NCBI GenBank assembly: GCA_018398765.1
Contig: JAHBMJ010002861.1
Coordinates: forward strand, 30,841 to 94,840
Reading direction: 5' to 3'
Length of the DNA stretch: 64,000 nucleotides
Source: Chromera velia
Lineage: Eukaryota; Sar; Chromeraceae
A program made the position numbers and the translations under genes. The notes under the pieces are model-generated. The model was not told the DNA's origin. It searched no databases and saw nothing but the letters and a program-made list of their open reading frames with translations. The first letter of the stretch is position 1, and every line of letters begins with the position of its first letter. Shown piece after piece: positions 1 to 64,000 of this stretch.

Positions 1-818
1 GCACTTCCCTGATGAGCAGGAGGTGCCTGTGCGGCAGGGGAGGGCCCCGTGGCGGCGGTGGCGCTGGGGGCTGCCGGGGTCCCTGCAAAGGGGTCGGCTG
101 CTCCGGCAGCAAAAGTGAAAAATGCATCGTCCGCAGCGGAACCGGAGGCTGCAGCAGAGGGGGGATTGGAAGACTTTGAAGAGCCAGGCGTCTTCGTGGG
201 GCTGCTGCCTGTCCCCTTTTGCCGTCGCCCAGGTGCTGGGGGAGGGGGAGGGACGAGACCTCCGGCAGGAGCGGCAATGCCCTGTGCCCCCTCTATCTGA
301 GCTGCCGGGTCCTTTTCCCTTTTTCTGGCTGGTCTCCCCTTCAATTCGACTCTGATGGTCTGCCCCTCCTTCAGGGAAAAGTCCTGCTGGGGCCTTTCGG
401 GGAGGGGGGGGGCGTTTGCCTGTTCCCTCTCGACTTCCTTCCTTCTGCTGAAGTCTGACAACGCACAATTGAAATCAAAGGCGTCGTTTCGAGAGTCAAA
501 GCCCATCCCAATGAAGTAATAACGACCCTGTCCGTCCGAAATTCGGAGCACGAAGTAACGAGTGGAGTCCACTGCTCTCTCCACCGCCTGTTCCTGATTC
601 TCGGGGACAGGACACGCAGCAAAGAGCTCTCCTGAGGAGGCATCAAGAAGCTTGATCGTGCACTTGTCACCCTTCCCAGTGACAGTCATCTTCCCTCTCC
701 ATATGCATTCCTTCCAGTTCTCTGCCCTGTGACCTTGTGGAGGTCTGGGCGGAATCTTGTAGACGAAGACTTCGTTCTTTTGGAGGAGAACGTACTCAAT
801 CTCCTCATCCAAATCCAT
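1..818 (-). CDS. NECAP: NECAP-like clathrin adaptor-associated protein, 3' end beyond window
   Basis: Read leftward from the ATG at 818-816, the frame stays open to the window edge (about 272 residues) with no intron needed. The first ~150 residues match the NECAP PH-like (PHear) domain: EYVLLQKNEVFVYKIPPRP near the start, then SGELFAACPV, RYFVLRISDGQGRYYFIGMG and DAFDFNCALSDF. NECAP proteins bind AP-1/AP-2 adaptor appendages and the AP-2 core during clathrin-mediated endocytosis at the plasma membrane. After residue ~165 the chain turns into a Pro/Ala/Ser-rich linker holding DDAFFTF and DPFAG; DPF is a known AP-2 alpha-ear ligand and the FxxF-like stretch resembles an ear-binding peptide. 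The family is usually 260-275 residues, so little may be missing past the edge. The gene diverges from the Ycf39 gene. The family call is firm; the exact 3' end is not visible. Confidence 0.92.
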   Translation of the reverse strand, partial: MDLDEEIEYVLLQKNEVFVYKIPPRPPQGHRAENWKECIWRGKMTVTGKGDKCTIKLLDASSGELFAACPVPENQEQAVERAVDSTRYFVLRISDGQGRYYFIGMGFDSRNDAFDFNCALSDFSRRKEVEREQANAPPLPERPQQDFSLKEGQTIRVELKGRPARKREKDPAAQIEGAQGIAAPAGGLVPPPPPAPGRRQKGTGSSPTKTPGSSKSSNPPSAAASGSAADDAFFTFAAGAADPFAGTPAAPSATAATGPSPAAQAPPAHQGS

Positions 819-1476
819 CTGGCCCGATTCTCTCGGCCTCTTGTCTCTTCGGTCTGCTGAACTGTGTCCACCGTTTAAGAACCACCACGACCGCTCAGTC
901 AGACAGAGAGAGAGCTACTTGGACAGCTGATAAGAAAGTCAGTCTGGGACCAGCGAGCAAGAGCTGTGTGTACGTGCACAGATCTGCTTTATCGGAGAGC
1001 ACACTTTCTTCCTTTTCAAGACCAGCTCTTGCCCACCACACAATGCTTCTCATATGGCAAGCGAGTTGACCCTGTACATGGATAAGGGGAGCAGCTAAAC
1101 TTGCTGCTAAAGTGCAGTAACTGCAGTTCCGCGGTGGCCGCCGGGGTGGCCGCCGGGGGCTCCAAATTTTAAGTGCCCCCCAAATCCCCCCATGTGAACG
1201 CTTAATGAATTTCCGGGATCCTCCGCGGTGCGTTCGCACGGAGACTGCATGTGAATTCTGTTCCGACAGTCTGGCGACTCTGGCACTCTGCTGCCATGAG
1301 CAGCAGATCACCATGCCTTGGAGACCCAGCTTGCGGAGCTCGGACCGCTCTGTGAATTGTGAATAGAGAGGACGACTAGCTTGCAAAGTCTAGAAGCGCT
1401 GGAGGAGCCACATGAATGTGGTAACACAAAGAGTTTGGTGTCTGTTGATTGAGTGTTCGTGTTCGTGACAAAGAAG
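819..1476. promoter_or_regulatory. Divergent intergenic region between NECAP and Ycf39 genes
   Basis: About 660 bases separate two divergent start codons, so both promoters and 5' leaders presumably lie here. A GC-rich stretch at 1132-1160 repeats gtggccgccgggg-type words. I could not identify a TATA box or a defined initiator; the promoter role rests on gene arrangement alone. Confidence 0.4.
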
Positions 1477-3074
1477 ATGCTGGCTACGGCGGTGCGGTGG
1501 ATCTTCCTCGCAGCTTGTCTGCAATTAGTGCACCCAGTAACAGCCTTTCTAAGGGGTGCGCTCCTATCCCGTCAGGGTGGTGGCTTGGAGGTCGGTGTGT
1601 ACTTTTCCCCCTATTTCATTTCATACCTTGCTCTTTCTGCCACCTGACTCCTTAGCCGTCTCCCATTTGTGCAGGTCCGGAGCCGAAGTCGCACCCCTGT
1701 CGAGGGTTCCCGTTCTTGCATGCGTATGGCCATTGTGAACCAGGGCAAGCTGCTGGTTCTTGGTGGCACGGGGACTCTGGGCAGGGTGGTGGTCAGGCAG
1801 GCCATCGACAGGGGGTACGATGTGAAATGTATGCTTCGCATGCCCAGGTTTGTCGCTTAGGCTGTGTGTGACAGGGGGGCGTCGTTTGGGTTCATTCTGC
1901 TTTGTTAAACTAGGTTGACTATAGAGTGTCAGAAGAGAGTGTCGGTATCTTTTGGCGAATGACATCAAAGCGGAAGGACGACAGAGCGAAGGTGGTCACC
2001 GAGCTCCCGGTCCCCCAGCCTGTACATATATACATGTTTCCCTGTTTCCCTCTTTCCTGCTGGGTCCACTCTGCTTCTTCTCACGTGACCTCTCCTGCCA
2101 TGCCCCCCTCCCGCTCTCTCTTTCCTCCCCCTCCCAGTGTCGAACTGTCCCTTTTAGTGTGTGTGTGTGTGTGTGTGTGTCTGCGGGTGCTGTCAGATGG
2201 TGTGCGTGCGTAGGGGTGAAGATGAGTTGTGCTCAGGCCTCAGGCTGTGCGTAGAGGTGAATGCACTGCCCAACGGGGGCAGTCCCGTGTGGGAACTCGG
2301 CCGGTGTACTGCCTTTCTGTCGCACAGAACTGATTGGTGACTTCCTGGTGAAGTCTACAACATATGCAGATAATCATAAGCCCATGGCGTGAGTGCAAAA
2401 TCTACCAGCATAGCACAACACAGTGATCATGATCTATTTGATATATGCAGGATGGGCGACTTTCTAAAGGACTGGGGTGCCGAGATCGTGTACGGTGATT
2501 TGGAGAAGCCCTTCAGCATTTGCACCCCCTTGGAGGATGTGACGGCAGTCATCGACTGTGCGTGCACACGACCAGAAGAATTGGACAAACAAGTCAAGGT
2601 CAGTCAGAGAGGCAGGCAATCCTTTGCGTTCGTTCACACGCAAATTAAGCGACACAGGCGCACACGGCTGCAGGGAAAGGACACAAATGGCAGGGCAGGG
2701 TAGTTCTTGTTCCATGCTGGCTGTTTGCAGATTGACTGGGAGGGGAAGTTCGCCTTTCTCCAGGCGTGTGCGGAGGCGGGCATTGACCAGTACGTGATGT
2801 TTTCCTTCCCCGACGCGGAGAAGTTTGCCCAGGCCTCGTCGGTGGTTCGTCTGAAGGCAGCCTTGGAGGAGGCACTGAAGGACTCGGATATTCCGTACAC
2901 CATCTTCAGGACACCCGGGTTCTATAACGGTCAGGAAAGGAGGAATGGCGGTATTTTTTTTTTGAAACAGCGAAGGTAGAAAAACAGAGATGCTTTTCCA
3001 ACAGGAGGATCTTTGGGATGGGATGCTGTTGCAAGCAACATCGGTTTGCCTGCCTCAGTTTGAAGTTCCCGTGG

Positions 3075-3109
<35 letters not shown>

Positions 3110-3268
3110 GAGGAGTGCCAGCGTTGACCTTTTGTTCTTCCACCGCTTTCTTTTCCTTCCCGTCTCCCCCTCTCCCTCCCCTGTATGCATGCAGGGGTCT
3201 ACAACGAGATCATGCTCCCAATGATGAACTTCGAAACAGTCTGGGCTCCTCCAAGAGATGCAAAGGAG

Positions 3269-3303
<35 letters not shown>

Positions 3304-3363
3304 GGTGTGTGTTGTCTATTGTGTCCATGAAGAAAAGAAGGGAGAAGAAACATATAGTCTGTC

Positions 3364-3401
<38 letters not shown>

Positions 3402-5215
3402 TGAGGGGGAAGGTTTCGGAAGTCTGTGTCTTTGTCCGTTTGTTTCTCTTTCTCTCTGCTGCATTATTTGTTCTACAGCTCTTCTTTCCGCAGTACCCAT
3501 TTTTGGCTCGGGGTTTTGCCAATACGTGTTGTCCTGCTGTACTGCGATGTGGTCAGTCAACGTGCATTTCTTCCTCTTTTGCGAGGACCATTACGTGTGT
3601 TTACTCGAGTACGGAAGCGATCCTCCTTTTTCTCTCTCACCGATTGAGCGAACGAACACACAACTGCTGCAGAAGGGTGTCCCGTACATTTACGAAGAGG
3701 ACGCCGCGAGAATGGCTCTTCGGGCCCTCGAGGTGCCCGCAGCAAAAAGAAAAATTCTGGATCTCGTCGGACCTGAGGTCAGTCGGTTGGTCCGTTGGGC
3801 GGTCGGGCGGTTGACTTTGTTGATCGAGGGCCTGGCAGAATGTCGGCCCTCTGGCATTCCCCCGCGCTCTGGCTGTGCGCGTTTGTGAGCGTGTGGGCTC
3901 GTCTGTGTGCATATGTGTGGGTGTGGGTGTGTGCGAGCTCGCGAAATTGTACATTTGAACACAGAAATGGGCCGAGTATTTGCGCACCCGCGTCGGAACT
4001 GCCGGCCCTACTTGATTACCGTTCCCCCAAAACGCGAAGAGAAGGGACTGTTCTCTGTCTGACCTTTCTGGCTTCTGTCTGCATGTCCGTACAGACCTGT
4101 ATCTCTGGCTGTCCTTGTCCTTTCCTCACGAACCCAGTACAGCCTGTTTTCTTCATCTCCTTGCATGGCTTGCTGTCCAATTGATTGCGATTTCGATCAT
4201 GCCATGAGTGAAACCATTGCTCTTGTTGTGATGATCGGCCATGAGTGAAACGAGCAGCCGATCTCGACGAAATACGTTTTTGACGTGTGCGACGAGGTCC
4301 TCGGAGAAGTTTCCAAAAACGCGAAAGTGAATACCGTCTCCCCAACCACACTGAAGGCAGCAGAAACGGCAGCACGACTATTTCGATGGGGAGGGGGTCA
4401 GTCAGTCAGTCAGTCAGGATTTCTCGGTAGGCGTTCTCGTGATCGCGTCCCTCTTTCAGTGTGACATGCCACCATTCAGGCAGACTGCCTGGTTGAATTT
4501 TCCCGTCGAGATCTGTTTGCACCTCGCCTGCTTTTACTTTATTACAGAAATGATCATGGTATGTGTGTTTCATTCGTTCGAGTCTGCCCTCGCTCTTTCG
4601 AAAGCATTGCATCCTTCCTTCCGCCGCCTTTCTCGCTTCTCCCTGCCGTGCCTGCTGACTTCACATTGGAAGGACTCTCGAGAATACCTTCTTTCCTTTC
4701 TGCCTGCTCTATGTTTTCCTGTGGGTGTCTTGTGTCGATCGGCTCCTCGCGTGGTCCTGCTCCTCGTGTTGATATGATTGCCTGCGTGGTTGCAGCGTTC
4801 GCAAGACAAGTTGAGTTCTCCGGCACGAAGGAGATCGACAAAAGCCCAAAGGAGGCCTGTGAGGTCGGTCGGTGGTTCGGGCTGGGGGTGGGGGGTCGGG
4901 GGGGTTGGGGGAATAACTGGTGGGGTCGAATTTGCGTGGACACTCGAACGTTTTCTTTCACTCACCATCTCGCCTGGGGGGACAGCTGGAAGAAAAGGGG
5001 AACGACCAGCACAGGAGACGTTGAGCTCGTTGTCTTTCTCACTCATCGACACAAAGCTTTGGGGAGTGAATGCCTCTTCATGCATGTGCATATGATGTTG
5101 TTGTGGGTGAGTGCAGCTTCTGGGTATCAAGGAGTCGTCTTTGGAGACCTGCAGCTCTTATTTGGAGAAGCTCGCAGGCAGACAGGGACTGCAAAAGAAG
5201 ACACTCACAGTCTGA
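1477..5215 (+). CDS. ycf39: Ycf39/HCF244-type PSII assembly factor (atypical SDR, NmrA-like), plastid-targeted
   Basis: Nine exons give an intact 372-residue frame: 1477-1590, 1675-1847, 2451-2598, 2731-2929, 3195-3268, 3673-3777, 4258-4396, 4796-4863, 5117-5215. All phases agree and introns are GT-AG. Residues 1-25 form a signal-peptide-like leader ending VTAF, followed by an Arg/Ser-rich stretch, the bipartite pattern of proteins sent to complex plastids. The Rossmann motif [10 protein letters not shown] lies near residues 66-75. Ycf39 hallmarks follow in order: [70 protein letters not shown] and [19 protein letters not shown]. In cyanobacteria and plants this protein works with Hlip/OHP proteins to deliver chlorophyll to newly made D1. 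The exon 7/8 junction lacks about seven residues present in cyanobacterial homologues, so a tiny exon in 4397-4795 may be missed. The ATG at 1477 is preferred because it opens the hydrophobic leader. Confidence 0.93.
3075..3402. repeat. Microsatellites in Ycf39 introns 4 and 5: (GA)n, (CTGT)n, (GT)n
   Basis: A GA tract lies around 3079-3108 in intron 4. Intron 5 opens directly with (GTCT)n from its donor at 3269 to about 3303, and a GT tract follows at 3365-3400. They are intronic and do not touch the reading frame. Confidence 0.9.
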
Positions 5216-5868
5216 TTGATCAGCTCAAGCCTCTTGTTTGTGGAAGATGAACTTTCGGTTTGCGTTGGGGAAGATTCGGAGAGATCGCACGAATCCGACA
5301 CTTCAGCTGACTGTCTGGAAGGGCGAAATGAAGGAAGTGAAGGCATACAGGGGGGCTCGAGCTGTGCTTATCTTCTGCTGTGCCCTGCATGCCCCTCTTC
5401 CCTTTTCTTTCTTTCTTTCCATCGAACTTTGCTCGGGTAGCCCTGGCTGTAAAAGAGAAGTGAAAGGACACTGGGTGATTTGTTTGCCCTGTGAGGACTC
5501 TTCGTATTTCTATTTGTTTGTACAGCGCATAGGGAACAGAGGAAGACGGGAAGGACGTAGTAGTAATAGTAGTTGGTGAGGGAGAAGAAGGGGGCGGTTT
5601 AATAGAGATTGCGCACCTGCGTGAGCGCACATATTTGCTCGCATGAGGGATTTTTCTCTTCTCTTCTATTTGTGTGCATGCTATCTTACGTATTCCTTTC
5701 CGTCTGCCCGTCTGAGGGAGGCCCCTTCATCCGTCCATCCGCCGTCCCGTGCCTTCCTGTCAACGTGGCCCCCCTTCAACATCAATTCTGATTTCCTTTA
5801 CTGTGAGTCTCCGATCTCTCTTTCCTCTTTTCTCTGTCCCGTTACTCTGTTTGCGTCGTTCTCCCTTC

Positions 5869-5910
<42 letters not shown>

Positions 5911-7590
5911 CTTCCTTCCCTCCCTTCCTCCCTTCCTTTCTCTTCCTCCTTCCCCCCTCATGTTTCCGCAAAAGGCATCCCAAAGAAGAGAAGACTCGCG
6001 GATGATGACGCGGATTCAAGGGGAGAATGGAATCGAGTCGCCTCTTCTCTTCCATCAAGGGAAGGAAAGAAAGGAAGTAGGGCGACTGGACGGTGCGACA
6101 AAAACACAGACAGACAGTCTTGTCGTAGTTTCACACAAAGACGGTGAAAGAGAAAGGGAGACAGGACTCGGATGCATTCGCCCTCTCTCCACCGCGTCGG
6201 CCCCTCTTCAGTGGGACAAACTGCTAACGCCACTCACAGCCTCACTAAGTGACAAAGAAGAACGAAAAAAGGAAGGATTTCCATTCACTGTTCGCCTTAT
6301 TTGTTTATCAGTCAACCTTCCTTTTCGCGCACCCATCGACTGAAATTGATTGTTCGAAATTGATAAAAGGGTTTCGTTCCTGTCTGATAAAGATAGTCTG
6401 TTGAGGAGACGCTCTTCATCAGTCCGCAGTTAGTAGTTAATTCGAAAGATTTCTGCCACACCTTCTCTCTTTCTCCTGCTTGCGTTCTCCCTTGACTTCT
6501 TTCTTTCTTCCTTTCTTTTTTCTTTTTGAGTCACATTCCTCTGACACCTTACCGTGCCTGGCTCGTTTCGATTGCAAAAAAAGGAATTGAGCTACGGTGG
6601 CGGTAACGGTGCTCGCAGCCAATTCGCATCCATTTCTTTCTTCTCTAGCTCCTCTCCTCTTTCGTTGCGGTCCGTTCATCACCGGGTTGGGTTGGGTTTC
6701 GCCCTTCTTGATGGGCAATTATTGACCTACTTATTTGCGTAGGACTTCAACCGGACTTGCTCGCCTGCCTGCTTGTGTGTGGGCATTGTAGTACGTCCTT
6801 CTTCATTGGCATTGCTTAATTCCAAATAATAGGTCGACAAACCTTTGTTCTTCCCTCTTAAATTTACAAGTCTGGTTTCAAACATGCATAAGATAAGTCT
6901 ATATAAGTCTAGTTCAGAATAACATAAGATATTTATTTTTGATTTTATACATATTTTTTGATATTGCCCCCAGGACTTATTGATTTAGTGAGTTGGTCAC
7001 TCTGTCTATCTGAGTATGTCTGAGACTGTGAGTCTCTTAAATTCACATATTGTTTTTTAGCCTGAAATTAAGCAGAAGATGTTATAGCCCAGGTTTTAGC
7101 CTTGCATGTTATGTTATAAAACCTACTATAGTAGTACTTAGTAGTACTAAGGCTAGTATAAAACATGGAAGACTGAAGATGCAAAGATGGTTATATGTAA
7201 TTGGTCCTACAGAGCCACTAAAGAAGTGAACAATTACTTGTAGGAGGTTCGAAAAGCAAGGTTTGAATTAATTTGAAGTAACTTTTTGTGACGACCGCTC
7301 AGGACTAGGCTGAGGAGTACTTGGGAGAATATATCAAATATGTGTTTGGCTCTCAAGCTATCTCAAACCTACTCAAACCTTCATTTTTATCTCGTGTGCC
7401 GTTGACCTGGAGTAAGGGGATCAATGTTTTACAATGTTTAATACCTCATCCGAAGCTCATTGCTCAAGATGCTGCCTTTTCAAGAAGAGCTGCCAGTGGG
7501 CCGAAGTTGGGGGGAAATGACCCCTAAACCACAACCGTGAATACCATGAATGTGGGCAGTGCACACGTACATGCATGACCTTTTCTCACT

Positions 7591-8120
7591 TACTCCGCGC
7601 GCATTTCGCGCGATTCTGATCAAGTCGTACACACGATTTTTGTGTTCGCACTGCATGCATGCATGTGTATTATCGGATATACCGATACAGACCGATACAC
7701 ACTGATCTGTTAGTCAGTTCAGTTAGTATAAACTGGTCTTCCCCAAAAAAATACTGATCAAATTTAAAAGGTGAGTGCCTTAATGAAAAATCGTACACAA
7801 ACAGATGAGTGCCTCACAATTTGGATCAGCGGTCGAATTAAAAAGGTGAGTGCCTTGAAATACCTTGAGCGAACAACCCCGAACTTAGGTGAGTGCCTTG
7901 ACTTTAATGCCGCAATATGATTTTCTATTTTTTTTCAATTTATTCCGAATATTCCGTCACCCCCCCAACTTGTCATACGAGTCTTTAGAAAAAATGAGGG
8001 AAAATGTTGCACTTTTAGCGGAAAGTCGCGCACTTGAGTAAAGGAGCCGAAGTTTCTTACTGCCACTGAACCGATTCGATCTGCCAGACTTACTTCCGCG
8101 CGCAATGCGCGCGATCTGAC
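7591..8120. repeat. Pair of CGCGCG palindromic motifs about 500 bp apart
   Basis: Two related words occur in the same orientation: 7591-7620 (tactccgcgcgca, then a cgcgcgat arm) and 8091-8120 (tacttccgcgcgca, then gcgcgcgatctga). Each can form a short GC hairpin within AT-rich DNA. They may mark the ends of one inserted sequence or two copies of a small element; I could not define target-site duplications. Confidence 0.45.
7771..7899. repeat. Four spaced copies of a tgagtgcct motif
   Basis: The word tgagtgcct begins at 7772, 7806, 7847 and 7890, usually extended to ggtgagtgcctt. Intervals are 34, 41 and 43 bases and the spacers are unrelated AT-rich sequence. Function unknown. Confidence 0.6.
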
Positions 8121-8501
8121 TTGTAATTAATATATAATGAATAATACAGTTATAATTATACATGCAGGTATATATATATGTCTGCATGAAGAATCATTCA
8201 AGAATGTCTGCTCAGAAGTTATATATATGTGTACTCAGAAGGGCTGTGTTCTGACAAGATCTGTATAGTTCGATCGATCGAGATGGCTAATGAAACAAAT
8301 GCTTTGTCTTCGCAGAGACTCCGCCTTTAGATTGTGACAGAGAACAAGGAAACAATTCCAATTCATCTGACAGAGCCCTGCTGCTTTCAGTGCTGACCTC
8401 AGCGCACGGTAGGAGAGCTACCCTGTGCCACATTTGGACATTCTTTCTCAGTGCCTTTGTGTACTCAGATACAAACGTTGCATCTTGGTTCATTTACGAA
8501 A

Positions 8502-10470
8502 ATGAACTTCTTTCAGTCTGCCTTCGATTCCCTCCGGACTCAGGCCAATGAGGACCAGAGCGACGCAGTTGTTCAACCCCCTCATAATCTCTTTGCTCAG
8601 TGGAACCTTGAGTACCCTAATGAGAGTCTGAGTACGCTGCAGATCATGCGGTACTCTCCGCAGTTTAACGCTCGCGTCAGGAACTTTGAGTACTCCTCGT
8701 CGGTCCCAAATCTTCTTGGAGACGAATTTCTCGGCCTGTGCGTCAACCTTGGCCTCACCTGGTCAACTTTCATGCTCCGGAAGTTTAGAGAGAAAATAGA
8801 CTCGCAGGCTGACCCCTCAGAGATTGGGCACAGCGCGGATCGCATCATGAAGTCGATGGTAGAAACCATGCACCAAATGGTGCTGATCCGTTGGATTCTG
8901 GACAACCGTCGTCGAACCGGCAGAACCACATACACGGAAGCCGAAAACAAGAAGGCTTTTGCGCAAATGCGCGAAGCTTCTTTGTCTGCCGAGGGTTTCA
9001 TGGTCGAATTCAACCGAGAACCGGCTGGCCTCGGCGTTCGAGACTCCCTCCTGCAGAGCCAGTTCTACACTTACAATGACTGGTATACCATGAGTAATAC
9101 CCTGAGTAGAGGGGACAGTGACAGTGGATTCGGCGACCTAAACAACGACGAACAATCGGTCAGTCGGACGGGTGATCCAGTGGATTGGGATGATTGACTC
9201 ATTATCTCAGTGTCTTACTCTGACGCCGGCTGAATTGCTGCGTAGCCAGTGTTCAATTTCAGGTTTCTCTCTCACAAGAGCGTGAATTGTGATTCAGGCA
9301 GTGCAGGCATAACAACCCTTCGTCTGTAGCTGTTTGGTCCCCTGACTTTTGTGCAGGCAGAGGAGGCAGATGGCCTGTCTTCTGTGGCCTCCGACGTGGA
9401 CTTCCGTGACGATGCTTCTGCTCTGCTCCGTCAATTCCCCGACGCGCCGAGCGTACAGGGAGATGAGCCAACCCCCTCTCCCCCTTCAGAAGAGCTCGCC
9501 TCCCCTCCTCCCGAAATGCATTCCCCTGAGTTCGCGCATGAGACCGAAAAGGAGAAAGAAGAGACGCCTAAGGACTCATCTCCTACCTCTCTGCCTCCTT
9601 CCTCTACTTCAAATGAAGAAGAAGCAATGCCTGAGGACCCCTCTCCTGCCCTCTTCCCCCCTTCCTCCTTCACTGGCAGGGCAGCATCTCAGTCTGCAGA
9701 TCCACTCACCCCCCCCACCGACCCTCCAACGGAATGAACCCCCGACCGATAATGCGTCTCCCGCCCCCCCGACGTCTCCCTTCAAAGCCCCTCCATCTCC
9801 TGCAAATCTGGATACGAACTCGGCTCGATCTTCACGAGATTTCTCAAGCCCCCAAGCTCCTATTGTTAGGGGGGACACACCTGCACCCTCTCCCCCTCCT
9901 GAGCTACAGACCTCTCCCACCTCTCCTCCAGCAGAGGCGCTCCTGCATGTGGCCTCGTCGGGTTCATCAGAAGACTTCATCGCAGCAGTGCAGTCAGCTC
10001 TGCGGGAGCCCCCCCTCCCCCACAGTGGCCAGGAAGGTGTTCAGAGGGAGGCTCAGGCCCCTGCCGCATTTTCTGCAATCGAGAATCAGCAGCAGCACGC
10101 ATGCACACAAGTCGCCTCGTCCCGTTTACAGGAAGAACAGAGGACGCTCTCTGTGTCACAGGCGTCGCCAGCTCTTGTGGAGACTGCATCGATCTCGAAC
10201 TCTGTGACCACGGGTGAGCAGAGGAGGAAAGCAAGACCCTTTTGTGACCGCCACCAGGCCTTCGCCAAGAAGTGGCCAGCAACCACCAAGGGTGTCGGGA
10301 ACGTCATCGACAACGTTCACGACCGCGTGTCTGGCGCTGCGCACGGTATTGAGAAGAGAGTTAACGGTCTGACGAACCGCATCTCTGTGAGCATGGATCG
10401 TGCTGGAGACAGAGTCACAAAGGGCCTCTCTAGTGCCGCTGATCGTGTCTCTCGGTTCTTCGGGAGATAA
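8502..10470 (+). CDS. Unrecognised protein with helical N-terminus, acidic/proline-rich middle and amphipathic tail; apparent frame break
   Basis: Exon 1 (8502-9158, 219 codons) ends at a GTCAGT donor; exon 2 begins at 9357 after gtgcag, in phase. Exon 1 is a mostly alpha-helical, soluble-looking domain, for example MVETMHQMVLIRWILDNRRR, that I cannot assign to a family. Exon 2 begins with acidic AEEADGLSSVASDVDFRDD and becomes rich in Pro, Ser and Glu. As written, its frame stops at 9735-9737 just after an eight-C run (9709-9716). The next frame stays open and coding-like to the TAA at 10468-10470; with one C fewer the product would be about 589 residues. The last ~60 residues carry regularly spaced DRVSG, KRVNGL, DRAGDRVTKGL and ADRVSRFFG words, an amphipathic-helix pattern like lipid-binding 11-mer repeats. 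A sequencing indel is more likely than programmed shifting. The exons are well supported; function is unknown. Confidence 0.6.
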
Positions 10471-10489
10471 CTTTACTCTAGTGTCGTTC

Positions 10490-10525
10490 CAGGGGGGGGA
10501 GGGAGGGAGGGAGGGAGGGAGGGAT
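10490..10525 (+). repeat. (GAGG)n simple repeat
   Basis: A G-rich run followed by seven or so gagg units lies just after the stop codon of the preceding gene, probably in its 3' UTR or downstream flank. Confidence 0.85.
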
Positions 10526-10751
10526 CGTTGTGGGAAAAAGACGGCAGCGAGCGCGAAGCGAAAGGGTTTGAGGAGATGTGCGTACAACGAGCAGATCAGA
10601 AACCGACGGGTTTGTGAGGGATGCCAGAGAATCGACACTGCGCATTCCGAGTTTTCGGCACTTGTGCTCTGGTCTGTTTCACTATGTGCGTGCTTGTGCA
10701 GCGTGCATGATTGTTGAGTCCGACAGGGCAAAGGAATAGCCCGCCGTCGTC

Positions 10752-12540
10752 GGAAGAGGAATTCCGTGTGGAAGGACCAGGTTTGCGCTTACACGAACAG
10801 AGGAGGGGCGCAACGGTGTCTTTCCTTCAGCTGGTCATTTTCTGCAGCAATTGGCGAACCAATCGGAATCGACAAATCAGAAACCTGAGGGCTTGCGAGG
10901 GATGCTTCCCGAGTTTTCGGCACCATGTGCTCTGGTTTGGGTGTTCCGTGTTGCCGAGCAAAGATGCTCCACCTTGTTGCACGGCGCTCTGGGGGGGAGT
11001 AAGGAGGAAAGGGGGGGCATGTGGAGCATGCGGCGAAGTGCGGGAGAACATCGAGTTCGTTCTTTGAATCATTGACAAAAGCAAACGCAGAACCAGGTCA
11101 CGACTGTCATGAATGAGGAGAACAGTAACGACCTTTCAGTCTCAAAACCTCTATCTCCTTTTCGGGTCATCTTACAGGTTGGTCTTTCATATGCAGTGTG
11201 TTGCTAGTGTGACGGACGTATCAGACAAGCAACCTTTTCTTCTCTTTGAAGTTAAGATCCACTTCTTTCCCTTTTTCGCGTGAAGAGCAGTTCACTTCGT
11301 TTGGTGCTTCGCGGTGTTGAAGCAATGAAAATGCACAGTCGGGCTGGATCACCTTGTGCTGTCACAAGTACATCTACATAGACTCAGACACACATTACAG
11401 ATAGACGCAGAGCAATGCCAGGGGAAGGTCACAATACAGCTTGTACGGCTGGCTCTCTCTGCCTTTTCTCTCTCGCGTGCGCGTCCCATTTCGTATTGTT
11501 TGGTCTGTGCTCTTGCTCCGTGTTTCCCTTTCTCGTACCGCTTCTCAGCCTCTCTTTCCTTCTCCCACATTTTGATCTGCTGAGCATCGGCAACAGATTC
11601 ATTTTGGACTGTTCTCTGTGAGCATCTGCAGGCACAAGAGTGTCGACTTCAGTGAAGCGGGAGCTAGACGCTTCTTCATCGTCCAAAGAATTCCGTTTGC
11701 AAGGACCAGGTTTGCCCTTGCAAGAGCAGGGGGTGCACGGAACGGTGTCTTCCCTCTAGCTGGTCATTTTCTGCAGCAATTGACGAACCAAATGGAAGAG
11801 ACAAATCAGAAACCTGAGGGTTTGCGAGGGATTGCGGATGCTACTCTGTTCCCAAGCTTTCGGCACCATGTGCTCTGGTTTGATTTGTTCCAGGGGCTCA
11901 GGGGTGGAGGTAAAGGGGAAAAGGGGGACATTCTGACGACAGCGGTGCCTGGAAAGCTCGTTTGTCTGGTTTCTTCAGGCAAGCCAGCTTCTCCGGCCTA
12001 CCACAGTCCGCCTACCTGACTGCCGAGGAGCAAAACGAGCGACCTGGAACAACGCTGGAGTGTCATCATCGCAGCATGGATGGTCGCATGTCGACTGAAC
12101 CGCCCTCAGGGGAGACGTGACAGAGGCCTCCACCAACAGGCCATCTCCAGTCTCCGGCAGCCACCCCCCTTCCAGCGAAGCAACCGTTCGCCAAGCGGAC
12201 ATCGTTCTGCAGTGAAGCAGTGAAAATGCTGAGTCGGGCTGGATGATGCACCTCCTGCTGTCATATGTTCATCTACATGGACGCGGGAATACACTACACG
12301 TACACGCAGAGCAAAACCAGGTAAAGCAAACATTACATTTCGTGCGGCTGGCTCTCTTTCTGTTTCTCTCTCGCGCGCGCGCGCACGCGGCCTGTTCCGT
12401 CTTCTTTTGTCTGTGCTCCTTCTCCGTGTTTCCCTTTCTCGTACCGCTTCTCAACCCCTTTTCTCTTCTCCCCAATTTTGATCTGCTGAGCATCGGCAAC
12501 AGATTCATTTTGGACTGTTCTCTGTGAGCATCTGCAGGCA
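10752..12540. repeat. ~0.9 kb tandem duplication, two units plus a partial third copy
   Basis: Unit 1 runs about 10752-11640 and unit 2 about 11683-12540 in the same order. Shared landmarks are the gaattccgt...ggaccaggtttg block (10760/11690), aacctgagggcttgcgagggat-type text (10880/11811), a gggctggat block (11340/12236), and a long shared 3' part ending gagcatctgcaggca (11634/12540). A partial older copy of the left landmark lies at 10590-10680. The first part of each unit has an open plus frame with similar residues (EFR..GPGL.L.EQ), so an exon may have been duplicated, but in unit 2 it ends in a stop. No gene is called here. Confidence 0.75.
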
Positions 12541-13180
12541 ACTTCTGCTCCGGGAGCTGAAGGGGGAGAAACGAAAGGCGCCGCAATACAGGGCCTATCT
12601 TGTTGCTCGCCTCACGGGAGCTGACTAGGCCAACAGGTGAGCTGCTTTGGCGTTTCACCGATCTTCTGGGGGGAGTAGAGGAGGGGAAAAGTGAGGGAAG
12701 GAGAATGAAGCGATTGAGGGACAGGAGCATTTCAGCGGGGTAACACAGGTCACTTGTTTACGTTTCGGAGTGATGAGAGACTAGGCTTGCGCGGGACTCG
12801 GGAGAATGATCAGTTTTCTCGTTTCTTCATGTTGGGGTCAAAAGAGGGCACACTGAGAGGAGAAGAAAAACCACAAATGATGGGATGGAGGTGAAAGTAC
12901 TCTGATCCTTGCTTTGGGCGGCGGGTTGCTTTACGTGTTTTTGGTCTGCTTGGACTACTGTCACGTGTGTTCTTCACATTATTCTGCCTCAGCTTCTGTC
13001 TGGTCCTGCCATGCTGTTTTACACGGGGGGACTTCGTGTGACTCTCGGTTGACTTGACTTCCTTTTTCCTTTGCTGCCATCTCTGTCTGTCCCTCTCGGT
13101 GTATATATGTCACTTTTGACTCCAAGAAATCAACGCTTCTATCGATGTCTCGATCTCTCTCTCTCTCTGTGTGTCTGCAG

Positions 13181-13576
13181 GAAGACCGCTCATATAGCGG
13201 CTCATGCGCAGACATGATGGGTGTCCTTGCTCAAAAAGCCCAAAGCCAAAGCAAAGAGCGAAGACGTGGGGGTGGCCCAGTGCCACAGGTCAGTGTATCG
13301 ATAGTTCTCATCCCTGCATTGCATGAGTGCATGGGTGATCCTCACGTTCTGGAGCTGTCTGCTGCTGCTCCTTCGCTACGTCCAAGAGAAGTGACTCTGT
13401 TTGCCTGTAGACGTTTTGTTGCCGTTTCCAGCACATTTGGTGGATTCCGAAGCATTTCTGTTCTCTTCCGGACTCTGTGTGTGCCTATTTTCCATCTGAT
13501 CTCTCTCGATGCCTCTCCAACGGTCTCTCACCCTGCCTCTTTCTTTATGTATTTATTTATTTATTCATTTATTTAT

Positions 13577-13625
<49 letters not shown>

Positions 13626-14011
13626 TGTGTATGTGTGTGTGTATGTGTGTGTGTGTGTGTGTGCGGGAGAAGTACCGAAGCTGGCCTTCACGCTTTGTCC
13701 GGCCTTGCATTTAGACGAGAAGAAGTGTAGCCTTTCTTGATTGTTTTACTGTCGTTCAGTCTTTTTCTTGTTGCTTGGGTCTTCTCTCGCGTACCATCCT
13801 CTGCTGTTCTCTGCTCTGCTTTGCCCTGCAGCTCTTCTTGCAGCCGCACGCACACCAGTCATCGGCCTCATTGCTTAGGGGGACTTCCGACCTTGCAGAC
13901 GCAGAGTTGTCCTTCTCTCACGTACTCGGGGACCTCCACAGACATGCACGTGCTCAGAACATGGGACCGTCGCTTTTGCAGCGCCGCCGTGAAAGCCGGA
14001 ACCCCCGTTGA
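13181..14011 (+). CDS. Probable last two exons of an unrecognised small gene
   Basis: Exon 13181-13288 (36 codons) lies between a tgtctgcag acceptor and a GTCAGT donor. A following exon, starting near 13831 after ccctgcag and ending at a stop at 14009-14011, continues in the same phase. The joined sequence is Ser/Gln/Arg-rich (for example VLAQKAQSQSKERRRGGG) and matches no family I know. The upstream exons and start codon were not found. The intron holds TTTA, TC and GT tracts (13551-13662). Confidence rests on splice signals and phase only. Confidence 0.35.
13551..13664 (+). repeat. Compound microsatellite (TTTA)n(TC)n(GT)n
   Basis: TTTA-type units at 13551-13580 pass into TC units to about 13607 and then GT units to 13662. 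Composition alone shows this. Confidence 0.95.
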
Positions 14012-17000
14012 GAGTCGCCGCCGACCGCTTTGCAGACTCCCCAAGACATCAAAGAAAGAAGGACAGAGGGGGGCCAACACACAAGGAACCGACAGCTGTG
14101 TCCGGCCTGCCAGATTCCTCCACACATTGTCGCACGATGTTGTGGAAAGCGGTCAGCATGCGCCAGCCGACAGACTGTCGAGGAAAGAAGAAACACATGC
14201 GAAAAAAGTGAAGAGAGCGAGCAATGGAAGACGCCCGAATCCCTTTCCGACGCACGACCCCTAAAGTTTCCATCTCAAAAGGCTCCAACAGAAGAGGCTC
14301 CACTTCTTTTGTCCTGAGAGCGGCCATTGTGGAGCCTCCGCTTCTCAACACGCACAAGTCAGAATGCATTCTGCCTCCCTTCTTTATCGCCCCGCTGTTT
14401 CCGTCTCTGACGTCAAGCAATTAATCTTATGACCAGAAACAGTTGAGACAAACGCCAAGAGGCCAGCCCAGGCGAGCCACCCCACTAAGGACGGCCTTAT
14501 TGACTCTGCCTTCTGTCTCCCGCTGCTTTCTGCTCCGCTGCCCCTCCATCCCCTTAGCCGAAGAACAAGCAGAAGCATTCTCATCGTAGTCACAAATACT
14601 TTGCACTGGACTCTGTCTGCAGACACGAGTCTCTGCTGCGACGGCCCGCAGCTCTTCTGTCCCCGAAGGCTGCAATGCTGGAAGGAAAACAGCGCCCGGC
14701 AGCGCTAGAAGAGACCTCCCAAAGTCCTCTCGATCGATCGACGTACTCTGCCCTCGATCTCATCGCCGCGATCGCCGGTCCGTGTGTCTGCTCTCTCTGG
14801 TCGAGTGCTCGCTCCTGCAGTCCTTCCAGGGGAAGCGCCAAGAAGAACGACCGTCGCTTCTGCAGCACTTGTAAGTGCGGCTCCTCACGGAGCGTGCACG
14901 GCTTCCTCCGGTTGCTTCTGCAGCCCTTGTAAGCGCAAAGCACACGCAGAGAGGACATGAAGTAACTCTGGCATGAAATCACGAGCTCGAGGTCTGGCAC
15001 ACCCCCTTTGTTGCCTGCATCGCGTAAAGTGCACGAAGCTACACGCTTGGTGGCTAGAGCCTTCAACAAAAGGTGGAGGAAAAGGGAACAGAAGCGTAAA
15101 AAAGAAAGAAGACCCCTTCAACTAAAGTCCCGCAAGAGAGCCTCCTAATCTCTGCACAATTGTACCGACAGGCACTTAAATTGCAATCAGACTGCGGTGT
15201 GCCAGTCAGTTCCCCCCCCAAAGACACGTCGACTTGTTCCCACCGGCAGGACCGCCTCCTAGAAGCGAACGAAGTGCCGAGCTGCCAAAGGCGACCGAGC
15301 CATGGAGTGTGGCTGGTCTCACGGCAGATGCAACAACTCAGTCTGACAGTGGCAAGATGAGATTCAGCTTGAGGTCGTCTTGCCAAGTGCCGGTGCAGAA
15401 GAAAGGTGAAGAAACGATTGCAGAGACTCACAGTGAGTCCGCCGGACTCTCGTCTGTCTCCCCTAGGAGGTTTTTCCTTCCTGTCTTCCCTCCCTCTCTC
15501 TCTTTGTAGTATGAGTGCCCACAGGGTAGTCCGGCAGCGTCCCTGTTGGATGAAAGCCCTTCCTCTGTTGCTGGAAGGGTTCCTCCCATGCGGTCCAGGC
15601 AGGTCGTCTCACAATTAACGGAGGTCGAGCGTCCCTGTCGTTGGAAGGTGGGAGTGGGTACGAGTGCTACACAGAGAAGACAAGAGAAAAAAACAGAAGA
15701 AGACATAACGATCGCTTCCTCATGCGGAACGTTCGGGGGTCATTGCGGAAGGAAGACCGAGAAGGGAGTCTAGCGGCTGCAGGTGCACACCAACCCCTCA
15801 TTCGGAATCCCCTGCAGGCCAAGTTAGAGAGAGGCTGAGGCGATCCGAACCGGATGCTGTCAATCACTGGAAGCAAAGGAGACCCAACAAACAAAACTGT
15901 CGGGTGGATGCCCATCAGTACAGAATTGACTGTGAGTCAATACCGTCGGAATTCTTCTCCAGGGGCCACCCCTGAGTGCCTCCTCTGAGGACGTTCTCAC
16001 CTCCACGTTGAAAACGAAGCACGAGGATGCACTGACCTCGTCATGACCGCTAAGGTGGGACCGTTCCCCAGACGGCCCCCACGCCTGCAGCACTAGCTAC
16101 TAGTCTAACCCGGAAGTCTCTTCTCCTTCATCTTCGCCATCCCTCTTCGTCCCGTGGAAACAGGCACCCTGAGTGTGTCGTGCCGCCTGGAGAGCAAGGG
16201 CAAGGTCGACCAACAAGCTTCGAACATTCGTGCTTGTCACCATTGACTGCAGACAGTCAAGGGGGCTGTCTGTAAGCGATGGGAGACCGCAAACAGCACT
16301 CAGGATCATGCTCTCTGGCCAAGAAAAGAAACTGTCTCCATCCACATTAACCCTCCAAACCCTTCGCAAACCTTCCCCCCCCCCTTCTCGGATACTGGAA
16401 GAGAGAAAGAGACTCGAGGATTCGTTGAGAGAGACGCACGCACTAGGTTGAGCAGGAGCCCCATCGCTTCCCAAAACCCGCAGAAGAAGTAGATGACTTC
16501 CAAATCAATCCCTATTCTTCTAATGCAGTCTCAGGCATGCTGTGAGGCAGAAAGACGGTCGAAGGGCCTGGGGCGACAGAAACAGAGAAAGCAAATTTTG
16601 CAGTCGAATGAATTGATCGAGAAAGAGCGTTCCGAAGAGCTTCGCCTGATGCGCTCCCCTTCTTCAGGAGATCCATATCCTTGCCGATACTCGCATCCAC
16701 CTCCAGTGTGTACGGGTCCACCCCTCCAGTCTTTGTCACATCCCCGCCTGCTCTGACAGAGACATGAAGGGGATGGAGGGGCATGAGAATTTGGCTTGAC
16801 TCGAGAGGTTCCTGGGACAACCACAGACCATCGGCGGACAAGCCCCGTGGACGTCTGCGCCACCGCGCTTATTCACGTCAGTCCTGCCCCGACATTCATT
16901 GGTCGTCCTTGCCCTTTTCTCAATGGTTGCATGCAAACGTGTGTGGGAAAGAGAGAAAAGAAACCTCTCAGCAGCATCTCAATTCATGCCGCTCTCTAAT

Positions 17001-18299
17001 CACGTGCTTGAGAAGAAAACAAAACACCAGTTCCTTTGTGTCTTGTGCAGCTTGCTTTGACTGCGGCCTTCCAGCTGGCAGGCGCTGAACAACTTCGCGT
17101 CCTTCGCTACACAGGGTTGCATCCTTCGCATCCTTCGCAGACGATGCGTATTTGATTGGGAGAAGCCGTCAGGGTACTCAAGGGTCGGATGTTGCGGGAA
17201 CTCCCTCTCCCCTCTCTTGTTCTCTTGCATGGAGGTGGAGCCAGGAGTGTAGGCGTCTAGGTAGGCGTCTCACTCCAATCGGACTTCCAATCAGCATAAT
17301 TCGTCTGCCGTTCTGCTTGTTCCTGGGCCAGACCTCCACATCTTGACATTTTCTCTCTCTGTTGCGAAGGAGGCCACAACCCCCAGATTTTCCCCCATTC
17401 TACGGAAAGGAGTCCCATTCTCCAGCATTATACTGGCCAGTCAGATGGTTGGAGTCCCTCCTTTCACCAAGTCTGAAAAAAGAGAAGCACATACTGAGCA
17501 GAAGGACCGTCAGCCTGTCTCTCTGCCTTTCTTTGTCTGTAGAATCTGTGCCCACAGGGTGATCGGGAAGCGTGCCCTTCCGAAAAACGTCTTTCCCTCC
17601 CCTCTGGAAGGGAACGGAAGGATTCCTCCCCAACGGCACCACACAGGTCGTCGTAGAAGGGTGGACCATCGGGAGCGAAACGCAACACCTTCTTCCCGCC
17701 TTCCATCCTCACGCCCCCCCGACCCTGCGTTCTCTGCCGTGAGCATCCAGAAGGGGCGGGGAAGCCGCTGAGAAGAGGAGGAAAGTTCGAGAGGCGAGAC
17801 CTCCACCCACCCAGAATTGAGAAACTGGTTTGACGGCACAGTTGGGTGTCAGGATTCAAGGAAGACACGTTCGAGTCGTCTGGGTGGCGAGCACCCTTGC
17901 CCCCCCTCCTTGTTATCTATCGCTTCCCTTTCCCCTTTACCTCACGCTTCCCCTCCCTGTCCGAGGCTCGTCACCTGGAAGAAGAAGGCCTTGAGCTTGT
18001 CAGCGGAGGCGAGAAGGGCAGAGGAGAGCAGAGGAGAGGGGCAGAACAGAGGGCCAACGGTGTGAAGAGCTCCGAAATCGGGTCCCGCGTGCACATCCTT
18101 GGGACAATGCTGGTCCCGTGCGTTATGACAGTCGACTCCTGCCTCCTCAGGGCCCCTTTCTCGGGCAAAGGAGAGGGGAGAAGAAAGGATAGAAGAACCT
18201 CACCGAGGGGGCTGCCAACTACATAAGCCCCTCCAGAGCTGCAGTGGGGGGTCACATGGTACCGATACGCTGCAACCTACGATGGACACGTAAACACAC
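14012..18299. other. Repeat-laden region without a supported gene
   Basis: No frame here has both splice signals and coding character. Similar words recur at a distance: the gcccacagggt...ggaagggttcctccc block near 15515-15600 is echoed near 17545-17640, suggesting old duplications. 16106-16540 is one copy of a recent duplication listed separately. Confidence 0.5.
16106..16540 (+). repeat. 435 bp duplication, copy A
   Basis: Nearly identical, by eye about 97%, to 19700-20135 in the same orientation. Differences are a few substitutions and a one- or two-base change in short runs. The copies begin at taacccgg and end at tcaggcatgc. No open frame is shared in a way that suggests protein coding. 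Confidence 0.92.
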
Positions 18300-18618
18300 A
18301 GTCAGTCAGTCAATCCGTCCGTCAATCAGTCAGTCAGTCAGCCAGTCAGTCAATCCGTCCGTCAATCAGTCAGTCAGTCAATCCGTCCGTCAATCAGTCA
18401 GTCAGTCAGTCAGTCAGTCAGTCAATCCGTCCGTCAATCAGTCAGTCAGTCAATCCGTCCGTCAATCAGTCAGTCAGTCAATCCGTCCGTCAATCAGTCA
18501 GTCAGTCAATCCGTCCGTCAATCAGTCAGTCAATCCGTCCGTCAATCAGTCAGTCAATCAGTAAGTCAGACAGTCAGTCAGTCAGTCAATCAGTCAGTCA
18601 GTCAGTCAGTCAGTCAAT

Positions 18619-18650
<32 letters not shown>

Positions 18651-18656
18651 CAGTCA
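18300..18656 (+). repeat. Minisatellite of (GTCA)n with interspersed atccgtccgtca blocks
   Basis: About 355 bases consist of cagt units broken at near-regular intervals by caatccgtccgtcaat, giving higher-order units of roughly 24-32 bases. The same GTCA word recurs at splice donors in this window. Any open frame across it is an artefact of composition. Confidence 0.95.
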
Positions 18657-19232
18657 ATTTGCCTGTCTGCTTGATTATCTTCTTGCTTCCATGACAGTCG
18701 TTTCCCGTGTCGTTTTTTCATTCGGAGAAAAATACAATAAGTCGCATCTTCGTCTTCTGTCTGTCCGTCCGTTTGTCTGTTTGTTCGTCTGTGTCCCTGT
18801 TCCGTGCTCTTCCCGTCTGCGCTGTCTGTTGAATCCCCAACGATGTACATGCCGAGAGATCTTTTTACAGAAGAGCTTTCTTGAGTCCCTCTCTGTCTTT
18901 CATGCAGCTGCCTTCAAGACGACGCAGAGTTTTCTTCAGAGTTTCCATGCACACCGCTCTCCATCTACGAGACGTCTGTGCGGAACTCCTTCCTCCTCGC
19001 GGCCCCCTTCCCGAGGACAGAAGAAGTCAACCTGACCGCTCGAGGTGACTGACAACCACACCAACGGGAAGCTGCAGTGGGAGACACGTGGAAACAATAC
19101 TCTGCAAAGACGGACTGGTCAGTGAGTAAGTAAGCCAGCTAGCTTGCATTTTTGTCCTTCTGATTTTGTTTTCTGCCTCCTGTCTGTCTGTTCGTCTGTC
19201 TCTTTGTTCGAACAGGACAATGAAAAATAAAT

Positions 19233-19233
19233 T

Positions 19234-19266
<33 letters not shown>

Positions 19267-19283
19267 ACGTATGGTTGTATGTA

Positions 19284-19323
<40 letters not shown>

Positions 19324-19324
19324 T
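19233..19324 (+). repeat. Compound microsatellite (GT)n(GA)n
   Basis: GT units interrupted by atgt words at 19233-19305 are followed by GA units to 19323. Confidence 0.95.
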
Positions 19325-19699
19325 CGGAGTGAGTCAGAATGCGAGAATACATGTGTCTGTGTGCACCTCTTTTTTGCCACAACTGACCGCCTTCATGTGT
19401 GTCGGATGTCTGCCTGCAGGTACTCAGAGCGTCACCTCTTGAAGGCCTTGAGGTCGGAGTCCGTCAGGGGCCTCGCGGTGTTCCCTGCAGTGAATGTCTC
19501 TGAACAAATAAGGCAGTGATCCCTCCTGCAGGGCCTCTGAAGAGACCGCTGCTGAGAGCATGACAATGGTCAATCCACTGGAATCAGCATCATTTGAAGA
19601 CTGCCCAACATCTGTCCGGGGACCTGCAAACGTGACGGAGAGTGAGGTGACGCCTTGCCTAACAAACGGTCAAAGTGCGTGCCGGCCTAGCTAGCAGTG

Positions 19700-20135
19700 T
19701 AACCCGGAAGTCTCTTCTCCTTCATCTTCGCCATCCCTCTTCATCCCCCTGGAAACAGGCACCCTGAGTGTGTCGTGCCGCCTGGAGAGCAAGGGCAAGG
19801 TCGACCAACAAGCTTCGAACATTCGTGCTTGTCACCATTGGCTGCAGACAGTCAAGGGGGCTGTCTGTAAGCGATGGGAGACCGCAAACAGCACTCAGGA
19901 TCATGCTCTCTGGCCAAGAAAAGAAACTGTCTCCATCCACATTAACCCTCCAAACCCTTCGCAAACCTTCCCCCCCCCCTTCTCGGATACTGGAAGAGAG
20001 AAAGAGACTCGAGGATTCGTTGAGAGAGACGCACACACTAGGTTGAGCAGGAGCCCCATCGCTTCCCAAAACCCGCAGAAGAACCAGATGAGTTCAAAAT
20101 CAATCCCTATTCTTCTAATTCAGTCTCAGGCATGC
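19700..20135 (+). repeat. 435 bp duplication, copy B
   Basis: Direct repeat of 16106-16540, 3.6 kb downstream. The sequences diverge on both sides of the shared block. Confidence 0.92.
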
Positions 20136-21182
20136 ACATCTTCTGCAAGAAGATGGGCGAACGGGACAGGAACGCCCCTCCCGAAACCTTTCCCTGCTTC
20201 TGTCCTTTCCCCCACACACCCTTCCCTCCAGACGACACCCTCCGGTATCCCCCACCGCACTAAGGCAGTCTAAGCCTTTCGTCGTCTCGCCTGATCCCCC
20301 CCTTCCGCCTGTATCTCTCGGACGATCCACAAGACGGAACAGGGACTGAGAAACTAGAGAGGGGGTAGAAGTCCGTCCCCAAAGACTCGTCAACGTCAAT
20401 CCGGGGACCCGCAAACATGACGGAAGAACGCCCCCCTGCCGGGTCCTCATTTCACCCTGTGTCAACTCACACAAGTTCCAGTGCCGTACGACCGCTCTTC
20501 TTCTCAATCCCCCCAACACAGTGTAACTCGGTCTCCCATACCACGCAATCTAATCCGAGCCCTACTCCAACGCCTTTCACCCCATCCTTTCCAGTTGCAG
20601 TGCCCTGAGGGTCGATAAGTAAAAAAGCGAAGATCCCACAACAAATCGGTGTTTCCGACAGTGATCATGCAGATGCAGAGACGTAACCCCTAGCGTAACC
20701 CTGAAGCCCCGACATGCAGTCGGCCCCTGTGGAGAAAAGTAGCGAGCAGAGTGCGGAATTGTACACCTTTGTTTGCCGAAGCAAGCGGCTGTGTAGCTGC
20801 AAGAGGCTGGAAACGAAGGGATGGCGAGGAATAAGTTTAACTTAGGAGGGAAGACCCCCACAGAGACGCACAAGGAGGAAGCGAAGAGACGCCCACGGAG
20901 ACGCATTTCTCTTACCATTCTCTGTTTTCTTCCCCACTAGCTTCTTTGTTTTTTCATGCCCCTCATCCCCTCCTCCAAGACATGAAGAAGGAGGAAGCAA
21001 ACGAAAATCGAATTACAGGAAAAATGATTAATGATAGCGTAGCGAAGAGTCATCAAGGAATGCGGCATGGAGAGGAAACAAAAGAAGAGAAAGAGGGAGA
21101 CACATTCTTCTCACCAGCGTCTCTTTTCTTCCCCGGTCGTTCATGTCTTTGGGAGCGGGAGGCGCGGGGGGAGGGGCCGGGG

Positions 21183-21188
21183 NNNNNN
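21183..21188. other. Run of six undetermined bases (gap)
   Basis: nnnnnn is present in the sequence inside a G-rich stretch. Confidence 1.
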
Positions 21189-22747
21189 GGGGTCAGGGGC
21201 ATGACGACATCTTGGATGCAAATCTGGGCGGGGGGCTAGGCGGGGAGCAGGTAGGGGAGTGACTTATGGAAGGGAAGAAGCGCGGAGCCCTATGAAAAGC
21301 TTTCGGAATTTATAGGCCGAGGCTTTTTCGGGAGACTTGACGTATGACCTAGCGTGTGACTGACTCTATGACTGACCGAAAGACTGACTTTGATGCAAGT
21401 TTCACCATGCATGAGAACGGCCTTAATTTAATCTCTACATCGTCCAGTTCTAAGTCAGATGAACATTGACTTTCTTTTTTTTTCTCATTTTAAATATAGT
21501 AATTCAATTTACGTTTATAAACAAAAAAAAAAATAGGGTAAATTCTATTTGTTTTTTTTGTATTGGTCCCCGAGTGCCAGCGAGTGGCTAGCCTGAGTCA
21601 TGGCAGTTATATTATCCTATGACATAGCGGGAACTCGATAGCGGAAATGAGAGCGGGAAGGCTTAGCCTATAGCTTTGCGTATGCCTGAGCGCAGAACCA
21701 ATCAATAATGTTTTTTAAGTTGACGAATAAATTTATAAATTATATGATTCTAAATTTCAACTTAATGCAATATTTAAAAGTTAAAACTTAAGCTAAAACT
21801 TAAGTTACATAACCGATTTTTTACTTACTAATGATCACATTGTTCATCATTACACTGATGATTACAGATTTTTTACTCTAGCAATTGTCATGTTGTTTAT
21901 CGTACACTGATTTGGAGTCTAGTCATCTTAGACTTATCTAAGCAGCTAGCTAAGCAGCTCGCTAGGCAGCTAACTAAACGAGGCGTAAGTATTTTTTTCT
22001 TAGTTTTTTTTTTTTAGTCTTTCTTTCTTGAAACGGGGAATAGAAGTGAATAAAAGGATACGGGGGTGTCTTTCTTTGGTTCTCCTTCCTTGAAACAACA
22101 CTGAACTGTGTGACTGAAGAACATGCGATCATTCATAGAGGACATTGACACAGACGGGGGTGCATGAGCACGCTGCACACAAGGAGCAGAACAGAAAAAG
22201 AAGGCAAAAACAACTGCAGGCGTATTCGACTCCCCTCCGTCCAACGATCTGACCATTCATTACTGAATGCATCTGGCCAGCAACATCAGGGTGGCTGCGT
22301 TTCACCCAGTTGGATGTGCATCTATGGGTACATACGTCCGCTCATTCAATACATGATCATAGGAATCAAAAAACGAAAGTCGCAGAGGTAAGACTTGCAT
22401 GCGCCGACCTACACACCGAACATTCACTCACCCCTAGTTTCATTTGATCCCACCAATGTACAACCCCCTCTCACCCAAACGCAAGCACAGGCTCACAGGA
22501 AGAGAGTGAGACAGAGAAAGATCATGCAACAAAGGCGGCTCTATGCAGTCCCTGGGAGGCCTCCTAGCCTCTCTTCATACGAATTGCAATTAAGAAACCC
22601 TCTGCATCCCCTCATCGCGATAGGACGCCCAGACTGAAAAAGCGGAAGTCTCAAGTCAGACGCGAGCAAACTGAAAAAAAAAACAACGAGACAAGACAGA
22701 AAGCACCTGCATGAAGTGCCGAGACGGAAAAAAGAAAGTACAAACAA

Positions 22748-25700
22748 TCAACTCCCAACCAGAGGCCTCTTGGCAGGGAAACGGATTCTCAACGCTCTGC
22801 CCAAGGGGCCCTCCACCACACATTTCTGCCAGAGGATCAACGCAATTGCGTTGGCAATCACCAGAGCTGCCAGCCCCCCCCTAGTTTCTACCCCCATGCT
22901 GATGTCACTAGGTGGATTTCCAGCCTCCTGATACCCCTTCCATGCAGGAGACACTGTCCCTGCTGCGTTGTAGTTCTCCGTCGCCATATGGAACAGACGC
23001 GTCGCCGCATTTGACGGCGAGAGAATGAGGAAGAGAGTGAAACCGAAAAGAATCAGACCGAGAACAAGAACAGGCAGGCTCTTGAAAACCGACTGACGGA
23101 ATTCATAACCGAACGAGAACACAACTGCCCCCGTCACAAACTGTGCATAAATCACCGCGAACAACGTAGAGGCCTCCCAGTTGTCTGACAACGTCCACCA
23201 CTCAAACCCATTCGAGTACTCTGTGGGGAAGCGGATATAGTTGGGTGCGTTCTGAATGAACGACAGTGCACCGGCAAGGAAGGCCAAATCGATGATCCAC
23301 ATTCCCAAAAGGGACCACACAGTGATGCTCCCCAGAAGGGCGCTTGTGGGCCGATTGTCCTTCGCAAGACGGTCACGTGGTCCGACAACGGACATGACAT
23401 ACGACAGACCGAGCACCGCAACTCCGTCGATCATGATGTACGCCATCTGACACATGAGGACTCCAAACCAGAACGAGCAGATCTTCAGGACGGAGAACAG
23501 AAGACCGTACAGAACAAGGAACTTGTAACACGACAGAGAGGTCTGAAGTGCACATCGACCTTCTTTCAATACAGTCACAACGTCACACACGCTCTTGTTT
23601 CGTGCAGTGAACGGAGCGACTGCCGAAGCCTCTGCTGCCGACAACGCAACCCCACAATGTGCCTTCCTAAGTGCCCCACAATCATTCCCCCCGTCCCCAC
23701 ACATCCCAACAACCAACCCCTCGGCTCTGTAAAGTTCGACTGCCTCAATCTTCTGTGCAGGAGACATACGAGCAAGACAACGCAGGCCAAAAAGCAAAGG
23801 ACTCCCTACTCCCAAATGACCCCCTTTTCTCAATACTGCAAATGCCTTTCCTGTTGCTGCCAGCTCAAGGCTCTGTGCCTGCATGAGTGCAGCCACGCGA
23901 GGACCCCCACGGAGCCCCTTCACCTCCTCTGCCGCACACGCGACCCTCGATCTCATGGCCTCCTCCACCTCCTGGGTGGTCCAGGGGGCTGACGCAGGGT
24001 TTCTCAAACTGCGCCACATGACCTGAGAGGTCTCCCCCCCTCCAGAGGTACTCTGAATCTCTACATCTGCAAGCAACTGCTCCCAATGCATACCCCCCTT
24101 CTCCTCCTCTGTCTCCTCCCCCCCCTCTGTCAATGAAAGAGGACCCCACAGCTTTGCTTCTCCGGCAATGAACGCCCCACAGAAGGGCGTGTCTCCAGTA
24201 ATCATCACAGGCCTCACCCCCGCCTCTCTCATTTCTCGAATCGCACCTGCTGTGTCTGGTTTCAATTCATTTCTGAACAAAAGCAACCCTCTCCAGGTCA
24301 ACCCCTGCTCTGCCTCATCTCTGCCCATACCTTCTGCTGCTGTGACACACTCTCTGCGGGAGCGTGTGATGCCATCGGTGCGAGATGCGAGGGCAAGCAC
24401 GTAACATCCCCTGAGGGCAAAATGACGGAACGACTCCTTTGCACCCTCGGGGATGCTCTCTGGAACACACGCTGCCGTGACAGCCTCATAAGATCCCTTA
24501 CAGTACACTTCCAACTTCCCCTTCCTGCTCTGCTGCTGGGTCTCCGACTGCCCCCCAGAGGGGACAAACACAGCGACACTCATGGTCATGCGTGCATGGT
24601 CGAAATCCCACCTTCTGAGTACAGTCAGGGTGGTGCTGTTGGGAAGAGACACCTCAGCCACCCCCTCCCCTCCCCCCTCTCTGCATGGAAGCAGCTTCCC
24701 CCCTGTAGAAGCAAACATCTCCCTCTCCACTTCATTTCCTACCAGAGCCTCCTTCCCCTTCGGTCCCCCCACTTCTTTTGGGTTCTCGAGTGACGCCAAA
24801 GAATGGCAACACGAAAGGCCGCGGTACATTTCAGGACCCATTGCCTCCACTGCCCCCTCCTCTGAGGGCGTCAGAATTTTGCCGGCAGGTTCGGGTTCCT
24901 GTGGGGTGACGGGGCGGAAACGGACAACGGCCCCGAGGAAGTCCAGGCAGTCCTTTGTCAATGTCCCCGTCTTGTCAAAGCAGAACACACGGACTTTACC
25001 ACTGATGGCAATTCGTCCGGGGTTCACACACACAATGCCTGCCTGCTTAAGTCTGGCACTGCTTCTGATCTGCCCCACAACCAAGGCGACGGGGAGAAGA
25101 GGGGAGAGAATCTGGGAGACGGTAAACGCTCCGTAGGTAAAACGAGTGACCCAGAATGCAGGCTGGCCACTGCTCAACTGAAACCAAATGGCCAGTGCAA
25201 AGTTCACAGCTCCGTAAAGCAGCAGAAGGATGAAGACCAAGGGCAGCTCTCTATCATACTTAAACCTGAGCCTCTCGGGGAACAGCATCGTTGCAAGGAG
25301 TTGACCCTTGCTGCTCTGCATTCCTGTGGCCACTGCCACTGCTGTGATCTCACCTGGACGGTCTGTTTGCCCCTCATCCCCCCCCGTGACTTGCATCACG
25401 TCGGTGCCTGCGAACAGCAGATGCTTCACGCACCTCTTGTTCGTCAGACTGAACGCATCCCCCGACCCCCCTCCCCCCTCCGTCTCTACGTGCGTCTTCT
25501 GGACAGGACGAGACTCCCCAGTCAGAGCAGACTCGTCAACCACAGCACTGCCAGACAGGACGGCCAAGTCACAGGGGACGGGCCAGCGGTTCCCCTGCAA
25601 GGAGAGAACAGAGCGCGCAGTTGCACACAGGAATCCACATACACAAGCTGAACTCGCGTTGCACCTCTCTTCGAATCAGTCGTCAGAGAGGAGCGAAAAG

Positions 25701-26056
25701 CGACACCCGACAGACAGACAGATAGTAAAAAAAAACAGAGCGGGAGGATGGATTTTCTTTCCCCACACAGAGAAGGGCCGACCTCGACTTGTGCAGAGTG
25801 CGACTCCAGACAGAAAAGAGAAGATTCCTTCCGACTGACTGACCGATACTGCCACAACGTCTCCCGGAACGATGTCCTTCGAGGACTTTTCAGTCCACTT
25901 CCCCTCCCTCTTCACTCGCACTGTCGCCTCAAAAGCCGTGATTTCCGCAAGTGCCACCTGACCAGCCCTGCACAAACACAGCCACACGGAAGTGTTCTCT
26001 TGACTGCTCTTTTGGACCTCGAGTGTTCGTTGAAGGACCATGGCTCTTCGCAGTCG

Positions 26057-26109
<53 letters not shown>

Positions 26110-27525
26110 GGGCTGCGGGGGGCAGTCACACCGAGCCAAGGAAAGTGACGGATTTTGAAGATACCAGCCCACAAGCATACAGAGAGGTACATTCACAAAA
26201 CCAGAATCGAAGTCGGTTCTCTTCATGCACCCAAGAGATCCCCCCCCCCACCCGTCTACAATACTTCTCTGACAGTTGAGTCGACCCACCTGCGCACGAC
26301 CATTTTGGCGATTGCAGCGATCATGGCCACCCCCAGCAGCAGAGCTCCCACGAACAGGTAGGAGGCCCACAGCCAGATGATGTACATGATCAGCTGGTAG
26401 ACGTAGAAGAACTGAGAGAGCTCGTTCTTGATCAACTCAACCACGGAATCCACCTTGAAGGGAATCTCGTTGGGTCCCACCAGGGCGAGAAGATTCTTCG
26501 CCTGCTCCTCTCCTCTGCCGCGACTTGCGGCAAGGAGGGCTGCAAGAAAGAAAGGGGGAGGAGAGTCTCCAAAAGGATGACAAGCGATGAGAAGAAAAAA
26601 CACTCACGCGTTCATCCAGTCCCAAAGAGGAGAACAGAGACCGAGGCAGTGGACGCAACAGACAGAGACAAACACCAACTCTGCGACCCCACATGAAAGC
26701 CCCCCACCCACCTGCACATGTTGGAGGCACCTGCACCTGTGCGATCTTGAACGTGGCCTCTCCGTCTCTGCCTGAGGTTGGCTCCTGCTGACTCTGCTGT
26801 TCAGTTCTTCCCTCTGTCTCCTCTCTCTGCTCCCCCTCAGTGAAGCCCTTCTGTTCTTTCCAGAGGACAAACCTCTTGCCTTCGAACAGGAAGAAACGGA
26901 GACGGTGACCGGGAGCAACTCCCTCCTTCTCAACTTCCCCCCCCACCTGTGGCGGTGCCGGTCCGTCTGCTGTGACTGCAGCTTTCGAGAAGGGAAGAAC
27001 GACAGAACAGACCTTCATGGTCTCCTGTCTGACCTCCTCTCTAGCCGCGAGACGCGAGGCAAAAGCCTTCAATCGGCCCTTCATCCCCTCCGGACACACT
27101 TTGATTAGCCATCCGAGGACGGCCCCTGCAAACGATGTGTGCTCCACGTCCGTCATCTCTGTCTCTTCCTCCTCCTGGTCCTCTTCTGTCTTCTTCCCCA
27201 CTCCCTGCACTGTCACCTTCACGTGCGTTGCCCTTGCAGGCTTGCACTTCATACGGAAGAAATTGACAAGGGACTTTCTGAGAAAGAACCAAGTGGACAT
27301 GTGGGCAGAGGCCAGAACCCAGGTGGCAAAGAAGAGCTCTGCGTTTTGTTCGAAAGAACCGAACATGGAGTAACTGCCGTAGAAACACAAGTTGTCGGCA
27401 CCAGAGACCTGCATTTTCATGACATGGACACAGCCAGGAGAAAGCTGGAGCTCGGCATTCTGACGGCATGTACCGATGATGCCTTTCTGTCTGTTCGACT
27501 TCGGTCCGTCTCTTCTTTTTCTCTC

Positions 27526-27599
<74 letters not shown>

Positions 27600-28505
27600 A
27601 CGTGCGCACGTGCGAGAGAGAGAGAGTGAGAGAAAGAGAGGGGGGGTGTGCACGCGTGTGAGTGTGACGAAGGATGGGTGAAAGACTCTGTGAGTATCAG
27701 TGAGTCGTGAGTGCTTGCGCTGTGTCAGTGGGAGAGGCAGACTCGCTTGGCGCAGAGACGTTATGGAGAAGTAAAAGGTCAGTAGCACGCAGACAGGGAG
27801 GATCCGATGGAAGGAACGAGAAGCAATGGGCGCTCCAAACTTCCCACGGGGGATAGTAAGGTTATACGTTGGAGAGCACATCACCACGTTCAAATGCTAA
27901 ATATGAGGAGAGGCAGTTAGCAGGGCTTGGCACACCGACCTGGCAGCCATCATAGTATCCGTAGATGAGAATGAGGAACAGCACCGCCCACATAACGAAC
28001 ACCCCCATCCACAGCCAGTTGACTGCCTTCCCGAAGAGACAGTCCTCGTAGTGTTCCAATTCCGTCTCTCCCATCTTCCTCACACCCGTCTCCCCCTCAA
28101 CCTCGACAGGAGAGTCTCTGAACGTCAAAGTGAACGACTGGCTTGACACCACACCCTGCACCCCTCCACAAAAAGAGAGTCCAGAGGAGATGGAAGAGGA
28201 AGATGACGGAGAGATTTCCGGATGCGTCCTCTTCTTCGTTACTCTGGCCTCGCCCAGTCTCTTCCACACATACCAGCATCCTGTAGCAATAAGGACAATC
28301 AGGATATACCCCACCAGCACCCAAGTGAAGGGGGAAGTCTTCAGATCAGGAACAGCAATCTCGCACCCAGGCGTCTCCTGCAGAGAGCACACACGGATGC
28401 ACACACATATCACCCATTCATCCTTCATCTGCCGGCAATGCACCCCTAAGCACTTTCTCCTCCACTCACCGAGCAGAGCGCCGGTCCCGTTGGGTACTTG
28501 CCCAT
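22748..28505 (-). CDS. P5-type (P5B-like) transport ATPase, six exons
   Basis: Exons in transcript order are 28505-28470, 28377-27940, 27408-26712, 26539-26290, 25967-25844 and 25594-22748; all phases agree, giving 1,463 residues. Exon 2 carries two membrane helices (VLVGYILIVLIATGCWYVWK and a second near its end). The actuator-domain TGES is near residue 541. Membrane segment 4 reads SQILSPLLPVALVVG. The phosphorylated Asp is in CFDKTGTLTKD (Asp codon 24976-24974, about residue 722). MITGDTPFCGAF and the hinge GMCGDGGNDCGALRKAHCGV follow, then six C-terminal membrane segments. The GIVCVNPGRIAISGK stretch after M4 and the overall order fit P5 ATPases of endomembranes, closest to P5B (ATP13A2/3 polyamine exporters). 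It is longer than the usual ~1,200 residues, and M4 lacks the usual PPALP or PPELP. Substrate unproven. Introns contain CA/GA and TC/TG tracts. Confidence 0.94.
26056..26110 (+). repeat. (CA)n(GA)n microsatellite in ATPase intron 4
   Basis: ca units at 26056-26089 run into ga units to 26109, inside the intron between ATPase exons 4 and 5. Confidence 0.93.
27535..27635 (+). repeat. (TC)n(TG)n and GA tracts in ATPase intron 2
   Basis: tc units at 27535-27562 pass into tg units to about 27596, followed by purine-rich ga units. All lie between ATPase exons 2 and 3. Confidence 0.93.
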
Positions 28506-28797
28506 CGTTCTATCGGTTGATATCTCGTTCGACCACGATGTAACTCCACACAAAACGGATCTCACAAACAAGACAGAAAGTCGAAGATCAATGTTATACA
28601 GCGTTTGACAAGCTAACAAAGCAACCGAGTGCAGGGAAAAACCAAGAGACGAGTTGCGACGATCAAATCGAAGAAGTGGATCACGAAAGTTGGGCAACGA
28701 GACGTGAAAAAGTGAAGCGATTCGGGCGCGTGGAATGATCTGAACACACAAAGGTCAGGCACACGAATTACCCACGAAAGACTTGAGAAGTCAAGTC

Positions 28798-28949
28798 CTT
28801 AAGAGGTGCGCCGCGCCCCGCGCCCCACAATGAGATCCGAGCCGACGCGCGAAGCGCACCGTTCGCGGGCCGTCCACGTTTCGGGTCGGTCCCCTTAGAC
28901 TCCCCTAAGCCCTGGGCCGGGGCCCGCGGCTACGCACTCGAAAAAAAAA
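28798..28949. other. Isolated GC-rich block ending in an A run, upstream of the ATPase
   Basis: About 140 bases of very GC-rich sequence with hairpin-forming words (gggccggggccc, gcgcgaagcgc) stand in ordinary-composition DNA and end at aaaaaaaaa (28941-28949). It could be a CpG-rich promoter element for the minus-strand ATPase, or a retroposed structural-RNA fragment with a tail. I could not match it to a known RNA. Confidence 0.4.
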
Positions 28950-29090
28950 GCAACCAAATTTGTTTAAAAAAAACTCGCAACTGTTGCACAGACTGAGCAA
29001 CAGAATCTTTTGAACAGATCTGCTGTCGATCTATGTCGATCATGACAGTGGAGTTGAGATGAGTTGAGAGAGAGGAAGGCTGCTTTGCAG

Positions 29091-29166
29091 GTCGACTGCT
29101 ACAACAAGGACTCACAGGATCTCCTCGACTTTCTCTACAACAACTGGGCGAAAATAATCGCTGCTG
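29091..29166 (+). CDS. Candidate isolated exon, unrecognised
   Basis: After ctgctttgcag an open frame reads VDCYNKDSQDLLDFLYNNWA and continues about six residues to a possible GTGGCC donor. It looks coding, but no partner exons were placed and a minus-strand gene ends only 290 bases to the right. Confidence 0.25.
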
Positions 29167-29457
29167 GTGGCCTCCACTCCCCCTACCGGACATCCAGAGT
29201 CCGGCCTGGAAAAAATGGTCCGTCCCGTCTCTCCTCTCTCCCCCCCCCCCTTTCCCCTCGGGTAGCACCCCGGGTGACCAAAGCCCCAGAGCACACTGGG
29301 ACACAAAGCAAATCAATCATCCACAATTCAATGTTCATCAAGTCACATATCCCCCCATACAACCGGCCTGCTTGCTCGTGCTTGCCCTGCCCACCTGCAT
29401 TTCCCTCCTTTTTGATTTCTCCTTCCACTGCACCTTTCAACTCAACGCCCAGCCTTC

Positions 29458-31129
29458 TTATTTAGAGATACCTTCTTTCTCCAAAAAGACTCCCGTCTTC
29501 TTGTGAACATAGGCAATCATTTCTACAAGCATGGCAAAAGCAGACTTCCTGTCAGTCAGCGTCCCCATTTCTATATCTTCAGCTGCCATTCGCACATTAT
29601 GGCATCCAACACCTCTTACGACTCTTCTGTCTGCTATCTCTGGAGGTTGTAACCTGAAAGAAACGCCTCAAACGAATAAACAATAACTCCACTGTCTGCT
29701 GATGGAGGGGGTGCTTGCCTTCTGTGTCTGTCCCTGTGACACCCACTCTTTCGCTTTTCGTGATCGGTGGCTGTGTGCATGTGTGCATGTGTGCCTGCGT
29801 TTGCAAGGATGGAGTCGTTGTATGCCCTCAGCCCGTCTGTCACTGCGTGAGTCAGCGGGTTCCATGAATCAATCACAAACCCACTCAGGGTCTGTGCGTC
29901 CCGTTCGCTTACTTCGCCGGCTCTCCAGGATCTTGTACTCGATTTGTTTTGTCTGCATATCTTGACCAACACACACCCAGTGCTCGACGCGCGATTGGTC
30001 TTTTACTCGAGTGCCCGTGGCATGTGCCAGTTGCTCTTTCTCTGCCCAGTGCTTCTGCAGCACGGCTGCAAAACACACGCAACAAAATGTCTGACTGTGT
30101 GTGTAGATATACATGCATGGAGGTGTCTCTGTTGCTGCCTAGGGGGGGGCACTCTGGAAGGTTATGGTAGATTTTGAGCCCAAAATAACATAAAATATGA
30201 ACAACAACAGATTTTTACGAGCCAGTCCGGCAACTTGGAGCTCCGCCTTGTCAAGTTACGTCAAAATCTGGTGTTTTTGAAGTGTAAGCTACGTGGTTAC
30301 TTTGGGTTACCCCCTTTTTATCTTTATCATACAAAGAGGTTATAGGTTACCCGGTTACGAGCATTTTAACCTCAGTAACCGACCAAATTTTTAATTTTTA
30401 AAAACATTCAAAATGATGTTTAGAACACGTTTGAATGCTTTTTGAGGGAGGTTACTTCATTTTTGAGGGGGGTCAAAAAAGGTTATGGGTTATCCAATTA
30501 CGGGGGGTTTGGGGGCAAAATGAGTGTGACACATCATTTTTCATCATTTTTGACCATAACCTGAATTGTTTAACAATCCTGAAGCTAGTTTTATGAGTAA
30601 TCAAACGTAACTAATCGATTAGCACCACTTTTGACTGATGGTTACATATTATACATTGTAGGGGGGGGGTGTAGGGTCAGTAACCATGGTGTAACCGGCT
30701 GAAGTGCCCCCCCCTAGGTTGCTGCAGCCGCAGAGAGAGCAAAAAGAGAGCTAGTAAGCGGGGAGGAGGGAGAGAGGGCTTCATTGAGGTTCTCTGGGGT
30801 GTTGAGGAGGAGGAAGAGTCTGGTAAGTCCATCTCTTCACTGACCTTCATCAAAGATAGCCATTCCAAGACGAGCTTTCTCAGGGTCGCTCCCGTCCTTC
30901 TTTGCCCACCTTTTGTGCTCCAGCTTCTCTCCAGCATTCACCTCCACCACTCCGTGTTTGGATTCTTCAGACAGGCTCAGTCCTCCCAGAAGAAACCGCT
31001 CTCCGTAATTGACTTTCTGCTCTTTACACTTTTGCTTGAACTTTCAATCACTTTGTAGAACTTTTGTACCTGCTTCACGCTGAAGGTGAAGCTTAGAAAG
31101 TTTGGGTCTGCAACGATATCATAAGCCAA
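29458..31129 (-). CDS. Unrecognised multi-exon gene, 3' part
   Basis: Exons placed leftward: 31129-31070 (20 codons, after a pyrimidine-rich acceptor), 31016-30845 (ends GAAG|GTCAGT, phase 1), 30065-29913 (matching phase, ends at GTAAGC), possibly a short exon near 29840-29735, and a last exon 29653-29458 ending TAA. Coding-like stretches include YDIVADPNFLSFTFSVKQ, NYGERFLLGGLSLSEESKHG, EKLEHKRWAKKDGSDPEK, HWAEKEQLAHATGTRVKD and FAMLVEMIAYVHKKTGVF. None suggests a family to me. The intron between 30845 and 30065 contains the hAT-like element listed separately, and one intron is only 53 bases. A further candidate exon starts near 31421 but its phase does not join cleanly, so the 5' part is unresolved or broken. 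It is soluble-looking, without membrane segments. Confidence 0.45.
30131..30725. mobile_element. Non-autonomous hAT-like element (MITE) with 8 bp target-site duplications
   Basis: The element spans 30139-30717 (579 bp). Its ends are perfect 15-base inverted repeats (ctaggggggggcact and its complement), extended imperfectly by ggtta words. It is flanked by gttgctgc at 30131-30138 and 30718-30725, an exact 8 bp duplication. Eight-base duplications with G-rich termini beginning near CTAGGG/CAGGG fit the hAT superfamily. The interior has no coding frame and repeats ggttac/gtaacc words. It sits in an intron of the surrounding minus-strand gene. Confidence 0.85.
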
Positions 31130-31693
31130 CTTGGGGGGGATTGAAAGAGAGAAAAGATATAAAAGAGCGACCTTTCTTGCCAAAAGAATGTGGCAGTCTC
31201 TATCATCAAAGCCCGAGCCAGCATGAAAAAAATATTTATTCCTGGTTCTTCACTCTGAACACCATCCATTGCATATCTCCTCATCTCTCCAGAGTTTAAA
31301 TTAATTTGACGTTCGGATCCCCCCCTAGGTGCATAGATGCAAGTGAAAGCGGTGGCAATGGGCCTCCACAGCATCAACAACTGCACAAGACCCTTCCATC
31401 CTCTTCCACTCGCACAGGCACCTGCAAGCAGCATCGCGAAGAAAAGAAATGATCACAGAAGGACCAGATTCATATCATTGTTTACTCCAGAACGCGTCCA
31501 CATGCAGTATCATATTGTTACTGTGTATCATGCCTTCACTTGTCTTCTGTGTATGAATAGTTGCAGCTCAGTTTTGACGCACTACAGGGTACACACTTTT
31601 GGAGGTGGGGAGAAGGTCCTGTGGACGAAAGCTCATATAGACTCACTGATCGAATAAGCAGGTGACTTGGGGATTCCCCAGTGGGCATTTCAG

Positions 31694-33357
31694 GGGCTCT
31701 CCATCGCCCTCCCACCGACAACGCCTGCAGACATCGCAAAGTGTCGTCTGCTGAGCGATGGCCCCATACATTCGACTGACGACTTCATTGAAGAATACTT
31801 CATTGACGACTTCATTGAAGAATTCGACGCCGATTGTTAGAGAAAGACCCCAACCGCAAGAGATCAGAGACTAAGTCTCAGGTGGCCGTGCTAGCTACAA
31901 CTCTGATGTACTTCGAGAAGTTGAGGGAGTTTAAGTTGATTGAGGAGCGGAAGATCAGTGACTGGCATCGATCAGTGAGCGTGCATCTTCATTGGCTCCT
32001 ATATTTGTTCCGTCCAATCAACGCGGCGAAAAAAAACATGCACAGAACAAATAAGAAAAGAGGCCTGATAAAACCCCGAAAGCTGTCATCACTTGAGCAC
32101 TTGCGAGGGACTGCAAAGAGTTCAGGATCCCATCTTATATTTGTGTGCCTGTGGATCTCCCTCGCACAAGCGTGCATTCCTCACGTGGTCTGCTTTAGGA
32201 CCTCTCCAAGTGCCAACATTCTTTTCCTCTGTAGTTTCCTTTTCTGCTGTTTTTGTGAGTGTTATTTCTTTTTCTGTAGTAAGTGGCATATCATACATGC
32301 CTTTACGCCAATTAACGAGCCGTACACTTCCCTGTTGAATTCTCTGTACAGTGGATGCCAACCGAGAATTTGACTGGCACAACCGACGGATCAGTATCAT
32401 CCCAGCAAAACGCAATGAGATCTTAAAGAATCTTTCTCCTGCAGTAATTTCTCACTCTCCATGAAGGTCAGGCAGTGATGCACGGTGACGCGCACTCATG
32501 AACACTGAGTATTACTTTCACTGTATGTACTCAATTGTTCTCAAAGATCTTGTATTCGAAATTGTGGCTGTCCGCCAGTAGTCAATCACTCTTTCTACGA
32601 TCAAGATACGCAACAATCCTTCAAAAACCCACCAGGGCTGGACCTTTTCTTTGTCAACAATTTTTATTGCGTCTCTATTTATGTCTTTCCTATCTGAACG
32701 TGTCTGAACGACCCTGCCCTCTGATAGCTGAGAGAAACATCGCTCTATTCTTGCCACGTCTTTTTTCTGCTTATTCTGCTCACGTGCATGCTTTCTCAAC
32801 AAATTCTGTAGCATGTCTGCTTTGATTAATTGATTGATTGGTTGGTTGATGATATAAAAATGTGCCTTCCTTCTTTGCTTGGCTTCCTTGTTCCTGCTTT
32901 GCAGCACCAGAGCATCTCCTTCGCTTTTGTTCTGACAGACAGACACGAGCATCGAACAACGGAAGGAATGCACAAGGGTGGAGGGGCAGATTGAAGGACC
33001 CGAGTCATGTAGGTGGGGACCTTCAGTCTATCCCTTCAGCAATCCTTCCGTAGAGCTCTGTGAATGGAATGTACTCGATTCGCGCGCTTCTTATTCCAAG
33101 TTCCAGGTCCCCCTCTCACCCAATGCATTTCTGATCTTGCTGTCATGAGTGCCCTTATCAGAGTGGGTAGAAGTACATCAAGGAAGAGGTGTCTCTGTCT
33201 CCCTGTCTCTCTATCCAGCGCCTTCCAGAAGATACGACCCCGGTACCGCTACTTGATATCTTAACCAGGGGAATCCCTGTGCCGAACCTGGATCTTTTGA
33301 CGCCCTCCCCCGGAATTCCCGTCAACCCCCCATGGCTGCTTTCACGCTGGCCTCAGG
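31694..33357 (+). CDS. Unrecognised plus-strand gene or pseudogene, scattered exons with a frame break
   Basis: Coding-like pieces are 31694-31840 (starts after atttcag; contains DDFIEEYFIDDFIEEFDADC then TAG), 31834-31974 (a different frame, EKDPNRKRSETKSQ... to DWHRS at a GTGAGC donor), 32352-32464 (after gtacag; FDWHNRRISIIPAKRNEIL, ending TGA) and 33219-33357 (after tatccag; PVPLLDILTRGIPVPNLD to a GTCAGT donor). The first two overlap in different frames, so a one- or two-base shift or a decayed copy is likely. LLEKDPNRK resembles the end of a protein kinase lobe, but no other kinase motif is present. The pieces may belong to more than one gene. Confidence 0.3.
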
Positions 33358-34699
33358 GTCAGTATAGCCCTCATTTGCTTCTCCTTTCCTGCTTTGTCTG
33401 ATCTTCTTTTGCCCTGGAATGTTCTCTGATACATAAGCCTAAGAGGCTCCACCGTTCTACTGACGTGTCCATTGATTCCTACATTGATGAATAAATATAT
33501 TAATATATTAGATATTATTTATTTTGAGCAAGTGTGTCGTTCGAGTATAAACTTCTTCATCATGTTTCACTTCTTGGCTCTAGCTCTTTTTTTTCTCCCG
33601 TTCCCCAACCCGTTTATCTTTGCTCGTCCATGCCTTTGTCATTCCTTCTCAGTATGCTAGCTCCGTTCGTGCCATCTGAATCCTGTATGCTTAAGATTCT
33701 TGTGTTGTTTGCTTGCTCACATTTCCTTGTACTTGCCCTCGTTTTCTTCATGCTCCCTGCTCAGCTTTTTCTTATTCTCTCCTGTGCACCCTCCATCTCT
33801 CTTTGCTTGACTCCCCCATGCTTTGGCCCGATCGGTCATCTTAACACGGCATACAGCTGACCCATGGCCAGATGTTTGAGCTGAAAGAACGAAGCAATCG
33901 GAGGCTTGCCGGCTGGCGTCTTTGCTGGTAAACGCTGGTGAGAGGCCTCTTCCCTTCAATGACTAACATATTTCATACTAATTCGCGCGCGGTCGATCTT
34001 ATCAACTACTGATTATAATGCTCTTGAGGTCTAGAATGCTGCTGCTACAGTGGTGGCTTTTGGCTTTGCCTCTCAGCTACAACTGCGCTGCATGCTCCTT
34101 GCTGTTCTTCTCATTCCCTCCTTCTTTCATGGTCTTGGGGATACCTTTTTTGCACGCTACTTAGGTCTATGATTTCAAACGCTTCGCCTGCTGACCGCAT
34201 CAGCTACTTGCTGGTTGTATTTCACTCAATCTTTTTTCTGTCTAGTGATCAGCTTTTCAGCAGCTCCCAGTTTTTCTGTGTCGTGCTGATTGTGCTTTTG
34301 CACTCCATTGTCTGCTCCATTTGAAGAGAATGCTTGTGCGTTTCTGCTATTGCTCACTATCTGAGTGCCCTAGCTCTTCCGCTGCTCTCTCTCCCTTCCC
34401 CTGCGTCTTGTGCTCAGGTCCTGCCAACGCCAAGAGGGTGCCAAAGAGGCGAATATAAGCAAAAGGAGTGTAGACAAATGCTCTTTTTTCTGTGGGGGAC
34501 GAGAAAGCAAACATTGTTCAGGTTTATATGAAAACAATTTGAAAAGAAAGAGTAATGCACGTAGATTGAGAGACCCTCCAAAAACCAGATAAAATCACTG
34601 CTTTCCTTTCTTGTACTCGTAAAACATTTTCCTTTCTCTCTATGAATTTGTATCAAGGAAAAACTAGGAAACGCTGGAGGGAGAAAAGAAGAGATATGT

Positions 34700-34743
<44 letters not shown>

Positions 34744-35114
34744 CGTGACGTTCGTCTGCATAGTCGCCGATATGCTCCTACACATCTTTCTTTTTTTCTG
34801 ACGATACTGCAGGTTGTTCCAGTTCCCATGTAGACCTCGGCGCGGTCAGTCATTCTTGTGTGACTGCTCGTGGTATAGGGGTTCACCATTGTCTGTGTCT
34901 TGGCTCCCTTCTTATCGTTTTTGAAACTTTCTTTCTCTCTTTTTCTCTTTCTTTCTTTCTTTTTTTCTTTCTTTCTTTCTTTCTTTCTTTCTTTTTTTCT
35001 TTAATTCTTTCTTTCTTTCTTTCTTTTTTTCTTTTTTTCTTTCTTTCTTTCTTTCTTTCTGTCTGTCTGTCTTTCTTTCTGTCTTTCTGTTTTTTTTTTC
35101 TTTCTTCCTTTTTT

Positions 35115-35162
<48 letters not shown>

Positions 35163-36163
35163 TTTTTCTTTCCTTTCTTTCTTTCTTTCTTTCCTTCCTT
35201 CCTTCCTTCCTTCCTTTCCATCAGGTTTTATTCCTTTCCTCCTGGCCTTCTCACTTCCCTTTCCTGATTCCAGTGTATGTACATTCATTCGATTGAATGG
35301 TAGACTGTTTGGGGAAAACATTCGTATGTGTGGCAGACCTATCTTTGTATTGATGGAAACGTTCGTCTCTCATATGTATAGATTATGTTTCCTCCTCCTC
35401 CGCTTCTTCCTCCTCTTCTTCCTCCTCTGCGGTTGGAGGGAAGAGGGGCATCGAGGTGAGTTTAGCCTCTCTCACTTCTTTTGCATTCCTTTAATACACA
35501 AACAACCATGAACAGAGAGACAACCGGACATACACACATACATACATGCAGACAGGCAGGCAGGCAGCCACTTCATGTATAATGATGGACGGTCGATCAG
35601 CAAAGAAGAAGCAAAAAGAAGAAAAATAAAAATAGGACAGAAGAAAGGAAGGAACGGAAGGAAGGAAAGAAGGAAGGAAGGAAGGAAGGAAGGGAGAGAC
35701 AGAGCAAGAGGACAAAGCGGGAAGACATGCAAAAAGCAACTTGTAGGAGTGGAGGGAGGGAGGCAAGTAGGAAAAAAGAAACTGTTTAAGGATAACCATA
35801 AAATCAAGAGAGAAGAAGGGCCAGATGAAGCGGTCACTTGTTTGCTGTGGGTGTTTCTTAGTCAACTCCTAACGCACATCTATTTAATTTGAGCATCTGT
35901 TTTTTTTGTCTCGATCGCATATCTTTTCAATCTTTTTCGATCGCTTTGTAACGAAGCAAGCTGAATGAGCGATTCTGGAAAGCTCTAAAGCAGTCACGCT
36001 GCATGAATCAATTTGTTTGTACTTGAATATTTTGAGATTTTGTTTCAGTCAGTGCCTTTGTACCTCTTTCTTTTCACTTGTCCTTACCATGTGCGTTGAT
36101 AGATGTGGGTGTGGGATCCCCTCTGTCTCTCTCCGTTCCCTCTTTCTTGCTACGTATGTTCAG
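33358..36163. other. Intron-like or intergenic, AT- and pyrimidine-rich, no supported gene
   Basis: The stretch is rich in pyrimidine runs with no splice-bounded coding frame. It contains CT/GT units at 34702-34744 and the long CTTT tract listed separately. If the exons at 33219 and 36164 belong to one gene, this is intron. Confidence 0.4.
34926..35220 (+). repeat. Long (CTTT)n microsatellite, about 290 bp
   Basis: cttt units with scattered tttttt, ctgt and cctt variants run almost without break. A ggaa-rich counterpart lies at 35645-35695. The long plus frame across it (Phe/Leu/Ser only) is compositional. Confidence 0.97.
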
Positions 36164-36271
36164 ACGGAGGTCGAGGCAGACAAAAAAGAGAAGGGGGCCA
36201 GCAAAAACAAGAAGGCCAAGAAGAAGCAGGAGGACCTGAAGCCACCTGAAGCTAAAGGAAAACCCCTCAGG
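36164..36271 (+). CDS. Candidate lysine-rich exon
   Basis: Thirty-six codons lie between a tatgttcag acceptor and a GTATGT donor. The peptide is highly charged (EADKKEKGASKNKKAKKKQE, then DLKPPEAKGKPLR). It is probably a real exon of an unresolved plus-strand gene; the neighbouring exons and function are unknown. Confidence 0.4.
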
Positions 36272-38521
36272 GTATGTGTGCAGACCGAGCAGAAAGATTA
36301 TGCACAGAAGCTTGCAACCTCAATTTGAGTCATTCGTTCCCGCATGTGTTCATGAACTAGCTGTTGTGCTTTGGTATCCTCTTGAAGGTCTCATGCGTGT
36401 CTGTCAAATCCTCTCAGGATATAAATATAGGAAAGAAACGCTGTGCATGTAAATTGAATCGTGTATCCCTCTTTTGATTCATGTATATTTGTGTCGATGG
36501 ATATACTTGAAGCGTGACGCGCCACACAATACACATATATACATACAGCACACACAGTCATCTCACCTCAAACAACTGCCAGAGACACCTTAGCTAAAGA
36601 TGACCACGGAAACAAATTGAGAAGCGTTATGGGCGGGCAGCTGGCAATTGCGGATCCTTCTCTTTCTTTAAGGCAGCAGGTGGCAAGCATACGTCTTTCG
36701 ATTCTGGATGCATTGCCGAGGGAGACGGAGGGGGATATCATATGTACAAACTTTCCCACAGACGTCTCAATCACTCACTCTTAGCTGGAGGCACAAAAGA
36801 AAGAAGAAGACAAGAGAAACAAACACATGGATCGAGGAGAAAGGGCGTATGGGGAGACGCACGAGCGTGAGAAAAAGAGTGGGAGCAACAGTTGATAATC
36901 TTTCCTTCATGTGGCTGTGCGTGAGGAACAAAGCAGCAAAGATGGCCACCAGATGGACCATCCATAACAGGTCAGTGCCGCAACGCATTCTCCCCTTGCT
37001 GTTGTACACAAAGGGTCTGGTAGCTGCTGTTTCCGTCTAATCGTGCTGAGGGGTCCATTCGGCACTTCTCGGAGGCAGATTTCAAGTAAGATCCGATCAA
37101 GGATGATACAACAGTTGAGGGAGAATTGCATGTTAGAAGGGCCAAACCTCTGCCCCCCCCTGCTTTGTTTTGTTTATGTGCATCCGTGTATGTTCAATAT
37201 TCATAAAAATACTTCCATAGGAGTTGGCTTTGAATGAGAAAGAGTATGCCTTCTCATATTCCTGAGGCGAGGAAAATGTGAATGTGTGATTCATTACACT
37301 GTCAACTTGTCAAATCTCTGTGCGCCCTCTTCCCTTGTCTCCCCCCTCTGCTTGTTACTCTCTCCCCTCCCAACCCATCGACGGATTCTCTGCATTGATG
37401 AGCGACGCGCGCTCTCTGATGGATCGAGGCCGGCACACCACTGCAACCACTCGAGGAGACCGAGTGCGGGGGCCTCTGGAGCCGTGCCGAGCTGATCCGT
37501 CTGTGTGGAGCGATAGCAAGAATTGATGGAAAAACGTGCAAAAGAACAAGCAAATACATAAGAAGTCAGTGACTGTATGTACAGCACTTTGCAGTCTTGC
37601 TCGGAAATGGTTGGTCGTTCATCTTTTTTTTTTGCTCTACTTCCCGTCCTGTGCTCTGTTTAGAGCAGCAAAAAAGAAAAAAGCTGCTTTTCTTACTAGT
37701 GTGTGTAATTGGACTGTTAGGTGAATCATCTGTGGAAACCTTCCTGAATCTGCTCTTAGACTGATTGTAAATGCACTTTCCATTTCTCTGTTCTTCTTCG
37801 TTTTGCAGGCTCTCTTGCCCATCCGATGCATTTGCCTGCTTGGTGGAAGAGCAACAGAAAACGGAGAATCCTATTCAGGGGTGCTGCCAGCTTTTCTCCG
37901 GTCCCAGCCGCTGCTCGCCTCTCTGACACAAAAACGCTAACAAGAGAGAGAGAGAGAGAGAGAGAGAGTCAAACTCTAACTCTAGTCTTTGAAAGGTTCT
38001 GAGACCAAACAAAGGTGTTTCTGGCATTTCATCACTAATCTTACCACCAACACTCACACCGTGAATGACATTGCATGGTGTGGCTGTTCATTAGCACCAT
38101 ATTCTGATGAAACCCCCTCAAAGATCCGCGTAATGGTCAAACCATTTTGTATATTAGTTGTCTGCTCCCTGTGTGAGTTTCCCTCTGCAGCAGCGCAACC
38201 CAAAACCTCGGCGACGACGTGAATACGCCCTTCCAGGCTTTCCTTTGTCAATCATCGATTGAAAAATTCTGTGCGAACGGTAAAAGACGCTTGTCTGCTT
38301 TCTTCGTATATTTCATACCTCTTCTTATTTTGCACGTCTTCATTCTTATTCTGACTGCTTATCTACCTTTCTGGCCACAGTCATTTCTGTTAGATTTAGG
38401 TTGATCTCAACCCGTCCATTCATTTATCCATCTGCGCATATGTCTGCCTTTCATTACTTCTCTTTTAGACGTTTTTGCCTAATCGATTTCTGTGCGTCTT
38501 TTCACTTGCTTTTCTTTGCAG
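36272..38521. other. Intron-like or intergenic region, one ambiguous exon
   Basis: An acceptor tttgcag at 37802-37808 is followed by more than 100 bases open in two frames, so it may be an exon I cannot phase. A GA tract lies at 37946-37969. Nothing else is supported. Confidence 0.35.
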
Positions 38522-38707
38522 GGCACATACAGAATCCAGAATTTTGTCTACACGGAAGAAAACGACAGAAAAATTTTCAGCCTGAGGTGGAGATCATATA
38601 ACTACATCCGTCTCCAGCAAGTTGCTGGAAAAAATTCTAAATTTGAAGTTGAACAATTTAAAACTGTCCTACTTCTGTTGATTTGCCGGCAAGTTGTGAA
38701 ACGCTAG
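38522..38707 (+). CDS. Candidate terminal exon, unrecognised
   Basis: After cttttctttgcag a 61-codon frame (GTYRIQNFVYTEENDRKIF...) runs to TAG at 38705-38707, with a basic end QVVKR. Splice context and composition suggest a real last exon. Its family is unknown, and linkage to the exon at 36164 is possible but unproven. Confidence 0.35.
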   Translation, partial: GTYRIQNFVYTEENDRKIFSLRWRSYNYIRLQQVAGKNSKFEVEQFKTVLLLLICRQVVKR

Positions 38708-38859
38708 ATCAACGCCTATTGTGAGGTCCATACAATGGCGATAGCGTACTATGATAATGATGATGATGTCAACTAAAAATAATAATAATAATAATAATGG
38801 TGGTAATGACAGGTATATAGAAGTAAAGATGCAAAAGACCAGTTTCAACACGTACAGTT

Positions 38860-40815
38860 AACTTCTGAGTTGAGATAAATAAATAAACACTGTTCAATCA
38901 TAAATACTACAAAGCAAACATTTGTAATTTAACCATTTCTAGAACCATTCTAAAGTAAAATTTAAAAAATATAAATGTAAAGTCGATTAGTTTCATTAAT
39001 ACATATTAATACAACAGTGTAATGATAGTGATTTAATTGGTGCCCTAGGTAGAGCAATGTCGCCGTTCTACCAAAAGTTGCCCCTACGAACGGCAAAGGT
39101 GCACCCTATTGCTAAGCTTCTGATGCTTCAGACCGTAACCCGCGGCCTGCCTGAGGTTTCCCCCAGACTGCTAACGACCAACATTCTTTGTTCACTTTGC
39201 ATACTCTGAGTGGGTAGCTGATTGCTAGAGCCGAATCCAAAGATCGATCCAATTGCACACAACGCTAGAACACCTCTGCTTTCTGCACATGCTTTTTCAA
39301 TCTTCTCTTTCACCTTCCTCCTTCCTTGTCCTCCAATTTTTCTTACTTTTTCTATTCGATCAAGTATATTATTTTGTATTCTTTTCTTCTTTCCCCCCCC
39401 CCCCCTTTCCTCTTTGTGATGGCTTCATGCCTCTGCGCTAACACTGTCTCATCTAATGGGCTGCCTGCCCCATACCTTCCTGGACTTTCCTCAAACACTC
39501 ATCTCCTGAATGCCGTCTTCTCCCAAAACTCATCCACTGCTGCATGTTCTTCGTTTAGCAGGAATGCAAAGAAAGCATGTATGTCCTGAATGTTTTCTTC
39601 CTGTTTACTGTTTTTCTTTTCCCTATATGCCTCTCTTGCCCTGTCTTCTCTCTTTTCATTCCAGGTCTCCTTCAGTTTTCTGAGCATTTCGGCTCTTTCT
39701 CTATTAAAGATGGGACACTCTGTCACGACATGCACTTCGTCTTCTAACACTTCTGCCTCCATCCATCCTCTGCAGAACTGACACACTCTCTCTTCCAACG
39801 GCACTCTTTGTTCTCCCCTTTCCGGAATTCTCCCTCGTGTTGTAGCAAACGCCCTGTTTCCCACTCGGCCTGCTGCCCTCCTTTTATGCTCACTTCTAGG
39901 CGCTACTCTCCTGTAACAAAAAGGAACCCGCCCCAGTCTCTTTTTCTCTATTCTCAATTCTGTCCATACAGGTTGCCTGTCTTTCTTCCACCGTGTCTTC
40001 AAACAGAGAGAGATGTAATCTGTTTCCATTTGTCTGTTTGCAATGGATTTTTGCCATGTGTACTCCCCTCACTAATTCTCTTTGTCTCTCTCTGGTCTCT
40101 CTGTTTCATTCCTCTATCCATCCTCCATTTGAACATCACCCTCTTTCTCTCCTTCATCTGATTCTTCATCTCTTCTTCCTTTCTGCTTACTATCCATCTT
40201 TCTATCCTATCTACTTTTTCGTTTACCACTTGTGTTCCAATCTCTTCTTTTTACCCTGCCAGCTTCTCTCGTGAAAAGGGGTGAAGCCCTCTGTGACTCT
40301 GTCTATATACAGCGTCTGTGCATATCTCTTCAGGTAGAGAAAGAAATTGAATGGATGAAGTTTTGTCCTCCTGCCCCCTTTCATCTCATCTTCTATGAAA
40401 AATTTGTATGAAAAATATAATAAATTAACAACAATTGTATCTAGAATTGTATTGTATTTGTATTATATTGTTACGACAATATAATAAAAAATATGAATTA
40501 AAAAAATAGAAAAAATCTAGAATCCACTGAATATCTAGTAAAAAGATTTGATAAAAAAAATAAAAAATGAAAGTACGTGGATGTACTATCCATAATACTG
40601 TGTTTAATATTCATAAAAAAATCCTAGAAAAAATCTAATTGGAAAAAAAAAATCTCATTGATTATAAATTAAGTAATGACATCAATTTAATTGTTTGAAG
40701 CTGCCAGTGAATCAACTTGAAAGAGATATTGTAACCTTCATATGAAATTTGTATTAATCTTTAAGTGATAAGTGATAAGTGATTTAGTGGTGCCCTAGAG
40801 CACTGTTTACTGCGA
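38860..40815. repeat. AT-rich flanks of the LINE fragment sharing an agtgattta..ggtgccctag word
   Basis: Both AT-rich stretches (about 38860-39030 and 40385-40790) end in similar text: agtgatttaattggtgccctaggtagagcaatg near 39022-39059 and agtgatttagtggtgccctagagcactg near 40779-40806. They look like two copies of one element end flanking the coding fragment at 39499-40229, though orientation and full extent are unclear. Confidence 0.45.
39499..40229 (-). pseudogene. LINE-type retrotransposon C-terminal fragment, frame-broken
   Basis: The main frame (40029-39499, 176 codons) contains RVCQFCRGWMEAEVL then EDEVHVVTECPIFNRER, the CxxC...HxxxxC knuckle with an EDE-H-ECP signature typical of the C-terminal end of non-LTR retrotransposon reverse transcriptase proteins. 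Upstream, 40229-39999 in another frame gives related charged sequence (KNQMKERKRVMFKWRMDRG), so a frame shift separates the two parts. No reverse transcriptase core is present in the window. It is a dead remnant. Confidence 0.75.
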
Positions 40816-41117
40816 ATTGGGTCAAAGTCGATAGATCGATCAATCATACATCCATTTTTCCACTCTCTTCACGCCCTCTTTTTCAGATGATGAATTATTT
40901 GGTTCAGTTTGAAAGTTGAACGATTCTTTTCAAATCTCCTCCCTTGCAATGAAGTCTAAATTTTTACGCCCTCTACACTGCACAAACTCATACAAAACCG
41001 ATCTGACAAACGCGCTTTCGTACCTTCTGTACTGCTTTGTTGTTTCGTACCCACTCTCCCCTAGGACCCATACTTTCCTGATGCTTCTGATTCACCCCCC
41101 CCTTTTTTCCTTTCAGT
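40816..41117. other. Short intergenic stretch downstream of the IQ-protein gene
   Basis: It contains a pyrimidine-rich segment and no supported gene; it probably includes the 3' UTR of the minus-strand IQ-motif gene. Confidence 0.4.
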
Positions 41118-44100
41118 TCACTGCCTTCTGCTTCCCGGAACGACTGGATGGACAGACACGTGGGGGTGTCCCACACCGCCGCTCTCCATGACTGACGCAC
41201 GCCTCTCGTCTCTGTCCTCAAGGGACTTTCCCATCGGAATCTCATGCTGAGGGGGTGCCGTCCGTCCTAGTGCCTGGTCTCTCCCTTCCTCCCGCATGCG
41301 GGCAGCCACAGAGGGTCGGGCCCGGTTGGCAAGAGGAGCCAGGGCAGAGTCGAGACGGTCATCGATCGGGTCCCCCAACGCAGAGCGCCCATGACGGTCG
41401 GGTACCCTCGGTACAGCAGCTGAGCTTCTCCCCGCACTCACGGTGTTACTCACTCTGGGGGGAGACGACGGAGGGGAGGGAGAGGGCGTTCTGCTGCTGC
41501 CGGAGGGATTCACAAACGGACTCCTGCCCCCGCCCCCACCGGCTGCTGCACGGTCTATGTCCGCATGGACCCTGCGTACGGCTATGTCCATGTCTCTCAT
41601 CACACCTGCCAGAGACTTTCCGAGAGCCCCCGCTGTGCCACCTGAGAGGACCCCGGCAGTTCGGGGCCCCGGAGAGAAGGCACTACGGGAACTGAACCCC
41701 TCTCGTGCCCTTGCAACCTTCGCTCTGTATTTCTTGGCTGTGGGGGAAGGCTTCAATTTCTCAACTGGGAGTGCTACGGGACTCTCGGATGCTCTGAGTT
41801 GTTTGACCTTGAACGACTGCACTTCTGGAAGGAGTGGTGCAGGGATTTGGGGGGCGCCAGGAGATTCGGGGTTCTGCATTCGGTGGCACATCCCGCAGGG
41901 GAATGAATTGTCATGACACTGCTCCTTCAGGTGAGTGACGCACGCACCTTCCAGAGGAGAGGGGGTCCTGTTGGCTGACCTCCGTCCTGTCCCTTGGAGG
42001 GGCGACGGAGACCTGCCTCTGGCTTGAGGGCTTCTCCGTGCGAGCGGCCCTTTGCCAACCACATACACAGGAGTGTCCCCGCATATCTGACTGCGTGCCC
42101 GTGCTGCGAGTGAGTCAGATCCACGGGCAGAAGAGTCGGCAGCAGCCTCTCCCCCCAGTCCCCTCGACTCCGCTCGCTTTAGATCTGCACCTTCTCTTGT
42201 GGGCTGACGGGACAGATGACCGAATGTGATGGTGGAAACATCAAGGACAGGGTTGAAGCACATCAGGTTGTCTGCTCCCAACCCCCCTGCCCCTCTGGAT
42301 CCTCCATTCTGCGTGTTGGTGTTCCCCTTCGCCTTCGCACCTTCTCCTGATTCCTTGCGTGCCCCCACACAGCGCATCAACGCCCCCACCGCCCTCCTGG
42401 TCTTTTCCTTGTCGTCGCTTTCTGCCGTACAGGCGTTACAGGGGAAGGAGGGCTGGAGGTCCAGCAGGTCTCTCAGGGCTTTTCGCTCCTTCGCGGCAGT
42501 GGCCTCTGAGGCTTTGTGGCTCTCCAGAATGGAGTGGAGGAGCACGGCAGGCGTCACGGGTTTTGTGCCTGCATGCGGGGACAGACAGAAGCGGTTCATG
42601 TGAAAGCAAGAGAGAATGGAAGAGAAGAGAAGAAAGGTGATATGTGGAATCAGACAGGTGCACAATGAAGATTGTTCATGCGCTTTTGAACCGAAGCATG
42701 GCAAATCTGGGGCCTCTGCCGGCTGACTCTAATACTGACTGACTGACTGACTGACTGACTGACTGACTGACTCACTGACTCACTGACTCACTGACTCACT
42801 GACTGACTGATTGACTGACCTTTTTTCTCTGCCTCTTCTTCTGCTGCCCGGCGGGCCTCCATTCGCTCCTCCGCTGCATTGAGGAACAAGCAGGCAAAGA
42901 TGGAGGAGAGACATGATACACACAAGACGGAGAGGGAATAAAAAGATAACGCTGGATAGAGGGTAGCCAGAGATGCTGTACTCAAAACTTTGAGCAAGAA
43001 AAAAAGAGCAAAGCAAAAGGGAAAGAGCAGAGACTCACCGGCCAGTCAAGGGCGAACGATACCGAAAAGCCGAGAGAAAAATGAGTGCTGAGAATGAAAA
43101 AAAAGGAGATGAAGAAACAGACAGAGAACAGCACAGAACTCTGCACCTTCTGTTTGCCTTCCTCACTGAGCGACTGACCTAGTTGCCACAGGGACATCCG
43201 CTTGAAGTTTGTGGACTCCGAGCGGACCGACGCCTCCTGTTTGATCCGGTCAGTGCGCATCCCCACTCTTTGCAGCATCAAGTTCGCGTGGCGTTCCCTC
43301 ACGGCCTTGAGTCGTGCCTGTTTCTCCAATTCTTCTTGAGTCTGTTTCTCCACAACGGAGGCCTCTCTCTGCTTCCGTCTCTCCTCCTGCTTGGCTGCCT
43401 CCGGAGACAGAGTCGCGCTCCTCACCTGCTCCTCCCACAAACTTGAGGCTGCACTCTTCAGGGCCTGCATTCATTCGCGAATCCACTGAGTTTTCGGCCA
43501 TTCAACCATGCAATTTTGCACCCACTGACTCTCACCACAATTGTTCATCAATCGTCATTCAATGGTGAATTGTATGACAACAACAACACAAGTTGGGGAA
43601 GCACCGGGTTTCTTGAAAGTCTAAACAAGGCATGAGCCAAAACATGCAGTCTGATAGACACATGCAGAGCACGACATGCACTCACCTTGAAGAGCCCGTC
43701 CCCCTTCATTCCCTTCCCCTTCCGAGGGAAGAAGCTGCGCTTGCGGAGTCCGCTTCCCACGACCCACTTCCTGATGATTTGGGTTGCGTGTTTCCGTTTC
43801 ATCAAGAGAGCCTTGAGGGCCCTTTTCTCGCCGATGTTCTGTACAAAAGTCTGGATTCGAAGAGCCGCGCAGGCTCGACGGCACTTACGACGAAGCCAGG
43901 CGTGCTGCAGAGAAGGGAAAACACGGGCAGATAGACAGAATGAGAAAACTTCCAAGAACTGAATTCGTCACAACTCGATGGAAGTGAAGACATTCAATGC
44001 AATTCTGAGAGGGTCGTTGCGGCAGGGAAACGAAAAAAGAGATGCTGCAGGATTGCAGAAACTTTTGGAATTGAGCAAGACATTTGCTCTTTACCTCAAT

Positions 44101-44272
44101 GGTCTCTAGAAGGCAGAAAAAATATGCGGTATCTCTCGGTAGGGCCGGCACACAGAAATGCATCCGATCGAGATGAACAGACAGACAGGGAGACAGACAG
44201 ACAGACAGACAGGCAGGCAGGCAGGCAGGCAGGAAGACAGACAGACAGACAGACAGACAGATAGACAGACAA

Positions 44273-44313
<41 letters not shown>

Positions 44314-44797
44314 TGCGCACATACTGATACCCTCTCACTGACTAACGGACCCAAAAACCGACCTGAATGATGGATGCAGCAAGGTGAGCGTTCATTCTCT
44401 TCCTCAGAAGGATTCGGCCCTCCCAGAGCTGCTCGTCCTCACTCATCGACAGCCGCCGTTGCTGCAATCCAAAACACACCCAGACACCAGCTGTTCATCC
44501 ATCTATCTATCTACTTATGAGTCCATTGGGAGCATCAACAAAGCCATTCGTGCGCTGGTTCTCTTTCTCACAGGTGGATGTGTCGTTTAGGCGGTCAAGT
44601 GAGCTTCATGAATTTCTTGCAACACCTTAAAAATTGGAGAACCGGTTCCACGCATACGAACGAGAACGTGCGACCTTCATCCACTGCGACTCAGAATCTC
44701 TCCGCTTACTCACTCATACACTGACCGTTCCTTTCTCGGATCGTCTCCTAGGAGACCCTCCGCCGAGTGCTCTTGAAGACCCGCTGCAAGATTCCAT
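41118..44797 (-). CDS. IQ-motif, coiled-coil, Ser/Pro-rich protein, six exons
   Basis: Exons 44797-44726, 44461-44363, 43904-43686, 43464-43140, 42873-42820 and 42568-41118 join in phase to 739 residues. The start ATG at 44797 opens MESCSGSSRALGGG and gives an in-phase first exon. Residues ~25-130 hold IQ-like helices (LLRKRMNAHLAASIIQ; AALRIQTFVQNIGEKR; ATQIIRKWVVGSGLRKR), a pattern that binds calmodulin or EF-hand light chains. Residues ~140-240 are a charged coiled coil (EEQVRSATLSPEAAKQEERR; EEERMEARRAAEEE-type). The remainder is disordered and Ser/Pro/Arg-rich, with two CxxC words, FPCNAC and FPCGMCHRMQ, that could bind zinc. It is probably cytoskeletal or centrosome/flagellum-associated by analogy with other IQ coiled-coil proteins, but this is inference. 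The gene lies 209 bases downstream of the giant gene on the same strand. Confidence 0.75.
42733..42819 (-). repeat. (GTCA)n microsatellite starting at a splice donor
   Basis: On the minus strand the donor of exon 5 of the IQ gene (GT at 42819-42818) runs directly into about 20 gtca/gtga units. It lies wholly in intron 5. Confidence 0.92.
44174..44315 (+). repeat. (GACA)n/(GGCA)n microsatellite in IQ-gene intron 2
   Basis: About 140 bases of gaca units are interrupted by a ggca block at 44211-44231. It lies between exons 2 and 3 of the IQ gene. Confidence 0.95.
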
Positions 44798-45006
44798 TTG
44801 AGAATGCAGAAAAGGCTGTTCATTCAGATGTTTACAGGTTCGTAGCGGAATAGGAACGAAAAACCTGCACGCATGCACTGAGACAGAGCTCCTGGTATTC
44901 TCGACACACAAATTCAAAGAGCGAGAGTCAATCGGTGATCGACGGGAACTTTTTCAAGGAGGCAAGGAGTCAAACAGAGAGAAGCCCCTGATGTGATGGG
45001 GGAGAA

Positions 45007-48000
45007 TCAACCCGGGCGCATAACATTGCAAGGAATCTTCAGAAGGGCGGCGACTGACGGTGCATCTGACGCTGTGAGGAGTTGAAATTTGGAGGCCACC
45101 TCCGGACAGAGGCGCGCTGCCGTCTCCAATTCCTCTGCTGCCACATGATGTGCCTCTGTCAATGTGCCTGCCTCGTCTCCCCCCATGCCGCCTGCCCCGG
45201 CACTCATTCGAGAAATCTGAAGGTCCTCCATCTCCACCACAAACCCGAACTGTTTCTCAGATCCTCCCTTTGGCTTTTGGGACCTCTTCCTTCTTCGTCC
45301 TCCTCTCTCTTCCCCGATTTGCCTGACAACGTCTCCCTTCGACTCCCTACCGTCTTCCATCTCTAGGTGGGCACTAGGAGAGACAACCACAGAGAGCCCC
45401 CCCCATCCGTGCTGCCTCTCAGGGTGATTCTCTGCCGGGCTGTCTCGTGACCCTCCAGCGGCCCTCTTTCGTGTGGGGCTCTTTGGCCTGTCCCCAGGGG
45501 AAAGGAGGAAGTCGAGGCAGGTGCTGCAACTTTCCGGGACCACCTGCACCGTCGGACCCCCGTCTGCTCTCTTGGAAGAAGAGTTGCGATATATGGCCAG
45601 GTCTGCCTCTACATGATACGCATACGTCTCGTTCTGCTTTGCACCCATGCCGAGTACTACGGGGACCCCGTTTTGATCTGCAACCACCCTGAAAGGACGT
45701 CCCCCCTCATCAGTCTTCAAGACGTACGACCCCGACCTAATATCTCGGCCTCGACGTCCCACCAAAGAAACGGACCCGTCTGCCCCCACAGAGATCTGGA
45801 AAGGCAGCCCTGCCCTGTCTGACTCTACTCTCTCGACAGGTCGAGCCTTCCCGTCTGAGGATCTCTGGAGAATCAGCGGAAGGGGGGCGGGCCCTGTGGA
45901 TCCTCCTGTGGCTGACCGCTTCGAAAAGAGATCAGCCACACGTGCGAGGACCTCGTGATGACTCCCGGACCCATCGGGTTCTGTGGCGACGACAACATCA
46001 AAGGGACCATTGAAACCTCTCTGGGAGGAGAAAATCACCTCCAGAGTGGCGCCCCTGATCTCGCTGTCGATGTATACAGGGGCTCTACTGGCGTCTCTTC
46101 CCATCAGCACGAGGCCTCCTCTGTTGTCTTTGTCGAGACAGAGGGTGCAGTGGGGGGCTTCAGGAGTTTGAGAGAGACGGAAAGGAGCACCACCGTCTGG
46201 GCCGATGGTGGCCACAGTGTAAATTTCCCCGTCCCTTCCCTTTCCCTCAACCCTCTGACATCCGTCTGCACAGAATCGGATTCGAAGGGGCTCACCCCAG
46301 CGGTCCCCACTGATAGCGATGGGTTTCTGTACCTTTCCTCCCGATCCTTTTCCCTTCCCACGAACAATCACAACGGGGGTTCCGTCCTTTCTGCACTCTA
46401 CAAGAGCTGGGTAACCTCTCTCGTCCCGTGCAATCTGCACAGCCACGGTGCCTTCCCAGAACCCTGTACCGTTTCCTGCCTGCTGCTTTCCGTTCTCCCC
46501 CTCCGTGACATCGTTTCCTAGAGTGACAAGGACGGGAATCTGTCCCAACGGCTCGTCGAAAGAGGCAAGGGGATACTGGTAGCCTGCAGGGGTGCGTCCC
46601 ACTACTTGCATCGTGCCATCAGCTGTCCTCATGACTTGCAGAGGGTTCCCTGCTCTGTCACGAGACGTAATGGTGGGGAGCGTCCCTGGTTTCTCCCGGC
46701 TGATGACAACCGGCTTTCCTGTATGGTCGCGGTCAACTGCCGCGGGGTTTCCCTGGCAGTCTCTGGCCGGACGGTGGAAAGGGAGGGGACGTGCCGAGGC
46801 AAGGGTGTAAGGGTTTCCTAGTTGGTCCCTCCCAGTCAAACGAAGGAGACCTGCACCCCTGCCGGCACTGCTAATGTCGATCTCAAGTCTGAGGGTATCA
46901 CCCCGGCGGTCCACCCGCAAAACTTCACAAGTACCCCCCTCAGCCCCCGGACGAATGACGAAGGGAACAGAAACGTCTCGCCCCACCAAGACAGGCTGTC
47001 CCTTCTCGTCCCTGCCCAATAGAACGTCAGCAAACGGACCCTCCTGGGAGAATCCCGTACCCGCCACCCCACCTCTCGCTCTGCCTCCTGAGGAAGAAGA
47101 CGCGAGAGCAGCCTCTGCGTCAGCTGCAGCAACCACTGCAGCAACATAAGACTCGTCGCTTGCGTCTTCTCCCACAACTTTGAACCCCCCAGACGAATCG
47201 TCCTCGAGCCTCAACGTGCCGCCTCCGCTTGCCCTCTCGATCACAAAGGGCTTTCCCCTTCCTTCATTCGCCCTCCCGATAATGCGAACTTCCTGCCTTC
47301 CCGGCACTCTCTCAACAAAAATCGGACGCCCCTCGAGGTTCCGTGCAGGCAGGTAGTCAGCTTGGATCGGTTGCTGTGACCCTCCAGAGGGCCTCGAGCG
47401 TCCGGGACTCCCTTGAAGTCCCTGGGCACTTCCGCTCATTCCCTTTGAAGGAGACACGCGGCCCTGTGCCGCTGCTGCTGCTGCTGGTCGCCTTGGTGCG
47501 TTCCGGTTCAGTGCCGCGACAGTGTACACGCATCCTCGCTTATCTGTGCCGGTAACTAGGAACCTCCCCGCAGGGTCTCGGCGCACTCGCAAGGGACCCC
47601 CGGCTGCGTCTTTTTCGACAATCAGAGGCTTTCCACGGTCATCTGTAGTGACCACTGACGGTCGCCCGGCTCCGTCTCTCTGCAACACCACACACCTCCC
47701 CCCTGCATCTTCACCCGTCTCCAGAACCTCGTCACCGTCAATCACCCCAAACGTGTACTGCCTGCCTTCCGGGTCGGTCCCCAAGATCTGGGTACGCCCG
47801 TGAGCGTCCAGAGCAGCTTGTAGGGGAAGGCCAGCGCGGTCGTGTGTTGTTGAAATCATCACCCCCGCCCTGTCCCCTGCTTGGAGTACCGTCACCCCCC
47901 TACTCTGCGGATCTCTCTCAATCACAAACGCCCTCCCGTCATCATCTCGACCCACAGAGAAGGGACACGCGTCAGCCAAGGCTCCGACAGAGACCGAGCT

Positions 48001-51000
48001 AAACGGTCCAGTCGCTGCACCCGATCCACCAGCCCCAATCAATTTGGCAAGTGCCCCCACTGCATATTTCCGTCCCGCAAAATCGCGGCCCATCACCGCA
48101 GGCCCAGCCCCGACGTGGGCCTCTCTGCCTACGTGGAGAGCCTGACCTCCCGCGTCCCTCTCCACCGCAGCCACGGACCCTTTCTCTCCGTTGGACGCCG
48201 CAACGCAGAGACGGCCTGTGCGTGCGTCACGGTGGATGACCATCTGGCGCCCGTCCGCAAGTTTCCCAGTGCCGAAGGTCATCCAGTCATCGTACAGACA
48301 CACCACAGCTTCTATTCCCCCCTCTTCCCATCCTACAACTCCACTCAGCCCCTCTGCCCGCCTAACCACACGGAGAGGGAGGCCGAGCTCATCGCGACTG
48401 GAGGAAACGAGACGCCCATTGTAAGGATCTCTTCGCGTGACAACCACCAGGTTCTCCCCCGGCTTTTTGTGCACAAGAGCAACTCCCCCCCCTGGTGTGG
48501 CTGCGACAAGAACGGGGAGGTCCTCGGGCTGCAGCGGTTGGGCGTCAGGGGAGACGCCTCTGAGACCGTCTGGGGCTGTGTGGAAGTTGGCCGTTGCTAT
48601 TGTGTACGTGCGTCCTCTCAGATCTCTACCGAAAATACGGCGGACACCTGCGGCATCTTCTGCCTCTTGCAATGGTCTCCCTTTTTTATCTCTCGCAATT
48701 GCAAACGGAGCCCCGTCGGCGTCCCTCCCAATAATCATGGGAGCGCCTGTCCGGCTGTTTCGACGAATCACCACTGGGGTCCCTTCTGCATCCAGAGCTA
48801 GCTGGGGGGGTGCAGAGGGGAAGACTGCGACTCTCCGAGGAAGTCCCGCTGTGTCTCTTCCTGTCACAACGTGATTACCAAAGCTGTCGATTGTCCATTC
48901 GAACGGCTCGCCTCTCTCGTCTGTCCGCAATTCCTTCGCCCTCCCACTGGAAGAGTCACGAACCACAATCACAGGCCTCCCATCGGCACCCCCTTCCAAC
49001 AGCACAGGTTGCCCCGAGGGATCTATGCCTGCCACAAAAGGCCGAACGCCTGTGCGGCCCTCCAGCTGCTGCCAGGCTCCCATTGCAGGAACGTCAATCA
49101 GACTGCTGGCCGCATGTGCACCAGGAAGGGCAGCCAGAGGAGACCGCAAGGTCGCGGCAACGTACCTCCTTCCTGTCTTGTCCATACCCTCCACTTCGAC
49201 TGTGCCTGGCTGATTACCCTCAGCCGCCATCTGTCTGAACGTGAACAGTGCACCGGAAAGGTCTCTGTCGAGAAGGAACGGGGCACCGTTCTGGTCCCTG
49301 CCGAATATGAGGGGGGCACCTGTGACAGCGTCTCTCTGGACAATCAACGGCCGCTTTTGTCCGTCTACAGCTGCCTCACAGCTGCCGGATGGGGGCAGAG
49401 AAGCAAGCACATATCTGGCACCTGAGGGGTCTCTGCCAATTATCTGCAGAGGGCCCCCGGGTTGCGTCTGGACAACCTGGAGAGGGCGTCCTCCCAAATC
49501 GCCGTCTACTGCCACGGGTGCTCCTGTGTGGGGGTCTCTCTTGATTAAAGTGACTGCACTCCCGTCTGCTGATCTCTCAACTAGCACTGGGTCCCCATTG
49601 GGGTCTCTGGCAACTAGGAAGGGGAGGGAGCCTTGTTGGAGGACCCCCGTAGTGGCAGGGCCTGTGGAGATGCCCAGACCTGATGCCCCGAAGGCCCCCC
49701 CCTCTCCTGAAGACAGACATCTGAGGTCTTGGGAATCGATTGTTGCCACCTGTCTAGAGGTTCCGTCTGGGGTGATGTGGACAACAGAGGTGGTGCCGTC
49801 TGCCTCGTGGCGCGTCTGGACCGTCTCTCCGGGTGCGCCCCCGCCAAGGAGGTAAGGTGCCCCGTTGGAATCCCTGCCCAGAACCCCCAACGCGCCCGTC
49901 AGGGGGTCCCTTCGAAGGATGATAGGGAGGCCCTGGGCACCTGTGCCAACGTCGTATGGGAGGGCGGGAGAGAATACGGCCTCCACGGTCTGTTCCCCAT
50001 TGGCCTTTGTTCCAAGGACAGAGTACCCTCCATCCCCGTCGGCAACAACTCGGAGAGGCCGTCCCTGTCCGTCTGACTGAATGCATTCTGCGCTCCCTGT
50101 GAGGGGGTCTCTCTTGATCAGAATCGGGTTCCCACTCACCGGCTCCTTTTCAATCACCACGGGCTGTCCGTCTGGGGCCGTACCAATGACAAAAGGGGGG
50201 TGAGGGGCTGACGGGGAAGGTGAGAGGTCTGAGAAGAGATAGGAGGAGGGGGACGGATTCATGACTGTCGCAATGGTTGTCAGACGTCCGTCGGCGTCCT
50301 CCCCCACCACCATGCAAGGGGCCCCGTGAGTTCCTCTGATGGCCTGCAGAGGCTGTCCCCTTCCGTCTTGGGTTTGGATAACTGGGGCCCCCATCATGGG
50401 ATCTCGACTGATCACGATGGGGTGACCTGTGATTGGGTCTCTGTCGACAATGACGGGCTGTTGGCTGGCGTCTCTTCCAACGTCGAAGGAGAGGGAGGCC
50501 TCGGGGGCAGAGGGGTCCTCAAAGTGGGCCTCCACGTACGGGGTCCCGTCGGGGAGACGGCCCGTCACCTGGTGCCGTCCCGGCCCTGCGGCGTCCCTCA
50601 CGACCACGAGGGGGGCACCGCTTCTGTCGGTGTCTACAACTACCTTCTGACCACTCGCAGGGTCGCGTCTGATGATCATGGGTGCTCCTGTGACACCGCT
50701 TCTCTCGATGATCACAGGCTCGTTCTCTGCACGCCGACCGTAGATGAAGGGAACGTCAGGTCTGCCGAAAGGGGAGCTGCCAGACCCCCGAGAAGCGCTG
50801 AAGCAATGATCGCTGCTTGCGTCGCACTGAAGGGTTGCAAGAGCGTATCTCTCCCCGTTTCTGCGGGTGCCCATGATCACCGGAGGATTCCTAGAGGCAT
50901 CCACAGTCAATGGGCGGCCGTCTTCCCCATGCTCAATCACATAGGGAGCTCTGGTGGCTGCCGAACGACCAATCACCAAAGGACTTCCGTCTAGGGCAGA

Positions 51001-54000
51001 CCTCTCGACGTACACCTGCTGTCCCCTCGAATCAACGCCCAATTCATAGGCGGAGGGATTCAGGAGACGGCACTCGACGTATGTCCTTCCGTCGGGGGTT
51101 GTTCCGACAACCTTTAGGGATCCGTTTTCGTCTCTAACCATCTGGAAGGGCTTTCCGTTCTTGTCCATGCTTCTGTTCTCAACCACCCCTGTGTCACGGG
51201 CAATTCGAATCACTACGGGCGCGCCGGTCTCGGCGTCTTTTTCGACCACAACGGGCTCTCCGTTCTCATCACGGCCGACGAGGAAAATAGCACCGTCGTC
51301 TACCTCTCCATCCCCCCCGTAGATCGTTCCTTCCGCCTGTGAAGTCACCACAGAAGTCGCCACTGAGCCCCGACCAGCCATCGTTCGGCCCGAGGGGCGT
51401 GAGGGCACGGGGGGTGCATATCCGTTTCGGAGGATTCTTGGAGCGCTGCTCTCGAGGGATGCGACAATGTATGCCTTCCCATTTGCATCCCTCCCTTTGA
51501 CTGCAGCACGGCGGGACGAATCTTCCACCACATGGAGGGGACGGCCTGAGATGTCTCTGGTGAGAACGGAAGGGGCACCTGTGCTAGCGTCCCTCCCTAT
51601 GACAATGGGGTGACCTGTGACGGGGTCTCTGTCAATCACCACAGGTTGCTGGTTGGCGTCTCTTCCGACGTCGAAGGAGAGGGAGGCCTCGGGGGCAGAG
51701 GGGTCCTCAAAGTGGGCCTCCACGTACGGGGTCCCGTCGGGGAGACGGCCCGTCACCTGGTGCCGTCCCGGCCCTGCGGCGTCCCTCACGACCACGAGGG
51801 GGGCGCCACTTTGGTCGCTCTCCACGACCACTTTCTGGCCGGTGGCTGCGTCTCTGCGAACAATCATGATCTTCCCTGTACGAAGGTCTCTCTCAAGAAT
51901 GACAGGCTCGTTCTCGGGATTCCTTCCGAGGACGAAAGGAACCTTTTCTCTCTCGCCATCGAAGAGAGACGCAGCCTCACTGCGGAGAGATGCGAAGGTC
52001 ACCAAGGCCCCCCCCGCGTCTGTCCCTACAATTGCTGCCTTCCCCCTGGAGTCCCTTGTCAGCCTTAGGGGGGCTCCCTTTGCGTCTGTCGCCATTTCAA
52101 CAGGCGCTCCTGCAGGACCGTCTCTGTCGTTCTTCTTCTGGACAGAGAGGACCAGGGGCCTGCCATCGATGGGGTCTCTCTCTATCAGCAGCGTGCGTTG
52201 GCTTTCCGGGGCCGCCCCTGCCACGAGGCGGTAGGACCCGGACAGCAGTTTTTGGAGCTGTGGGCAGGCGTCGGTGTGGATCTGCAGTAGCAAACACATG
52301 CAGATGAGACACAAGAACTCCATGCACAACTGTGGACACATTCTTCAAGCAAAACAGAAAATCTTCTTCGAAAGAGCCACGCAAGGCAGAGAAACATTTG
52401 AAAGGCGTACCCCTCTTCTGTGCAGATGTCGCCACCACAACTCTTCTCCGTCTCTCCTTTTGTCCTCTCCCCTGTCTTGGAACGTTTCTTTTTTCCATTC
52501 CTTCTCTCTCTTTTCTACATCTCAAAGAACTTTCGTGGTCCGACTTGTCTCTCTGGCTGTCCAAACACTAAGATTCCTTCCTGCTGACCTTCAGGCATCC
52601 CGATGGAAGACGCTCAAGAGCCCTGATGGATCCGTCAGCACCCCTCTGAGTCTTTTCGATAATCGGCTCTTCCATTCCCTTTGGATGCACTCCAAAGATG
52701 CACATCTCGTCGTCTGGGGCCTCTTCTGTCGGCTCCTGTCCCTCAGTCTCCTCGTTCTCCCCTCCGCCGTCTGTCTCCATCCGCATCTTCTTCTTCTTCA
52801 GAAGGCTGACGACACACAGAGAGTCGTCATCCGCCCTCCCGACCGCAAAGGGCGGGGGGACACCCAGCTTCTCCACGGCCTCACGGAGAGCGCTGCGAGT
52901 GCTGCTGCCAATGCGTGCAACTACTTTTCTTGTCGTTGTGACCGGCGCGGTCTCCTCTTCACCCTCTTCTTCCCCTTCTGCCTCTGGAGAGGAAGGAGAA
53001 GTCCTCGACTCCTGGAGTGCCTCCACTGCCAGAACCCCATCTGATTTGCGTACGAGCTGAAGGGGAGTGCGGGCTGCAGACACAAAGAACAGAGCAGAAA
53101 AGAAAGGAGAGACAAGTCTGTGAGGAAAGTTGTAAGAGACTGTCGCGCGCCTCTGTCGTCGATGTACGCGAAAGGAAGAGTCAAAGTCACGAAGAAAGAC
53201 AAAACAGACGAATAAATCTTGGAACAATGCCCTTCTTGAGGGGCTCAGGTCCGCTTCCTCCCCATCTATTCTCGCTCCTTTTTTCTCTTCGTATTTTTCT
53301 GTGCATCCGCCTGTCTGTATCTCCTCCCTCTGAGTCACACCCTGTTCTTCGTCCTCTAATCTTTCAACATGCACTTTTGCTTCTTCTGCTGAAACAATGT
53401 GGCACAGATTTATGGCGACATGAGATCCTGAGTTCTCTCAACGCACCGCTACTCCTCAGACACGTAGCCCTTCCCGTCTCTTCGTCTTTGAGGACGACCA
53501 CTGGTGCGTGCGTCAGAGGGTCCTTGTCGATCAGCACAGGGTCTCCCTCAGGCGTCAGGCCGAAGTCAAAGAGCGGCCCCGGAAGGCATTCGTCCGGGTA
53601 CACCGCAGCCACCCTCACTGACCCGCTGCTGGGGTCCAAACTCACGACCTGCAAATTCACTCATTTGTCAATCATGAGACGTCAAGGTAGGATTTGCAGA
53701 GATGAAAATGGGACATCAAGATCATGCAGCCTGTGAAACTTACGTCCGGCCGTCTCTATCCAGAGTGCTTCGCCGCAGCATGCAGTATATTTATTCAAGA
53801 CTGGAATCAGCATTTGAGGTCTCACACATGGCACAATGACATTGAAAAGCAGACACACATCAGTCTCACCTGAAGAATTCCCGCAGGGCTTCTGATGACT
53901 GTGAACGGCCGCCCCTCCGCGTCTGTCGAAGTTCTGTCGCCGTCAGGTCCCACCAGGGCGACTCGGAAGCTCCCTGGGGGTCCGGCTGCCTCGATGAGAA

Positions 54001-54653
54001 CAGGAGCGTCTGAGGGGACAGACCAGCCAGGCACACAGGAGCGTTCTTTTGCTCCTCTTGCGTGGGATCGCGTGATGAGAGGAGACGATCCGCTCAGGAG
54101 TGCAACCACAGATCCGTCTCGAGTCTCCACTTGTGCAACGCTCTTCCGACCTGCAGAGGAGCCAGAGGAATGCGACAGGGAGAAGCTGAGGAGCGCCCCC
54201 TCCTCGTCAGAGCCTCTGGTAGTCATCGCGCCATCGGGAGAGAGTGCGAAGACCACTGGAGTGCCTGTGACGGGATCTCTCTCGACAACAACGACAGACG
54301 AGTCCGTGTCAGTCCCCAAGTCTACGTGTGCGGGGTTTCTCAATCGGACCTCCGTGCGTCCATTAGGTCCAACCAGCTGCAGAAAAACGATACAGTTACG
54401 GGAGACACAGAGGAAGCTGTGCAAGTTGAGACATGCGGAATTACTGGAGAGACTTTGTCCGCTCACTGTAATGACTCGCATCACGCCCGCCCTTTCAAGG
54501 CAAATTGAGTGGCAAGCTGAGGAAGTTTTTTGCTTTCGCTAAAGAAAGAAACCACAGTCACTTGCGAATTATTCTCCCAGTTGTGAAGGCAACAGATGAC
54601 TCGGACTGGGAACGAAGAGACTGACAGAGAATGACAAAAGCAAACGAATGGAC

Positions 54654-54706
<53 letters not shown>

Positions 54707-57700
54707 CACGCATTCACACACACACAGAGGGAGAGAGAGAGAGAGAGAGAGAGAGAAAGATGAGTCGGGTGCCTTTCTGAATTATTGACCTTCATGCCGA
54801 ATTCGTCCCTTGTCATCTTCAGCCCACTCGCGGACGTCCCCTCTGCGTCTCCCTCTCTGTGGACTGTCAATGAGCCGTCTTCAGGGCTTCTAGACACCAA
54901 CACGATACCGCCATGCATGTCATTGCCCAGAGAGAAAGGCTCAGGGCCCGTCTCCAGGTCCCCGTCTCCTTCATCCCCTGTCCACGTGGCGCCCTTCCCC
55001 CGTCTCGCTGCGCGCTTCTGACCTCTGTGGTCTCGCAGGAACAGGGGGTTCGGGTTATCAAACGTCGCAAGCACATACCGACTTCCATCCGCACCCCGAC
55101 CAACCACCCGGACCTCTCTGCCCTCATCCGCCCCTGTGCGGATAACCTGCAGAGGCCTGCCGGAGACATCAGAACGAACAGCAACGGGAGCTCCCGTGTT
55201 AGCGTCCCTCCCTATGACAATGGGGTGACCTGTGACGGGGTCTCTGTCAATCACCACAGGTTGCTGGTTGGCGTCTCTTCCGACGTCGAAGGAGAGGGAG
55301 GCCTCGGGGGCAGAGGGGTCCTCAAAGTGGGCCTCCACGTACGGGGTCCCGTCGGGGAGACGGCCCGTCACCTGGTGCCGTCCCGGCCCTGCGGCGTCCC
55401 TCACGACCACGAGGGGGGCGCCGCTTCTGTCGCTTTCCACGACCACTCTCTGACCGCTCGCCGGATCTCTCCGAATAACGAGAGGTGCTCCAGTCTGTGG
55501 ATTCCTTTCAATGAGGACAGGCTCGTTGTCTGCCCCCCTTCCGAAAACAAAGGGAGACCTTCGCTCTGCGTTGACAACTCTTCTGACAGACCCGTCAGTG
55601 TTTGCATTCCCTTGAAGAGTAGCAAATGGAACTTGCTGAGAGGATCCTTCTTGAGTTCCCATCACGTGTACCGACCCATCTGTGTCTGTCACGAACACGA
55701 ACGGGTTTCCTTCGCCATCCTCTGACATCACATACGGGGCTCCGTTGTGATCTTGTCCCAACAGGACGGGGGTACCTGTGATGGGGTCTCTGTCTACATA
55801 GACGGTGCGGCCGTTGGTATCTCTGGCAGGCAGCTGCTGTTGGAGCTGCCCCGCACTTCCAGTGGCCTCCACTACCTTCTTTCCCGAGAGGTCGGACCCC
55901 ACAACCTGCAGTTGCATGCGTTGAGGGAGAATCAAAAAAAGCGAATCAGAAAAACAAACAAACGCATGCTGATGATTGCAACAAAGTTCGGAAGAGGAGT
56001 CCAGGAGGATTGAATCAACACAAGGGATTTGAACCGTACAGACATTCTTTAAAGCTGGACCGTAGTAGCACCTCAGATCCCGATTCGTTCAGGCTCAGAT
56101 CTAAGAATCAGATGGCTGACGCGAGAAAATGGGTTTCAACTTGTGCTGCTCTTTTAGAGCACATCTTTCCTCACTTGTGAGCGCATTCTCTCTTACTGTG
56201 ATCAGATAAAGAAACACCAACTGTCTGACTGACTGACTGACTGACTGACTGACCTTCCAGCCCCCGTTTCCTGTCTGGACGACACGGAAAGGTAATCCCT
56301 TGCCGTCTCTCTCCATCACGATGGGCTTCCCAGTTCGAGGGTCTCTTTTGATGACTAACGGAGCCCCGCCTCTAGAGGCCCTCTGCACGATCACAGGCAT
56401 GCCATTGCCATCCCGTGCAAAGAGAGTGGCTCGGTCCCCCACACCACCTGGTCTGTCTGCCGCCCCACTGAGAAGAGGTGAGTCTTCTCGGTCTGCCGTT
56501 GCGACCTCGTACTGCTTTCCCGTCTCGTCCTCTCCGACGACCCTCAGTCTCCCGCTCTTCGAACGGACAACCCGGAGAGGCTGGCCTCTGAAGTCTCTGT
56601 CCACCACTATTGGGGCGTTCTTCGAGTCTCTTCCGCACACAATTGGGGCGCCTGTGAGAGGGTCTGCCTCGATGACAACAGCATTCCCCTTCGTGTCTCT
56701 GCCTGTGTCGTGGAAACGACCATTGCTCAGATAAGCCACTGGCTGCTGCAGACCGGTCCCCTCCATGTCCCCCAGTACCTGCACATGGGTTCAAACAAGA
56801 GTGCATACACTCATTTGGCGCACCCGAGACACAAAAAGTGGTCCAGTCGGTGCAAGGCAGAAGAGCGGCGCATATCAAGAGACAAAGCGACACAAAAAAC
56901 TTTGACGTTCTTTTTGTTTGATCAGTGTACCAGTGATCGTTTCCTTTCGCAAAGACGAGTAGTGACCCGAAATGAGCCATCTTCCGGAATCGGGGTGAGT
57001 TCATTTTTGTCTGCATCGATCTGCAGGGATAAAGCCTGAGCTGCATAAACGACTGACCGTGTAGCCTCCGTTCCCTGTTGGCTTCAACACAAACGGCTGT
57101 CCGTTGGCGTCTCTTTCTATGACCACACGCCGACCGTTGGACCCTTCCCGTCGGACCAGAATGGGGTTGCCCGCCTGGTCCCTCTCGATCAACAGAGGAC
57201 GGTTCTCCACGTCTCTCGCAAAGGCAAACTGGGTTCTCGCAAAGTCTCCAGAGAGACCGTCGAAGTCCGAAACGCCAAATTCTCCCGTCTCCGCGCGCTG
57301 GGGAGCTGCTGCGGTCGCAAGGACCGTCTCCTTTCCAGACGCGTCTCTGCCTATGACTTGCAGAGGCTTTCCGGGGCCCTTGGATACAAACCGGAGGGGC
57401 TGTCCTTTGGCGTCCTTCATTTGAACCACAGGCGCGTTCTCGTCTCCCCGAGAGAGGAGCACGGGGGCACCCGTGATGGGGTCTCTTCGAATGGCGATGG
57501 GAATGCCGTCGGGGGTGACACCGCGAGAGATGCTGCCCCTTCCTACCAGGTAGCCGACTGTGTAAGAAGTTCCGTCTATGTTGGTCCCAACCACCTGCAT
57601 ATGTGCATTTAATTCAGAAATCGTACGTGTCTCACGTATCGACACATGCGCTTTCTCGCATGAAGAGGTGACAGGAGACCTTTCACAGACCAGCTTTCTC

Positions 57701-60700
57701 TTTTTCTCTGCTAGGCGTGTCACAATGACTGCTGACTCATTATACGCAAATGCATTGCCATGCCTTCTGCCGATTGATTTCTGCATACGTGCTTCTTTCT
57801 TCGACTAGCTGACAGTGTGTGAATAGCCTGTCACTTCTACCCGACGCCTCCCGTTTCACTTGCAGACAAACACACTGACGGACCTCCTGCTGCCCATGCT
57901 TGTTGGTGATCAGCTTGAAGGCTTTCCCTGATTTGTCGTGTGTCATTTCGATTCTTCTGTTCGAGTCTGCCGCCCTGGTGACAACGATCGGGTTTCCTGT
58001 CCGAGGATCAGTCTCCAAAAGGAAGGGCCGCCCCTCGGGGTCGTGACCAACAACCAACGGAGCTGCGGGCCCCTTGGCAACGCCCTTCGCAGGAGACCTG
58101 CCAGAAGCCACAGCGACGCCCCCTGTGGCGCTGCCTCCAGGACCTTCAGCAAGAGCAGCAACCTCATAGAGCTTCCCCCTCTCGTCCCTTCCCATCACGA
58201 CGGGGCGTCCCTGCTGGTCGAAAGAGAACTGTAAGGGACGCCCCCCCTTGTCCGTCTCCACAACAAAAGGAACGCCATTCGCCCGTCTGCCCATCACCAC
58301 AGGCCCACCCCCCAGAGGGTCACGCTCTATGACCACGGAATTGCCTTCCGGGTCCACCCCAGGGTCCATACCCTCAGGGTCACTCAGACTGGCCAGAATG
58401 ATCGAATTGCCGTTCCTGTCCTTTCCGACGACTTGATGTACCCCTGCGGCAGATTTTGTGAGTCGGAGCGGAGCCCCAAGCTCATCCTTGTCTCGAGCGA
58501 TTGCCATTCCTGTCGCAGAGTCAGATGTGACAAGGACAGGATTTCCTGTGGTGGGGTTTAGCTCTACCGCGACTCGCCTTCCCTGTTGATCTGTTGCTAC
58601 CAAAAATGGGAGACGGCGCTGTACCTGAATGCGGGGGGCCTCGCTGTGATCTGGATTCCATGCTGTGGTGCCAAGGCGACTCAGGCTCTTCCTGAATGCA
58701 GCCACTGGTCCCGCCCCTGGCAACATACTCGAAGAGCGCCCAAACATTCCTGAGCCCTCCTTTGTCAGCATCGGGGCGGGTCCCTGCATCGTCTCGTACG
58801 TTCCTCTCAGAGGAGCCCCCGAGTTGAACTCTGCAATTCTGTACACCTGCCCGCTAGAGTCTGTTCCCAGGACCTGACGAGCCCCTGACGAGGGGTCTGA
58901 ATGGAAAGCGAGGGGTCGCCCTGCTCTGTCTCGTTCGATTACAAAGGGAACGCCCCGACGGTCTTTTCCATACACCACTGGAGCGCCTGTCATAGGATCC
59001 ATCCGAATTTGGACAGGCAGGTTTTCAGAGGACACACCAAAATCTGCATGCTGGGGATCGTCAAACACGGCAGCAACGTAGGGTTTCCCATTGGATCCTG
59101 TGCCCACAAGTTGAAATCCTCCGAGAGCGTCGGGCTCCACTCTGAAAGGCCGGCCGCGTGCGTCAGTGTCCACCTGCACCGCCGTCCCCTCCGCCCCCTC
59201 TCCTCCCTCCCTCCTGACGATGATGGGGTTCCCTGTGACTTCATCTCGTGAGATCACAACAGGGCGTCCTTCCTGGTCCCTCCCAATGGCAAAGGGGGGA
59301 ACCTGCCTGCCCACCCAGGAGTCACGTCTCGCGCCCCCTCTGGCAGTCACCCCGGGCGTCCCCCTCGAAACAGGAATTCTAGCAACAGAGTACTCCTGTC
59401 CATTTGCACGTCTCCCCATCACAGTCATGGCTCCGCTTCCGTCAGAGTCAGGGGTGATGCGCAGAGGCGCTCCCGAAGCATCCCTGTCGGCTCGTAGTGG
59501 CGCGCCTGTCTTAGCGTCCCGACTGAAGATCAGAGGGGCCCCGGAAATAGGGTCCCGCTCCACGAGGACGGGTTGGCCGAGTGCGTCTGTGCCCATGAGG
59601 GCCTGCGAGGGCTCGATGAGGTGGGCAAACACCCGGTCGGTACCTCTGGCAGTTGCCCCTACCACCTGCATGAGAGGAGGCCAGGGAAAAGAGACGAGAA
59701 AAAAGTGACGTGCATGCAGACAGCAGGATCAAACACACAATGCCACTATATTTGTTCAAAGACTTGAGGACCATCGAGAGCTTCTGGTCAGATGCATCCG
59801 GAGTAAGTCTAAGAAGGGCAACGCAGACCGACCTGTCTTTTGCCGCTGGTGGTGTCCGTGACAACTCGAAGTGGTTGTCCTTTCTCGTCCTCTCTCACGT
59901 AGATGGCCTCTCCTGTCTCGGCGTCTCTCATGACGACCACTGGAGCTCCAGTGTTTGGATCGGCCTCTACCACCACGGGCTCCCCGCCCTGTGTCTTCCC
60001 AAAGAAGGGACGTTGGGGAAGCACCAGAGAGTCACGACGACCGCCGCCAGACAGACCGCCACGAAGCTGGCTTCGGACTAGGAGCGGCTGTGTGCTTCCA
60101 ACTGTTCCGACACGATATGTGGTGCCGTCTCTGTCTCTGCCGACAATTTCGGTGACCCCATTTCTTCCCCTACGGACCTGCAGAGGCTGTCCACTGAAAT
60201 CCCTCTCGATCACTACAGGGACCCCGTCACTCCCACTACCGATCACCACAGGCTGCCCCGTCAGAGGGTCCCTCTGCACAATGAGGGGCCGCCCGTCGGG
60301 GTCTGTCCCGGCGTCCCAGAGGTCGGGCCTCTCGAGGACCCCCACTGTGTACTGAGACCCAGCGGAGTCCACTCCCACAACCTGCAGGCAGGCAAAGTCA
60401 ATAGATGAAAACCATAGTCAAAGCAAAGCCAGGGGAAGATGTTTTCGTCTCTTGTCTTTCTGTGTCATATTCTCCCGACCTACACCCTGCGTCTTCCCCT
60501 CAATTTCCCGCCACACACGAATACAGTCTCAGAGAGACAGAGAGAAAGAAAGAGAAAGAGACCGAGACACACACAGAGACCGAGAGAGAATTATTGGCGA
60601 ATCAATCGACTCACCCTCTCTCTTCCATTCTCATCCGAGACAATGCGCAGAGGCCTTCCGCCTTTGTCTGCCGCTACTACTCTCCTCTGTCCATTGGTTT

Positions 60701-63179
60701 TGTCTCTGAAGACGACAACAGGATTCCCTGTGGCGGGCTCCCTCTCAACCAGCATCGGCTCGTCTGCAAGGGTCCGACCAAAACGCACGTGCGCAGGGGG
60801 CTCTGATTCTAGGGTGCCCCCCTCCGTGCCAATTCCCGCGTTCCAATCCTCCCCCCTTGCGGGCCTATGGCCGACAACCGTCGCCACCCTCATGTCCCTC
60901 CCGTCTGCGTCTCGTCCGATGATTTCCGTCCTGCCGTCTTCCTGTCTCAACTCGAGAGGCTTCCGTTGACCGTCGTGCTTGACTGCGAACGGTACGCCGT
61001 CTCGGCCCATCCCGACAACGACAGGGGAGAGATTAGTTGGGTGACGGTCAATGACCACAGGACGGCCAAGCTCATCCACCCCGTATGGGGCAGCCTCTCT
61101 GTCCTCAAACACCGCGACTGTGTAGGACTTTCCAGACGAATCCCTCCCAACCAGCTCCTTCCTTCCCCCGTGTCTCTCCAGAATCTGAAGAGGCGCTCCT
61201 GCCTCGTCACGGTCTGTCCTTCTTCCCTTCAAGTCAACTGCAAATGGGAAATCCCGTTCGTCCGAGTCAACAAGCACAATCTCCCCCTGTCCATCATGCC
61301 CGAGAGAGAAGGTGGCCATCATGGGGTCTCTCTCAGATTCACTCATGTGAACTCGTCGTTTTTGCCCCTCCTTCTTCTTCCCTTCCCTCACACGAGCAAG
61401 CACATACGCAGCTCCGTCGGTGTCCCTCCCGAAGACGACCAGCCGTCCCTGTCCGTCTCTTCCTTGCTGAAGAGGTGTGCTGCGCTTATCTGAAGATGTC
61501 ACGGAAGGCAGGCCCTGGGCGTCACGAGCATACACAGCGACCCTTCCTGTCTCGGAGACCCGAACGACAACGGGGTTGGCGACTTCGTCCACCGCCCTTC
61601 GGAGAGTTGATCCATCCTCGAGAACGGCCACGCAGTCGCCCTCCCTGCTCACAAGCCGAGAGCGGGAGGACGTCCCCTCTTTCTGGTCCCCTTCCTCAAG
61701 TTGTAACATCTTGTCCTTGCCCGCATCTGGGTGACCGAGCCGGAATGCCCCCCCTGCAGCAGTGCGACCTGCAATGACGGGACACCCCTCTTCGCAGTCT
61801 GCCCAAGAGATCACCGCACCCTCCCCCTCCTCTCCTAGAGGCACTCCTGCTGCAGTCACTGCTGCACCTGTTGCATTCCCCGGAAGGTGCACAGGCACTC
61901 CCACAGCGAACGGAAGAGACAGGTCAGGACGCGAGTCCTCGATGACGGCCACTACGAGCCGTCTCCCCGCTTTGTCCGAACCCGTTACACCCAGAGCCCC
62001 GTCTCTCTGGCGGTCGAAGCGAAATTTTCGAGGAAGTCCCCTCGGCCCCGTGGAGACGTTCAGGCCTTCATTGGGGTCCCTTGAGAATATGACGGGATTT
62101 CCTACAGCATCCCTCCCGACAAGTACGGTCGTCTCTGTCTTCGGGGAGACTGACCCGCTCTTGTCCCCCTGTTGTGCGGCAGAGGTGAGACGGGCAATTC
62201 GGAAAAAGAGGGGGTTGTCAAGGAGGGCGATGGCACGACTGGGAGGAGCCCCTGCCTGAGAGGCCACCTGAAGTCTTCCGTCAGAGAGGGGGAACAGAAA
62301 AAGAGGGTTTCCCTGCTTGTCGGTACGCACACGGGTGACCCCCCCATGACCTTCCCGTGTCGGCATCACGATCACACACCGATCCGCACCGTCCTCTCCT
62401 GGCGCTTCTCCTGCCCCCCCCTTCTCTCCCTCCTTCTCAACCAGACAGAAGTTACCACTCACAGTCTCACGACCAACCAAGAAAGGAGGCCGGGGCGCCT
62501 GCCGATCTAAAACGGCGACCACCAACTGTTGTCCGAATGCGTCCTTCGCGATAACCTGAGTGCTGCCATCAGGGGCTGTTCGCATTGAAAGCTTCCCCTG
62601 TGCCTCTCTCCCGTCTCCCAGAATAAAGGGCAGGGCTGTTCTCTCCTCCTTCCCAACCACCAGGAAAGATCGATCCTCAGAGCCCGGAACTTTCACAACC
62701 ACAACGCGGCCTTTCGGGTCCCTCCCGAGTCTGCACAAAGAAGGGGAGGTCAGAGACCCCACTGTCACCCTCCTGCCCTCAGTGTCCCTACCGACCAAGA
62801 GGGGCTGCTCAGACCCTCCGGCAAGCAGACGGAAAGGTCCCCCTGAGGCATCCGATGTGTCCACCCTCACGACCTGTCCATCGAATGTCGCGATAGTGAA
62901 TCTTCCCTGGGCAGACCGTTCCACGACAATCGACCTCCCGTCCCGGTCCCGGCCAGGAGCAAATGGAAGTTCAATCCCATCCGCACCCCTCAAGGCAGAA
63001 CTGACTGCATCTGCACGGGCAACCTCGTACGTGGCGCCTGACGTGTCTGCACCCAGGACGGTTCCGTTCTCAAACCTCAGAGGGAGCCCTCGTCTGTCCC
63101 TGTCGATGATTGTTGGGGCTCCCTCTCTGTCTCTTCCAACCACGCGGACCCGCTTCTTGCCGTCCTGGTCGGTCCTCAC
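45007..63179 (-). CDS. Giant RDxxG-repeat protein, 5' end beyond window
   Basis: Ten exons in phase: 63179-60615, 60381-59833, 59665-57884, 57594-57058, 56778-56254, 55905-54790, 54376-53870, 53648-53447, 53073-52589 and 52281-45007, encoding 5,180 residues to the stop; a cag acceptor before 63179 shows that more lies upstream. Nearly the whole chain repeats a module of ~80-105 residues: V-x-G-x-D-x-x-G-x-x-Y-x-V-A, a loop, then runs of G-R-D-x-x-G-x-P-V-V-I-x-R-D-P-x-T-G-x-P-V-V-I-x-R-D-x-x-G-x-P-L-x-V. An example is PVVIDRDPVTGHPIVIGRD. The alternation of Asp/Gly turns and Val/Ile strands predicts stacked beta-hairpins. No catalytic motif or membrane segment is seen. The last ~220 residues are non-repetitive with a basic patch RRRKRSQKPKG. 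It resembles YD/Rhs or solenoid repeats only loosely; I assign no family. It is probably structural, surface or scaffolding. One exon is 7,275 bases long. Confidence 0.85.
50480..50616 (-). repeat. 137 bp conserved block in the giant gene, copy 1
   Basis: Matches 51668-51804 and 55283-55419 without a difference that I can see by eye. It encodes the loop region around RHQVTGRLPDGTPYVEAHFE of one repeat module. Confidence 0.88.
51585..51807 (-). repeat. 223 bp block in the giant gene, copy 2
   Basis: Identical by eye to 55200-55422, although the two lie in different exons (exon 10 and exon 6). It contains the 137 bp core shared with 50480-50616. Confidence 0.9.
54659..54760 (+). repeat. (GA)n/(GACA)n microsatellites in an intron of the giant gene
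   Basis: Two ga tracts (about 54659-54688 and 54728-54757) flank gaca and caca words. They lie between exons 6 and 7 of the giant gene. Confidence 0.93.
55200..55422 (-). repeat. 223 bp block in the giant gene, copy 3
   Basis: Identical by eye to 51585-51807. The flanking sequence diverges quickly on both sides, although the encoded modules remain similar. Confidence 0.9.
56225..56253 (-). repeat. (GTCA)n microsatellite starting at a splice donor in the giant gene
   Basis: On the minus strand the donor after GGCTGGAAG (exon 5, ending 56254) continues as seven gtca units. Confidence 0.93.
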
Positions 63180-63333
63180 CTGCACACATGGCCTCATGCA
63201 AAGAAATGAAAACGATATCGCATGGAAAGTGAACTGCAGCATTTTCTTCCGATTGTCGTGACTCCTTTATTGCACATGCAGAGTCATGTGGAATGTCGAA
63301 GAAAGTCTCTCTCATTGGTTTCTTGCAGTTTCT

Positions 63334-64000
63334 CTTCTTTTGGACGTGCACACTCAATGTAACAAACACACCGTCCCAATCCCAACAAAAGGCTTCTTTT
63401 GGACGTGCACACTCAATGTAACAAACACACCGTCCCAATCCCAACAAAAGGCTTCTTTTGGACGTGCACACTCAATGTAACAAACACACCGTCCCAATCC
63501 CAACAAAAGGCTTCTTTTGGATGTGCACACTCAATGTAACAAACACACCGTCCCAATCCCAACAAAAGGCTTCTTTTGGACGTGCACACTCAATGTAACA
63601 AACACACCGTCCCAATCCCAACAAAAGGCTTCTTTTGGACGTGCACACTCAATGTAACAAACACACCGTCCCAATCCCAACAAAAGGCTTCTTTTGGACG
63701 TGCACACTCAATGTAACAAACACACCGTCCCAATCCCAACAAAAGGCTTCTTTTGGACGTGCACACTCAATGTAACAAACACACCGTCCCAATCCCAACA
63801 AAAGGCTTCTTTTGGACGTGCACACTCAATGTAACAAACACACCGTCCCAATCCCAACAAAAGGCTTCTTTTGGACGTGCACACTCAATGTAACAAACAC
63901 ACCGTCCCAATCCCAACAAAAGGCTTCTTTTGGACGTGCACACTCAATGTAACAAACACACCGTCCCAATCCCAACAAAAGGCTTCTTTTGGACGTGCAC
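63334..64000 (+). repeat. 59 bp tandem satellite, at least 11 copies, running off the window
   Basis: The unit begins cttcttttggacgtgcacac and ends cccaacaaaagg. Copies are identical by eye apart from one base (acgtg to atgtg near 63522). With a 59-base period the array cannot hold one reading frame. It lies in the intron upstream of the 63179 exon of the giant gene. Confidence 0.98.

Follow-up and report, generated by a model that had tools for sequence, protein, structure and literature searches.

Does the repetitive minus-strand sequence at 45007..63179 of the Chromera velia DNA analysed here (a stretch of 64,000 nucleotides, referred to as the window) encode one giant protein and, if so, of what kind? 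The sequence-only reading of the window had described more than 5,000 residues of a single module within a giant β-rich protein. When the minus strand is read from 63179 to 45007, ten exons splice in frame to give 5,180 residues with a single stop at the end, the start of exon 1 and the end of the stop codon falling at the same limits as in that reading; the splice sites were picked by hand, with the repeat as guide. The exons, all on the minus strand, correspond to 60615..63179 (exon 1; 855 codons), 59833..60381 (exon 2; 183 codons), 57884..59665 (exon 3; 594 codons), 57058..57594 (exon 4; 179 codons), 56254..56778 (exon 5; 175 codons), 54790..55905 (exon 6; 372 codons), 53870..54376 (exon 7; 169 codons), 53447..53648 (exon 8), 52589..53073 (exon 9; degenerate and carrying a Glu-rich insert) and 45007..52281 (exon 10; 2,424 codons and the stop, encoding modules 31-54 and then a 209-residue non-repeat tail). 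The nine introns (167-413 nt) are all of the form GT...TGCAG, and eight are in phase 0, intron 8 being in phase 1. Intron 9 lies within a degenerate stretch, and the join of exons 9 and 10 is the weakest of the gene model.

Examination of the encoded protein with a profile HMM identified 54 modules in the 5,180 residues, 53 of them at i-E<0.01. Each module comprises 72 residues (consensus LGRDAEGRPVLVERDPRTGAPVVVGRDAATGAPVVVERDEEGAPLRVVRDADGRLQVVGRDADGRSYVVATL), predicted to form seven antiparallel strands with D-x-x-G turns between them. The period of 11-12 residues that is also seen represents one strand plus turn, the repeat unit being the 72-residue module itself. Six turn glycines are kept in 70-96% of the copies and one Asp in 85%, with a mean identity between modules of 30% (1,285 comparisons). 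The repeat signal is far above chance. The motif D-x(2,3)-G-x-P was counted 91 times, as against a mean of 7.7 and a maximum of 17 in 200 composition shuffles, and RDxxTGxP.[VI] nine times, as against a mean of 0.005 and a maximum of 1, while the module HMM returned three matches in total from 100 shuffles of the whole protein. Moreover, a profile built from the 29 modules in residues 1-2729 recovered 24 modules in the remainder (1,076 bits), and a profile of those 24 in turn recovered the original 29 (1,259 bits). The extent of the repeat and its single-module nature were thus borne out.

The modules are mostly arranged as A-B pairs. The two types are distinct, with leave-one-out assignment being correct for 33 of the 40 labelled modules, whereas 200 shuffles of the labels gave 18.3 on average and 29 at most; the 13 other modules of the 53, partial or unlabelled, were left out of this test. 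Counting against the A/B model, the A modules with introns at 982-1054, 1931-2001 and 2480-2543 were nearer to B when left out. Short linkers number 21 and span 0-13 residues (the 0 falling between two partial modules), those within pairs measuring 6-13 residues. The 31 long linkers (≥17 residues), of which 30 span 17-75 residues and one spans 166, are rich in Gly, Ala, Ser and Pro. Structure prediction of two to four modules, as had been proposed in the sequence-only reading, yielded a confident AF2 model for one A-B pair (modules 15-16; 58811..59305, minus strand; pLDDT 90.9, pTM 0.80) and a weaker one for four modules (modules 36-39; 49723..50760, minus strand; pLDDT 78.2, pTM 0.49, with residues 170-187 below 50). 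The latter was based on an alignment of 6 rows, and its confidence is low enough to allow other packing between pairs. Neither model contained a helix of four or more residues, such as the C-terminal capping helix of a PH-like domain. The tandem PH domains of Rtt106 are among the closest known systems. The continuous fibre or shell predicted earlier is not supported, since the models give two-module units and disordered linkers.

The manner in which the locus has grown was considered from the positions of its introns. Introns 1-7 are in phase 0 and each lies directly before a strand of the [VL]V[GS] type (VVG), six of them in A-labelled modules and intron 6 in a partial module. Complete modules at these introns need exons from both sides; those interrupted by introns 1-5 reach i-E values of 2.2e-20 to 4.6e-26, comparable to those of uninterrupted modules. 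Exons 2, 4, 5 and 7 each encode approximately one A-B unit (169-183 codons). Such repeated intron position and unit-sized exons are what would be expected had units been duplicated together with their introns. In addition, a 223-nt block at 55200..55422 is identical to that at 51585..51807, being common to pairs 25/26 and 32/33, and a 137-nt block at 50480..50616 is identical to 55283-55419 and is shared by pair 36/37 with either of the other two; as assembled, there are zero differences (all on the minus strand). Ungapped identity falls to 65% and 42% in the 100 nt on each side of the 223-nt block, and for the three pairs (170-171 codons, identical block counted in) dN is 0.23-0.30 and dS 0.61-1.00. 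Recent gene conversion or duplication would explain this pattern as assembled. With dN below dS, the minus frame is under purifying selection among the three copies. Given that selection acts on the minus frame, the plus-strand ORFs (up to 315 aa) that overlap the exons were rejected as genes. The locus shows growth and homogenisation of giant genes, with introns marking the A-B unit and three copies holding identical DNA blocks.

The right end of the window is also the end of its contig (C2816) and lies inside a 59-bp minisatellite (63334..64000; 11.3 copies up to the point where the contig stops) within the intron that precedes exon 1. The 5' end of the gene carries on in contig C3290, the first 540 bases of which overlap the window without mismatch. 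This contig crosses a shorter version of the minisatellite, with fewer copies (C3290:525-799), to reach a further exon encoding four further modules and an acidic non-repeat N-terminus (pI 4.5 for residues 1-115 of the extended model), with a putative ATG at C3290:2254. Two weaker matches to the minisatellite (75-76%) are found on C818. The extended protein contains 5,648 residues with a GTCAGT donor or 5,653 with a GTGAAG donor, the former being preferred because six of the nine donors in the window begin with GTC. In that version, it comprises about 57 modules and has a mass of 594 kDa. The gene's own 209-residue tail is not basic (pI 6.35).

The module was next sought throughout the genome (177.8 Mb, 4,040 contigs). 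Among the matches listed, at least 21 belong to a second, divergent gene on contig C3545, and more copies may exist. The product of this gene begins MPLRRKLRSTPTDRLSPRRG, with no hydrophobic core at its N-terminus, and ends in a tail of 552 residues (C3545 ~11250-12910, minus strand) that is rich in Arg, Ser, Pro and Gly (17.6% Arg, 17 SP; pI 11.5) and is in frame by reading of the splice sites. Module fragments at C818:33370-38575, C3671:8908-11601 and C3747:47987-48626, some of whose frames contain internal stops, are probably decaying copies; the pieces on C818 are 50-76% identical to exon 1. The same genome holds 11 alveolin and 58 light-harvesting matches, pointing to a photosynthetic alveolate and so agreeing with the alveolate setting presumed in the earlier reading. 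The IMCp domain of alveolins (PF12314) had no match in the scanned pieces of the giant protein.

As anticipated from the sequence alone, no named family describing the repeat was found in Pfam, NCBIfam, PHROGs (two pieces only) or PDB sequences. The module appears to be uncatalogued and new within the libraries searched, and the suggestion that it is lineage-specific holds as far as these searches reach. Two described repeats nevertheless bear some resemblance. A local strand-turn-strand signature is shared with β-propeller lectins, for example CV39L (6gxs), at E 0.0042 by profile and at E 2e-3 and 7e-7 by Foldseek, as if the modules were propeller blades and the protein a row of propellers binding ligands such as glycans. 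This is improbable, as TM to the lectin does not exceed 0.24 (only 0.16 for the four-module model that gave the Foldseek E of 7e-7) with an rmsd of 16-22 Å, meaning that the similarity is local, at the level of blades. Moreover, seven strands are not divisible into four-strand blades, and the prediction for an isolated pair is confident. Like the giant protein, RHS/YD repeats have recurrent strands with D-x-x-G turns, and it could be a eukaryotic relative of theirs that forms a spiral shell. Indeed, RHS_repeat (PF05593) scores 27.5 bits (E 4e-6) on the pair of modules 46-47, above the whole-protein cut-off of 22; this is one pair of the 14 considered, with two of the 14 matching at E≤10. Yet no single stretch of that pair passes alone, the best match in the long exon frames reaches 13.1 bits (E 0.13), the other exons gave none, and the search across the genome returned no match at E≤0.001. 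The giant protein is, furthermore, nearly without YD, which occurs only twice in 5,180 residues that include 60 Tyr, and neither the linkers nor the pair models suggest a continuous spiral. Because YD is rare and the genome search found no RHS match, the protein is not filed under RHS, and kinship of this sort is deemed highly improbable. The expectation that no described repeat family would match strongly is therefore qualified by one pair and is otherwise upheld.

The reading favoured here, at about an even chance, is that of one gene encoding an intracellular string of some 5,648 residues (594 kDa), in which about 57 modules, mostly as fixed A-B pairs on flexible linkers, serve as a scaffold or tether. 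The protein is probably soluble and stays inside the cell, a placement suggested by the fact that neither a signal peptide nor a membrane segment is visible and by the basic Ser/Pro/Arg tail of the second gene. In the extended model, no signal-peptide core was seen in the first 60 residues and no membrane segment in the whole, the highest 19-residue hydropathy being 1.18, such that the earlier idea of a surface protein is not supported. An extracellular protein of a wall, sheath or adhesive, with its signal peptide on an unseen upstream exon, is accordingly regarded as rather unlikely. Large extracellular multidomain proteins do occur in alveolates, and the putative ATG sits only 13 nt past a TGCAG acceptor, so that coding exons further upstream may exist and carry a signal peptide. 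Neither of the two genes, however, presents a signal-peptide-like N-terminus, the tail of the second is Arg/Ser/Pro-rich with a pI of 11.5, and the window protein holds 37 Cys and nine N-glycosylation sequons in its 5,180 residues. The runs of hydrophobic residues preceding exons 1 and 10 were rejected as evidence, since the pyrimidine tracts before the other exons of this gene are alike. One of these runs, following an ATG upstream of exon 10, would also suit a pair of neighbouring genes, with the exons up to exon 9 forming one and exon 10 constituting a long single-exon gene of its own that would start near 52341. Reading through the exon 9 donor leads to a stop at ~52568, and exon 9 and the surrounding 166-residue stretch are degenerate, as this division would have it. 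On the other hand, intron 9 is like the other introns in its donor, TGCAG acceptor and phase 0, the gap between the genes would be only ~230 bases, and exon 10 starts with a remnant interpretable as the final part of an A module, though below the profile threshold. Two genes are thus considered a poor prospect.

In the single-gene string, modules would pack mostly as small, rigid and fixed A-B pairs that hang on Gly/Ala/Ser/Pro-rich linkers, mostly of 17-75 residues, yielding a long, flexible string. The non-repeat ends could act as anchors, with the whole behaving as a multivalent scaffold or elastic tether, much like titin-like strings. We infer this scaffold or mechanical role from the architecture; a site at the cortex or another cytoskeletal place is a guess. 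Strings of the titin and obscurin type contain thousands of residues, with tandem β-rich domains, linkers and module-phased exons, so that a giant string of β-domains is a kind of protein already known. The Chromera protein resembles them in these respects and differs in having seven strands in 72 residues, in its A-B pairs and in having no Ig or FN3 domain above the Pfam cut-off, the nearest Ig-type match being Ig_CycH (E 0.037, 14.2 bits vs a cut-off of 27). It is tentatively proposed, as a possibility that may well fail, that the module represents a new domain family, perhaps with a new pairwise packing of seven-strand modules, and that it forms giant cytosolic strings, at least two in a chromerid, lending elasticity or scaffolding to the cell cortex or cytoskeleton in the manner of titin. 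If the model holds, the algal relatives of apicomplexan parasites would be credited with a giant protein and with a β-domain so far uncatalogued. Given the module's small size and its good folding in silico, its structure and role should be approachable from one or two pairs. Of what had been read from the letters, then, the giant size, β-rich nature and lack of a named family stand, and the surface location and shell do not. The size class is matched in a chromerid by the multimodular type I FAS of Chromera, which exceeds 11,000 residues (PMC4501334); that protein is an enzyme, with other domains.

Elsewhere in the window, the minus strand at 22748-25675, with upstream exons to ~26.5 kb, encodes an ATPase of the P5B type resembling human ATP13A2 (E 4e-78), which matches P-ATPase-V at E 1e-139, yet below the curated cut-off. 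At 3-914, also on the minus strand, lies a gene for a DUF1681 protein (E 1.8e-52) of the NECAP type. In the giant gene, the donors at 59832, 57883, 57057, 56253, 54789 and 52588 carry C at +3, where a purine is usual, as does the donor at 25843 in the ATP13A2-like gene, one of two donors inspected there. Despite such donors, the best U1 snRNA match in the genome has an ordinary 5' end (AAACUUACCUGG). The donor of intron 5 opens a GTCA microsatellite (56220-56253), and long arrays of the CAGT type are present at 18299-18656 and 42734-42819.
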